Made by a program: the position numbers and the translations under genes. The notes beneath the pieces are model-generated. The model searched no databases. It was given only the letters and a program-made list of their open reading frames with translations, and was not told the origin of the DNA. This document shows, piece by piece, positions 1 to 64,000 of a DNA stretch of 64,000 nt. The DNA comes from Tubulanus polymorphus (taxonomy: Eukaryota > Nemertea > Palaeonemertea > Tubulaniformes > Tubulanidae). How positions within the stretch are numbered: position 1 is the first letter of the stretch; each line of letters starts with the position of its first letter. The stretch spans positions 16,308,155 to 16,372,154 of the forward strand of contig NC_134033.1 of NCBI RefSeq assembly GCF_964204645.1, written 5' to 3'.

Positions 1-3000
1 AAACCTGCTGATGTTAATGAAACAATACCAGAAGTTATTCTAGGATTGATATCTCCTCAACTAAAACAACCGATAAATGACGTCAATATGCCATGTGCGG
101 CGATGATACTGAATAATCCACGAGGATCAGCGAACTGGGTTCGATTCCCGTGCCAAATTATACAAACGCATACAACATTCATTTGTGAAACAGAGAGAAA
201 CGACTTTAATACGTCATCACAAAACGATACAACTGAAATAACACGCAACAACTTTAAACGATTTAACTCCACGTGTTTAAGAGGCTGGATTCATATAGAA
301 GCGCAATGCTATCAGATACATACAGCCTGGAAAACGCTCCATACTGAAAGTTTAACAATCCAAACAGCGAGAGAAATGTGTCTTACAATCGGCGGAGACT
401 TAGGTATAATAACATCTAATATTGATATTCAGAATTTGATAAATGTTTTTCACTATCAGCATCAATATGGCGCTATACTGACTAATCATACAAGCGGAAG
501 AATTGTGGCAATAAAACCAGTTGTAATCAGAGATTGGATAACGTATATTAAAACAGTGAAATGGTCAGTGACTGCATTCGATAATGGGACAGATGTAGCG
601 CATTCCGTGCTATGTTCCTATGATGTAACTGGTGAAGAGTTAGCTTCTATAAGCGGATGTAAATCGTGGCAGTTTCAATGTAACGATCAAAGATGTATCA
701 GCGACCATCGTGTATGTGATACTAGAAACGACTGTCAACACGGTGAAGATGAACTCGATTGTTCGGGTTCAAACTTAGACAGTCAGTTCCAGTGTTCGGA
801 TGGACGAGTTATATCAGTGAGTACTGTGTGTGATTTTGTACGAGATTGCGCTGACGGATCAGATGAGAACTCGTGCTATCATACTTTATGTTCCTCAGAA
901 CAGTTTAAGTGTAAAAACGGACAATGTGTGGGTAAATATAAACGATGTGATGGACTGGTTGATTGTAAAGATAAATCCGATGAGATCGGCTGCTCTTCCG
1001 ACGAATGTAACGGGTTTTTGTGTGTAAATGGTGAATGTATCAGTTCTCTGTTGTATCGGGATGGTGTTGTAGATTGTGGCGGGGACCTCGAAGAAGATGA
1101 AATAGTGCCAACAAACATAACGATTAAACCACAACTTCACTGCACTACAGAGAACTACTGCACGACCAATTTCACTTCACTCTGTACAGAATCGGATAAA
1201 CAAAGATGTTCATTCAATTCTCCTCATTGTTACGCGAGAAGAGATAGATGTATTTTAGAAAGAATGTCGACAGGTTTTCCTGTTTGTAGAAGACTCGAAC
1301 ATTTACTGAATTGTAATGAGTTTGAATGTCCAGCTGGTACAGTGAAATGTCCATCGTCTTACTGTATACCGATTAGACACGTGTGCGATGGTCGATCTGA
1401 TTGTCCTCATTCAGAAGATGAATTCAAATGCGAAACGTTTTCGTGTCCAGGAATGTTTAAATGCGGTGATGAACACAGATGTATTCCTCAGTCGGAAGTT
1501 TGCGATGGCGTCGTTAATTGTAAACACAACTCGGATGACGAGGCTTTCTGCGACGTCACGTGTCCTAACTACTGTAAATGTCAAGGTCGTTTGATTGATT
1601 GTGAAAACGCTTCTTTATCTGATATTTCTAACATTTTTGCCGCGTCGACTCGCGTTCTGATTTTATCGAATAACCGAGTTAGATTTAATGAATCGACATT
1701 TTCTCCATTTTTATACCTTTTTATACTCAATATTTCCCGTAATGATTTATCTGACATTGTCTCCAACGCGTTTTCTAATCTACGCAATCTAAATATATTA
1801 GATCTGTCCTATAATCACCTAGTATCACTACATGCCGATACATTCACTGGTTTAAACAATTTAAAACAACTTTTACTCGCTGGAAATCCGCTGAGATATT
1901 TGGAAGATGGAAGCTTCAACGGTTTGACATCACTTCCGGTTATGGATCTACACGGTCTCTCTATATCGGTTCTTACTCGTAACGTATTCCGAGGTTTACC
2001 AGCGCTGAAATATTTGAATATCAGCAGTAACGCAATCAGATCAATATCCAGATACGCGTTTTCTGGGTTAAGTTCACTGGGAGTTCTAGATTTCTCCAAC
2101 AACTCACGGGTAATTTCTGTGAAAAATAATATCTTCAATAATTTGACGTCTTTATATTTTCTCGCTTCGGACGCGTATAAATTCTGTTGTATGGCGCCGA
2201 ATATTGACCGGTGTCTCCCGGATCCTGATCAATTCTCATCGTGTTCAGACCTCATTGAGAACACTGTCCTCACAGCTGTTATCTGGATCATCGCTTGTTT
2301 TACTTTCGTTTCCAATATTATCGTTATTTTATTTCGTTTTAGGTCGATTCGAATTTCATCGGAAACGCGAAATAAATCGTCAGATATCCTCATCATTAAT
2401 ATCGCGCTTTGTGATTTGCTGATGTCTGTTTATCTGTTTCTGATCGCTGCAACTGATCACGTTTATAAAGGTGTTTATTTTCTGAATTCTGAAACTTGGA
2501 CTCGCAGTTCATTATGCAGCGTTGCCGGAATTGTGGTGACGATATCTTGTGAAGGCTCTTTAACATTTCTCTTTCTCCTCACGCGTTTCAGATATTCGAA
2601 TATCGTCGATCCATTTTCTGGTAACCCGGTTTTATCCTCAAATATCATTATGATTCTGTCTTGTTTATGCTGGATATTTCTGAGTTTAATCGCCTTTCTT
2701 CCGCTGTCTCGGTCCTCATATTTCGGTGATAATTTTTACGGTAGCACAGGTATCTGTTTACCTATGAATTTAATATCTATAGATGTCAATGGTTGGCAAT
2801 ATTCGTTCGCTATATTCGCTGTATTAAACGCGATCATTCTCACTCTGATAATGATGTCGTACGCGCAGATGTACAAGTATGTATCCGGAAGCAGGTCCGG
2901 TTCGGGTAGAGCTGATCCTACAGAACTCGTTCTAGCTCGACGCAGTTTAGTCATCAATTTGTGTAATTTATTTTGCTGGTTACCGTTAATAATCGTCCAG

Positions 3001-3165
3001 TTGTGCGCCGTATTTTCGGTCGAGATACCGAACCAGGTCGCCGCTTGGCTGGCCGTTCTTTTCTTACCGATAAACTCAACTCTGAACCCACTTCTTTACA
3101 CTATTCTAACTATCGATATGAAATCCATACGAGCTCGAAACAAACGCAGCAAACCAATCAAATAG
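1..3165 (+). CDS. GRL101-like 7TM receptor, copy 1 (3' exon only)
   Basis: The frame is open from base 1 to a stop at 3163-3165 (1,054 aa visible); the gene begins upstream of the window. In order it shows the end of one C-type lectin-like domain (about 1-75), a second C-type lectin-like domain (about 95-215), five or six LDL-receptor class A modules with the CxxxxDCxDxSDE pattern (about 215-520, one degenerate), a Cys-rich LRR cap, about seven leucine-rich repeats (to about 745), a CC/C/C hinge and a rhodopsin-type seven-helix bundle with NPLLYTI for NPxxY. LDLa-LRR-7TM is the known plan of Lymnaea GRL101 and relaxin-type receptors (LGR type C). It should sit in the plasma membrane with its modules outside. 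It is almost identical to the copy at 8840-12004, apart from two one-codon indels near the N-terminal end and scattered substitutions. The ligand is unknown. Family call is firm; full gene structure is not visible. Confidence 0.9.
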   Translation, partial: KPADVNETIPEVILGLISPQLKQPINDVNMPCAAMILNNPRGSANWVRFPCQIIQTHTTFICETERNDFNTSSQNDTTEITRNNFKRFNSTCLRGWIHIEAQCYQIHTAWKTLHTESLTIQTAREMCLTIGGDLGIITSNIDIQNLINVFHYQHQYGAILTNHTSGRIVAIKPVVIRDWITYIKTVKWSVTAFDNGTDVAHSVLCSYDVTGEELASISGCKSWQFQCNDQRCISDHRVCDTRNDCQHGEDELDCSGSNLDSQFQCSDGRVISVSTVCDFVRDCADGSDENSCYHTLCSSEQFKCKNGQCVGKYKRCDGLVDCKDKSDEIGCSSDECNGFLCVNGECISSLLYRDGVVDCGGDLEEDEIVPTNITIKPQLHCTTENYCTTNFTSLCTESDKQRCSFNSPHCYARRDRCILERMSTGFPVCRRLEHLLNCNEFECPAGTVKCPSSYCIPIRHVCDGRSDCPHSEDEFKCETFSCPGMFKCGDEHRCIPQSEVCDGVVNCKHNSDDEAFCDVTCPNYCKCQGRLIDCENASLSDISNIFAASTRVLILSNNRVRFNESTFSPFLYLFILNISRNDLSDIVSNAFSNLRNLNILDLSYNHLVSLHADTFTGLNNLKQLLLAGNPLRYLEDGSFNGLTSLPVMDLHGLSISVLTRNVFRGLPALKYLNISSNAIRSISRYAFSGLSSLGVLDFSNNSRVISVKNNIFNNLTSLYFLASDAYKFCCMAPNIDRCLPDPDQFSSCSDLIENTVLTAVIWIIACFTFVSNIIVILFRFRSIRISSETRNKSSDILIINIALCDLLMSVYLFLIAATDHVYKGVYFLNSETWTRSSLCSVAGIVVTISCEGSLTFLFLLTRFRYSNIVDPFSGNPVLSSNIIMILSCLCWIFLSLIAFLPLSRSSYFGDNFYGSTGICLPMNLISIDVNGWQYSFAIFAVLNAIILTLIMMSYAQMYKYVSGSRSGSGRADPTELVLARRSLVINLCNLFCWLPLIIVQLCAVFSVEIPNQVAAWLAVLFLPINSTLNPLLYTILTIDMKSIRARNKRSKPIK

Positions 3166-4680
3166 CCTCACGGCGTTGTGCAAATGAAATAGTTATCTTA
3201 TTAAGGACCGGATCGAATTTATTTACGAATTCGCTCGAACTTAATGATTTTCACTGTAGTTCGTGTCTTGTTGTAGCTATACAAAACATATAATGTTGAT
3301 AGAACACAATTGAAATTGTTTTACGGATCTGATTACCTGTGGATATCCCGTGTCCCGGTCTCTGCACCACGGAGGTGATTTCCTCGGATTATCGGAGATT
3401 ATCGCGGGTCTTGATTCGTGTGACGACAAACAATCGTCTGCCCGACTCGCCCGATAATCACTTGCTACCGCGTTACAGAAAATAACCCAAGATCCAATAC
3501 TTTTTTTTTTTTATTCTATACCCTCGAGGAGAAATAAACATGAATTATTTGACGAAATGATTACTCCAAGGGTTTAGTTACAGATATGGGAAGATGAGTT
3601 CAATAGCCATCTGCGCATTTATTTCGATTTTTTTAAAAATCTGCGTATATCAAACAAATACTACCGGTAGATTAATCAATGCGGGATGAAAAATAAATCA
3701 AATCAAATCAAAACCTTACGCTGTCTGGTTCCGCCAGCATTTCATGAGAGGTGCACGGTCCAAACTGATGATTGAATTATGTCTCGAACACAAAACAGTT
3801 TAAAATATATACAATCTCTGAATATCATATAGTTTTATTTCTACAATTTATCATGAATAACAATTAGAAAATCAAAAATTATCCAACAACGAAAAATGTT
3901 TGTGACGTCTTTTTTGATTCTCTTGGAAATTTGATTTTATTGCGGACCTAAAATGATGAAAATAAGAATAAAACATAGCTCTTATTCTGACATCTGGAAA
4001 AAACAATCAATTTCGAAATGTGAATGAGCAATATTCTATCGAATCATATCGAACTTAGATTTCATGAAGTATTATTAGCGTTTAGCCCCCGGTGCGAGTC
4101 GAAAGCCTCTGATTATCACGCGTACTCCCGCCATGCGAGACAAACGACTCAGTGACCGGCGCAGTCATGTATTCTAATGTCCAATGCATGCAATGATTAT
4201 TATATTATATTTACAAATGTCAAAATGCTTCCACAACCACCACTGTACACACTATACATGCATAAATATAGAGGTTCAAATGTATACGCAAAAACAAAAT
4301 GATTCACTACTACCGATAACAAAAAACGAGAATGAAATGTAATAGATACATAAATGAATAAGCAATTGAATAATAAATAGACAAATAGAATATATTTGTA
4401 AGAAGTAAAAAGGTGACGACTGCGTTTTCAAGTGTAACGTCGATAGACGTTGCGAGTCGGCGCTGGTGAAAGACAATTGGTGTATTATTCCGGTCCCGTT
4501 AAAATCAAAAGCGTCGCTTCATCAAACGGAATTTTGTACACAACCAAAAACATTTCGCCGTAAACTATTAATGAGTATTATATAGATATTAGTCGTTATC
4601 TAGTCGCGGAAACGACGTTCTAAAACTATCGATTATAACGGACAGCATTTTCCGGCGCAGTCATTCGTAGTAACGATGTT
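3166..4680. other. 3' flank of receptor copy 1, no further gene seen
   Basis: About 1.25 kb directly after the stop (to about 4416) is matched base for base, with small indels, by 12005-13256 downstream of receptor copy 2, so it belongs to the tandem duplication. A run of T at 3503-3513 is the clearest difference (copy 2 has GTA instead). AATAAA-type sites such as the one near 3531 could serve as polyadenylation signals. After 4416 the two copies diverge, which marks the end of the duplicated unit. No convincing coding sequence lies here. Confidence 0.7.
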
Positions 4681-4846
4681 CCGTGAGGTGCTGCCGCTGT
4701 GCTCGTCGTTAGCGGATATTTCACACACTAATACGAGTCGACTCTGGCAACCGACACTTGTTCTTCTGCACGTTGGTTGCCAGAGGTGGCTCAGATTAGT
4801 GTCTGAAAAATCCGCTAATGACGAGCATAGCGGCAGCACCTTACAG
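4681..4846. mobile_element. Foldback MITE, GGTGCTGCCGCT family, copy 1
   Basis: The two ends are long inverted repeats: the left arm starts CCGTGAGGTGCTGCCGCT and runs about 65 bases; the right arm is its imperfect complement and ends AGCGGCAGCACCTTACAG. A short unrelated loop separates them. A second copy lies at 26663-26839 and a decayed half copy near 5495-5600. It has no coding capacity, so it is a non-autonomous hairpin element of unknown superfamily. Confidence 0.75.
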
Positions 4847-5883
4847 AACTACGTACTGCACAAGACTGCGCGTACAACGGATCCGATTATCTCTGATTAT
4901 CACATGCCCCTATTCGTTATGACTGACAACCCATCGTCGCTCCATCTTCGGTTGGTATCTGAGAATTATCCCGGTGATCCCTAAATCCGCGATGCAAACG
5001 CACTCTATTTTCTATCCTCGAGAATCATAATGAATATTTACCGAAGTAACAAGCCGCACTGAAATATTCGGAAACTTTGATTTTGATTTTAAAGTTTAGT
5101 GAACCGACACAAGACTGGGAAAGTAATCAGCACAATGATTTACAGGGTTCTTATACAGATCAGGGAAATCAGCGAATTCCGGATTCCGGAACAGTTTTCT
5201 TGAAAATCTGTCAGGTAATATCAGGTGACTATCAGGATATTTTGAATTATCTGATCTACAAGAACCCAGGGTTCGTGATTGATGCAAATATTATGTAATA
5301 TGATGATATATTCACTATTAATCACTGTCACTTTTATTCACTCTTTATCTTTTGTACTTTGTCTCCGCTTCCAGGTTGACATATGAATAAGAAATAAAAC
5401 TATTCACAATAAGATTATTGTAAATCTTTACGAATCAAATAGATAACAGGTTTAATACCTATTCTAAGATAAAAAAAATATGAATCACCTCTGGTGATCG
5501 CCACGTGCTCCTCAACTCGTCGATGGCCAGAGTCGACTAAAGTCAGTATCTAGAAAACCCACTTACAAGGAGTATTGCGGCAGCACCTTACGTCAAGGCA
5601 GAGACAGTATTCGAAATAGAACGTATTTAGAGTTTTGAAATAACATTGAAAAATGGTATGTATATAGAACTGACTCGGCATTAGATATCGAATTATATTT
5701 TTACATTTCGTTTAAATCTCGTTAATCATTAATTCGGTTTCGTAGATTATTGAATTAATTTTTACGGTCGCCGTGTAGTCCGAGTCAGTCTCATCCAGCT
5801 CTATCCATATTCACTGGGAAACGCCCTACATTAATTGGATTAAAATCTATTCGCTGTAGTTAGAGTTAAACTGATCGAGGAGA
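4847..5883. other. Intergenic DNA upstream of receptor copy 2
   Basis: No coding region is supported. The stretch contains a short inverted repeat around 5145-5280 (GGGTTCTT..AGATCAG and its complement), a decayed half of the GGTGCTGCCGCT foldback family at about 5495-5600, and presumably the promoter and 5' untranslated region of the receptor gene starting at 5892. No TATA box stands out. Confidence 0.5.
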
Positions 5884-5895
5884 ATGTCAACATGA
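5884..5895 (+). promoter_or_regulatory. Minimal upstream ORF overlapping the receptor start codon
   Basis: ATGTCAACATGA reads Met-Ser-Thr-stop. Its TGA shares bases with the ATG at 5892 (ATGA overlap), in another frame. If transcription starts upstream, ribosomes could terminate here and reinitiate, lowering receptor translation. Seen directly; the effect is inference. Confidence 0.4.
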
Positions 5896-8800
5896 CGCGC
5901 AGTCTCTTAACGTTATTACTCATTCTACTAATGAAACTGTCGTCGGTTCAGACGACTGATCGGATCTCTACCGATCAACCGTCTGTAACTGTCAGTTCAC
6001 GGTGTAACAATACGTGGTTTTCACTCGATTCTACGTCCGGTTACATCGTTTCACCGAATTATCCGTCGTTTACGCGCGGTGTTGAATGTTATTGGTTCAT
6101 CAACAGCTCTTTACCGGGTACCTTTCGCGTCCAAGTTTACTACGACATCGAGCCGTCTATATTCTGTAGAGATAACTATCTTCACATCAGCGATTCTGAT
6201 AACTTACTGTGCGGTGATGGAAAACGATTAGATATTTACCGCAGTAATTCATTATCGTTGATGTTTAAGAGTGATGTAAATGATGTTGTGAAAGGAAGTC
6301 GAGTTTATGTATTTTATCGTTTGGAGCAAAAACATCTGAAAACTGTTCACGACTGTCACTCAAACACAATAAAACAATTACAAACTATTAAAACTGGTTA
6401 CAAATTTGCCATCTACATGAATAGATTTTGTCGCCTCCTCCAGCTGGAGTGGTCCGGAATACCAAAGGGTTTCGGTATGAATTTGACTTTTGAGAAAATA
6501 GATTTTAGATTCGAACAACCAGGTTTACGCGTGACCGTTCAGATTTATGACGGATGGAACACAAGTGAACCTATAATGAATATACGGGAACAAACCGGAC
6601 ATCCGCCCATCTCTATTTACACGAAAACTAACAAAGCTATCGTCACTTTTTCAATGAAACAGGTCCCAGTAGTTCTCAAAACTAATCTATTCGTTAAAAT
6701 GTATAGAATATCAGATTGGAATATTTCTAATCCATCGATTCCGATCCATAGAAACAAATCTGGAGTGCTCATTCCTGGTGATAGGCCACATGTAATAACT
6801 CAGTCTAAACGCTTATACTGCTGGTCTATCAGAGCTGAAATACTGCAGTACGTCGTCTTCAACTGGTCACGTGATCTCGTCACTTCCGATGACGTCATCG
6901 GTGTTTATAAACTGGAAGGCTTAACGGTTGTCGGAACTGATATTTTACTCGGTAAAAACTACCTGGAATCTTTAAGTATAAAGTCTGACGGATTTCTCGT
7001 GATATTGTGTTTACTGTTATCAGAGAATTTTGTCGGGAAATCGTTTAGAAATTCAACATTGATCGACTACAAAATAGAATCAGTGAAGGAAACAGACGTC
7101 AAAGTGGAAAATAAAAAAGTGAGTTAAACAGCACGAAAATATGTCGTGAATTCATTGTATTGATCCAACTTTTCTTGTTGGATACCAAGAGAATTATGTG
7201 TTCATATTGCGGTTAATGAGAATGAAGAATAGACAATTAATGAATTGAATATTGAGGACTTACTCTAGGTTTTCATCTATTGTAGGTTAAAAATGATCAT
7301 CAAGTGTCATATTCTAGTTTGTTCCCCATAAACTCGGAATGGAAGTTACAATATTGTATCAGTAGATTTGCACTCCGCTCGAAAGTCGACATCAACGAGA
7401 ATAAATTAAAACTAACAGTTTTATCAGAGAATTGTGAGAGAGCTGGATTTTATATATATGATGGTGGTAATTTTACAGCTAGACGCTATGGTCCGTATTG
7501 TACTGCTGGTCTGGGAAACTATGGTCGATCTGTTGTGAGTCTGATTACATCAGGAGGACCGGTTACTGTAGTAACATACGCTTACAACTGGCATGATCTA
7601 CTGGTAACAACTGGTGACCTTGTTTCCCTCATGTTTGTTCCTACCGACTGTGACGGGTATGTTCTACAGGAAGGAGAACGTCAGATCAATATGACGTCAC
7701 ATTGTCTCGTTATTACACCAGAAAATCGACGCCAACCGATAGAAAACATCGATGTATTATCAGAACATGAATATCAAATTGACAGTTGTTATCGTGGAGC
7801 CAGGAATCCCTGTTCAGCGATAAGTCTCAATAGTCACGTGTTAAATACCAGTCTCGTATTAAACCATGTGAAATTATTACGCACTGAATATGAATTCTGG
7901 AGGTCATCACTAATGATTGTATTACGACGTAAATGTCAGAAATTAAAACGCGGCTTTCGGGCTGTTATTGGTGGAAGGAGTGAGATAGATCATTGTGGAC
8001 TCGTGCAGTCACCGAACTTCCCTGGATTACCTACCTATACTGCACAATTATTCTATGTTTTTTCTTTTTCATCCGACAAAATCATAAATTATTACATCAG
8101 ATTCCTGTTTAAATTTATCGGACAAACATCATGCGATAAATCTACTCATTACCGCACCAGGGAATCAATATTACTGACACAAATTATCAAAATGTTTGAT
8201 GATCCAAACGATTTATTTTCCGGGTTTACAGAAACTCGTCATATAATAAAAATATGTGAAAATAACGCAGTAACAGGACTTGTATTGTACAGTCTACTCG
8301 GGTATGACTTGTATTTTGAGTTGTCAGAGTTCATGCCAATATTTCAAATTCAATACACTTTAGAACAATCACCTTTACTGAAACATCGAATTAATGGCTG
8401 CCGATCAGATTTTCTAGATTCTGGTGTTTCGTGTATTAGATACATCAAACATGAACGTCTGAATTGGGAGAACGCTGAAATTTACTGTCAACAGAAATAT
8501 GGAGGGCATCTTCTCAGTATCAACTCTCAACATGAAATGATGGCCGTAAAAAAGCTGTTCGCTACAAAACTGCTTCATGAGGCATATTCACAGGCGGGGC
8601 TTATTGTGATGATTGGATTGAAATGGCAGGTAACATGCAATTTATTTCATCATTAACATTTGAAAATTGTGATTAATTTTTTCGCCACTTGTTGAGTTAT
8701 TTCTAAAAAAATAGAACACAGGAAACAATCTAAAAAGAATATTCACTAATGTATAACACGTGTTTGTTTGTTTTTAAAGGAGTCCAGTGGTTATTACTCG

Positions 8801-11800
8801 TGGTCTGATGGGAAACCGTTGAGTTACACAGAGTGGTTTAAACCTGCTGTTAATGAAACAATACCAGAAGTTATTCTAGGATTGATATCTCCCCAACTAA
8901 AACAACCGATAAATGACGTCAATGTGCCGTGTGCGGCGATGATACTGAATAATCCACGAGGATCAGCGAACTGGGTTCGATTCCCGTGTCAAATTATACA
9001 AACGCATACAACATTTATTTGTGAAACAGAAAGAAGCCATTTTGATACATCTTCACAAAACGATACAACTGAAATAACACGCAAAAACTTCGAACGATTT
9101 AACTCCACGTGTCTTAGAGGCTGGATTCATATAGAAGCGCATTGCTATCAGATACTTACAGCCTGGCAAACGCTCCATAATAAAAGTTTAACAATCCAGA
9201 CAGCCAGAGAAATGTGTCTTACAATCGGAGGTGACATTAGTATAATAACATCTAATATTGATATTCAGAATTTTATAAATGTTTTCCACTATCAGCATCA
9301 ATATGGCGCTATACTGACTAATCATACAGGCGGAAGAATTGTGGCAATAAAACCAGTTGTAATTAGAGATTGGATAACGTATAATATTAAAACAGTGAAA
9401 TGGTCAGTGACTGCCTTCGATAATGTCACAGATGTAGCGCATTCCGTGCTGTGTTCTTATAATGTAACTGGTGAAGAGTTGGCTTCTAAAAGCGGATGTA
9501 AATCGTGGCAGTTCAAATGTAACGATCAAAGATGTATCAGCGACCATCGCGTATGTGATTCTAGAAATGACTGTCAACACGGTGAAGATGAACTCGATTG
9601 TTCGGGTTCAAACTTAGACAGTCAGTTCCAGTGTTCGGATGGACGAGTTATATCAGTGAGTAATGTGTGTGATTTTGTACGAGACTGCGCTGACGGATCA
9701 GATGAGAACTCGTGCTATCATACTTTATGTTCCTCTGAACAGTTTAAGTGTAAAAACGGACAATGTGTGGGTAGATATAAACGATGTGATGGACTGGTTG
9801 ATTGTAAAGATAAATCCGATGAGATCGGCTGCTCTTCCGACGAATGTAACGGGTTTTTGTGTGTAAATGGTGAATGTATCAGTTTTCTGTTGTTCCGGGA
9901 TGGTGTTGTAGATTGTGGCGGGGACCTCGAAGAAGATGAAATAGTGCCAACAAATATAACGATTAAACCACAAATTCACTGCACTACAGAGAACTACTGC
10001 ACGACCCATTTCACTTCACTCTGTACAGAATCGGATAAACAAAGATGTTCATTCAATTCTCCTCGTTGTTACGCGAGAGGAGATAGATGTATTTTAGAAA
10101 GAATGTCGACAGGTTTTCCTGTTTGTAGAAGACTCGAACATTTACTGAATTGTAATGAGTTTGAATGTGCAGCTGGTACAGTGAAATGTCCATCGTCTTA
10201 CTGTATACCGATTAGACACGTGTGCGATGGTCGATCAGATTGTCCTCATTCAGAAGATGAATTCAATTGTGAAACGTTTTCGTGTCCAGGAATGTTTAAA
10301 TGCGGTGATGAACATAGATGTATTCCTCAGTCGGAAGTTTGCGATGGCGTCGTAAATTGTAAACACAACTCGGATGACGAGGCTTTCTGCGACGTCACGT
10401 GTCCTAACTACTGTAAATGTCAAGGTCGTTTGATTGACTGTGAAAACGCTTCTTTATCTGATATTTCTAACATTTTTGCCGCGTCGACTCGCGTTCTGAT
10501 TTTATCGAATAACCGAGTTAGATTTAATGAATCGACATTTTCTCCATTTTTATACCTTTTTATACTCAATATTTCCAGCAATGATTTATCTGACATTGTC
10601 TCCAACGCGTTTTCTAATCTACGCAATCTAAATATATTAGATCTGTCGTATAATCGCCTAGTATCACTACATGCCGATACATTCACTGGTTTAAACAATT
10701 TAAAACAACTTTTACTCGCTGGAAATCCGCTGAGATATTTAAACGATGGAAGCTTCAACGGTTTGACGTCACTTACGGTTATGGATCTGCACGGTCTCTC
10801 TATATCGGTTCTTACTCGTAACGTATTCCGAGGTTTACCAGCGCTGAAATATTTGAATATCAGCAGTAACTCAATCAGATCAATATCCAGATACGCGTTT
10901 TCTGGGTTGAGTTCACTGGGAGTTCTAGATATCACCAACAACTCTCGGATAATTTCTGTGGAAAGTAACATCTTTGATAATTTGACGTCTTTATATTTTC
11001 TCGCTTCGGACGCGTATAAATTCTGTTGTATGGCACCGAATATTGACCGGTGTCTCCCGGATCCTGATCAATTCTCATCGTGTTCAGACCTCATTGAGAA
11101 CACTGTCCTCACAGCTGTTATCTGGATCATCGCTTGTATTACTTTCGTTTCCAATGTTATCGTTATTCTATTTCGTTTTAGGTCGATTCGAGTTTCATCG
11201 GAAACGCGAAATAAATCGTCAGATATCCTCATCATTAATATCGCGCTTTGTGATTTCCTGATGTCTGTTTATTTGTTTCTGATCGCAGGAACTGATCACG
11301 TTTATAAAGGTGTTTATTTTCTGAATTCTGAAACTTGGACTCGCAGTTCATTATGCAGCGTTGCCGGAATTGTGGTGACGATATCTTGTGAAGGTTCTTT
11401 AACATTTCTCTTTCTCCTCACGCGTTTCAGATATTCGAATATCGTCGATCCATTTTCTGGTAACCCGGTTTTATCCTCAAATATTATTATGATTCTGTCT
11501 TGTTTATGCTGGATATTTCTGAGTTTAATCGCCTTTCTTCCGCTGTCTCGGTCGTCTTATTTCGGTGATAATTTTTACGGTAGCACGGGTATCTGTTTAC
11601 CTATGAATTTAATATCTATAGATGTCAATGGTTGGCAATATTCGTTCGCTATATTCGCTGTATTAAACGCGATTATTCTCACTCTGATAATGATGTCGTA
11701 CGCGCAGATGTACAAGTATGTATCCGGAAGCAGGTCCGGTTCGGGTAGAGCTGATCCTACAGAACTCGTTCTAGCTCGACGCAGTTTAGTCATCAATTTG

Positions 11801-12004
11801 TGTAATTTATTTTGCTGGTTACCGTTAATAATCGTTCAGTTGTGCGCCGTATTTTCGGTCGAGATACCGAACCAGGTCGCCGCTTGGCTGGCCGTTCTTT
11901 TCTTACCGATAAACTCAACTCTGAACCCACTTCTTTATACTATTCTAACAATCGATATGAAATCCATACGAGCTCGAAATAAACGCAGCAAACCAATCAA
12001 ATAG
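5892..12004 (+). CDS. CUB / C-type lectin / LDLa / LRR / 7TM receptor (GRL101-like), copy 2
   Basis: Three exons join in phase 0: 5892-7118, 7286-8629 and 8780-12004, giving 1,931 aa. The start is the ATG followed by a clear signal peptide (Thr-Arg-Ser-Leu then a Leu-rich core). Residues to about 770 are CUB or CUB-like modules, the first with the typical SGYIVSPNYP motif. The first C-type lectin-like domain (about 780-945) is split by the last intron, the second covers about 965-1090, LDLa modules about 1097-1395, LRR cap and repeats about 1398-1625, and seven membrane helices about 1635-1915. The motif after helix 3 is TRFRY instead of DRY; NPLLY is kept in helix 7. Family knowledge: GRL101/LGR-C receptors carry LDLa and LRR ectodomains; the CUB and lectin extension suggests glycan or lipoprotein binding. 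The whole 7TM part is one 3.2-kb exon. Exon junctions are hand-derived but phase-consistent. Confidence 0.88.
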
Positions 12005-13256
12005 CCTCACGGCGTTGTGCAAATGAAATAGTTATCTTATTTACGATCGGATCGAATTTATTTACGAAATCGCTCGAACTAAATGATTTTCACTGTAGTT
12101 CGTGTCTTGTTGTAGCTATACAAAACATATAATGTTGATAGAACACAATTGAAATTGTTTTACGGATCTGATTACCTCTGGATATCCCGTGTCCCGGTCT
12201 TTGACCCACGGTGGTGATTTCCTCGGATTATCGGAGATTATCGCGGGTCTTGATTCGTGTGACGATAACCAATCGTCTGCCCGACTCGCCCGATAATCAC
12301 TTGCTACCGCGTTACAGAAAATAACCCAAGATCCAATACTGTATTCTATACCCTCGAGGAGAAATAAACATGAATTATTTGACGAAATGATTACTCCAAG
12401 GGTTTAGTTACAGATATGGGAAGATGAGTTCAATAGCCATCTGCGCATTTATTTCGATTTTTTTAAAAATCTGCGTATATCAAACAAATACTACCGGCAG
12501 ATTAATCAATGCGGGATGAAAAATAAATCAAATCAAATCAAAACCTTACGCTGTCTGGTTCCGCCAGCATTTCATGAGAGGTGCACGGTCCAAACTGATG
12601 ATTGAATTATGTCTCGAACAAAAAACAGTTTAAAATATAAACAATCTCTGAATATCATTAAGTTTTATTTCTACAATTTATCATGAATTACAATTAGAAA
12701 ATCAAAAATTATCCAACAACGAAAAATGTTTGTGACGTCTTTTTTGATTCTCTTGGAAATTTGATTTTATTGCGGACCTAAAATGATGAAAATAAAAATA
12801 AAACATAGCTCTTATTCTGACATCTGGAAAAAACAATCAATTTCGAAATGTAAATGAGCAATATTCTTTCGAATCATATCGAACTTAGATTTCATTAAGT
12901 ATTATTAGCGTTTAGCCCCCGGTGCGAGTCGAAAGCCTCTGATTATCACGCGTACTCCCGCCATGCGAGACAAACGACTCAGTGACCGGCGCAGCCATGT
13001 ATTCTAATGTCCAATGCATGCAACGATTATTATACTATATTTACAAATGTCAAAATGCTTCCACAACCACCACTGTACACACTATACATGCATAAATATA
13101 GAGGTTCAAATGTATTCGCAAAAACAAAATGTATCACTACTACCGATAACAAAAAACGAGAATGAAATGTAATAGATACATAAATGAATAAGCAATTGAA
13201 TAATAAATAGACAAATAGAATATATTTGTAAGAAGTAAAAAGGAGACAAGGTGACA
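8840..13256. repeat. Second copy of an 8.84-kb tandem duplication
   Basis: Bases 8840-13256 correspond to 1-4416 with a shift of about 8,839 bases. The match covers coding sequence and about 1.25 kb of 3' flank alike, so the duplication is recent. The right boundary is visible: identity stops at AAGAAGTAAAAAGG (about 4416 and 13244-13256). The left boundary lies before the window for copy 1. Confidence 0.9.
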
Positions 13257-13355
13257 AGGCTGGTTGAAACTGGTTTCAAATTATGGCAAAATATTCATCA
13301 CAACAATGGTTTCATATTAGATACAACTTTGCGGTAACAAATTAACGATTGTGAA
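12005..13355. other. 3' flank of receptor copy 2 and tail-to-tail spacer
   Basis: This carries the duplicated 3' flank of the receptor gene (to about 13256) followed by about 100 bases up to the stop codon of the minus-strand mosaic gene. The two genes converge. No separate gene is supported. Confidence 0.65.
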
Positions 13356-14070
13356 TTACGGGCTAAAACGGATGACGTGTTGCACGAAAATCGACGACGC
13401 CGCTAGTAGCCACGGGATTCCCGTATGGCGATAAGAATTCGCTACTAACTTACATGTTTGAACGCATATTCCCTGATGATAATAGTATCCATGCTTGCAC
13501 ACGCAGCCCTCGGCCTTACCGGTCGGGATCTGCGAACACGTGGAAACCGCTTCTTTATCTAAACATGTATTCATACAAGTCTCTATCATATCCTTGTAAA
13601 CCATTCCATCCGGGCATTTCTTATCACCTGTAACCAGAATGCAGAGATTATGTAGGTCATATTTTTGTTTTCAGAAATTATAACCGTTTCTATAGGTCAA
13701 TCTCCGGGTACGGGTATAGGAGATTCTCCAAAAAGTCAAACAACCGTAGAGCTACCTAATCCTTTACGTTAAATTTGATGCTGTTTTTGAAGTTAAGAAT
13801 GAGGAGATTATTTGTCTCAGAACTCAAGAGGCCAGTCTTAAAGTTTGGTTTTGAGATGGTTGACTGGTTTAGATATTGCGAGCGGCTTAAGTTATCATAC
13901 GTACACAGACGCGGTCTCCAGTTGGTGGCGCCACCACCGCTGTTGATGCACACGGATACAAAAGTCGATATTCTACCGCAAGCGACGTCCTTGAACTCGT
14001 TACTTCCGGAATTGGCCGCCTGACAAGCGTCATACTCACAATCATTGATATAGTCCGCAAAATTAGGAAC
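13356..14070 (-). other. Exons 22-23: second C8 and TIL, possible hydrophobic tail
   Basis: Exon 22 completes a C8 domain (DCEYDAC through NWRPRLC). Exon 23 is a TIL domain from KKCPDGMVY to GICVQTC. A good donor (GTAAGT) sits at 13453, right at the end of the TIL domain. If it is not used, translation continues 32 residues to a stop at 13356 with a hydrophobic stretch (GIPWLLAASSIFVQHVI) near the end, which could be a GPI-anchor signal. If it is used, the gene has one more exon below 13440 that I cannot identify. Confidence 0.65.
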
Positions 14071-17000
14071 CTACGAAAAAAAACATCAATTTCATCTTTC
14101 CATTACACACTGCCTTCTTTTTTTCTGGTTTATTCGATGAGACGACATTATAGGACGCCTCCATATTATCTGGACTGATACCTTGTTTCTGCAGTCTGTG
14201 AAGGCATCAGAATATCTGATCACTCCGCACAATGACTTTCCGTGGATGAAATATCCCTTGGTGGCATCTGTGCACTTCACTTCCGGAAGAGCTTCATGCT
14301 CAACTGGTTCGGTTGGGGTCCCCTCAGGTGGCGTTGTTGCGGGCTCAATTGGTTCTGTTGTGGTCCCCTCAGGTGACGTTGTTACAGGCTCAATTGGTTC
14401 TGTTGTGGTGCCAGCAGGTGACGTTTTTGCAGGCTCAATTGGCTCTGTTGTGGTGCCAAAAGGTGGAGTTGTTGTGGGCTCGATTGAATCTTTTGTGGTT
14501 CCTGCAGGTGCCGTAGTTGGGGGCTCGACTGGTTCCGTCGTGGTGCCTGCAGATGGCGTTGTTGTGAGGTCAATTGATTCGGTTGTGGTGCCTGCAGGTG
14601 GCGTTGTTGTAGGCCCAGGCGGAGTCGATGTAGGTTCAGGTGGAGTTGTCGTAGATTCGGTCACTTTTGTTAAAGAATGAATCAATCGAGAAATTAAGAA
14701 TCAGTCGATTTTTGTGTGTATAAGCTGAAAGTTTAACCTCCTCTGAACTACTCACCAGTACAGTGACCACATCCGTAACAACCATTAGCGAGTTGTATAG
14801 ATTTACAATGTGGTAAACATGTAGCACTGATACACGGTTCAATGTACGCTATCAGAGAAATATAAAAAGTTCTTTCAATAAAATCGCATATCGGAGTCAA
14901 ACCTTAGAATGATATTCAAATATAAAAAGACTTACGGGTTGTTGGCATTGTAGTTTGTTCTGGTGTAGTAGGAATTGGTTCCGTCGTTGTCGGTGGAGCT
15001 ACTGTTGCAGGAGTTAGTTCCATTGTCGACCGAGTAGATGGCGCTCCCGGTACGGATGAAGTTGTTGCCTTTGCGGTGACGTCTGCATAGAACAGATGAC
15101 ACAAGTGTAGAGCCGAATCTATTGTTTTACTTAATTAGAAAATAATTAGACCTACCCGAACAGAGTGGTACGTCGCAGTACTCCCAGCGCTTTGCGGGAT
15201 CTAGAGTATAACACCACGGTCCTTCCGGTTCATCATCCGGGTTCCTGCAGTAATTCTCCGCCGTTGTCTTATCGTCCAGTTTTTCATATCTGGTGTGACT
15301 ATGCGGTGTTTGACTGTCCCAGCGCTGGCATTTCAAACCGCTTCGCGTTTCGCTCGTTTCGCCGCGATATTCGACGCCTTTTTTACTGGTTTTGCATTCG
15401 CAATACTCAATATCGCAGTACTCCCAGCGTTTTCCGGGATTCATAGTATAACACCAGGGTCCTTCGGGTTCATCGTCAGGATTCCTGCAGTAATTCTGCG
15501 CGTACGAACGATCAGTCAACATCTCGAATCTGCTGTGACTATGCGGTGTTTGACTGTCCCAGCGCTGACATTTCAAACCGGTTCGAGTCGTTTTCGCTAA
15601 GCCTTGATATTCGCGACCTTTCTTGGTAGTTTTACAAACCGGAGCCGTCCCCGGACAGAACCCTATATCGCAGTACTCCCAACGTGTATCGGGGTCCACG
15701 GTATAACACCAGGGTCCTTCCGGTTCGTTATCGGGATTTCTGCAGTAATTGGAAGCTGTGCCCCGGTCGGAGAGCATATGGTAGCGGGTATGTTTATGAG
15801 GTGATTGGGAATTCCACGCTTGACACTTTCTACCGGATTTTGCTCGGTCCAAATGTCCTCTGTATTCTTGACCCTCCGTGGTTGTTTTACAAGTTTCACC
15901 TGAATGAAGAAAATATATTTACGTAAAATATCGTCGGGAAAAGCTGTACATTTTCATTTCTGATAATAAAGGCGATGCATAAAAATGTGATGACTGCTTC
16001 ATCTTACCTGAAACTAAAGGTGTTGTAGTCTCAATTCCTGGATCTATAGAGAACGAGGAATACCGGTCAATCTTACACGTTTACGATGTACAGAAACTGA
16101 CTATAATCAAAAATGTGCTTAATATCTTTCAGTTAGAAATCTGTTTGTTTCAAAACCGTTACAATGATGTTTATACACCTAGTACGTGTTCTGTGTGCAC
16201 TACGTCATCGATATGGGCGTCTCAAAATAACAATTAATACAATATTGTGGATTTTGGCGTTCATTTTGTAATGAAATTTCATCACTCTTAATATATTTTT
16301 CATGAATATTGATAATTATTTTTGAGAGGATGTGCACTTCGTCACCGATATATCGGGGTTAGACTGGTCGTCAGTCAATGCAATTCAATTACCAATATAT
16401 TCAAATCCAAAATAGCTTTATTGATCCTTTAGATTTTACAATTGATATCATATATCATCTATTATCGACAATAGTAAACATTACGTGCTATTATTCAAGG
16501 CGTCAGTTTCAGGTGAGTTTTCTTGCTTACCTTTAACACGCTGTGTTTGGTCTTTCACTGCTCCAGGATTCACTGAAATCAACAACAGACGAATGAGTTT
16601 GCGTCACAATACATTTTTAGATAATCTAAAGAATCTGTTGTCTACAACTTATTTCAAATCATTTTACCGGTTTCTGGTTTCATGGACGGCTCTGTCGTTG
16701 CGCCGGCAGGCGGCGTCGCTGAAGGCTCAATTGGTTCTGGCGTAGTACCGGTAGGTGTCGTCGTGGTGCTTTTTGCTGGAAATCGATGAATTTACCTACA
16801 CGATGTATGCGATTATTTCAAGAAGCTGATTATGAATATTCTCACAATATTTTAAACATACGTTCACATTGCTGATTAGATTTCGACCAGATTTCCGTTT
16901 CGTTATTGCACGTAACTGGAATAAAAAATGAATGATATAATTTGTGTTATAATGAACTGTCAGCTGATGGAAGATGTTTCATTGTAATTCGATTTACATA

Positions 17001-20000
17001 TGCATTTCTTCATCTTCTTGTTCCATTGGAGGCCTTGGTTCGCTTTATCACAGCCTGCAATGAGGGAGATGCGGTTAGTAAGTGAATCTCCACCTTATAA
17101 CTTCTGATACACGCATTCTAGTTAAACCTATGCCAAACAAACTTATTATTGGGAGGAGGTCATTTTACTATTCAGCTCCTTCTCTTCGGAATAAACTACC
17201 TCCGGTAAAGAGAGTTTTCGTCTGTCAACATGTACTCATCTACATTGCTCTAACACTAAACTTTAACATACTAAACTCTAAACCCTAGAAATGATTAAAA
17301 TTAATCTTCTAAAAAAATTGGTATCAAGACTGGTCTTAAACTAAAATGAGTTTAGACTGGCCTTAAGTTGGTAGATCGGTTTTAGAACCAAAATGAGCTT
17401 AGACTGGTTTGAAGTTGTTGGATTGGTTACTATAGAACTTAGATGAGCTTAGACTGGTCTTAGGTTGTTAGATTGGCTTGTGAACTACAATGAGCTTAGA
17501 CTGGTCTTAGGTTGTTAGATTGGCTTGTGAACTACAATGAGCTTAGACTGGTCTTAGGTTGTTAGATTGGCTTGTGAACTACAATGAGCTTAGACTGGTC
17601 TTAGGTTGTTAGATTGGCTTGTGAACTACAATGAGCTTAGACTGGTCTTAGGTTGTTAGATTGGCTTGTGAACTACAATGAGTTTAGACTGGCCTTAAGT
17701 TGTTGGATTGGTTACTATAGAACTTAGATGAGCTTAGACTGGTCTTAGGTTGTGAGATTGGCTAATGAACTACGATGAGCTTAGACTGGTTTGAAGTTGT
17801 TGGATTGGTTATAGAACTAATGAGCTTAGACTGGTCCTGTAAGCGATGTCTGTCAGCTGGACGAGTAACGCAATGGGGTGAATGAAGTGAAACGTACCGA
17901 CACATTCTTCTATTTTTTCGTTCCACGTTTCTCCTTCGTTCTCGTTACAAGAGGCTGAAATCGATGAAGATACGATAGTGGATAATTCATGAAATAACGA
18001 TGACAACTTGTAGTTTGTCAATACGACATTCCGACCGCACCGAATGAACTTTACGCAGCTACACTCATATTCAAAATAACGGTTAAATTTATTATTCAAT
18101 TATCCTCAAGTGAACAGTGAACACATCTTCGGATATCTATGTTTTGGAATGGATCCACTCGACGTGTAAAAAATAATAGGCCCTACGTGTTGTTATAGCC
18201 AGGATCCAGTTCAACAGTTGTGAGTTTGAGTTATCCCGAGTCAGAATTAGCTCATTTTTAATGGGTTTGAGTCAAATCTTATTAACTCACAAATATTGGA
18301 TCTGGACGAGAATTCTGAAAATGGTAGGCGCGAAATTATGAAATGGATCTCTATAAGTCACACTATGCTATTCCAACATCACTATATATTCAGTGGAACC
18401 TCGTTACAGCGAACTTCACGGGACCAGAATATATCTTCGAACCAATAGTTCGTTATATCCAGTATGAAATAAATCAAGGGACGAGATTCTATATTTGAAT
18501 CGTCGTATCTGAGTTCGTTTTATAACGAGGTTCCACTGCATATGTTTTCAATTCATAAAAATTCGTCCAGTAAGTTTATAGATGGATTTGTATTAGATGT
18601 GTTTCGAAAAGGATAACCTGATCAAAGACCGAAGGCCTGGGCCTAACAGTGCTTCATACCGGCTATACGGCGCTAATTGAATTCAGTATATTTTCGAGGT
18701 AGAGCTTACTTTGGCATTTCCTTTTTTCCACAGACCATTCTTCACCCCTTCGCCCGTGACAGATAGCTGAAAAAAAACAGCGGATATTACACACAGTTCC
18801 CTAATCTCGAAAATAATGCTTTTCGAAACGTATTTTAGGTCTAAATGAATAAGACATTAAATAGACAGGCGTTGGAGGTTCAAATGATGAATAAATTATG
18901 TAGAAAAGCTTTTGATATTTCAAATGCCTAAATTCCGCTTGGTATTGGGGCGATCAGAGGTTTTCTTACAAATACAATGTCCTGGTTTTTCTTTGTTTAA
19001 CACCCAGCCTTCTGTTGCGTTACAAAGCTCTAAAATGAAAGACAAAATATCGTCAAAGAAAAATTGACCGCTGCCTCGAGATCCGTGGATGACAAAGACT
19101 GATTGATTCTGTTAAAAAATGCTACTAGATCAACTACTTACCTTTACAATTGCCAGTAACCGAATCGTAAACCTTGCCTTCATCAGCTTTACACTTATCT
19201 ACAAAACGGTGATAGAAAAGATGAAACTTATCTGTTATTCGGTGTTTACAAAAATATCCGCCGCCTCTAAAAACACCTCCATGATAACATCATCCAATCT
19301 ATAGATTTTATGGAGGCCCCTACGAGTCAAACCACTGTACAATTTAGCGAAAACGATAAGGTAATAAGATTGGCAGCCATTTTCACTGGAAATGCCATTG
19401 AAATAATTTTCTTAACATAGGAAGGCGGTTTAAAACAAGAATCAGTGACGGAGGTCACTAACCTTCGCATATTTTCCGGTCTTTTCCAACTGTTTGTCCC
19501 GGGGGACAATTCTTCGGCACGGCTGAATTATAATGGAAATTGATAATTAATTAACGGGTTCGTTTAATAATTAATTGGAAATATAATCGGCTGCAGACTT
19601 TGGAATATCAGCAAAAAGACATGGACGCAATCTAAGAACATGCGACAAAATAATGAAAATCCATAAATCTGTTCTAGGTCCAGCTACACGGTGATCGCTT
19701 CCGTCAAAAATGGTTGTAAAGATTGATCTTAAGTTTTTAGTTCGGTTATAGAACTAAATGAGCTTAGGCTGATCTCAAGTTGTTAGATTGGTTATAGAAC
19801 CAAAATGAGCTTAGACTGAAGTTGTTAGATTGGTTATAGAACCAAAATGAGCTTAGACTGATCTCAAGTTGTTAGATTGGTTATACAACCAAAATGAGCT
19901 TAGACTGGTCTTAAGTTGTCACGTAGATTAGCGATTATAGACTGATCTTAAATGTAAACTTATGCAGTAAAGAAGACAGCAGCAGAAAACGCAGAGTGTT

Positions 20001-23000
20001 GCTATATGTGCAACCAGAAAGAGTAAAATCTGATATCGGCAGGATGACCGAAAGCCGCGTTGCGTTTCTGGATCTGTTACACCACACTTACGACAGGCCT
20101 TCAAACTCGGGTAACATCTCTCCTCGTGCTTCAAACCGCCGTCGTCGCACTGACAACCGCTTACATTCATCGCCCGCTTAGAACACGTGATCGCTTTCGG
20201 GTCGACGCACGTTTTCTCACAGCTCGACATCGTCTGCATATAGGTGGCGCCTTCAGGGCACGTTATCGCTAGCAGAAAGAACCAAAACAAACATGTATGT
20301 ATACAACTATTTCTAGAGCTAGCGGTGGCCATCTTGATCTTGATCAAATCAAGCGAAACTCGGGATAATCTGATGTGGCCGGCGCTGATATGAAATAGGT
20401 GTTTTTCTTTTGTTTTCGTATCATTTTCTTTGTATCTTTTTTCCAAGGGCGACATCTTTATTCAGCCTTCAATTCAAGCTTTGCTGGTTCAGACGCAAGC
20501 AATGATCAGTAACTAATTGTATGTTCATGTGTTTAATATTCTTTCCAAAGAAAGTTTATGAAATTCATTGTATTTTATTGTAATGAACTGCATTGCATTA
20601 TTCAACATCGCATTGTGATTACGTGAATTTCACGAATAAATTGAATAATTCTGATTAAAATGTCGAATTTCACACGAGATAAGAACCTCGCTGGATAAGA
20701 GTGTCTGATACAACGGGTTGGGTGGTTACAACATAGCTCGTAGATTGCCAAGGATAAAAACACGTCATCCACGACACAGGTGAATCGAACAAAATCGGTT
20801 CTAGCTATTGTACTTTTTCTAGAATTCTAACTTACGACAGAAATGCGCTGTTCTATAATTCTCCACCTGGAAATTCAAGCTCTCGCAGTCGAACTCAGCG
20901 CTTTTCATGTAACCGCAAACTTTCTCCTTCAGGTTTTTGAAATTTATCGACGGGTCGTGTTTGTACATTTCGCAAAGATCGAAAACGCAATCGTTGAATT
21001 TGTCGTTCAGTTCAGCGGCCATTTTCTCGCTGTTAATGAGAATATACGATATAATATGATATATATTTTTCTGATTTGAAAATGATTTAATTTAAGTCAA
21101 AGTAATTGAATTTGATCTGATTTGATCTAATTTGATTTAATCTAATTTAATTTCATTTGATAAAAAGCAAAACGTTTGTGCACTAGTGCAAAGACTCGTC
21201 CATTATAATCCTAAACCTAACTCGTCGCTCGGCCCATTGTACTCTGGTGACCAGTCTGGTGTGGTGACTGGTGTTCAGTCAGGTGTGTGGCGACTCTATT
21301 CGCTAACAATACCTTCATCATTCTCTAATTAAAATAGTTTCTTAACGAATTTGTCTTAGTTTTTAAATCGTTGATGAGCTGACATGTTTCCCGATCCACT
21401 ATGCTAAAGATCGAAATTGGGGCAGATTGATTAAGGGTGCATAACTTACTCTTGACGACATGTCTTGAAATGATACCTCAGTTGACCGCAATAAGATAAT
21501 CCCGAAAATTCTTTCAGTTTCCTTTTGTCATTTGAACACGGATGTTCTGTAGGTTCAGGTGCCGTACAACTTAAAAACAGAGATTTCAGAGAATAAATAA
21601 TGTTGTTTCCGCACGTGCTTACACAGTTCCCAGTTCCAATAGTCCTGGATCCAAGACCACACTGTTCTGAACCAAGTTTCACACTTCTGAACTCAGTTTC
21701 ACAATATTGTGGATCCAGATTCTTCTCAGGTTAAGTTTCACTTCTGTTAGTTAAAATCAGTTCATTGTCAGTTTTTCTACCCTTTGGAGTAGGCCTATTC
21801 ATCATTTCTATCCGAGAACTACAGAACTATATTCACTCCAACAGTTCTAGGTTAAATACTATACTCTAATGTAAAAAAAAGAACATAATTGATTTTACTC
21901 TGGAATCGAATCGAACTTGGAACCTGGAGTCCTCGGTTTTAAATCGACTCCGTTCATGAATGTAACAGGTAACTGAATTTGGTAATGGCTTCAAACCTTT
22001 CATGTTTGTCTTCTGAATCGTCGTAGATTTCCCACGTGTCGCCCATTTTCCTGATATTCTCATCCGTTTTGTCGAGTATAGCGCCATCTTTTGTCTTTAT
22101 CTCATCAGATGTATTCCCATTACAATTACCGCACAATCCAGTCATGTGAGCTAGAAATCAAAGAAAATCCATCCATGTGTGGGTTTAATTCGACTCTGGA
22201 CCCAGTTCCACAGTTGTGCGGGTTTAATTTGACTCTGAACCCGTTTCACAGTTGTGTGGGTTTAATCTGACTCTGAACCCAATTCCACAGTTGTGTGGGT
22301 TTAATATGAACCCAGTTCCACAGTTTTGTGGATTTAATTCGACTCTGGACCCAGTTCCACAGTTGTGAGCGTTTAATTTGTGTGGGTTTAATTTGACTCT
22401 GGACCCAGTTCCACAGTTATGTGGGTTTAATTTGACTCTAGATCCAGTTCCACAGTTGTGTGGGTTTGATTTGACTCTAGACCCAAGTTCCAAAGTTGTG
22501 TGGGGTCTATTATTTGACTCGAGGTACAGTTCCACGCAGCTGTGGATAAGGACACGGCTTTGAGTAAGCAGACACACTATACTCTACACAACTCACATTT
22601 ATATATCGGTGGTACGAACAATTCAAAATTCGCGTCACCGTCCCACGTGGCCTGAATATCGCAACTGATCACCTTAACGATTACATCTCCTTCAGCACTC
22701 TCTTCAACTGACAATCTTCGCGCATCTTCATACGGCAAATCGACATCTTTACCATTGATCTGCAATTAAATATATCTGTATAACTTTTGTCCTTCTCGGA
22801 CAGGATTTTGAAATCACCTGTCGCACATGAGTCTCTTTATATGAAGTGAATTCACAATTTCATCTTGGATTCCAGAAACACGTATGCCTTCACTGGCTGG
22901 GCCAGACATTGTGATAAGTAACTAATTGTGTGTTTAAGTGTTTATGGCTTTCTATTTCAATCACTGGAATTTCGCGAATAAATTCAATAATTCTCTATTT

Positions 23001-25102
23001 TCCACTCGCCTACGTATGTGCTTAATGTATGCATAATATGTGAGTCTTTTTTGCGGTAATTAAACGCATAACGTCACTACTTAAATAAAGGAACATAATG
23101 GTTTCGAGTACGTTACACTTGAGACCACATGTCGGACTACAATACGCGTAAAGTACCGATGTTGTATCAAGCACTTTTTATTAGAATTAACAATTAAAAC
23201 AGAAATCCTTTACTAGGTACCCTCGAGGAAGGAGTGTTCGTTCGTTACGCTATCACGTGTTGTCGAGTGCTATTACGTCCTCTTAACTGAAATCACTTGA
23301 TTAATTCGTACAAAAAGAAAAACGTTTAAAAACCTTTTCATAATCAGTAATGAAAATAAACTGAAGTATGTTCTTGACTCGCGTGGAACTGCTGCTATAT
23401 TTCCCCGTATGACAAACTAACTAATGATTTTGTTTCAAATGTTTCTAGTAAGATCAGGCTCTAGTTGCACAGTTCTGAATCCAACTCCATGAAGCATGTT
23501 TCAACGCATTAAACGGTTTAAGTAGCAGTTCCGTAGAAATGTGTACTGGTTCATATGTTACATAGTTTCTTGCTCCTATAAAGTCCACGCATCTTCAATT
23601 CAAATGATAACTCAGAGTCGATTGCGCCAGATCACGTGCCCAGAATCTGTTTACCGTTGAAGCTGATTGGCTCAGATTATCACGTGCCCCGCCGGACAAT
23701 ACATCGCACGCATTTTCTTGCTGATAACGACCAATCACTGCTCCGACTGCTCCGGAATTCAACTGCATTCGTGTCCAGGAATGACACAGAACAGGAATTA
23801 AGTGTTTTCTGCAAGACTTTTATCCGGAATCATGCCGGAGGATTTATTAACCGGAAATAATTCCGGGGGTCAAATTTCGGGATGATATCTCAGATTAGAC
23901 ATTTGCCGGAGATTTCCGGTAAGAAATCTTCCGGAATTCCCTCATACCCTACCCCTCCTCATATCAGATATCCGCCGGAATTTTCCGGAAATTTTCGGAA
24001 AACCATCGTCCCGAATTTTCCGGAAAATTCTGTAATGCGTAATTTCTGGACTTGAGAGATGACTTATTGCTCCCACGGACGGATCCGAGACAAGCGCTGA
24101 AGTCTAACTGTTATACGTGATTATGTCGATACTGACCTGTACTTCGTTGTATTGTAACAATCGAACGTTGATCGGGTTGGCTTTGAAAAATTTCAGATCG
24201 AAATATCTCGGAAAAGTCATCGGATTCCCGTATCGCATTTCGTTGTTAACTCGAACGTCGAACTGGCACGGGTCCGATACGAGCGTGCTCCTCGATACCG
24301 TGTACTTACACGGGCCGAAATACCCGAATAGCATTCCGTCGTAGGTTACGAAATGAGGGTCACCTTCGACTAAACACCGACAGACTAGAATAAATGAAAA
24401 CGAAAACCAACTCAAAAAGTATATTTACGCCTTAATAAAAACATTGCGTAATATCGTCGACAATTGATAATAAAGTATAAGATCCAGGCTAGAAGTTATT
24501 TTGGATTTGAATATATCGATAATTGAATTGAATTGACCGGCAACCAGTCTAGTCCCGATATATCGACGACGTGGTGAACATCCTCTCAAAAATAATCATC
24601 AAAATCTAGGCTAAAAAAATTGATACCTTGTTTCTCCGCTCTGCTGAGCTTAAATGTTGACCCGGCCGGCCGCCTATCTACCCTATACATTACTTTTTTT
24701 TAAAATCGTGATCAATTTTACCATAACAGACCCGGCCGCTATAGAAATGAACTGTTTACAAATTTTATCATATTTTACTAAAATGACCCGGCCGCTGCGG
24801 AGAAACAAGGTATCATTTTTTGTTTAGCCTTATCTTAGTGCACGTCGACTCACACAGTACACATAACACATAATAGTTACCAATGAATACAGTTTATTGC
24901 ACAGTTTGTATTATACAGTTTTTACGGCATAGTAGTTATCATTGTATATAAACATTATTATAACGATTTCAACGGAGTCGAAAAACTCCTGAAGTAAAAA
25001 AAGGACGAAATGAAAACTATTTTCAAATCTAAACTTACAATCTTCCTTAGCGTATGACGTCGACAGCGCCAACATGAATCCCAGGACTAAGATTAAACCC
25101 AT
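13356..25102 (-). CDS. Secreted vWD / kringle / mucin-like mosaic protein, 23 exons
   Basis: Exons on the minus strand: 25102-25039, 24384-24137, 22759-22597, 22150-21997, 21569-21450, 21029-20836, 20268-20092, 19522-19463, 19198-19142, 19029-18970, 18766-18710, 17954-17898, 17054-16998, 16915-16862, 16775-16668, 16572-16531, 16043-16008, 15899-15156, 15082-14936, 14848-14756, 14663-14182, 14070-13905 and 13627-13356. The lengths sum to exactly 1,204 codons (1,203 aa) without a stop. Order: signal peptide (MGLILVLGFMLALSTSYA), vWD (22-210), C8 (210-314), TIL (315-373), seven two-Cys mini-repeats (374-507), Thr/Pro linker, three kringles (570-817), Thr/Pro linkers flanking a Cys-rich insert, mucin repeat block (to about 1020), second C8, second TIL. 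An AG acceptor lies directly before the ATG, so a noncoding 5' exon is likely. vWD-C8-TIL is the assembly unit of gel-forming mucins and zonadhesin-like proteins; kringles bind ligands in extracellular proteins. A matrix, mucus or surface role is inferred. The last exon may instead splice at 13454. Confidence 0.85.
14182..15082 (-). other. Exons 19-21: Thr/Pro mucin repeats and a Cys-rich insert
   Basis: Exon 19 (15082-14936) is Thr/Pro/Ser-rich. Exon 20 (14848-14756) is a small Cys-rich piece of about 30 residues ending NGCYGCGHCT, faintly like antistasin-type modules. Exon 21 (14663-14182) holds about six imperfect units on the pattern TTTPPxGTTTEPIEP, then the first half of a C8 domain. 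Long open frames on the opposite strand here are shadows of this repeat. Confidence 0.8.
15156..15899 (-). other. Exon 18: three kringle domains in one exon
   Basis: A single 744-base phase-1 exon encodes three complete kringles of about 80 residues. Each shows the six-Cys framework with SG(R/L)KCQ(A/R)W, PH(K/S)H(T/S)R, NYCRNPD, EGPWCYT and RWEYCD. Kringles 2 and 3 are nearest to each other, for example in CQRWDSQTPHSH. The common vertebrate kringle is split by an intron; here three lie uninterrupted, which suggests local duplication inside the exon. Confidence 0.92.
16008..16775 (-). other. Exons 15-17: Thr/Pro-rich linker
   Basis: Three short phase-1 exons (16775-16668, 16572-16531, 16043-16008) encode a stalk rich in Thr, Pro, Ala and Glu with no Cys, e.g. 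TPTGTTPEPIEP. Such stretches are usually O-glycosylated. They connect the mini-repeat array to the kringles. Confidence 0.75.
16140..16410. repeat. Dispersed repeat with TTTTTGAGAGGATGTG core, copy 1
   Basis: Contains GATAATTATTTTTGAGAGGATGTG, a CGATATATCGGGGTTAGACTGG block and AATTCAATTACCAATATATTC. The complementary arrangement is found at 24490-24608 and at 35820-36060. Non-coding; family unknown. Confidence 0.65.
17325..17845. repeat. 47-bp minisatellite in an intron
   Basis: About ten tandem units on the theme TGAGCTTAGACTGGTCTTAG followed by GTTGTTAGATTGG. Several central units are identical at 47 bases. Related, more diverged arrays occur at 19715-19960 and 32940-33330, with single or few units near 26100-26200 and 28610-28650. 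Confidence 0.85.
18391..18538. mobile_element. Mariner/Tigger-like MITE
   Basis: Terminal inverted repeats CAGTGGAACCTCGTTA and TAACGAGGTTCCACTG bound 148 bases without coding capacity. This end sequence is typical of pogo/Tigger-type non-autonomous elements in invertebrates. It lies in the intron between exons 11 and 12 of the mosaic gene. No clean TA target duplication remains. Confidence 0.7.
19715..19960. repeat. Minisatellite array related to 17325-17845
   Basis: About five units with the core AATGAGCTTAGACTGATCTC and AAGTTGTTAGATTGGTTATA, in the intron before exon 8 of the mosaic gene. Same family as the 17.3-kb array but with TTATAGAACC instead of CTTGTGAACT. Confidence 0.75.
22155..22520. 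repeat. About 40-bp minisatellite (CCCAGTTCCACAGTTGTG family)
   Basis: Around nine tandem units with the core GACTCTGGACCCAGTTCCACAGTTGTGTGGGTTTAATTT in variants. The same core occurs as single or few units near 18190, 40195, 44575, 52610, 60610 and 63690, so the array probably grew from a dispersed element. Apparent long reading frames here are only the repeat. Confidence 0.8.
24490..24870. repeat. Dispersed repeat copy 2, interrupted by a MITE
   Basis: The part before 24609 matches 35820-35940 (GATTTGAATATAT, CCGATATATCGA, CATCCTCTCAAAAAT). The part after 24829 resumes with GTCGACTCACACAG, as at 36030-36050. The 221-base element at 24609-24829 sits between them, so it inserted into an older repeat. 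Confidence 0.6.
24609..24829. mobile_element. PIF/Harbinger-like MITE, copy 1
   Basis: 221 bases starting GGCTAAAAAAATTGATACCT and ending in the complement of GGCTAAACAAAAAATGATAC, with inner CCGCTCTGC or CCGCAGCGG next to the ends and three CCCGGCCG motifs. The copy at 49089-49307 is almost identical in reverse orientation and has a clean TAA target duplication, which fits a PIF/Harbinger-type element. It lies in intron 1 of the mosaic gene. Confidence 0.75.
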
Positions 25103-25520
25103 CTGAAACAATATGTTAGAATTTCAGGCGACTTTGAACTGGGTTTAACCGCCGGTTCCGAGTTTGTAGTCGATCCACACAGCTGTTCGCAAACGATGCG
25201 ATACCGCCGTCAATTTTATATTACATGAACAGGATATAGTCTCGTCCTTAGAGAAAAACCCGCATCAACGAGAAAAATATAGCAATCGAATATTTCGAAA
25301 CGTTGAATATAAATAACTTTCTCTGTTTTTCGTTTGGGGGTTTTCCCTTACATTCACTTTTGCTACCAATACAGAGGTAGTACATAGGCCTAGTAGCCCG
25401 ATCTGTAGGTGTATGATTGACTATCATCTGATTCCTAAGTACCTGTTATCACTTTTCGCAAAGACAATCCTTACATGGAAACCAGCCTACAATTATTTCT
25501 CTGATTTAAAAAACGACCTT

Positions 25521-25557
25521 CAATAATAATGGTAATAATAATAATAGTAATGATAAT

Positions 25558-25593
<36 letters not shown>

Positions 25594-25600
25594 CATAATC
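25521..25600. repeat. AAT microsatellite
   Basis: Interrupted AAT/ATA trinucleotide run of about 80 bases. Confidence 0.85.
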
Positions 25601-26509
25601 ATCATAATATATGTATCTATCAATATATGTACAAGATTTGTATCAATGTTGCTTTAATGTCCACTGGTCCTACATAATTGAAAGGACATCTCCAAGCCTA
25701 AAGGCTGTACCAAAAAAGGGTGATCAGCCCTAGAAATGAAAAAAAGAAAAGAATAGCAAAACAAAATAAAATCGTTTAAAAATATTGTTTACCTTTTCAG
25801 ACGCAGTGTACAGATGACGATAGTTTCCTAGCGAAACTATAAACGCTTCTGATGAACATAAGGCAGTATTATATGTAATTATATAAGTCATTTTCTATAT
25901 ACAGCGGACCAGGTGCGGCAGGCAACGCGTCGAGTGATTCTTGAAAAATATATCTCTTTCGATTTGAGTGTCATTAAAAAACATAGTAATTAATTAATTG
26001 TCGTTAACCTCAGCTCTAGTGTTGTAGTGAAAGTGAATTCAGCCATTGAGTTCGATCGTTCTAAGCCTCGAGTAGAGTTGAATGAAGTTCATTTTCGAGA
26101 TTTTCCAGTAAGACCAAAAGTGGCCTTAAATCTTAAGACTGGTCTTTAGTCGTTTGATTGGCTATAGAACTAAGTTGGTTTTAGACTGGTCTTAAGTCTA
26201 AGCCCTCACTGTGGAACCAGCCCCTGGGCTACAATTTCATTTGAGAGTCTTATATTTGAAAATCACTGCATTTGAAGGCTGAGACTGATGGTGGAGAAAC
26301 TCTTATGCTTCGACTTAGTTCATACCATACCTCCTTTCAATAATAACTTTTTGGGCTTTACTAAAAGTTAAGAAGATCGTTTGCTCCGGCTCCGTGCCTA
26401 AACAATGCCATTGTCAGGTAGATGGGGTCTGGAGTTTTTATGGCAATTTACGGGATCGGACTTAGCTGTCAAGAATTGCTCCCTCTCCCGAAATCCACTA
26501 GTTCCCGAG

Positions 26510-27200
26510 TTCGTACCCATTGATTACTGACACTGATTCAGCATGGTCCTGATGCTGAATAGAGGATGTACAGGGGTGTCCCGGGTTCGAACCTAGTAAT
26601 TACTGATACTGATTCAGAGTTGTCCCCTGATGCCGAATAGAGGATGTACAGGGGTGTCCTGACCGTACGGTGCTGCCGCTATGCTCATCGTTAGCGGAAT
26701 TTCCATACACTAACTGAAGTGAACTCTGGCAATCGTTGTGCTGTCCAGTTATACTCCGTAACCCTTGCTTGCCAGAGTTGACTTACGTTAGTGTATGAAA
26801 ATCCCGCTACCGATGAGCATAGAGGCAGCACCGTACGGTGAAATGTTGATATCTTAAAAGTAATTACTGATAACTGATTCAGAGTGGTCCTGATGCTGAA
26901 TATAGCATGTACAGGGGTGACCCGGGTTCGAACCCTGTAATTACTGATACTAGTTCAGAGTGATACTGGTGCTGAATATAGCAGTTACAGGGATGTCCTT
27001 GGTTCGAACCCAGTAATTACTGATAACTGATTCAGAGTGATACTGATGCTGAATATAGCATGTACAGGGGTTTTCCAAGTTCGAACCCAGTAATTACTGA
27101 TACTGATTCAGAGTGGTCCTGATGCTGATTAGATGATGTACAGGGGTTTTCCAAGTTCGAACCTAGCAATTACTGATACTGATTCAGAGTGGTGCTGATG
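26510..27200. repeat. 76-bp tandem repeat with a tRNA T-arm-like core
   Basis: About seven units; spacing between successive GTTCGAACC cores at 26925, 27001, 27078 and 27155 is 76-77 bases. Each unit includes GTAATTACTGATACTGATTC, a CCTGATGCTGAATA segment and CCCGGGTTCGAACCC, which looks like a tRNA T-arm and pol III B box. No full cloverleaf is apparent. One unit is split by the foldback element at 26663-26839. Confidence 0.75.
26663..26839. mobile_element. Foldback MITE, GGTGCTGCCGCT family, copy 2
   Basis: Starts CCGTACGGTGCTGCCGCTAT and ends GAGGCAGCACCGTACGGT. The arms (about 65 bases) share the GCTCATCGTTAGCGG and CACTAA blocks with the copy at 4681-4846; the central loop is unrelated. 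It interrupts the 76-bp tandem repeat. Confidence 0.8.
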
Positions 27201-27614
27201 CTAGCGTCGCTAGAGTTAGCGTTAGTTAATAGGATGCGAGCGTTTTATGAAGCTAGAACAGGTCCAGCGAATACGGCTGCGGGTTTGAGCAGAAAAGGAA
27301 CTCATTTTTACAGTTGCTGGCCAAGAACTTAATTGGCCTTGGAATATTTTCCACTTAACCACTTTGAACCGCGCTGGACCGGTGCCAAAACCTATACAAG
27401 CACTGATAACTCAAATGGTGACTGATGACCGCACGCGCAAAGAGAACTTCAACTTCAAAGACATTTTTATCAACAACAATAGTTTAATCTTTTGTCACTT
27501 ACTCAAAATAAATAAATAATTCAGATAACAATATGTGATACAATAGATATAAAACAAACGACATTACAAGGACCTGTCGGTCATTTAATGTTGTCATAAT
27601 CACTGGACCCGCTG

Positions 27615-30600
27615 TTATGTCCTCGCGTTATTCAAAGTTTTAACCACTTCGATTACGGAACCGATCTGATAATAATCGACCAACAAAACGTTCGTATTAT
27701 TTCTGAAATCGGCCGAACGTTCGAACACGCCGGCTAATTCAACGTTCACGATATTCGCGTAGATTTTGATGCCTAACGAACCTAGAATAGGTCCGGCGAG
27801 AACGGTCGCGATGAGGGTAGAATCTGGGGTCAGTATCCACGATACCGTATGCAGTTTACCGCCTCGCTTCGACGCCAGTTTACGCGTCTGATCGCCGGTC
27901 ATCACTTCCGGCGAAGAGGTACGAGAGAAACTTCCGGTTTCCATAGTCTCCTTGGAAACGGTCCACCAGCGCGCATTCTCGTGTTGCTCGCTGCCCCACA
28001 GCACGAACACGCGTTGTTGGCAGACGATCAGATCGCGGAGCGTTCGATTCCACGACGTTTTCGGCGCGAGATAATAACCTAAAATACCTTCGACTAAGTC
28101 GGCTAGTTTCGCCATACGTCGAGCGTTTCGCATACCATCCCCGAACGCTAGAATAATGACTTCGTTCCGATTTCGCCGGTCGCCCAACCATCTGCGTATT
28201 TTGAGCAGAATTTCCGCTATTCTCTCGCCCCACATACAATGACAAGTTTTCAGCGTCCCGGAATATTCCTCGCACAGGTCCACGTCGAGATACCGTATAC
28301 CGTCCCATAGTTGCCTGGTGACGTCGTAGTCTTGGTTTTCGGAAATTCTCGCCAGGATATTGTCGCCCTTGGGAACGATATCTGACCACCAGGGAAGCTC
28401 CTTACACCACCCGACATCGTGCTCAGGATTGCCGAGGTCGTCGATGAAATGTAAGTTGTACGATCCAGCATTATGAGTTCCTTAAATAGAAAACATTTAA
28501 GATAAAGCTATTGATTATCATTCGCTCCACGTTCGACCCCCATCATAGAATCCTAGGGCCAGTTTTATATACATTAAGTACTTAGTTTAACTCTCAGGCC
28601 TGAAGGATTCAAAAATCATGACTTAGACTTAAAGACCGGTCTTAATACCTTCATTTGTAGGGCCTACAGACAATCTATAACAACTAAACTTATCCACCCA
28701 ACATACATACCCATCCAGGATCCATACCCACCCATCCAGGATCTTTACTCGCCAAGGCTATATACTGGTCCAGGATACACAACCACCTGGGATACATACC
28801 CGCCCACCAAGGCCGATACATTGCCGCCCACCCAGGATACATACCCACCCATCCAGGGTACATACTAGCCCAGGATAAATATCCGCCCAGGATACATTCC
28901 CCTCAGGATACATACCCGCCCAGGCTATTTCATGAACGCGTCTGTTACACAATCTCATCAACCCGTTGCATTTCAATCGATCACCGCGTCGATTACGACT
29001 TGACGATTCGGGACAAATTCTACCGTTTCCATTCACTACAGCTCTAGAACGATCGAAGCATAAACCTCCCGACAGTAAGAGACCTTGTTCGCACCGGGTA
29101 CAGCGACCTGTTTGGACGGTTTTCTCGCATCGACACAGCTCGTTGTACTGAAATCCGTACCAGCTCCATTCCCCGGTGCCGCGGCATCGTCCGTATCCGA
29201 GTTCTCCCCATACCCGGTCCGTACAGTCCGCATTGCAGCTTCCCAACGCGTCCAGTTCCCAGAACGAGCCGTTTATCACGCCGGTCGAGCAACGATTACA
29301 TCCGGGCACGTGGTCACATGACATCCCGTCTCCTCGAAACGGAAGCGAATAGTTGATGACGTCACGATGGAAACTGTCGTGAAGTTTGTAAATTCCGTCC
29401 TTGAGACACAAACCATCTGTCGAATAAACCGAATTCATTACTATTTCATTTTCAAGGAACCATTTCTGAATAAGCTGATAAATATGTGAAACAGAAATCA
29501 CTCGCTTCACCTAAATCTGTGTCGATAAAATAATCAAACTCATCTAAGGGCAGTAACTGGATCAGAGTGGTGGTTCTTAGTGAACCCTACGAAAACCGCC
29601 AGTAATAGACGCAATGACTCGGAGCAGTTCGAACCATCAGTAGCAGAGGCGGGGGCCATATTAGCGAGCCCTTCACCAGTAATGTAGAAGCCGCAGCTAC
29701 ATTGGTTCTTAGTGGTTCTCCGCAAAGCACCAGTAATAGAAGCAGTGGTTCTTAGTGAGCCCTATACAACGCACCAGTAATAGAAGCCGCGGCTACATTT
29801 GGTTCTTAGTGAGCCCTCCGCAAAGCACCAGTAATAGAAGCCGCAGATACACAGGGACTTGACACAAAAGGATTTTGACCACAGTATCCTAGGTACTATA
29901 TATATATATAGTACCTACGATACTGGGTCAAAATCCTTTTCGGTGTCAAGTCCCAGTGCGCAGATACATTGGATCTTAGTGAAGCCTTCACAAAGCACCA
30001 GTAATAGAAAGCGCAGCCACATTGGTTCTTAGTGAAGCTTTCAAAAAGTCCCAGTAATAGAGCACCAGTTGGTTCTTAGCGAAACTAGAATCAGTGGTTA
30101 GAGTGGTTGTTGGTAAACCAGCATAGCAGTAAGCAGTGGTTATAGCGGTTTTCGAGCGTACCCTTCACAAACCGCCATTAACAGGACAAGTATCTGCTAT
30201 TAGTAAAGAGAGAGAGAGAGCAGGTACCATAACGGGGACGTTGTGTCTGGGTTTTGATGGATTTACCTTGAAGTAGATATCCGGAATGGCACTGGTTACA
30301 AACTCTTGTCGTTACGTTTTTCTCGCACGTACATTTATTATTGACGAATCTACTGAGACCACATAGTTCCCATTCACTGGTCGTCTGACAATATCCATAA
30401 CCGGCACTCGTCCATTTAATCGACTCGCAGTTCACGTCACACGTCCTAAACACGTCCCTTTCCCAAAACGCGCCTTCTAAAGTCAGACTCTGGCACGCGA
30501 CGCATCCCGCTATTGCGGTGCACTGGTTTTCGGAGCCGTGATATGGTAGACCGTACGATAAGGTCATTCCAACTGCTGTCCGCTGAAACCGCCATAATAT

Positions 30601-30648
30601 CAGCAGCAACACGGCCACGGACGCGGTATTAGTTGTAAACAAGTCCAT
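27615..30648 (-). CDS. Secreted PI-PLC X-domain protein with two Cys-rich modules
   Basis: Three minus-strand exons joined in phase 1: 30648-30267, 29416-28916 and 28480-27615, giving 582 aa. An N-terminal signal peptide (VAVLLLILWRF core) precedes a Cys-rich module of about 95 residues. Exon 2 repeats the same module: both run from a (S/G)LP(F/Y) start through GCxxC, (S/A)FWE, GYGxC, GEW or SEW, C(R/T)CEK to CxxC and G(L/Y)LL. The exon 2-3 join rebuilds AWAGTHNAGSY, the PI-PLC X histidine motif, followed by WDGIRYLDVDL and TCHCMWG (second His) and EVIILAFGDG. It therefore resembles secreted PI-PLC-like phosphodiesterases that lack Y, EF-hand and C2 domains. Substrate unknown; cleavage of phosphoinositides or GPI-linked lipids is a family-based guess. 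I do not recognise the Cys module. It is divergent from the LamG-PAN gene. Confidence 0.82.
28680..28925. repeat. About 19-bp minisatellite at the exon 2 donor of the PLC gene
   Basis: About ten units with the core CCAGGATACATACCCGCC, unit length varying. On the coding strand each full unit reads GGCGGGTATGTATCCTGG, so the true exon 2 donor (G|GTATGT at 28915) is itself part of the last unit, and similar donors recur across the array. Confidence 0.8.
29540..30130. repeat. About 53-bp minisatellite in intron 1 of the PLC gene
   Basis: About nine imperfect units with GGTTCTTAGTGA, AAAGCACCAGTAATAGAAG and CGCAGCTACATT blocks. A palindromic element at 29854-29954 has been inserted into the array. 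Confidence 0.8.
29854..29954. mobile_element. Near-perfect palindromic MITE
   Basis: Two arms of about 48 bases start GGGACTTGACAC, run through AAAGGATTTTGACC and GTATC.TAGGTACTATA, and meet at a TATATATA centre. GCAGATACA occurs on both sides, either as a target duplication or because of the host minisatellite. Would fold into one long hairpin. Confidence 0.8.
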
Positions 30649-31409
30649 AGAGAGAGAGAGAGAGAGAGAGAGAGCGTCCTATCCTTGTGCGTCAACTCCT
30701 CTTCGGTTAAATGAAAAATTCTGGCAACGAAACAAGATTTATATCTAGATAAAACGGGGCCATTCAAACAGTACGTTTATATACCACTAGTGTTTATACC
30801 GATTTTAATTGCCGCGTAAGGGAGACCGCCACCCTGAATAAAATCCTCTCAGAGCCAAAACAACTCTCCCTATCTACTTTTTACCGTAATTATTGACAAT
30901 GTTGTTGTTGCTATACAGTAAAAACAATAAGCGGGCGGAAAATGTCACTGCTGCAACGTACCTGCCAAAGAAAAATCCCACCGAGCGTCGTTCAATGTGC
31001 CTTGGTCTCCCTTACACGTTCTTAAGCGCTGTACCTCCACCAGGAGAAGGAAAACAGTCAATGGCCCCGACGTTTAAAATTGTGTAATTTTTTGTATCGA
31101 TATTATATCAAATTACTATGAATCTAATGCGGAATTAAAGCGTGTGGACTTTGAAATCGTGGTTTTAATTGTTGTAAGTTGGGCGAATTTTTCCTCAAAC
31201 CGCAAAACGTGATCTTTCGACTTTGAAACGAACTATAAATTTTAAATGTCAACGGTTGACGGGAAAATATAGTAATTCAGTTAGTTACCCGTATGTTGGG
31301 GCATTATCTCGAGTATATTATCCATGTTGACTTTTCTATAACTTAAAATTGATCTGTCGAGCCCTAATATGTTGAGTTTTTATTTCAATGCTGATTTCAT
31401 TCTAAACCA

Positions 31410-31672
31410 ATGTCGAGATTTTCTAAAACAGCAGTTGAGATTTTTCGAAACCACTGTTGAGATTTTTCTAAACCGCTGTTGGAATTTTTCGAAACCACTT
31501 TCGAGATTTTTCGAAACCAAGCTGTTGATATTTTTCGAAACCACTTTCGAGATTTTTCGAAACCCCTTTCGAGATTTTTCAAAACTACTGTTGAGATTTT
31601 TCGAAACCACAGTTGATATTTTTCGAAACCACAGTTGAGATTTTTCGAAACCACTTTCGAGATTTTTTTCTA
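31410..31672. repeat. About 22-bp tandem repeat
   Basis: Roughly eleven units on GAGATTTTTCGAAACCACT with variants TGTT/TTTC between units. Open frames on both strands are products of the repeat (Phe/Asn/Lys-rich) and not genes. Confidence 0.8.
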
Positions 31673-32136
31673 AATTTCCAAATTTTTTTTCGCTTGGTTT
31701 AAATCAGACAGGTAACCAAGTAGTTCCAGTGTCAAATTCTAGCTCAAAACTGTGTAATTTCGTGGTAGATCTAAAGGATGGGTGCGGTCCGCATTCTATA
31801 TACTTTACTACTAGCTCAATAACTGTCAAATCTAAAATACTGTGAAAAATGAATATTTCTTTTTTTCTAGTTGGAACGAAACAATCTTTTCGAGGGAACG
31901 AAATGTTTACACACAAACATTACTTCCTTTCCAAGAAAAACATTTCGTTCACACGAAAAGATCATTTCGTTCCCGCGAAAAAAAAATATATATTCCTCAC
32001 CATCTCACCGGGGTTCCGTACAAATTCTAACTGTGAACAGAGGAATCGGGTGCAGTTTGAGCGGCTTGGCGTCAAACTTCATACCGAATAATACGATACG
32101 TATGCTATATTGCATTTTTTCCTATACAGTCAGTTG

Positions 32137-32241
<105 letters not shown>

Positions 32242-32445
32242 CAATTAAACACATACGTTTACGTTACATCGACGTTCATTTACGTCGAGAGTTGGAAAAT
32301 CGACTGAATTCACGACTCTTCATAAAACTCTTCATAATTCACAACTCTTCACGTACGGACGAGGCTGTATAGTTGATTGTAGATAGTTTTACGTACTAAA
32401 GTATTCTACCACAACTACGCGTAAAAAAACACCTATTATGATACG

Positions 32446-35400
32446 ATGTCATTGCTGATTATTAGCATTTTAGCTGTCGTCGATATGGCTACTGCTGCTG
32501 TTGCTGCTGCTGCTGCTGTTGCTGCTGTATTTCCTGCGATGATATTATTTGTTTCGTCGTTCGTCCAGACGTGTGAGTACCAGAAACAGTTTATGATTGT
32601 GATTGTGACCGAAGCGTTCTCGTTATTGATGATTTTATTGAATAATCTGACAATTGATGATATTGCACAATCTATTATTCACTCTGATAGTTTCGAGATC
32701 TATTCGAGGTCCATCTTCAGAGAAAGAGTAATTTTTAATGTCATTGCTGATTTCTGAATTTTTTGATAAATTTCAGATAAATCATCATCAATTGTAGGAT
32801 CTGTTGTTCGTTTGTTTTCCCTCAACCTCGCGTCCAATTAGTACAGTTTTTGTTCATTAGTTCTCAAGAGGGATCTTTTGCATAAAATTGATTTCCTAAG
32901 AGATCTATGTTCTCTGGGCCCACAGTTGTACAGCCATGACCTTTATCCAAGTGGTTTAAATCATAGACTGGTCTTTATAGAAGTCAGACTGGTCTTAAGT
33001 TGTTAGATTGGTTATAAAACCAAAATGAGCTTAGACTGATCTTAAGTTTTTAGATTGGTTACATTACCAAAATGAGCTTAGACTGACCTTAAGTTGTAAG
33101 ATCGGCTACTAAGTCGGGCTAGACTGGTCTTAAGTTGTTAGAATGCCTATAAAACTGAGATGTGCATAGACTGGTCCGTAATCTAAGTAATTACTGTGCA
33201 TTCGATGGACCAGATCTATATAATTCAACACAATGTCTTATTGATTTCTCTACGGACTAGTCTTTAGTCAACGCCATGATTATGGAACCGACCTCTGATC
33301 TTAGGTTGTTAGCAATATACTTAGACTGGTCTTAAGTTATGATATTCCTCATCGATTTTACAACAGGTCACTGTAGATCTTTGGTCGCTTCGTGGACGAT
33401 GAACAATTACACCAAAGCGTTCGACGTATCGGGAAACAAACTAGACGGAATCGGCTCTGGAAACATCGCCGCCGACCCGAATCCTGGTCCGAACGGACGC
33501 CCGTTTACGTCGTATCAATTCGATGCTTCGAACCCCGATGGATACGTCAGAATTCCGGCTCACCCGCTACTGAATTTCACCGGACGTAGTTTCACCCTGG
33601 CGGCCATATTGAAAAGGAACGACCCGAAAAGCTTCTTCGCAGCGGATGTTATCAACTGGAACTGCTCTAGCGCTCTTGACACGTCTGGTTTCAAGTATTA
33701 TTTCGGTCAATTAAAGATGTTCTTATGCGCGGCCAACGATGCTAATTGTAATAAGGATTTGAAGATGAAGCCGAAACTGGATGAATGGCAAACGGCTGTA
33801 ATGAGTGTCGACGCTATGTCTGGTGCTGCCAACATGTGGCTGGATGGGGAACTGAAAACAACACTGAAAACAAATGCTTACGTATTCGACGGAGATATCT
33901 ATATAGGAGGGTAAGACAAATTTGAATAAAAATATCGTTTTTCTTTAAATCTTAGAATAGGGATTTACCCTGTGAGATTTCGTGTGATTCGTTTTGATTT
34001 GAAGTCCCTTAGGAAACCCACCACACATGCCGGGAGCGGAAACAGGAGGTTTGATTTTGAAATTGGAAATCGAAAAGTTTTGTGATTTATTAGTTTAAAT
34101 CGAAGTACATTAATTTCGGTTCCGGTTCTTCCAAACAATCATTTAACTGTCACGTAAATTACATATTACATATATAGGCCACATAGCCCATTTCATATAG
34201 AGGCGGCCATATTGGATTTTTCCCAAGAATTGCGAAACGTGGGTGATTTAAACCTGACCCCTTGTCTGAGCCAGATTGTCTGAGGAGTGCAGGGTACAGA
34301 CAGCAGATTGTCTGACGGGCTGCAGGGTATAGACAGCAGATTGTCTGACGGGCTGCAGGGTATAGACAGCAGATTGTCTGACGGGCTGCAGGGTATAAAC
34401 AGCAGATTGTCTGAGGGGTGCAGGGTATAAACAGCAGATTGTCTGAGGGGGTGCAGGATACAGACAGCAGATTGTCTGAGGGGCTGCAGGGTACAGACAG
34501 CAGATTGTCTGAGGGGGTGCAGGATACAGACAGCAGATTGTCTGAGGGGCTGCAGGGTACAGACAGCAGATTGTCTGAGGGGCTGCAGGGTACAGACAGC
34601 AGATTGTCTGACGGGCTGCAGGGTACAGACAGCAGATTGTCTGAGGGGTGCAGGGTACAGACAGCAGATTGTCTGACGGGCTGCAGGGTACAGACAGCAG
34701 ATTGTCTGAGGGGTGCAGGGTACAGACGGCAGATTGTCTGTGAGGGTACAGTGTACAGATAGTAGATTGATAGTTCACATGAATCCTTAAGCGCCAGTGG
34801 TAAATCGCTATCCACGACCCTCGGTGGTTGACGCGACCATTCCGATGTTTAGTATACACAGAACGCCGTAGACTGGGTGAAATGAATACCTAGTACTCAT
34901 CCACACCTATATCTGAAAACAAGAAAAAAAACAAGTTTCATACTAGAATTCGGTCAAACAATAGCCGATACGTATCGTATTTTTACAGGTAAAGGGACAT
35001 CGAGTGCCTCCACGCTGAGAGTTTTCCCAATAATTACAACTAGAACCGCAATATCGTCTCTCCCTCCTCCTCCCCTCCCCCGACACTAGATTTTCTATTA
35101 CAATTAACAAGTTTGTGAATTATTGATAGATCATTGTGTTCTTCCATAAGACGTTGGTAAATAAAATCATAATTGAATATCGTTCGTATTGCGAGTGAAG
35201 CGGGTTTTCGATGACCAATTCTCCGACCGAACGCGTGGATCCTTTTTTTCCTACGTTTGCAATTCGAAACCAGTTTTCATTATGTATTTATCGTATTTAT
35301 ACACGAACATATCGACGACGAGCAGATGTTTTCCTCAGTTAAGATATGACAAGAAAGTTTTGAAGGTTAATTATCCGTTGGTTAAGTTATACGGACTTTT

Positions 35401-36532
35401 AAGCAGCTGATCCTTTCAGGAGTGTAAAGACTGAAGACTCATCGTCGAAAAAAATGAATTAATGCTGAAACTGCTTTATTTCAGCTGTCCACGACGTCCA
35501 AACGAGCAATTCAAAGGTTCTATCAGCTCCATCCAGATTTACGATTTTCCTTTTGATGAAATCGATGCCAAACAATGGAGACACGCCCATATTCTCAGTA
35601 GTAAGTGTCTGTCGAGCTAATTTTCAAGTAGATGGCAATGAATCGTTCCATGTTTTGATCGTTACACCATTAGCGAAAGCTATACAACAAGAAAAATGAC
35701 TTGATTAAATGTTTATTGACGTCTTGAAAAACAGCACAAATATTGCTAAATTCTGGTGACAATAAAAAAGATGATGATGATAATTATATACACATGTAAT
35801 ATAAAGGATCTATAAAGTTATTTATGATTTGAATATATTAATAATTGAATTGAACTGTCCGCCAACCAGTCTAACCCCGATATATCGATGGCGTAGCACA
35901 CATCCTCTCAAAAATGATTATCAAAATTCATCAATAACTAAATAAGACTTATTAAATATATTTTAGCTGCAAAATAAATGAGAAATTCACAATTGTAACT
36001 GTTATTTTGAAACGTCAATATTGATGACGTAGTCCACATCGACTCACACAGAACGCCTCATATAAAGTATACTAGGTATCAAAAGATTATTGTTACAGGT
36101 TTAACGGCGCCAAGAATCTCTGTAAAAAAATCAATATGTAACAGATGTAAAGAATTTCGATATTTTATCACAGATTCAAATTTCCAGCTGTAACGAAGAT
36201 TAGATTAAGTCCTTCATCTTTGGATCTAATCTTATCTATAGATTGTTTTTTTTTTCAACATTTCAGCGATTACTTATACAAAAGAAGTTCAATTTCGATT
36301 AGTACCAAGCACCGTCGAGCTGAAAACGTTGTCTTCGCTCTATTTCACAACCGGCACATTCAGTCGATTAGAGTGCGCGCGCGCCTGCGCGAACGACATC
36401 GTCTGCCTCGCGTTCGTCGTAACGTCTCGTTCACAATGTGATCTAACCGCCGAGGTTCCCGATATGACTTTTGAAACGCAACGAACCGCGGCGTCACCGA
36501 CAACTAAAGTTTATGTGAAATATTATCTATAA
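32446..36532 (+). CDS. Secreted LamG-like / PAN protein
   Basis: Four exons: 32446-32572, 33367-33910, 35485-35600 and 36267-36532, joined in phases 1, 2 and 1, total 350 aa. Exon 1 encodes a signal peptide whose hydrophobic core is Ala/Val-rich and is spelled by a GCT repeat. The first join makes a Cys (QT|CHCRSLVASW). Exons 2 and 3 form a laminin-G-like or concanavalin-like sandwich: GYVRIPAHPLLNFTGRSFT, a DEWQTAVMSVD strand and FKGSISSIQIYDFP at the end. Exon 4 is a PAN/apple-like module with FTTGTFSRLECARACAND and Cys at the expected places, ending KVYVKYYL and a stop. Both modules bind carbohydrate or protein ligands in other families. Weakest part: assignment of exon 1, supported by the GTGAGT donor and matching phase. 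Confidence 0.78.
32940..33330. repeat. Minisatellite in intron 1 of the LamG-PAN gene
   Basis: About seven diverged units of the GACTGGTCTTAAGTTGTTAGATTGG family also present at 17325-17845 and 19715-19960. Confidence 0.75.
34271..34765. repeat. 33-bp minisatellite in intron 2 of the LamG-PAN gene
   Basis: About fifteen units on CAGATTGTCTGAGGGGCTGC then AGGGTACAGACAG, some one base shorter. Several frames on both strands stay open across the array, which makes long but meaningless ORFs. Confidence 0.9.
35820..36060. repeat. Dispersed repeat copy 3
   Basis: Matches 24490-24608 and the complement of 16140-16410: GATTTGAATATAT, CCGATATATCGATGG, CATCCTCTCAAAAATGATTATC, then TTTTGAAACGTCAATATTGATGA and CGACTCACACAG. 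It lies in intron 3 of the LamG-PAN gene. Confidence 0.65.
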
Positions 36533-38149
36533 ACGGCCGATGAGTGATTTGGCGTGTAAACGCGCTCTCTCTATCCGCTGTCTAATTAGACATGGGCCGA
36601 ATTTGACTTTTTCGTGCAAATTTGGCGATGGGAAAATCGTCTTCGTGTGATCGTAGCTTTTGCGTCAGCAAGTCACGTCTGTGAATCAGCTGGTGCCAAT
36701 CAATCGGTGTGACATCTGCATTTTTTCTTATGACAGATAGGAACAGAAAATCTGCCGCCCTGTCGAGAAATAATGAAGAGCTATAGAAATAAAACAGAAT
36801 TTATTCAGTATCTAAACATGCTGTGAATCAACCATTGGTAAAACGCTACAGATTATATAGAATACCACACTAGCAACGATAGTATAACCGAAGATGAAGC
36901 CCAAAAAGTTTCCTTGAAGCTAATGATCTATCGATTTTTAGGATTAACTGTGTTGATCCTTATAGGATGGTTCTGGTAGTAACTTTCTGTTAGTTCTTGG
37001 TGGTAAAAATTGTAACCACTGGATATAAACAGCTGATATTTTGTCATATGGAGGTGGTGGAATTGAATATAACAAGTTTCGTCCATCAGCTCTAAGCCGT
37101 TCCGAAGTGCTGGGAGAAAATATGCAAAATTTCAATGAATTTTTTCCCCATTCTACTAATCGATGCTTGACCTAGTTTCATGACATCACAGAGAAAGCCC
37201 TTGACAAGGGCATCACTTGGAAATCCCCCTAGAAGAACTGTTCTCTACCATGGACTTGTGACTTATAGGGAAAACTTCCCATTACTATGTATACCATCAA
37301 AGTTGAACATGCTTGCTATAAAGTGCACCATGATTTCATCTATATCAGCTGTTCGTTATTGCAAATCCAAGAACAAATCGATTTTTGTGCTCAAAACTAA
37401 CACGTAGGGGGCCTACTCAGTTGATCATACTGGACCCATGGCCCTTTATTCCTGGGGAGATGACTATTAGGTCATAGTCGAAACGACGACGAATCAATAG
37501 ATTATTGGCTTTAACGAAAATTATCGATCTTCAACTTGTCTCATCTTTTTAGTATGGAATTCTCAATATAAGCCGTGACTCCATAGCATTCGACATAGTT
37601 ACTAGAGGATTTCACTGAATCTGGAAAATACTGACGTCAATTTACAATGAACTTTCGGATGAATTCAGCAATTTCAAAAATTAAAACCAAGTCACATTTC
37701 TGCAATGTGTAATCGTATCAATAGATTTGAGTGAAACTTGAAACAGCACCACGTGTAATTTACAATGAACCTTTCGAAGCATACTGTATGTCAGTATTTT
37801 CTAATGTCTCTAAGAAAATCTTGTCCGTTTTCCGATGCCACATTCAACACTGTAACATGTCGTATACGACAACAGTTCTCGGGCTCAGGCCCGAACTCCG
37901 AGATTACCATTTGTTAGTTCCCGTTGCATTTTGTATACGTTGTATCTAGGATCCATAGCTACATTTTGTAGAGAGAACTTTTTGAATTTCGAACCCGTTC
38001 CTCGATCAGTTGTGAGGTCATATTCAAGGTCATGTCGCTTGATTGAAAAAAAAACACCGGAACTGGGAATCACTCGGAATTGCCTACGTGTGATTATCTG
38101 TTGTATTTCTTTTACAGTGAATTACGTTTATTTACGATATTTTTCATCA
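36533..38149. other. Intergenic between converging genes
   Basis: 3' flank of the LamG-PAN gene and of the minus-strand LicD-like gene. The frames here are short and show no domain. No clear repeat array. Nothing further can be supported. Confidence 0.5.
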
Positions 38150-39121
38150 TTAATCGCATATAACCGTCTGATCTACCGGCGCGTCTTTCGATCCTATCGA
38201 ATAACGCCACATGCTTAACATCGTTCTACCGAATTTGAGACTTTCGGTCACAATACCATCAATACATGTTCGAACGACGAACGGAAAGTGTCCGTGTAAC
38301 GCCGTACAGTCGGTATGTACGACCATCAGCTTGTGAAACGTCCTGTGCGACACGTGAAGAGATGTACATTTCTTGTCGATATCTCCGTAACGATCTAGTA
38401 ATACTTTTCTCCACTTGCGAGGCGCCGGTAACATCATTCCCATAAAAGGAACTTTAACGAGTGGGAAAATATCGGAGTCGTCCCTTCGTACCCACGGCTG
38501 AAATGTAATATCCATTGTATACGTATGCCTGTGTACGTAAGGCCATATATCGATTAATGGCCAACGTGTATTTGAAAAGGACAATTTCCACGGATGTCTA
38601 TACCGCGTTCTTATCGCATAGTCCTTCACTTGAGAATCGTTTTTGAGAAACAACTCGCGAATTTTCGAAAGATCTCGCACCGGCATCTGAACGTCGAAAT
38701 CGTCGTCCCAGGGCACCGGTCCGTGGTGACGATAGGCGCCGATCAACGAACCGGAAAACAGAAAATACTTGATATTCAATCTGCGCATCAACGCATCGAA
38801 CTGTCTCACCAGTAATCTGTATTGCGCTTTATCTTTCGGTCTTAACTCGCTTTGAATGAACGCGAACCTCTGAAAAGCGGTCATACCGTAACTACTTCGT
38901 TTGTAAATCCGATTTCGCTGATGAAATTCGTAATAACTGTTGATCGTCGCGTTAGCTCGGCCCGCGGCGGTGGCGGTTCCTATCTCGTCCGGTCCGATAA
39001 CGCGCCGTAGCCGCCGTCGAGAGTAACCGGCATTCTCCCACGAAATCGGTCGAAAAATCGCGATGAAAACAGCAACGACGCAGATAACGAATAAAAAGAT
39101 CTTTTTTAGATATGAAATCAT
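38150..39121 (-). CDS. LicD/fukutin-family type II membrane transferase
   Basis: A single uninterrupted frame of 323 aa. Residues 4-24 form one membrane helix after a short basic end (MISYLKKIFLFVICVVAVFI), the layout of a Golgi type II enzyme. The catalytic signature SGSLIGAYRHHGPVPWDDDF at about 120 is the LicD/fukutin nucleotidyltransferase motif with its metal-binding WDDDFDV. LPAPRKWRKVLLDRYG further on fits the conserved end of the family. LicD enzymes transfer phosphocholine, and fukutin-type relatives transfer ribitol phosphate; which substrate is used here is unknown. The missing introns and neighbouring fucosyltransferase suggest a glycan-modifying gene pair, but co-regulation is not shown. 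A five-codon upstream ORF precedes the start. Confidence 0.87.
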   Translation of the reverse strand: MISYLKKIFLFVICVVAVFIAIFRPISWENAGYSRRRLRRVIGPDEIGTATAAGRANATINSYYEFHQRNRIYKRSSYGMTAFQRFAFIQSELRPKDKAQYRLLVRQFDALMRRLNIKYFLFSGSLIGAYRHHGPVPWDDDFDVQMPVRDLSKIRELFLKNDSQVKDYAIRTRYRHPWKLSFSNTRWPLIDIWPYVHRHTYTMDITFQPWVRRDDSDIFPLVKVPFMGMMLPAPRKWRKVLLDRYGDIDKKCTSLHVSHRTFHKLMVVHTDCTALHGHFPFVVRTCIDGIVTESLKFGRTMLSMWRYSIGSKDAPVDQTVICD

Positions 39122-39125
39122 GCTG

Positions 39126-39143
39126 TTATTGCGTCTTCGCCAT
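39126..39143 (-). promoter_or_regulatory. Short upstream ORF before the LicD-like start
   Basis: ATGGCGAAGACGCAATAA ends four bases before the main ATG (39121). If included in the mRNA it would be expected to reduce translation of the enzyme. Seen directly; effect inferred. Confidence 0.35.
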
Positions 39144-40864
39144 CAAGCGCGCGGTTTCAATCTGTGATTGCGTGCGTGCACGTTATCCGTTCGGGTGACA
39201 GATTGCGACGTCTGCGAAAATCTCAATAGACACCACAATGAAACACTAAGTCGCGTTGGGGTAACATATTATGATCTCCCACACTAAGAAAAAAAGAATC
39301 CGAATTTGTTTTGAGTTATTTGTTTGTCAGTTCCGTATATACGAAGTTTGTTCCCGTTTTCTAACTGTTTTATGCTGTAAATATAACCCCTAGTTTCTTT
39401 TAGTCTAAGTTTATGCCTTATGTTATGCACAATCAAGTTTAAAGCAAACATAAGCATATATACATTTAAAACAAATAAACATAGTAGTAGGGACAAAGGA
39501 CAATACATTTTATCAGAAGCAAATCAAAATACAGTCGACCCCCGATATACCGCCCTCCCATGTACCGCCACCCCCGCCTACCACCAGGTTTTCCCAATGA
39601 ACATCTCAATACAAATACATAGTAAAACACCTTCGATATACCGCCATACCCTCTCTCTACCGCCAAACTCGTCCTGTACCTATGTGGGTGGAATATCGGC
39701 GGCTTACTGTATTTATATTGTATGGTGTAGTTTTTTAGATAAATTGAGCGATTTAACAATTTATTTCCGAAATATTTGAACAATGGTTCGAATCTTTCCA
39801 TAATTCGGAGCATGTAGAAAACTGGTTTTATGTATTTTCGTCTGAGGTCGGAAAAATGTGTCGAAAACTACGTTGCGTTCATCACCGACTTAATCACTCT
39901 AGCATTCATCACATAAACGTTTGTATCAGTCTCACTTCTGGACTATAAACTCTCATCATTTTTGGTTACGACGCTATTATTTCCTAAGATTACTATTTAT
40001 ACGATAAAGTTATATTGTGTTATTGATTGCTTATAGTTTGTCTCTCCGTTCCGCATTTTGTAAATATCTCATAATTTTGATGATGGCTTTATGATAATGT
40101 CGAAACTTTCAAATACACTTCTAGCTCAATGAAATATTTCGAAAATTTTATTCTTTTGGAGTGAGATTTTGTAGTGAGTTAACTCCGAACTCGGGATCCA
40201 GTTACACAGTTGTGAGTATGGGGTTAGAGTTAAATCTGAATTGAAATCTGTTCAATTTCACAACTAAAATCTGACCGGTCTCACAAGTAAGATTTAACCA
40301 AATTCAACATTTGATTTTCTTGAGTTGAATGTTAACTCACAACTTTGGAACGAGGCTGGCTTTGTTAACTTTAATCCGGGGCATCAACTGGGTATGCTCC
40401 CGGGTTTAAGTTAACGTCCGTCTTTAAAACCAGTCGCTGCTATGAAATGCTGCCACAGAAAAAAACTTATTTAAATGTATATCTTGCATTCAATATGAAG
40501 GGGACATTCCCTTCACGTGGCTCAACCGCTCGCCGTACTACGTCATATCACGTGATGCGCAGAAGATCTACCATCGTAGAGTTCGGCCGCTTCTAATTTG
40601 AAAAATTTTCCATCGAAAATGTTTGCAGACACCTATTTCGAGTAACGAGACTAAGTTTTATATTTCGAATCTAAAAATAAAGAGATGCCTTTAATTAAGA
40701 ATAACAGGCACATTCAACAGGTTTTTTCCATTAAACTTAAAATCGTTTTTCTGAAAATCAATTCCGTTTGTTGTCCTTGAGCTTTTAACGTGGAATTATG
40801 TATTGTCTTTACGTTGAGGTTTGAATTTTGAAATGCAGCGTCGTTGATAATAATTAACAGCCGC
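39144..40864. other. Intergenic between the two glycosyl-enzyme genes
   Basis: Contains the likely promoter of the LicD-like gene, a Tigger-like MITE at 39533-39709, units of the GTTCCACAGTTGTGAG family near 40195-40370, and the 3' flank of the fucosyltransferase gene. No other coding region is supported. Confidence 0.5.
39533..39709. mobile_element. Pogo/Tigger-like MITE with TA target site
   Basis: Ends CAGTCGACCCCCGATATACC and its imperfect complement GGAATATCGGCGGCTTACTG, 177 bases, flanked by TA on both sides (39531-39532 and 39710-39711). Internal CCGATATACCGCC motifs repeat. No transposase frame. Confidence 0.78.
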
Positions 40865-42660
40865 TCACGACCACTCCGAACCGTAAGTCGGAGGCGTCCA
40901 ACGTTGGTAACCGGCATTCAGTTTACATACTGCCGGAGGCCTCCAATATCGGTCATAATTGGATATGTGACGCCCTTTATGGGGATCTTCCGCGTGGGCC
41001 AGCATGCATAGACGGCACCAGAATAAATGTCTGTTGATCACTGTTCCGGTTCCTTTCCATCGGAAATACGAATTATACAGATCGTCGTTTTTGTCTAAAA
41101 TGTGCAGATATTCGGCGAGTTGTTTCGGCGACTCGAAATCGTCAACGTGTATGAACGAGTGCGGTGGAGCCACCCTCTTGTAGTCGTCTTTATGAGCGCC
41201 GTATACAATAGGTAAAACATTGCGACTGAAATACACAGAAAAACAAACATTGAAGTCTTTAGAATCGACACGAATTCGACGAAGACGTTTAATTAAATCA
41301 ACAAACTAACAGCCCCGTACGGGTTGGGAGGGGCGGAATACGTCCTGGGGAACCTCCTTACTGCTCTGGTGACCCCGTACAAATACGGAACCCCCTTTAA
41401 GCTGGGGTCACCCCAGACAAATAGGTCCCGAGAACCACCTTTACAGCGGTAGTGACCCGAGGAATGTGAATGAATTACTTACGACAAACCGTTCTCGAAG
41501 AATTTCTCCGTGATATACTCTCTACAATTAGAATTCTCGAAGGCGAGATAGAATTTATATTTCGCGTCCAACAAGTCTAAACATCTCTCCATCTCGTTGA
41601 CGGGACACTTGAACGGTCCGCACATGCCGTACACGTCCACGTCGATGTGTTTAGACAATTCTTTCGCCAGTTTGCGTCGATCGTTTTTCTCGTTGCAATT
41701 CGACACGAACCAGGCAACTTTCTTCGTTTTGCCCGACGCGTAATTCCTGTTCGGGATCTTAAAACGAACCGATTCGTTGAATCGTACGAACAGCCCGTAC
41801 GGAATCGGAATCGTCGAATCCCGCCGATAATTCGACGTCCAGTTTAAACTCGACTGATACCCGGTTTTATTGTGTAACGGCGTGTGGACCGGCGACTCAA
41901 TCGTGAACATCACTCGTACCTGATGCGCCGGTCTGGGACCCGTCGGCTCGGGGGTACCCGTACCGATCACGTGACGTTCGATCACTATGACGTCAGCGGT
42001 ACCGGCCTTCGACCGGTCGTCGGTGATGTTGCACATGTTCACCGGACAGTCGTCGCGTAGGAATATCTTCTCGCCCGGTTTGCTGAACGTGTTGCTGTAT
42101 TTTTTGAATCCGCCCCACTGTAGAATAGTCTTCAGTTTACGCTTGCCGTTATTCGCCCTTTCAATCGCTTGCCGGGGTACGTGCTGAAGTTGAGCCGTCA
42201 GTCTGATATCGTGGTCCATTTCGGGCCATATCGCCGAGGCGTCGGAAAGCGGTATGAGACCTTCGTTTTTCACGAAATTCACAGCGTGTCGTCGAAGATA
42301 CGATTCGGTATCGATTTCGACGCTCGCGCCGCTTTTCCTCGCAGCCCGTCGGCGTAGGTTCGATTCCCGATTTTCAGCTGTTTCGACGCCCGTTTTCGCG
42401 ACGTTTTTATCCACGACTACCGCCGTACGGTTGCGAATCGTAAAATATCGCGCCTCGTCCTTCCGCGCGGCCGTCGTTAACGATCCGTATTTCGACGTCC
42501 GTAGATTTCTGAATTGTTCGTTCTCGGTGCGCAGTCGGTGGGCGTTCAATCCGCAGACGATCACGATAAATCCGGCCAGAATCATGAACAGATATCGATA
42601 ATTTTTTAACGACGATAACTTCAAGAAATTCCCCGCTTCCGATAAATTCATAGCGCGCAT
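40865..42660 (-). CDS. Alpha-1,3-fucosyltransferase (GT10 family)
   Basis: Two minus-strand exons, 42660-41483 and 41225-40865, join in phase 2 and give 512 aa. A type II membrane anchor lies at about 21-40 (YLFMILAGFIVIVCGL), followed by a long basic stem. The catalytic half shows WFVSNCNEKNDRRKLAKEL, the acceptor and GDP-fucose region with YKFYLAFENSNCREYITEKF, and after the intron RNVLPIVYG, PHSFIHVDDF and the Tyr-x-x-Tyr-phe-Trp region typical of GT10 enzymes. The intron interrupts exactly between FFENGL and SRNVLP, restoring the motif. Family role: transfer of L-fucose from GDP-fucose to N-acetylglucosamine in Lewis-type or core structures, in the Golgi. The exact linkage is not determined by the sequence. 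Longer stem than most family members. Confidence 0.92.
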
Positions 42661-43084
42661 ATCCCTGAACTAGATATACAGAAATAGGCCTAAATCACTT
42701 CGAATAATCGAAAACGCCTGTGCCCGTACACGTCATAAAAGTTTTTGTTCTGTTAGGGCCGCGAGCCGGACACAGTACATATGTCATTACGACTCACCTA
42801 TGCGCGTTAGAGACAATAGCGCGGGCGGTCAGCGGACCGTGCAATCAATACCGCGATCTGCCAGAACGAGCGTTAAATATAGACCAAATATAATTAGCCG
42901 CGGTTTGTACGGTTGATTATTTATTCGTATATGAGCCGTGTGTTATTGGGTGTCGACTGGGACGAATTAGTACTTTAATGGTTTACTATTGTATTTGACG
43001 CGCGAGCTTTCGCTACTAGTTAGTGAATAGGTACAGCTTCACCAGATTAGTTGCATAATGGCAACCATTACATTTTTATTGTGT

Positions 43085-43390
43085 AAGATTGATATGGAAC
43101 CAACCTCGCTTGCCAGGGGTCCGGTATCACTCCCGAACTCGCCTCCCCCAGCCCCCTGGCCTCACGACGCGTGATTTCATTACTGGCGCTGTTGCGCATG
43201 ACGTCACATATCGATTTGCGAAATACTTCCTTGTTCGGTAAAACGTTCGCTGATTGGTCCATTTAAAGGGAAAACCAACAGAAGTCTACTGTCGTTTGTT
43301 ACAAGCGATTTGATTGGTACAACCGGATTCTGGTCGGCGGTAACGACTCGTGAGGTCAAGGGGTGCGGGGAACAGTGCCCTTGCTGAAGC
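43085..43390. repeat. Dispersed foldback repeat, copy 1 (inverse of 53085-53370)
   Basis: Shares with 53085-53370, in opposite orientation, TTCCTTGTTCGGTAAAACGTTCGC, GCGCATGACGTCA, the CCAACAGAAGTCTACTGTCGTTTGTTACAAGCG block and the ends CCCCCTGGCCTCACGA / TCGTGAGGTCAAGGGG. The two ends are imperfect inverted repeats of each other. Short frames inside are not genes. Confidence 0.75.
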
Positions 43391-43929
43391 GGCTGCTGCT
43401 AGATCTCCGTCACTTACAACACTGATATCGTGTACTAATTATTGAAACTGATTTTGTCAATGCAGATATTTCTGTGGACAATGAAATTATCACTAGCTAT
43501 CCATCTACGAATCTTTGATTGCGTTTTGATTGTCTTCAGCGGCCAATGGCTACTGAATTGGCGATAGTTAATGATTGTAATTAAGTATTGCTAATGGTAA
43601 TAATGGACAATTCAAAATCCATAAGCCTAAAGATCCGTATTGACATTTTCTTATTGGTTTTACCTGATATACACACGCAGAGGACCATTGATACAACACT
43701 ATATCCGTGTTGTGACGATATAATATCAAAATAATCCTACAAAATATGATTCGATATTTAACGGTGTGTCAGTTTTACATCCAATTCCAAAACGTTAGTA
43801 TAATCACTATCCACAGGTTTTACAGTTGTTTGTCATAACCCTGCTGACGCTGTGTATTGATTGTCCTGTCGCCCTCCCTATGAATATTGTTGTCTCTGTA
43901 ATCACTTTTAATCAACTGCAATGACCGGC

Positions 43930-44255
43930 AACACTAGCCATCCTTGGCATCAGATGATGGGACGCCGAGCTCTGGGTTGTTCGTTGCCAAAAATTGCCAA
44001 ATTCATTTTCGACTGGATTTTTTCTACTCCCGAATGTTATCACAACACCCACCAGATATACAATACTTTCATTGTTCTACCCAGATTTCGGTATAGTTTT
44101 CATAAATAGCTGATTCATTCAAGAGAAGAGCTCATTCGAATTTAATTAAAATGTAGAAATCGAATGCGAACGACCGACTATCTACTAGCGACCTAGGCGG
44201 ATCCTCGCCTGCCATACGTGGAATCCTCGATTGCCACAGCAGCACTGCAGGTACG
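43930..44255. repeat. Dispersed repeat, copy 1 (inverse of 46914-47215)
   Basis: GCCTGCCATACGTGGAATCCTCGATTGCCACAG, ACCCACCAGATATACAATACTTTCATT and GGTATAGTTTTCATAAATAGC have complementary matches at 46914-47215 inside intron 2 of peptide gene A. About 300 bases, non-coding. Confidence 0.7.
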
Positions 44256-46129
44256 CCATTGAAAGAAAACGTTCCATACATAGATCTTTTCGTTGCCAGG
44301 CGCAATGCATGCTCCCCTACCGTTCACTCGTTCACCTGATGAACCTACTCAATGCATTTGCAGCAAAAGCTCATAATTTTAGATAAAATCAATGTCTACT
44401 GATGAGTGAAACTCTTCGAGTCCGTTTATAACTATCAACATCTCACGATGCAAAAGAAAAACGAGTCCGAAATGTTTCCGGCCTGGAGATGACTTTCAGG
44501 ATAAAGGCGAAACGGTGATCATTGGCCATATCTCAAAACCAGATTCACCTCCTTACAGAATACGATTATCAGGATCCAGTTCCACAGTTGTGAGTTAAAT
44601 TTGACTCGGAGTAAACTCATTGAAAATGAATTGAGTGAAACTCAGAGTTAACTCTAACTCGTATACGTAACTGTGGAACTGCGCCCAGACGATTTATGAG
44701 CACGGTACTCGCGCCGCATCGCAGAGGTGAAGGTCATTCGCTCTAATGTAGGATTTAGGATTTAAATATGAACAGTTGGAGAGATTCTGTGAATATTTAC
44801 GTGTATGTTGTTAATGGTGTGATTAGGCGGTTAATTTATCATATAGACTTATTTATGTGAATATTCTATCATCGGTGATCGAAATAAGTAAAGGCGTTTT
44901 TATGCAGGTTGATATGTGTACATTCTGCAACCTGCTCTCAATCATAATATTCAAAAAGCGGTTAATCCATCATATAGATAGACTGATATATGCTGAATGC
45001 TGTGTCGTTATTGGTCGAAGTAAAGTAAGTGAACGAGGTCCCTGGATGCTCGCATACAGGTCGATGTTTGTACTGCTTCAGCCTATAGAAGCTCAATCAG
45101 AACATTCGTTCAATCTAGATAAATAAACAAGAAGCCCAAGATATTTTTAAGATTTTATGGAAGCGATCCATATCGTCACAACCTGATTGGTATTTCACCA
45201 GCGCCGAAATAGTTCAAAGCGGTCAAAAATACTCATCAGATTCCCAATTCATCCCGATGGGAGGGTGAAGAATTTTTACAATACGGTTTAGTTCAACCTC
45301 CCTCGGCTGGGATTCGAGACCACAATAGTTTGAAATCGTGGCGGTGTCTGAGTTTACAGGAAGGTTTTCAATTCCTGCTGATGGAGGTTGGGTGTAATGG
45401 TTGGGTGAAGTTATTGACGTGAATGATGTCTTCTAACTTTTACTCTCAGAGTATTCAAGGTATCATATTGATGAAAATCTATTCTATAAAGACGTTTTGC
45501 ACAGTGTATCTAAAGCTTATCAAAGTTGTGTCTTAAATGAGGCAATGTTGTCAAATTTCCCCTAGCCGGAAAGTTAGACTGTTTAAGGAATAGCCACAGG
45601 TAAGGACTCTTAAAAAGGTCAGCGATTTAAATAGTTTTAATACTCTACCGTCGTCAGGTTGTGCAAAAATATAATTTTCCTTATGATTGAATATGAATTC
45701 GAATATGATTTCCCTTGTGATATTTATTTTTGACAAATCTGTGGCGAGTGTTTTGTGCAATGCAATGAAATATCAATTGAATCGCAGTGCATTGTATACA
45801 CGCTAAATTAAATGTTAATGAGTGTCAGTGTGATTATTCAGCATGAAACTAAATCACCCCTCCCGCCCAATATGAAACAAATATGGCTTAAAATATAAGT
45901 ATTGAATATATGATCTTTGTCCATTGTTGATGATTAATTTCATATTTACGTACACTTATTATAGCAGAATTCGATGAAATACAGGGTGCCAGATTCACGA
46001 TATCTGTCGGAAGATTTGAACATTTGAACATGCAATTTACGATTATATTTTCATTATTTGACGTTATCCACTTCTGAAACTGATAAATAGTTATACTGAT
46101 AAACGACGATCACTAATACGAGATATTGC

Positions 46130-46200
46130 TATAAAATCAGAGCTTTCAAATGCATTCGAATCGTTGTTAACCTCAACACCGACTTCGTCCAGCAAAACAG
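46130..46200 (+). promoter_or_regulatory. TATA box and noncoding exon of peptide gene A
   Basis: TATAAA at 46130-46135 is followed by a block conserved in all four cluster genes, CGAATCGTTGTTAACCTCAACACCGA with a donor ACAG|GTAATG at 46200. The conservation also extends about 60 bases upstream (TGATAAATAGTTATACTGATAAA). Transcription should begin roughly 25-30 bases after the TATA box, giving a 5' UTR exon of about 40 bases spliced to the AG at 46291. Confidence 0.75.
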
Positions 46201-46292
46201 GTAATGTTCAGTACAATTATCATCTCATTTCGCTGTGGTGTCGTTCGCTTCAACCAATTCGATGACCAGAGATTTCGAATTCAATTTTCAGA

Positions 46293-47562
46293 ATGGTCTC
46301 GTTGAAAGTCATCGCGCTCTTCGTCTTCGTCGGACTCGTTGCCGTTCAGGCAAAAGGTAAGTTTAATCATTTTGACATATCTCTTCACATAAAACGGAAT
46401 GGTTTGGGGCATATAGATCTATAAGTTTAACCGGTAGACTGGTATTAATATCAATTTAGAGCTAATGAAAAGTAAGTCGGTTATCTGACAATTTCGTGGT
46501 TTCTTCTAACTTCTCTAACGATGAAAAAGTTATCCCGAAACCGTCTGATAATAAACTAACTTTTTCAATATCTACCGTGGGTTTCTACTCGGTATCTTTG
46601 ACTTCGTTTTCTGGATTCTTTTATTCTTTTGATTTTTTGAATGTAAATCTATCGTTGATGATATTCGCGAATATTCGTCTACTTTCAGAAGTAAGCGAAG
46701 TAGAAATCACCCTCGAAGAGGATGCTGGTGGTGAGTACCACAGTACAAACGCTTAAAATGTTGTAGAGCTGATTTGTGTTAACCGAATATAGAATTAAAT
46801 GTTATATAAACAGGCAGGTCCACAGTACTACCTGTTTTCTTGTTTTAGTATAGACCATCTAATTTGTTTACTTCGCCGAAATGAATTGAATGGGTTTAAT
46901 TAATAAACAATCGGGTACCCGCAGTACTACTGTGGCAATCGAGGATTCAACGTATGGCAGGCGAGAGTCCGCCAGGTTCGCTAGTGGTCGTCCGCGTTCG
47001 ATATCTTCTATATTTCAATCAAATCTAAATGAACTTTTCTCTTAAATGAATCAATTATTTTTAAGAAAACTTTATACCGATATCCGAGTTTAAAAATGAA
47101 AGTATTGTATATTTGGTGGGTGCTGCGATAATGTATGGACGGGGAGTCAAAAAATCCATTTCGACCTACTGCTTGTCCACCATCTGGCGGAATAGCTGGT
47201 TTTGCGGATACCCAATTGAATATCGAATGTATGGAAATGTATTCAATGTTATTGCAGAAGGCCATGACATTGAAAAACGTGGGCCGGTCGCCGGAGCTAT
47301 AGCCGTCGAAGCCATCAAAGCAGCTCTCCAACTGGGTACCAATCTTCTGGACAGCATCTCGCAACATTACTACAACAACAAAGCCATGATCTGTTACTGG
47401 AACGATTGGCGAGCACGTGACGCCCGCGCCCGTATCGAGAGAACCTTCAGAAATTGTCGATTCTCGCGAGCTAAGCGTACCTGGGGCTGGGTGAACGGAA
47501 GATGGTACTGCCTGATGAAACAAGTTGCCTGTAAAACTCTGGGCCACGCTCTCGGCAAATAA
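46293..47562 (+). CDS. Cationic four-Cys peptide precursor A
   Basis: Coding exons 46293-46356, 46689-46730 and 47258-47562, all phase 1, give 136 aa. Signal peptide MVSLKVIALFVFVGLVAVQA, an acidic propeptide (EVSEVEITLEEDAG...), Lys-Arg at 41-42, then a mature part of about 94 residues: a helical N-terminal segment, then C-x20-C-x17-C-x6-C with many Arg and Trp (WGWV, RWYC) and the end GHALGK. The splice acceptor before ATG and the conserved upstream exon support the start. Exon 2 is 42 bases, longer than the 18 bases in the other three genes. Substitutions peculiar to this copy include NNKAMICYW and RNC for TNxAMTCYW and RHC. A polyadenylation signal AATAAA lies at 47661. The family is not recognised; a secreted antimicrobial or defensive peptide is inferred from charge and processing. 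Confidence 0.8.
46914..47215. repeat. Dispersed repeat, copy 2, inside intron 2 of peptide gene A
   Basis: Reverse-oriented partner of 43930-44255, starting near GTACCCGCAGTACTACTGTGG. It explains the misleading open frame that runs into exon 3 of gene A from upstream. Confidence 0.7.
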
Positions 47563-48309
47563 ACGCTGATGTCGTGCTCACAATGAAGGTCTTTCACACG
47601 AGCAATTATCTTTTCGATTTCAAACCATGAAATGTCAAAACGTATTCAAGTGTGATTGAAAATAAAACTGAATTATCGCATCGGAACTCTGTCTTTAGTG
47701 TGTATTCATCGTTTATGAGGGTGTGCTTATATCCTGTGGTTTCAGGCATAAGTCAAAAATTTAATGAATACCTTTAAGGACACTCAATAGAAAAACTTAA
47801 TGAATCGCGGCTTCACTTAAGGGTATTAATTCTGAAGGCCACCATTCGAACGCAAGGACGAAAATAGATAAAAATTGGCAAAGGAGAAAAAACAAAGGAA
47901 ACAAAAATCTAAAAAGAAAAACGTTCACAAAGGCTACGAATGTCGGATAAATAAACTTTCAAATATCATCAATTGTCGAATCATTTCTTATTTCATATTC
48001 ATTTGTATGGGATCCAATATGTGCCAATGAAATTAAATCAAAATCTCCATCTTCTTATGTCTGATTTTCGTAGCTCGAATGCAGAATCTATTTCACTTGA
48101 AACTTGACGTTACACGACACCTGACGTAGCTCGGATACTCGTCAAAGACGCACAAATTTAGAATCCCGAATTTGGTTTCTTCGCCAAACACCGAACGATA
48201 TGACTATAAGTCGTGTATAAACGCACAAGTCGCATAAAAATATATGGTTCCATATTTCTTTATTTTACTTCAAATTCAATCGACGTCACAGCTCGAGTCA
48301 CGGCTCAGG

Positions 48310-48600
48310 GACCAGTTGCTCGTTACTATCTACTGGTTAACTCTTACCAACTTTTGAGCAACTGGTAAAGCTAACCAGTAAATAGTTGACATAGTGACAA
48401 TTGAAAGTCCATTGTTACTATGCTATTTATCCGCCAGTTATCTTTAACCAACTTTTGAGCAACTGGTCCCAGTTGCTCAGAAGTTGGTTTGAGTCAACCA
48501 GCGAATAGTTGGCGTAGTGAAAATTGAAATTTCATTGTTACTTTGGTATTTATCCGCCGGTTACCTTTAACCTCGATTGAGAAACTGACACCGGAAGGTC
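48310..48600. repeat. Inverted-repeat cluster (GAGCAACTGGT family)
   Basis: Several alternating copies of ACCAGTTGCTC and CAACTTTTGAGCAACTGGT with TTGTTACT..GTATTTATCCGCC blocks. Related sequence lies in intron 1 of peptide genes C (57840-57970) and D (54765-54880). Confidence 0.65.
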
Positions 48601-49088
48601 AAGTTCAAGGTCACGTAGTTTGTGTATTGATTTTTGATACGGCTGTGCAGCGGTCGATTTCAATGTCGAGGATATCAACTTCGAAGTCGAATATTTCGTA
48701 AACTTTCCAAAATATCCGACTTATTCGCAAGTCGTTTATCGTGTTAGTCGAATGAATTTGATGATTGGGCCAAATTTGTACGGTTTATGCGATGTTGACA
48801 ACCTACATTCGCATACAGAACTCGGCGTTAGATTAACATTTCGATTTTGCCCATATTTCGTCGTTAATAAATTTACCGTATTCAGTGACGTATTGAAGTC
48901 AATCTCCCTTCAACAAGTTAGTCATACGTTATTTGAATTGACCTTGCATGTCTAGACTATAAAATATGGCGGAACCCGATTTGTTTATTGCGTGGCGGCG
49001 CGGATTCGAATTTTGATTCTAAATTGCCTCATACATAAACATAAACATTTCAAAATCAGTAATTCATTCGAATAAGAATTAAAACTAA

Positions 49089-49307
49089 GGCTAAACAAAA
49101 ATGATACCTTGTTTCTTCGCAGCGGCCGGGTCATTTTTGTAAAATATGATAAAATTTATAAACAGTTCATTTCTATAGCGGCCGGGTCTGTTATGGTAAA
49201 ATTGATCACGATTTTAAAAAAAGTAATGTATAGGGTAGATAGGCGGCCGGCCGGGTCAACATTTAAGCTCAGCAGAGCGGAGAAACAAGGTATCAATTTT
49301 TTTAGCC
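49089..49307. mobile_element. PIF/Harbinger-like MITE, copy 2
   Basis: 219 bases, starts GGCTAAACAAAAATGATACC, ends in the complement of GGCTAAAAAAATTGATACC, and is flanked by TAA on both sides (49086-49088, 49308-49310). Nearly identical to 24609-24829 in reverse orientation. Confidence 0.82.
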
Positions 49308-49321
49308 TAAATCACACCTGA

Positions 49322-49552
49322 CGATGATATGGTGGCTGATTTGGGACATACTAAAATATTTTTCTGTACGGCTAAAGCAACGATAAGAAAATTTTCAGAT
49401 TGGCCCGTTTTTGGTTTTCTCGCGCCAGAATTCAAAACTTTTGGTTTTCTCGTGCGAGTACCGCCAAAAAACGGGCAAATGTGAAAATTTGTTTATCGTT
49501 GCTTCAGCCGTACAGAAAATTGTTTTAGTATGATCCAAATCAGTCATCATAG
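49322..49552. mobile_element. Foldback element with about 90-base arms
   Basis: The left arm GATGATATGGTGGCTGATTT... through GTACGGCTAAAGCAACGATAA to GCCCGTTTTTGG is repeated in reverse complement at the right end (TTTATCGTTGCTTCAGCCGTAC ... AATCAGTCATCAT). It lies 15 bases from the PIF-like MITE. Confidence 0.75.
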
Positions 49553-50215
49553 ATTCCTCTGGATTATACGAAAAGATACATTGGTGATTTGACAGACATA
49601 GACTGGAACATAGTGCGGCGTTTATCTTGAAAAACGGTTAAATGTTAGATCCTATAACCGAATCGTAAACAAAATGGCGGCTTTTTCAACCGATGAAATT
49701 AGGCCTGAAGATGAGAAGGGTTAGTATCAAGAGGGTAGGGTTTAGGATCAGGGTAAGGGTTTAGGTGTCGAGTCAATTATAGGATCTGACATCTACCAAA
49801 AAGGGATGAATGACCCATTTGAGATCGTTCGAAGGTCTGTCTGAATTGATTAATTTGTCAGTGCCACATTCACCAATCGATAAGGGTTTCAATCTTGAAA
49901 TGGTAAATTGTTCCTCTTGATTTTGAAATCGGAATACAGAGTGGAAGGTTCGTTCGAATTTCTGGTCTATTCGAAGTATCTAATCATTTTGGTTCTTGTT
50001 CAAACTTCCCCCGGCAGGCGACCATTATGGTTAATTTCTACTTTATTTCTGTGCAACTAACAAATCCACCAATCGCAACGTGCCGGGAACCGATTGGAAT
50101 ATAAGCAAAATTTACGATCGTATTTTCGCTCGGCCCTATAAATTTTGTGAAATCCACTTCTGAAACTGATTAATAGTTATACTGATAAATGACTCTCACT
50201 AATACGAGATATGGC

Positions 50216-50286
50216 TATAAAATCAGAGCTTTCAAATGCATTCGAATCGTTGTTAACCTCAACACCGAGGTCGTCCAGCAAAACAG
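50216..50286 (+). promoter_or_regulatory. TATA box and noncoding exon of peptide gene B
   Basis: TATAAA at 50216-50221 and the same downstream block as in gene A (CGAATCGTTGTTAACCTCAACACCGA), ending AAAACAG|GTAATG at 50286. Confidence 0.75.
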
Positions 50287-50377
50287 GTAATGTTCAGTAC
50301 AATCTTCTTCTCCGTGGCGTCGTTCGCTTCATAATGAAACTATTCAATGACAAAATAATTCTAAATCGAATTTCAGA

Positions 50378-51442
50378 ATGGTTTCGTTGAAAGTCATCGC
50401 ACTCCTCGTGTTCGTCGGATTTGTTGCCGTCGTCCAGGCAAATGAAGTCGGTAAGTTAACAGACGTGTTATAGGGGGTTGGCGAATCAGCAAGTTTTTAG
50501 CGTTGGTCCGGTTTTGTTGTAAAGCATGAAAGGAGCATCGTTTTTCATTTTCATAAAATTTTAATATAAACGCTTTTTGAAACTAACAATTTCTTTTTAT
50601 ATCATGTACCATAACGCTTTTCTATTTTTAGAAATTGAACTCGAAACTGGTGAGTGTAAAAAAGTATTCAATTTTATGGTATTTTTCGACTTCAGAATTG
50701 TATATCATCAGCTGGGAAACCGCCTAGGGCTCCTTCTCGCGGCTAGTGGAGATTTTGCGAGGAGATTATGATTCTTGGTTCAGGTTTTATCTCCACCGAC
50801 ATGGGAAATCACAAGCATTCACTTTAAAATGCTCGTATCAAATTCACGCCCTTTGAATTGGAACGTTTTAAGAACTGGCCCCATCAATTGTTCCTCATCA
50901 GGAACAATTTGGCCTTAACCCTTTTAGGCTTGAGCTTTTTTCATGGAATTTGGCTCAAAAATAACTGCCTCGGTTGCGACGCTACTGGGACCGGTTTTAT
51001 TGACTGTTATTAACCATAATCTATGGGTTAACTGAATTGAAAATGAATCGAGTTAACCCCCGGGTTAAAAGTAGACACCAGTCTATAAAACAGGCCGTTG
51101 GTCTGTAATATTGGACACTTTCTATTTACAGAGGCAGATTCTGGTATGCAATTGTCAAAACGTGCCGGAGGGGCAGCAGTAGCAACTGAAGCCATCAAAG
51201 CAGCTCTCTCACTGGGTACCAATCTTCTGGACAGCATCTCGAAACATTACTACACCAACGAAGCCATGACCTGTTACTGGAACGATTGGAGAGCACGTGA
51301 CGCCCGCGCCCGTATCGAGAGAACCTTCAGACATTGTCGATTCTCGCGAGCTAAACGTATCTGGGGTTGGGTAAGCGGAAAATGGTACTGTCTGATGAAA
51401 CAAGTTGCCTGTAAGGCTCTGGGCCACGCTCTCGGCAAATAA
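50378..51442 (+). CDS. Cationic four-Cys peptide precursor B
   Basis: Coding exons 50378-50450, 50632-50649 and 51132-51442, all phase 1, give 133 aa. Signal peptide starts MVSLKVIALLVFVGFVAVVQA. Exon 2 is an 18-base microexon encoding acidic propeptide residues (IELET). Exon 3 opens with EADSGMQLS, then Lys-Arg, then a mature N-terminus AGGAAVATEAIKAALSL that differs from genes A and C, followed by the almost invariant core with C-x20-C-x17-C-x6-C and GHALGK. Its 3' flank is closest to that of gene A. The AATAAA seen in gene A reads AATGAA here. Product predicted to be secreted and cut by a furin- or prohormone-type protease. Function inferred only. Confidence 0.82.
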
Positions 51443-52166
51443 ACGCTGATGTCGTGCTCACAATACACGGTTAGGCTCAGTGATCGTACGATTCGTTTTA
51501 CCTTTTTCACGCGACCAATTTGTTTTTCGATTTCGAATTTTTGAAGTGTCAAATTATATCTAGGTGTGATTGAAAATGAAATTGAAACTCAGTCTTTAGG
51601 GTGTATTCATTTTTCGGTGCAATAAGGGTCTGTTTATATCCTGGTGATTGAGGTATTGTTCCTTCTCATTCTAAAACGTTTGAGGAACTTCGAAAAAACT
51701 AAAGAAATCACTGGCTCGCATCGGTGACAACGCCACCTCGCGGTATTTATCGAGGAATCCAGGAACCATCGAGGATTATTAGGTTCTAGTCCCGATTTTC
51801 TGGCGCAACGTGACGAGGTCATTGAAAAATTCTGAAATATTCTCGAACATCTGGTCGTCTATTAATCGAAGACTTACATGGCCCCCAATAAAAACAATTC
51901 GATGATCTCTTTCAAAAATATGATTTTGTGATGAGTTAGTTTTATAATTAGCATAAAATCAAGTGTGATAAATTCAAATATTTTATATTGATATCAAACT
52001 GTTGATGGTGATAATTGTAATGTAGATAATATTGATGATGGCATCTTATAACGAGTGTTTACCTGGAAAGAAGTCAATGTCCACTGCCTTCAAATTTCCG
52101 TAAACCTCACCTTTCTTGTACAAACTATGACCAGAAAAAATCAGTCCGCGAGTTAAGGATAGGACA

Positions 52167-52291
52167 GGGCCCAGTTTCACAAAAACTCAAATTTTTGGAA
52201 TAATTGCCATTGGTTACATCACGTTTTCAATAAGGACAACAATTCAAACCTAACCGTTTCAGGCTTAAACTTTTTTCATGAAACTGGGCCC
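52167..52291. mobile_element. Small foldback MITE (GGGCCCAGTTTCA ends)
   Basis: Ends GGGCCCAGTTTCACAAAAA and TTTTTTCATGAAACTGGGCCC are inverted repeats around a 125-base unit. A decayed relative (AACTGGCCCC ... GGAATTTGGCTC) lies in intron 2 of peptide gene B near 50873-50965. Confidence 0.75.
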
Positions 52292-53084
52292 AGGATGATA
52301 CGTTGGGAAGTTAGAGACGTGATTTCGTTTTCACCCGAGCTTGTCTAAAATCCCGAGTTGGTAACGTGCGGGTTAGATGATGTTGTTTTTTTGTAATGCT
52401 CTGGACGAATAAGGATATTCTGCGCTGGTCAATATTGTCTGTTCGTGTGTTCAAATACAGTGAAACTCTTCTCACTAAGACATGATCATATTCTCCTGAC
52501 GTCCACCAGATTCGTGAGGCATAAAACTAGCAATGTATATATAGAAGACCTCATCTGAAATTGAATATGCTTATATAAAAACCGTTACAAACCCAGCTGA
52601 AGATCTGGATCCAGTAACACAGTTGTGAGTTTAACATTTGACTCAGAGTTTACTCATTTCCCCAGGTTCCAGCGCCTTAATTTTATGTACAGCCTGTTGG
52701 CTTGCACTGGATACCTCGTAACCGGTTTACGAAAATAAATTATTATTATTGAAAATGAACTAATTTTCACTCGAAACCGTGGGACTAGAAGCATCACGGT
52801 CGTTTCTCAACGAATTTTCTGCATCATACCCGGTTTCAACATGGAAATTAATTTTACCCCGAATATGCCATATATGGAAGAACCATCTTCACCCGTCAAG
52901 GGATTCGAACCCTTAATTTAATATCTAGGGTTAGAATGGCGCAGAAGTTCAGAGTTGAGTTTGTGGGTAAGAAAAGTCGTACTTAGTCAGCCAACCGATT
53001 CTGCGTCGATTTCTTCTGTTGAGATGCCGAACCCATCTTCACCCGTCAAGGGATTCGAACCCACTACGCTAAAGCTGTTCGCCG

Positions 53085-53370
53085 AACCCCTTGACCTCAC
53101 GAGTCGTTGGAGTCGTTACTAGCCGACCAGAATCCGGTCGTACCAATCACAGCGCTTGTAACAAACCGACAGTAGACTTCTGTTGGTTTTCCCGTTAAAT
53201 TGACCAATCAGCGAACGTTTTACTGAACAAGGAAGTATTTCGCAAATCCATATATGACGTCATGCGCAACAGCGCCAGTTATGAAATCACACTTCGTGAG
53301 GCCAGGGGGCTGGTGGAAGCGAGTTCGGGAGTGATACCAGACCCCTGGCAAGCGAGGATGTGGAAGAACC
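53085..53370. repeat. Dispersed foldback repeat, copy 2
   Basis: Reverse-oriented partner of 43085-43390, bounded by ACCCCTTGACCTCACGAG and CTTCGTGAGGCCAGGGGGC. Non-coding. Confidence 0.75.
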
Positions 53371-53837
53371 AGCATGGGAGCCTAACCGTGAGGAGAAGAA
53401 TTCTGAATTCATCATCAGTTACATCTCAGCAAGAGCCTCTGCGCCAATTCTGAATTCACTTTATCAAATTACGGCAATAATTCAGAAATCACGTGTGAAA
53501 AAACAACGGTTTACCAAGAGAGAGGGGGAAGGGCGATAATTCATGATCAATTAGCCTGAGTAGTTTAGTGATTTGAAGTCTGATTTGCAGAAATTGAATT
53601 TCAAAAAAGGCATTGTCTTATCGATAAGTATAGATATCTGTGATCACGTGCCTCACGAATGCAAATCAGCGGCTTAGACCTCGCCTCCCGGCGCATTACG
53701 ACAATAACTAAACGCAAAATATATTGATTGCTGGTCAGATAGTTTTATCGTGTTTATTCGCTCTCAATATTTTACGTTTTACAATTTAGAGTAAATCGAA
53801 AAATGAGATGATATTACATGCACGACTCTCAGGGTAT

Positions 53838-55053
53838 TTATTTGCCGAGAGCGTGACCCAGAGCTTTGCAGGCAACCTGTTTCATCAGACAGTACCATCT
53901 TCCGCTTACCCAACCCCAGATACGTTTGTAGCGTGAGAATCGACAATGTCTAAAGGTTCTCTCGATACGGGCGCGGGCGTCACGTGCTCTCCAATCGTTC
54001 CAGTAACAGGTCATGGCTTCGTTGGTGTAGTAATGTTGCGAGATGCTGTCCAGAAGATTCGTACCCAGTGCGAGAGCTGCTTTGATGGCTTCAGTTGCGA
54101 TGGCCGCCTTGTAGCGTTTTTCTATTCTCTTTCCCGAGTCCTCCCCTGTAATTATGAAATAGCTAGCTTTATACAGAGCCAGATGTTCAGTGGCTTAGAC
54201 TTTAGTTTAAGACTAACCAATAACTATTACCAATCTAACTTAATCCTAGTCTCACAATTTTGACCCATTTTCGCCCCCGGTCAGGACTGTTCTACTTGGT
54301 TCAAACCTCAATCAAAACCTTTCTATTTATTTACCGTAAATCCAATAAGAGCATTTTGAATGTATGAATTATGAGTTGTATTACTCAGTTAGCCGAAAGA
54401 GGGCGGCCTCAGCGATTTACTGGCACATAATTCACACTTTCTGCAGTCGAAACGAAGTATTTTTACTCACCAGTTTCGAGTTCGATGTCTGGAAATGGAA
54501 AAAAATATATATATAATCGTACATACTATGATATCGATATACATAGTTTCAAAAAGCGTTTATTTCTCGATTATACCGAAACAAAAAACTAGCCTCTTAT
54601 GTAAATGTATATACGTTTCTCTGTTTACTCGACCCTGTATTAAGGATGAAAGACATTGATGTTGACCGTATATCCAGGGATGAAACGTTGCTTTTTAGAT
54701 AGCAACATTTACCCTTACCCCAAATCTTCATCGCATTCAAGTCGTTAAGCTAGGTTTATAAACCTGGTGAACTAGTGAATAAGTGTTATAGTGACAATCG
54801 GAATTGCATTGTAACTAACCATCATGGTATTTGTCCACCGGTAAACTCTAAACAACTTGTTCGAGCAACTAGCCGCTGAGTATTCAAAAACCAACATATT
54901 GCGTAGGTTGCTCGATAACATGTATTTAAGAATTTGTTCGTCCTAGATACTGTGTCTGCATGCATCATATCACTTACCATTACCCGAGCTTTTTGCCTGA
55001 ACGGCAACCAGTCCCAGAACCAGGAGCAGCGCGATGACTTTCAGCGAAACCAT
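53838..55053 (-). CDS. Cationic four-Cys peptide precursor D
   Basis: The only minus-strand member: coding exons 55053-54978, 54488-54471 (18-base microexon) and 54145-53838, all phase 1, total 133 aa. Signal peptide MVSLKVIALLLVLGLVAVQA, short KSSGN then acidic IELET and GEDSGKR, Lys-Arg site, mature N-terminus YKAAIATEAIKAALAL, then the shared C-x20-C-x17-C-x6-C core (CRFSRYKRIWGWVSGRWYC region) and GHALGK. Almost identical to gene C outside the segment directly after the cleavage site. A polyadenylation signal AATAAA (TTTATT on +) is at 53753-53758. Confidence 0.82.
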
Positions 55054-55159
55054 TCTGGAATTTAGAAAAATGCAATCGAGATGCTGATCGAATGAGCTAA
55101 CAAATCCACTGCGAGTGGAGAGGAGAGACAATCGAGTGAGAATTGTACAGAAATGTTAC

Positions 55160-55230
55160 CTGTTTTGCTGGACGAAGTCGGTGTTGAGGTTAACAACGAT
55201 TCGAATGCATTTGAAAGCTCTGATTTTATA
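55160..55230 (-). promoter_or_regulatory. TATA box and noncoding exon of peptide gene D
   Basis: TATAAA on the minus strand at 55230-55225 and the conserved CGAATCGTTGTTAACCTCAACACCGA block with donor ACAG|GTAACA at 55160. Confidence 0.75.
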
Positions 55231-55855
55231 GCCATATCTCGTATTAGTGAGAGTCATTTATCAGTATAACTATTTATCAGTTTCAGACATGGATTTCACA
55301 GAATTTATAGCGGAAATACAATCGTAAAATTTTGAAACACCACCTGCCTATGAACTAGAAATTCAAACCCTAATCGCTAATGACGGAACCACTTGTTAAC
55401 CACTGGATAAATTGGAAATATACTTTTCATGGATATTCAGATATTTCGATTTGAATTAAATTCGCAAATCTTCATACGGTCCCTCGTTTCATATCGTTAA
55501 CGCTCTCAATTTTGCATTCGGAAAATGCGAGAATCGCCATTACAAAAAAGTAAATCTACGCTTAATTTCCTTGGGTCGATGTAAAAATTAACGCTTATCG
55601 AGGGAGGGTCTGCAGAGCTACGTGAAATTCGATCAAAACTTTTCTTTCAGAAAACGAAAACAACGAGGACCTCGAGGGACCGCCACAATATGACGCCTGG
55701 AAACTGAAATATATTGCGTAGTATATGAATTTATGTTTTGAAATAAAGCCTCATCTTTATCGTCAGTGACCTATATGTCAGTAATCATATACGATATTGT
55801 TTCTATCATTTATCAGTCTACATCATATATCAGTCTAAAATCATATTAGTAAAGC

Positions 55856-56335
55856 AGTCCCGCGACACGCTACCGATTTCCCTGATTGGCGACCTGTTGA
55901 AATATCACCAGGAGCCACAACACACAATACCTAGTTCTATGATTGTCAACTCAGTGAAATATTTACAGCAGTCCCGACACTACCGAGTTCCCTGATTCTC
56001 AACTCGGTGAAATATTCCCAACACTACCGAGTTCCCTGATTCTCAACTCGGTGAAATATTTACAGCAGTCCCAACACGCTACCGAGTTCCCTGATTCTCA
56101 ACTCGGTAGAATATTTACAGCAGTCCCAACACGCTACCGAGTTCCCTGATTCTCAACTCAGTGAAATATTTACAGCAGTCCCAACACGCTACCGAGTTCC
56201 CTGATTCTCAACTCAGTGAAATATTTACAGCAGTCCCAACACGCTACCGAGTTCCCTGATTCTCAACTCAGTGAAATATTTACAGCAGTCTCAACGCTAC
56301 CGAGTTCCCTGATTCTCAACTCGTAGAAATAGAAC
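55856..56335. repeat. 55-bp minisatellite
   Basis: About eight units on CAGCAGTCCCAACACGCTAC, CGAGTTCCCTGATTCTCAAC and TCAGTGAAATATTTA. Central units are nearly identical; the first two are shorter or diverged. Confidence 0.88.
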
Positions 56336-56924
56336 CTGAATCTATTGAACCTGAAAATGATACGTACATTCCTCCTATTAACTTTATTTCAGTATTGATT
56401 TGTTTCATCGGGAAATAGAATCTTGAACTAATCTTTATATAAGATGTGTTTATTATCAAATTCATTCGTTCAATCCAGATGTTTTTTAATCTTTGGACAG
56501 TGATGAATGATAACCCTAATTTGTTGGCTTGATTTTGGTATCCTTTAAGCGCCCACTGGTCGCATCTGTCGGAAATGAAATAGGTAGGGGCTTTAGATTC
56601 ATTTAACTGATGTCTATTTTAACATTCTGTATCATAACAATATGTTATGCTAATATACCGTCACTGTTTCATTTATGTGTCACTATATTATGACGTGTTT
56701 TCATTCTATCAGAAAATAAATAATGATAATGATAATAATCATAATCACAATGATTATAATCTCGACATGAGAGCACAGCGTGTGGCCTAGAAGTCAGTTT
56801 TGATGGTATTTTACACTTTATTGAAGGATTGCAAAAAAGTCTTCATTGAACGGGGTTGAATAAAGAAAAGTGACTCCATGATTTGAATGTTTAGCAAATG
56901 CGTTTCCATGCCCATCCAACCTGA

Positions 56925-57200
56925 TGGCATCGACTCAGCCACGGTACGAACCCCTGCCACACCAGACCGGCTGCGCACGAAAACTTGCGGCACCAATCAG
57001 ATTGCTCGTTGTATAATCGCTGAGGTAAATTTCATGGAAGAACTATAAATGGGAAAACTCGGGCTAAAATAAAACGGGATATCTGATTGGCTGATAATGA
57101 CATAATCTAAGCTGCGCGTGTAGCTGCGCACTCGGTCTCGTGTGGCAGGGTTTCGCTCGATGCCATCAGGTTCGAATCCCTGCCGGGGGAGGAGGTTCCA
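56925..57200. mobile_element. Foldback element with tRNA-like end
   Basis: CCTGATGGCATCGACTCAGC ... CCCTGCCACACCAGACCG is mirrored by CGGTCTCGTGTGGCAGGGTT ... CGATGCCATCAGG. The right end continues GTTCGAATCCCTGCCGGGGG, which resembles a pol III B box. No coding sequence. Confidence 0.65.
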
Positions 57201-57507
57201 TGCCTACATACCATAACTTTAAGTAAGTCAACATGGATGTTATGTAAATGGCACATTTGCCAGCCGAAGGGCTGTGGGCATTATTCGATCTGCAGCGATC
57301 AATGCCCCCCTAGATAGATCGTGTATTTGAAGTCTCTATAGGCAGGTGGTGTTTCCCATACAGAAGCCCACCAGTCACACACCTGTCGGGACAACAACGA
57401 AAGCGAAATTTTACGATTGTATTTTCCGCTATAAATTCTGGAAATCCATGTCTGAAACTGATAAATAGTTATACTGATAAACGACGATCACTAATACGAG
57501 ATATTGC

Positions 57508-57578
57508 TATAAAATCAGAGCTTTAAAATGCATTCGAATCGTTGTTAACCTCAACACCGACTTCGTCCAGTTAAACAG
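57508..57578 (+). promoter_or_regulatory. TATA box and noncoding exon of peptide gene C
   Basis: TATAAA at 57508-57513; the conserved block follows, with AGTTAAACAG|GTAACA at 57578 (AGCAAAACAG in the other three). Confidence 0.75.
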
Positions 57579-57683
57579 GTAACATTTCTGTTCATTCTCA
57601 CTCGATTGTCTCTTCTCTCCACTCGCAGTGGATTCGTTAGCTCATTCGATCAACATCTCGATTGCATTTTTCTAAATTCCAGA

Positions 57684-58919
57684 ATGGTTTCGCTGAAAGT
57701 CATCGCGCTGCTCCTGGTTCTGGGACTGGTTGCCGTTCAGGCAAATAACCCGGGTAATGGTAAGTGATATGATGCATGAAGACACAGTATCTAGGACGGA
57801 TCAATTCTAAAATACATGTTATCGAGCAACCTACGCAATATGTTGGTTTTTGAATACTCAGCGGCTAGTTGCTCGAAGTTGTTTAGAGTTTACCGGTGGA
57901 CAAATACCACGATGGTTAGTTACAATGCAATTTCGATTGTCACTATAACACTTATTCACTAGTTAACTTCAACAAACGCGATAGCAACCAGGGCTGAAAA
58001 CTCACCCGAATGACTTGAATGCGATGAAGATTTAGGGCTAGGCTAAAATGTTGTTACGCATCTAAGGTAACGTTTCATCTCTGGTCAACATCAATGTCTT
58101 TTATAGCAGGGTTGAGACAGTCAGAAACGTATATGCAGTTTCGTAATAAAACCTACATATACATAATGGGGTAGTTTTTTGTTTCGGTATTAAGAAATGG
58201 ATGCTTTTTGAAACTATGTACATATCGTTATCATAGTATGTACGATCATATATATTCTTTTCCATTTCCAGACATCGAACTCGAAACTGGTGAGTAAAAA
58301 TACTTCGTTTCGACTGAAGAAGTGTGAATTATATACCGGTAAATTGTCGAGGGCCCCCCTTTCGGCTAAATGAGAAATACAACTCAATATCCATACATTT
58401 AAAATGCTCTTATAGGATTTACGGCCAATAAATCGAAAGGTTTTAACTAGGTTTGAACCAAGTTGAACAGTCGTGACTTGAGCAAAAATTTCAAGACCAG
58501 GCTTAAGTTAGATTGTTTATAGTTATTGGTTAGTCTTATACGGGTCTCGAGTCTAAGCCACTGAACATCTGGCTCTGTATTAAGCTGGCTACTTCATATT
58601 TACAGGGGAGGACTCGGGAAAGAGATTAGAAAAACGTGGGCCGGTCGCCGGAGCTATAGCCGTCGAAGCCATCAAAGCAGCTCTCCAACTTGGTACCAAT
58701 CTTCTGGACAGCATCTCGCAACATTACTACACCAACAAAGCCATGACCTGTTACTGGAACGATTGGAGAGCACGTGACGCCCGCGCCCGTATCGAGAGAA
58801 CCTTCAGACATTGTCGATTCTCACGCTACAAACGTATCTGGGGTTGGGTAAGCGGAAGATGGTACTGTCTGATGAAACAGGTTGCTTGTAAAACTCTGGG
58901 TCACGCTCTCGGTAAATAA
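57684..58919 (+). CDS. Cationic four-Cys peptide precursor C
   Basis: Coding exons 57684-57759, 58272-58289 (18-base microexon) and 58606-58919, all phase 1, give 135 aa. Signal peptide MVSLKVIALLLVLGLVAVQA, then NNPGN, acidic IELET and GEDSGKRLE, Lys-Arg, mature N-terminus GPVAGAIAVEAIKAALQL as in gene A, and the conserved four-Cys core. The propeptide carries an additional Lys-Arg a few residues before the main site. Polyadenylation signal AATAAA at 58999-59004. Gene C sits in the arm opposite gene D, but its first 65 bases after the cleavage site match gene A rather than D. Confidence 0.82.
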
Positions 58920-60977
58920 ATACCCTGAGAGTCGTGCATGTAATATCATCTCATTTTTCGATTTACTCTAAATTGTAAAACGTAAAATATTGAGAGCGAA
59001 TAAACACGATAAAACTATCTGACCAGCAATCAATATATTTTGTGTCTATTTTTTCGTAATGCGCCGGGAGGCGAGGTCTAAGCCGCTGATTTGCATTCGT
59101 AAGACACGTGATCACAGAAATCTGCATCAGATTTATTAGAGGTAGCTTAAACACTTTTTTGTACTTTCCGCAGTAGCGCCCACTACAACAGGAATCCAGG
59201 TTTCGATCGGTGTCCACCGATTACGGAATTCTCGCCAGAGACACTCTGCCTATTCCTGAATAGCATTATCTATGAACCTGATAGAAGTGGTCGGTGCGTG
59301 AGGGAGAATTGATACAGAAAAAGTTACAAGCTATAAACAGATCAAAGAGGAGCAAACTAGGAAATTAACTAAACCACTAGCTCAAGGAAACATTTTCGGA
59401 CTTTATTTCTTCGTCTTTATTCTGCGATTCTTGTTACATTATCATCACAACACGGATATAGTGTTTTATCGATCGCGGGTTAGTTCAGAGTCTCGAATTT
59501 TGTAATCTTTAATACTAGATATGAACCTCCGATCACGTGTTGTCTCCGATCCATTTCTGTCGGCTACAGAGAAACGTTAAAATGATATAAAGAGAATTCC
59601 ACACTGATAAAACGAGAAAAATGATCTCCGAAAATTGTCCTTAAAGCTAATGATTTATTAATTCTAAATTTCTTCAACTGCAACATAATTATAGTCATCT
59701 TCAGGAATATTTAGTGAAGTGCTAAGAAGAACAAACAGACAAGTAAAGTAATAAGGCATGAAACAAACTACGTAGGGGTATAACATCATACAACAGAATG
59801 AATAACGAAACGAGTAGTAATTAATATAAGTTAACTATTTTATTTGACGCACAAGCTTTCGCTACTATTGTACTAGAAGCTTCATCAGGTGTGAATCACC
59901 ATAGATCAGTTACAAACTAGACAAACGAAGAAAAAACAAACTAGAGGAGGTAATTATCAAAAACAATAGCGAATTTAAGTGGAGTGAGTGACAATAAATC
60001 CCACAATAATGACGAAAAACAAAGTCCGAAAAAGTTTGCTAGAGCTAGCAGTATATTCGACGTTTCGACTTTACTCTGATATTCATCTTCAGGAAAACCC
60101 AGTCACTGGGTCACTCATCCCACGTACTGAAGTAGAATACAACACCAGTACGTGGGATTATCTACAATATTCATATACAACCAAGCTCTAATGAATTTTA
60201 TGATTTCAACTGTCAGCAATATTCATTCACACATTATACACGATTAAATTTCACAACCGGGGGCTAAAATCCATTCGAAGCCTTGTGAACGAAATAAGCT
60301 TAATAAGTCACGTGGAACAATCATTGACTGGAAACCCGTCAGACAATGTCCGAAACCCGTCACACAATGTCCGAAACCCGTCACACAATGTCCGAAACCC
60401 GTCGACAATTTGTATGCAATATTGTCAAACAATGTGTTGTCTGGAAACCATCCGTAACTACAAAACAATGTGATGAGTATCAACTGTACCATCTGTAACC
60501 AGGGATGCTGTGACGCGGAGAGTACCATCTGATACCAGGGATTCTAATTCATACGAGTCGCTGAAATATTACCAGTTCAAGTCTTGTTTGACCAGTCACC
60601 AGCGAGGTAGGTACGCACAGTTCCACAGTTGTGTGAGTTAGATATTACTACGAGTTAGGATTTAGTACAATTTCAATACGAGTTATCTCCCAGTGAAATC
60701 TTCACGGTAAATCTGTTGACTATTGGGTTGAAATTAGTTCATTTACAATGGATTTTAATACTGAGACGGATCTGAACTCACAACTGTAGAACTGACTCCA
60801 TGAGGTATTGATATATAATAATTGTTTCATACGCTCTTTGTACAAAAGTGTAATTCTCCTATCAATGACTCATCTTCATTTCACCGATTCCTGGTTATCT
60901 TACTTTCTGTGTTTATTTGTCATATTTTTTATTTTCTAGTCACAGCACAAAGTATTTTGTAGAGCCAGTCATAATCA
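58920..60977. other. Intergenic between peptide gene C and the amidated-peptide gene
   Basis: After the 3' flank of gene C (to about 59127) there is no recognisable coding sequence. 60250-60790 is a repeated segment also found at 63370-63800. An AG acceptor and short exon-like sequence occurs at 60940-60984. Confidence 0.5.
60250..60790. repeat. Repeated segment upstream of the amidated-peptide gene
   Basis: Contains AAAATCCATTCGA, a short tandem run of CCGAAACCCGTCACACAATGT, AACAATGTGTTGTCTGGAAACCATCCGTAACTA and CCAGGGATGCTGTGACGC..GAGTACCATCTGATACCAGGGA, followed by CAGTTCCACAGTTGTGTGAG. The same order occurs at 63370-63800. Confidence 0.78.
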
Positions 60978-62266
60978 TGAAGGGTAAGAGCATACTTAAC
61001 AATTCCCTTCTAAAGCCTTCAAGTCTGATCCCGAATGACGTCGCTAATGTCCTTAGGTTTGTGTCCTTTAGGGCTCTTAATAGTCAGGCATAATTTCTGA
61101 AAGTGTCTTGAAGAGGTTGTGATGATTTTGGATTTTTGTTGGCAGCCATCTTTTTGGAAGTGTTTATAGGGATGATGATGTCATAGGGGGATTAATGGGG
61201 GTAGTCTCCTTTTTGGAAGTATTCATAGGGATTTGGTAAAGTCATCTTTTTGGAAGTGTTTGTAGTGTTGGTTATTATGTATGAATTTGTTTTCTGTACA
61301 GATATTCGAGCAATGTTCACTGTAATGGTTGTCGGTTGTATACTGATATCGACGATAGTCAGATCAGCTCCGGCCTCAGCAGGCGATTCATCTGCTCCAG
61401 CCTCTCCAGCCGCGCCTCCCGCAGACAATCCTACTCCAGTCGCTCCTTCGACAGACGATGATGAGGTAGCGGCAGCGGCGGCGGCGGAATTTAGTAAATT
61501 GGTTGAAGAAGTTTACAAGGAGATGGAGAAAGCTGACGATCCGGATAGCACTCGAAGCAAACGTTTGCCTTTTAGTAAGATACTGGTGGGGCGAGGTTTT
61601 TTTTAAATATCAATTTATTAGCCAAAGATGATTAACACAAGTGCAAGTTGAAAGGAAATATCGTCTATATTTCATATTCTAAACATAATATTCGTATTTC
61701 TTTTGAAATATTGAAAAAACTGTATGTTTTGTAAATAACAACTGAAGTAAACACAATTAGGTTAACTAGCTTTTGTCAGATTTACCGATTTGTGTCATTA
61801 GGTGTTCTAGGACAAATCCTTGCGACAAATTAGAAAATTTACAACTGCGACTAAACAAAATATAGTATCACAAGTAATATAATAGTAATAATAACAGTAA
61901 TATATAATATCACAAGTATACACATATGTCAATCATGGTCTTGCTACTATTGTCTCATCAATAATTTGTCTTTCTAGATGTTGGTAAATTAGTGCAAGCA
62001 GCTAACATTGCCAGAAGTCTAATCAGTATTGCACGTAAGTACTAACGAGTCTATCCTACATATAGTACGGAAGGTGCCATACGGAAGGTGCCAAGGTGCC
62101 TTGGTGCCATACGGGATAATGCCATTCGACATAATAAGTCGAAATTGTGAAATAATTATCTTGTAAGTCACCGAGGGGAATCCGCAATATAGTCCTTTCA
62201 TTTGAACTCTTTCAATCTATTTAAGTCATTTTTATCATTTCAGTTCGAATCAAAAACTTCGGTTAG
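60978..62266 (+). CDS. Precursor of a predicted amidated amphipathic peptide
   Basis: Exons 61313(or 61302)-61574, 61978-62034 and 62244-62266, all phase 1. From the ATG at 61313 the product has 113 aa; an upstream mini-exon at 60978-60984 (ATGAAGG, donor GTAAGA) would join in frame and add Met-Lys-Asp-Ile-Arg-Ala. A signal peptide (MFTVMVVGCILISTIVRSA) is followed by a Pro/Ala/Ser-rich then acidic propeptide (TDDDEVAAAAAAEF, VEEVYKEMEKADDPDS), a Lys-Arg site at about 83-84, and a short C-terminal peptide beginning LPFNVGKLV and ending RIKNFG. The final Gly before the stop is a standard amidation signal, so the mature product would be 28 residues with a C-terminal amide, no acidic residue, and alternating hydrophobic and basic faces. 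AATAAA at 62387. Antimicrobial or signalling role inferred; family not recognised. Confidence 0.78.
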
Positions 62267-62850
62267 ATTAAACCGTCTTCATATCGGCCGTGGACCATTC
62301 ATTCATCTCGAAACTAATATCTTGAATATTGCATATGATATGTATATGTATGTTTCATTAATTGTGATGAACAAATTATTGTTCTGAATAAATATCGTCA
62401 ACTATCTGTCATATAGAAACGAGTTTGTTTTATTAGCTGTGAACTCTTTACCTGAGACAATAGCGAGCAAGGACAATAGGAGTTCCTGGGCTCGATGCCT
62501 TTGGCTGCGATTGACCTCACTTTCATTTTTTGGGGTTGAGACACAACTACAAATGACGGGTAAAACCTGGTGTTGAATTGGTGTAACGTAAGATGGATAT
62601 TTTGCTATAAAGGTTTAAAACCCTTTACTAGTTTATTCGAGATCTCACCACTCGTGCATCGTAGCCCAAATAAACTTGTTTACCTATTACAGTAGTATCT
62701 TTTTCTCTACATTTTACTGATTCCTTATTCCATACTTCAAAAAAATGATTATTTCTAAACCCAAGATTCAAAGATTCAAAAGATTAAATTTAAATTTAAT
62801 TAAAACTAAATTTATTGCTCAAGAAATTAAAAATCTATATATAGCCGCGA

Positions 62851-62915
62851 AGCTGCTGCTGCCACTGCTGCCGCCGCCCCCGCTGCTGCTGCCGCTGCCG
62901 CTGCCGCTGCTGCTT
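62851..62915. repeat. GCT/GCC trinucleotide repeat
   Basis: About 65 bases of GCTGCT, GCCGCC and GCTGCC units in otherwise AT-rich DNA. Frames across it give Leu/Pro or Ala runs and are not taken as genes. Confidence 0.85.
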
Positions 62916-63369
62916 CATCTTTATCTTTGGTTATATACAGGAACCAAAATAACGTGTTTGCCGTTGAATTCTAATTCCACGGTTTATTGATTTTCTTGGT
63001 CGGCTTAGTTCGTGTTGAAGAAGTGTCGTACCTGGAGTGTTGGTCCAATACTGAGCATTGCTAGATTTCTTTGATTTTGAACTTTATACGGCCGTTTGTA
63101 GCATCTCCTTTATATCGTCGTCGGAATAGTTTAGGTTTAAATGTTGCTGAACAAGTTGTAACTTAACTTGTCTTAATCCATTTTAGCAACAGAGAAAACT
63201 TTCGCGCGATGGAGGAATATAGGCGATCGGAATGCTAAGAACTAAAGAATATAAAAATCTAGAATTCAACACAAAGTATCTCATAAATCTCATCATTTAA
63301 ACATCCTTACAATATTCACACATACAGACACTAACAAATAGGTTACATACAGTTCAATGTAACATGTGG

Positions 63370-63890
63370 GCCTAAAATCCATTCGAGTCATCGTGAAATA
63401 AACTAATAAGTCACTTGGAACAATCATCGACTGGAAACCCGTCAAACCATTCCCGAAACCTGTCAAACAATGTATGCAATTGTCAAACAATGTGTTATCT
63501 GGAAACCATCCGTAACTAGAGACAATGTGATGCGTATCAACCGGACCATCCAACCACGGATGCTGTGACGCAGGGAGTACCATCTGATACCAGGGACGCT
63601 ATTCATAAGAGCCGCTGAAATATTACCAGCTTCAGTCTTGTTTGACCGGTCACCAGCGACAGTAGAGGTAGGTACGTACGTTGAAGTCATGGACCCAGTT
63701 CCACAGTTGTGTGAGTTTAATTTAACTCTTCACTAAGGATCGTATCATTTTCCCAAAATGATTTATCTCTGAGTCAAATTTAAACAGTGGAACTAACTAA
63801 ATATGTATCTTGAATGGTGCATATATTATATATGTCTGATTGAATAATTATGATGAACAAATTATAGTTCTTCTTCTGAATAAATAAATG
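63370..63890. repeat. Second repeated segment plus 3'-UTR-like sequence
   Basis: 63370-63800 parallels 60250-60790. It is followed at once by ATCTTGAAT..TGCATAT and GATGAACAAATTATAGTTCTT..CTGAATAAA, which parallels 62310-62392 (GATGAACAAATTATTGTTCTGAATAAA). The coding exons that lie between these blocks in the first copy are absent. Confidence 0.65.
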
Positions 63891-64000
63891 AATAAACTAT
63901 CAGTCATAGAAAATTGTGTCTTGAATCCAGTAACTGAGTAGTTGAGAGTTAGAGGTAATTTTAAGTAGAAATTAGTTCATTTTCAATGAGTTTTAACTTA

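Follow-up and report, generated by a model that had tools for sequence, protein, structure and literature searches.

The big defensins are described as having a signal peptide, a prodomain that ends in a dibasic site, a hydrophobic N-terminal domain, and a cationic Cys domain, usually encoded by three exons (PMC7203481), while the amphioxus big defensin has six cysteines, in the arrangement C-X6-C-X3-C-X13(14)-C-X4-CC (PMC10608444). The macins are characterized by four or five disulfides and a knottin fold, according to PMC6780910, which also presents the Perinerin of Perinereis as an Arg-rich peptide with four cysteines, unlike the other antimicrobial peptides of the annelids. In the sea urchins, the centrocins and strongylocins are described as having a prosequence and cationic, Trp-containing mature peptides (PMC4805251), and short anionic prosequences of 15–30 residues are reported to neutralize the cationic mature peptides (PMC10608444). 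The parborlysins of the nemerteans are reported to have a mass of 9.4–10.1 kDa and a pI of 10–10.4, the additional parborlysins having six cysteines, with a single exception, and a helix content of 37% is given for cytotoxin A-III, by CD (PMC6410017).

The locus compared here with these systems is found in Tubulanus polymorphus, in a window (that is, the whole stretch of DNA that was analysed) of 64,000 nt, which corresponds to positions 16,308,155–16,372,154 of the forward strand of NC_134033.1 (GCF_964204645.1).

The gene cluster, its precursors, and its neighbour

An earlier note on this DNA had recognized four genes of a shared three-coding-exon design, which was borne out by four intact gene models encoding precursors of 136, 133, 133, and 135 aa (genes 1–4), with GT-AG boundaries in all 12 introns (Table 1). 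In addition to its three coding exons, each gene has a probable upstream non-coding first exon, and the mini-exon is either 42 or 18 bases long, a change that keeps the frame. Genes 1, 2, and 4 are located on the plus strand, while gene 3, on the minus strand, forms an inverted duplication with gene 4. The window is rich in repeats, and its scanning with Rfam (gathering threshold) and ARAGORN returned no matches.

All four gene models recovered the precursor order that had been proposed, in which a signal-like leader and a short acidic propeptide are followed by Lys-Arg, and then by a mature part of 91–93 residues. The signal peptides were called from hydrophobicity and by eye. The C-x20-C-x17-C-x6-C spacing is found in all four genes, and their mature parts are indeed cationic and Trp-rich, with a computed mass of 10.4–10.8 kDa, a pI of about 10, and a net charge of +10 to +11. 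The mature chain is formed by an Ala-rich N-terminal segment, with a net charge of 0 or -1, followed by a strongly cationic, Trp/Arg-rich four-Cys part, and there are no repeated short peptides in the precursors. For the helical N-terminal half envisaged in the earlier note, a crude propensity estimate indicates helix in residues 5–18, but not in the stretch 19–32.

An unrelated peptide-precursor gene lies approximately 2.1 kb downstream from the cluster, with a second copy outside the window. Its product has an acidic propeptide, Ser-Lys-Arg, and a 36-residue tail ending in Gly, which appears to represent the design of a defence-peptide precursor, with a possible C-terminal amide.

Across the 512 bp that precede each of the four cluster genes, no strict kB motif was found. 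In the same intervals, the relaxed kB motif occurs 1, 3, 2, and 6 times in genes 1–4 (1.5, 3.0, 2.3, and 3.8 expected), and the C/EBP motif 1, 0, 1, and 1 times (0.6–0.8 expected). The GATA sites are above chance in the last 110 bp only, and not across the 512 bp, in four promoters that share ancestry. The TATA promoter and the GATA sites weakly suggest expression that may be tissue-specific, rather than driven by NF-kB.

Table 1. Location of the genes, mature peptides, and promoter elements, in positions of the window (gene 3 exons in order of transcription).
Feature	Position	Strand	Details
Gene 1 TATA box	46130..46136	+	Two GATA sites in the conserved proximal promoter, directly upstream
Gene 1 probable non-coding upstream exon	ends 46200	+	Gene model
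Gene 1 coding region	46293..47562	+	Exons 46293-46356, 46689-46730, 47258-47562; gene model
Gene 1 mature peptide	47281..47559	+	93 aa, after Lys-Arg; gene model
Gene 2 TATA box	50216..50222	+	Motif scan
Gene 2 coding region	50378..51442	+	Exons 50378-50450, 50632-50649, 51132-51442; gene model
Gene 2 mature peptide	51164..51439	+	92 aa; gene model
Gene 3 mature peptide	53841..54113	-	91 aa; gene model
Gene 3 coding region	53838..55053	-	Exons 55053-54978, 54488-54471, 54145-53838; gene model
Gene 3 TATA box	55224..55230	-	Motif scan
Gene 4 TATA box	57508..57514	+	Motif scan
Gene 4 coding region	57684..58919	+	Exons 57684-57759, 58272-58289, 58606-58919; gene model
Gene 4 mature peptide	58638..58916	+	93 aa; gene model
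Unrelated peptide-precursor gene	60977..62266	+	Exons 60977-60983, 61302-61595, 61978-62034, 62244-62266

The wider family, its selection, and sequence exchange

The four-gene cluster of the earlier note is real, but understates the family, which has at least 10 members in the 268 Mb genome, eight on the contig of the window and one on each of two other contigs, a lower bound, given that the genome search scored only the best candidates. In their mature parts, genes 1, 2, and 3 share 94, 87, and 92% identity with gene 4, two of the ten members are strongly diverged (36–38% identity to gene 4), and there is no internal stop in any of the ten matched frames. The 20-17-6 spacing of the cysteines recurs in eight of the ten members, and is 19-13-6 in the member denominated m10, while m9, which is one of the two strongly diverged members, has only two cysteines, near C3 and C4, with both C1 and C2 being absent, a joint loss that hints at C1-C2 and C3-C4 pairing. 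Lys-Arg precedes the mature part in m5, m6, m7, m8, and m10, and was not seen before that of m9, for which no signal exon passed the filter in the approximately 14.8 kb upstream. The invariant GHALGK terminus of the earlier note was confirmed in the four cluster genes, but is not kept in the wider family.

The N-terminal segment has a net charge of 0 or -1 in nine members (the four window genes, m5, m6, m7, m8, and m10), and some members are not strongly cationic, with m9 having a net charge of 0 and a pI of 6.8, and m10, a net charge of +3. The propeptides are 12–25 residues long in eight members, and their net charge, including the Lys-Arg, is -6, -4, -1, and -2 in genes 1–4, 0, -1, and -1 in m5, m6, and m8, and +4 in m10, which means that they are not uniformly acidic.

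The most distant member was still recovered when it was left out of the HMM, with an E of 6e-5 (database size set to 3,000,000 ORFs). This result, together with the 87–94% identity of the mature parts and the low omega of the cluster, argues that the family is not a product of chance. The genomic places labelled C8 (E 0.8) and C1 (E 3.5) were rejected as extra members, being of low complexity or lacking the motif. None of the seven inner branches of the ten-member tree reached both support marks.

The claim that no named family is matched was upheld in Pfam, NCBIfam, PHROGs, and the PDB sequences, none of which provided a convincing match. Pfam returned no family for the four full precursors, NCBIfam no match for the family, and the PDB chains no sequence relation (best E 1.8 with phmmer and 0.93 with the profile), although the HMMER filters drop most matches above an E of about 0.1, so that "none at E up to 10" is an incomplete listing. 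The weak matches, to two families in Pfam (each hit by a single member, with an E of 0.15 at best) and six in PHROGs (each hit by one to three members, with an E of 0.033 at best), were rejected as chance, and a relative is encoded by none of the 151 pattern stretches found in viral contigs or the 44 in the contigs of prokaryote genomes. The family would be unrecognized, then, in the domain libraries, the PDB sequences, and the literature that were searched.

The coding exons of the cluster are under purifying selection, with an omega of 0.15–0.45 in all six pairs, and the similarity of introns 2–3 is at or near the shuffled background in every pair but that of genes 3 and 4. The first 20 mature codons have a pooled pN of 0.183, in comparison with 0.036 in the rest, and a pS of 0.330, in comparison with 0.167. 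The pN/pS of 0.55 in this N-terminal cassette gives no sign of positive selection, and as its pS is also higher, the contrast may partly reflect homogenization in the Cys part, as opposed to constraint. Over the 54 bases compared in these codons, gene 4 has one difference from gene 1 and 17 from gene 3. The run of 17 polymorphic sites shared by genes 1 and 4 was reached in none of 20,000 permutations. The last 62 nt of the promoter are identical in genes 1 and 4, even though it is with gene 3 that gene 4 forms the inverted duplication. The first 20 mature residues form the variable cassette, which seems to have been exchanged between genes 1 and 4, probably through gene conversion.

Candidate function and alternative explanations

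There is about an even chance that the members are effector proteins secreted for host defence, in a family confined to some animal lineage. This reading draws on the precursor and splice design, the charge, pI, and mass, the purifying selection, the exchanged variable cassette, and the loss of C1 and C2 in m9, as well as the second defence-peptide-like precursor gene downstream, which is copied outside the window, and the neutralizing anionic prosequences described in the sea urchins (PMC10608444). Under this mechanism, the acidic propeptide would mask the charge until an enzyme of the furin or proprotein-convertase type cuts after the Lys-Arg, the cysteines would pair as C1-C2 and C3-C4, the Arg/Trp-rich part would bind to anionic microbial surfaces, and the amphipathic N-terminal segment would enter membranes or drive self-assembly. 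As the cassette varies and has apparently been swapped, while the Cys part is nearly constant, the range of targets might shift, leaving the scaffold untouched. A number of findings count against defence, including the lack of a strict kB motif upstream of the cluster genes, the restricted GATA excess, the low charge of m9 and m10, the failure to find a signal exon upstream of m9, the propeptides that are not uniformly acidic, the cassette pN/pS, with its higher pS, and the crudeness of the helix estimate.

It is unlikely, by contrast, that the proteins are secreted epidermal, mucus, or venom cytolysins directed at predators or prey, rather than microbes. The mass and pI of eight of the ten members (9.3–10.8 kDa and 9.4–10.2) are close to the values reported for the parborlysins (PMC6410017), but there are four cysteines here, whereas every additional parborlysin but one has six.

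Dibasic-cleaved propeptides are untypical of matrix proteins. This argues against the family being made up of structural, matrix, or reproductive proteins secreted into mucus, a biomineral, or the coat of the egg or sperm, with basic and aromatic residues that would bind acidic polymers, as do the small, non-repetitive chain and the defence-like precursor of the neighbouring gene. The conserved scaffold, the strong charge of the cluster, and the presence of several copies with sequence exchange would be compatible with this function, which is nevertheless rather improbable.

A protein hormone, a neuroendocrine factor, or one resembling a cytokine, with processing at Lys-Arg, would account for the prepro design and the single conserved Cys domain, but is a poor candidate, given the ten or more copies with a variable N-terminus, the member without C1 and C2, the high net charge of the cluster, and the absence of repeated short peptides from the precursor. 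It is very improbable that a mobile or segmental repeat has spread these genes as non-functional copies, whose frames would be open by chance, as the repeat-rich window, the inverted duplication of genes 3 and 4, and the failure to find a signal exon for m9 might suggest, given the ten frames without stops, the cluster omega below 0.5, the frame-keeping mini-exon, and the canonical introns.

Within the host-defence reading, a more specific and distinctly tentative proposal is that of a hitherto undescribed two-part defence scaffold of one lineage, in which a conserved Arg/Trp four-Cys anchor would be combined with a membrane-active N-terminal cassette traded among paralogs by gene conversion. 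It would be convergent with the big defensins, on a different Cys scaffold, and would share a single effector locus with another new family, of peptides that would be helical and possibly amidated. If confirmed, an orphan effector family would be added, with a Cys scaffold unmatched in the libraries searched, together with a natural experiment in modular diversification, in which the Cys part is nearly constant, and the cassette differs and is apparently swapped. As the ten-member set includes one member without C1 and C2, and another in which the loops are shorter, it offers a way to test how the cysteines pair and what each half does.

Comparison with described peptide families

Like this family, the macins are cationic, Cys-stabilized peptides of more than 60 residues, which serve in the defence of invertebrates. 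However, the four cysteines present at most here allow for two disulfides at most, in contrast with the CS-alpha-beta array of at least three disulfides of the macins and invertebrate defensins, and Pfam provided no match. The antimicrobial peptides of the BRICHOS type were also rejected, given the 12–25 residue propeptides of eight members and the lack of a Pfam family for the four full precursors. Perinerin is similarly Arg-rich, with four cysteines, but has 51 residues and a different Cys spacing, and kinship was rejected after the BLASTP comparison with the mature part of gene 4 produced no alignment with an E of up to 100. A prosequence and cationic, Trp-containing mature peptides are features shared with the centrocins and strongylocins, although the strongylocins are described with three disulfides and 5.6–5.8 kDa, and the centrocins as heterodimers of two short chains. 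The parborlysins are also very basic proteins of about 10 kDa, but with mostly six cysteines and three disulfides, and the four-Cys family is set apart from the six-Cys scaffold described for most of the nemertean cytolysins.

The big defensins have a comparable design, usually in three exons, with a signal peptide, a prodomain with a dibasic end (Lys-Arg in nine members here), an N-terminal module, and a cationic Cys module. In the nine members with Lys-Arg, the N-terminal segment carries a net charge of 0 or -1, and may correspond to the hydrophobic domain of the big defensins. In the present family, however, there are four cysteines at most, with gaps of 20-17-6, and the N-terminal and Cys parts are within one exon. 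Membership was rejected given the four cysteines and the lack of a Pfam match, in contrast with the six-Cys, beta-defensin-like C-terminal domain. While not itself a big defensin, the family is best read as resembling the big defensins in its probable mode of working, with a variable N-terminal module joined to a conserved cationic Cys module.

The family and its genes

The genome searched for relatives (267.8 Mb in 77 contigs, with the window at C9:16308155-16372154) contains at least ten members of this peptide family, so that the four-gene cluster of the earlier note stands as far as the window is concerned, as one part of a larger family. The mature part (the chain following Lys-Arg) of gene 4 recovered nine places with an E of 0.001 or less, and a tenth, weak place was added by the use of diverged members as queries (E 0.39, 0.20, and 0.24). 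This tenth member, used as a query in turn, recovered the other nine (two with an E of 0.001 or less) and, at E up to 10, no place beyond these nine, and it matched an HMM built without it at E 6e-5 (database size set to 3,000,000 ORFs). Contig C9 carries eight members: the four of the window, three at 15.41-15.43 Mb, and one at 13.23 Mb. The remaining two are found on contigs C10 and C5. Contig C12 measures 11.5 Mb, against 0.24 Mb for C13, so that about twelve contigs would be chromosome-sized if they are ordered by size (the sizes of C1-C4, C6, and C7 are not included).

Location of the family members and neighbouring features (window positions, unless a contig is named; L labels are genomic stretches)
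Feature	Position	Strand	Remarks
Gene 1	46293-47562	+	
Gene 2	50378-51442	+	
Gene 3	53838-55053	-	Inverted pair with gene 4
Gene 4	57684-58919	+	
m6 and m7 (members outside the window)	C9:15408268-15410554 (L010)		Inverted pair
m9 (member outside the window)	C5:7979391-7979642 (L012)		Without the first and second Cys
Unrelated peptide-precursor gene	60977-62266	+	Four exons, ~2.1 kb downstream of gene 4
Copy of the preceding gene	C9:16372709-16372987 (L070)		Starts ~550 bases past the window end
Tandem duplication	8-4417 and 8844-13247		~4.4 kb, 96.7% identical
Repeat of ~229 bases	49086-49312 and 24604-24832		97% identical, inverted; weaker match (77%) near m6

The models of genes 1-4 were reconstructed one exon at a time, and bear out the proposed Lys-Arg precursor with three coding exons, with all 12 introns being GT-AG. 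Each gene has a TATA-box promoter, probably followed by a non-coding first exon, and then the signal-peptide exon, a mini-exon (of 42 bases in gene 1 and of 18 in the other three), and a last exon, which encodes the propeptide end, the Lys-Arg, and the entire mature part. As both coding introns are phase 1, the length of the mini-exon is free to vary without breaking the frame. In m5, m6, m8, and m10, reading by eye also revealed a leader exon of hydrophobic character, an intron of phase 1, and a dibasic end to the propeptide; the m7 precursor is similar, with most of the N-terminal cassette (the first 20 residues of the mature part) lost. In the ~14.8 kb examined for m9, no signal exon met the filter.

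The neighbouring precursor gene specifies a long acidic propeptide behind a hydrophobic leader, and then Ser-Lys-Arg and a tail of 36 residues, whose last residue is Gly (a possible C-terminal amide); this gene has no match in Pfam. The precursor exon of its copy is 95% identical in protein, and its part after Lys-Arg is partly alike, with initial residues that are similar but not identical. Because two unrelated genes of the dibasic type adjoin, a defence-effector locus is favoured, short of proof. The window also encodes CUB, kringle, fucosyltransferase, LicD, LDL-receptor class A, leucine-rich-repeat, and seven-transmembrane domains, the last three in a long frame of the second copy of the tandem duplication, which presumably resembles the GRL101-type receptors. 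Together, these domains point to an animal.

The mature peptide

The mature parts of genes 1-4 have 91-93 residues (10.4-10.8 kDa, pI 9.9-10.2) and a net charge of +10 or +11, and the Arg and Trp richness noted previously (9-10 Arg, five Trp) and the C-x20-C-x17-C-x6-C spacing (gaps 20-17-6) were both confirmed by counting in these four genes. The entire net positive charge is observed from the first Cys onward, with the N-terminal 35-37 residues being net 0 or -1. Estimates based on propensity only would make residues 36-41 and 67-79 extended, with helices over 5-18, 42-54, and 80-85. In the cluster, the highest helical moment over 18 residues (0.47-0.50, with no control set for comparison) is located in the N-terminal segment. 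Eight residues are unchanged in all ten members (N33, R46, D47, A48, A50, R60, W75, and C84, in gene 4 numbering).

Cleavage at Lys-Arg would release the chain, whose target may be microbial surfaces and whose N-terminal cassette would be swappable. A simple cationic-peptide role is weakened by m9, which is near neutral, and m10, which is weakly basic, and by the propeptides of m5 and m10, which have no net negative charge once Lys-Arg is included. In the alignment of m9, Ala and Gly replace the first and second Cys, and two Cys persist near the third and fourth; this joint loss, in one member and one alignment, suggests disulfides between the first and second and between the third and fourth Cys. 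All four Cys are kept in m10 (gaps 19-13-6).

Probable exchange, selection, and regulation

The first 20 codons of the mature part of gene 4 differ from gene 1 at one of 54 bases, and at 17 from gene 3, its inverted duplicate, with which it shares two long blocks (95% and 89% identity). In a permutation that assumes exchangeable sites, the common run of genes 1 and 4 (17 polymorphic sites) was equalled in none of 20,000 permutations, and that of genes 3 and 4 (14 sites) had p 0.0001, while runs in the other four cluster pairs were not unusual (p >= 0.14). The last 62 promoter bases present a similar patchwork (genes 1 and 4 identical, one mismatch in 2 and 3, four in 3 and 4). We read this patchwork, from the sequences, as gene conversion, of either direction.

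The omega of the mature exon is 0.15-0.45 over the six cluster pairs (NG86), and identity is 92-100% in the first exon and 85-92% in the last. For introns 2 and 3, similarity is equal or close to the shuffled background, except between genes 3 and 4, with intron 3 of gene 2 slightly over it against genes 3 and 4; intron 1 is still above this background. The differences are densest in the first 20 codons (pooled pN 0.183 vs 0.036 in the rest of the mature part; pN/pS 0.55 vs 0.22). As pS is also raised there (0.330 vs 0.167), homogenisation of the Cys part may lie behind some of this contrast. Saturation of dS is frequent among the 45 family pairs, four of which have no defined dS, so that the omegas of distant pairs carry little meaning; that of m6 and m7 (1.0) may reflect relaxed or diversifying evolution.

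The last 110 bases upstream of genes 1-4 contain 2, 1, 2, and 2 WGATAR motifs, against ~0.5 expected, in promoters of common ancestry, which are not four independent observations, and there is no overall excess across 512 bases (2, 1, 2, and 4 vs 2.4, 1.7, 1.7, and 1.4 expected). Classical NF-kB induction is not supported, because the strict kB motif is absent from these 512 bp in all four genes.

Comparison with known families

The absence of a match to a named family, as previously claimed, holds within the collections searched: no Pfam family for the four precursors, a best E of 0.033 in PHROGs, nothing in NCBIfam, and best E values of 1.8 (sequence) and 0.93 (profile) against the PDB sequences. 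Two Pfam families that matched among nine mature parts were dismissed as being at chance level. Six peptide strings of the mature parts had 0 occurrences in 5.39 million open papers. The orphan status rests on these domain libraries, PDB sequences, and literature, and relatives in other animals, whether already named or not, are possible. Invertebrates commonly have orphan peptides of defence-like character, and the family described here, which is well supported at the level of its genes, is a real orphan family of an already known kind.

Big defensins have a dibasic-ended prodomain, a hydrophobic N-terminal domain, and a Cys domain (PMC7203481), a logic that the present family probably shares. 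Their array has six Cys (PMC10608444), in contrast with the four Cys of genes 1-4. Perinerin is likewise Arg-rich with four Cys, and was rejected as a relative, as it does not align with the mature part of gene 4 (BLASTP, E up to 100). Among orphan defence-like peptides, the apparent modular exchange and the natural Cys variants make this family unusually testable.
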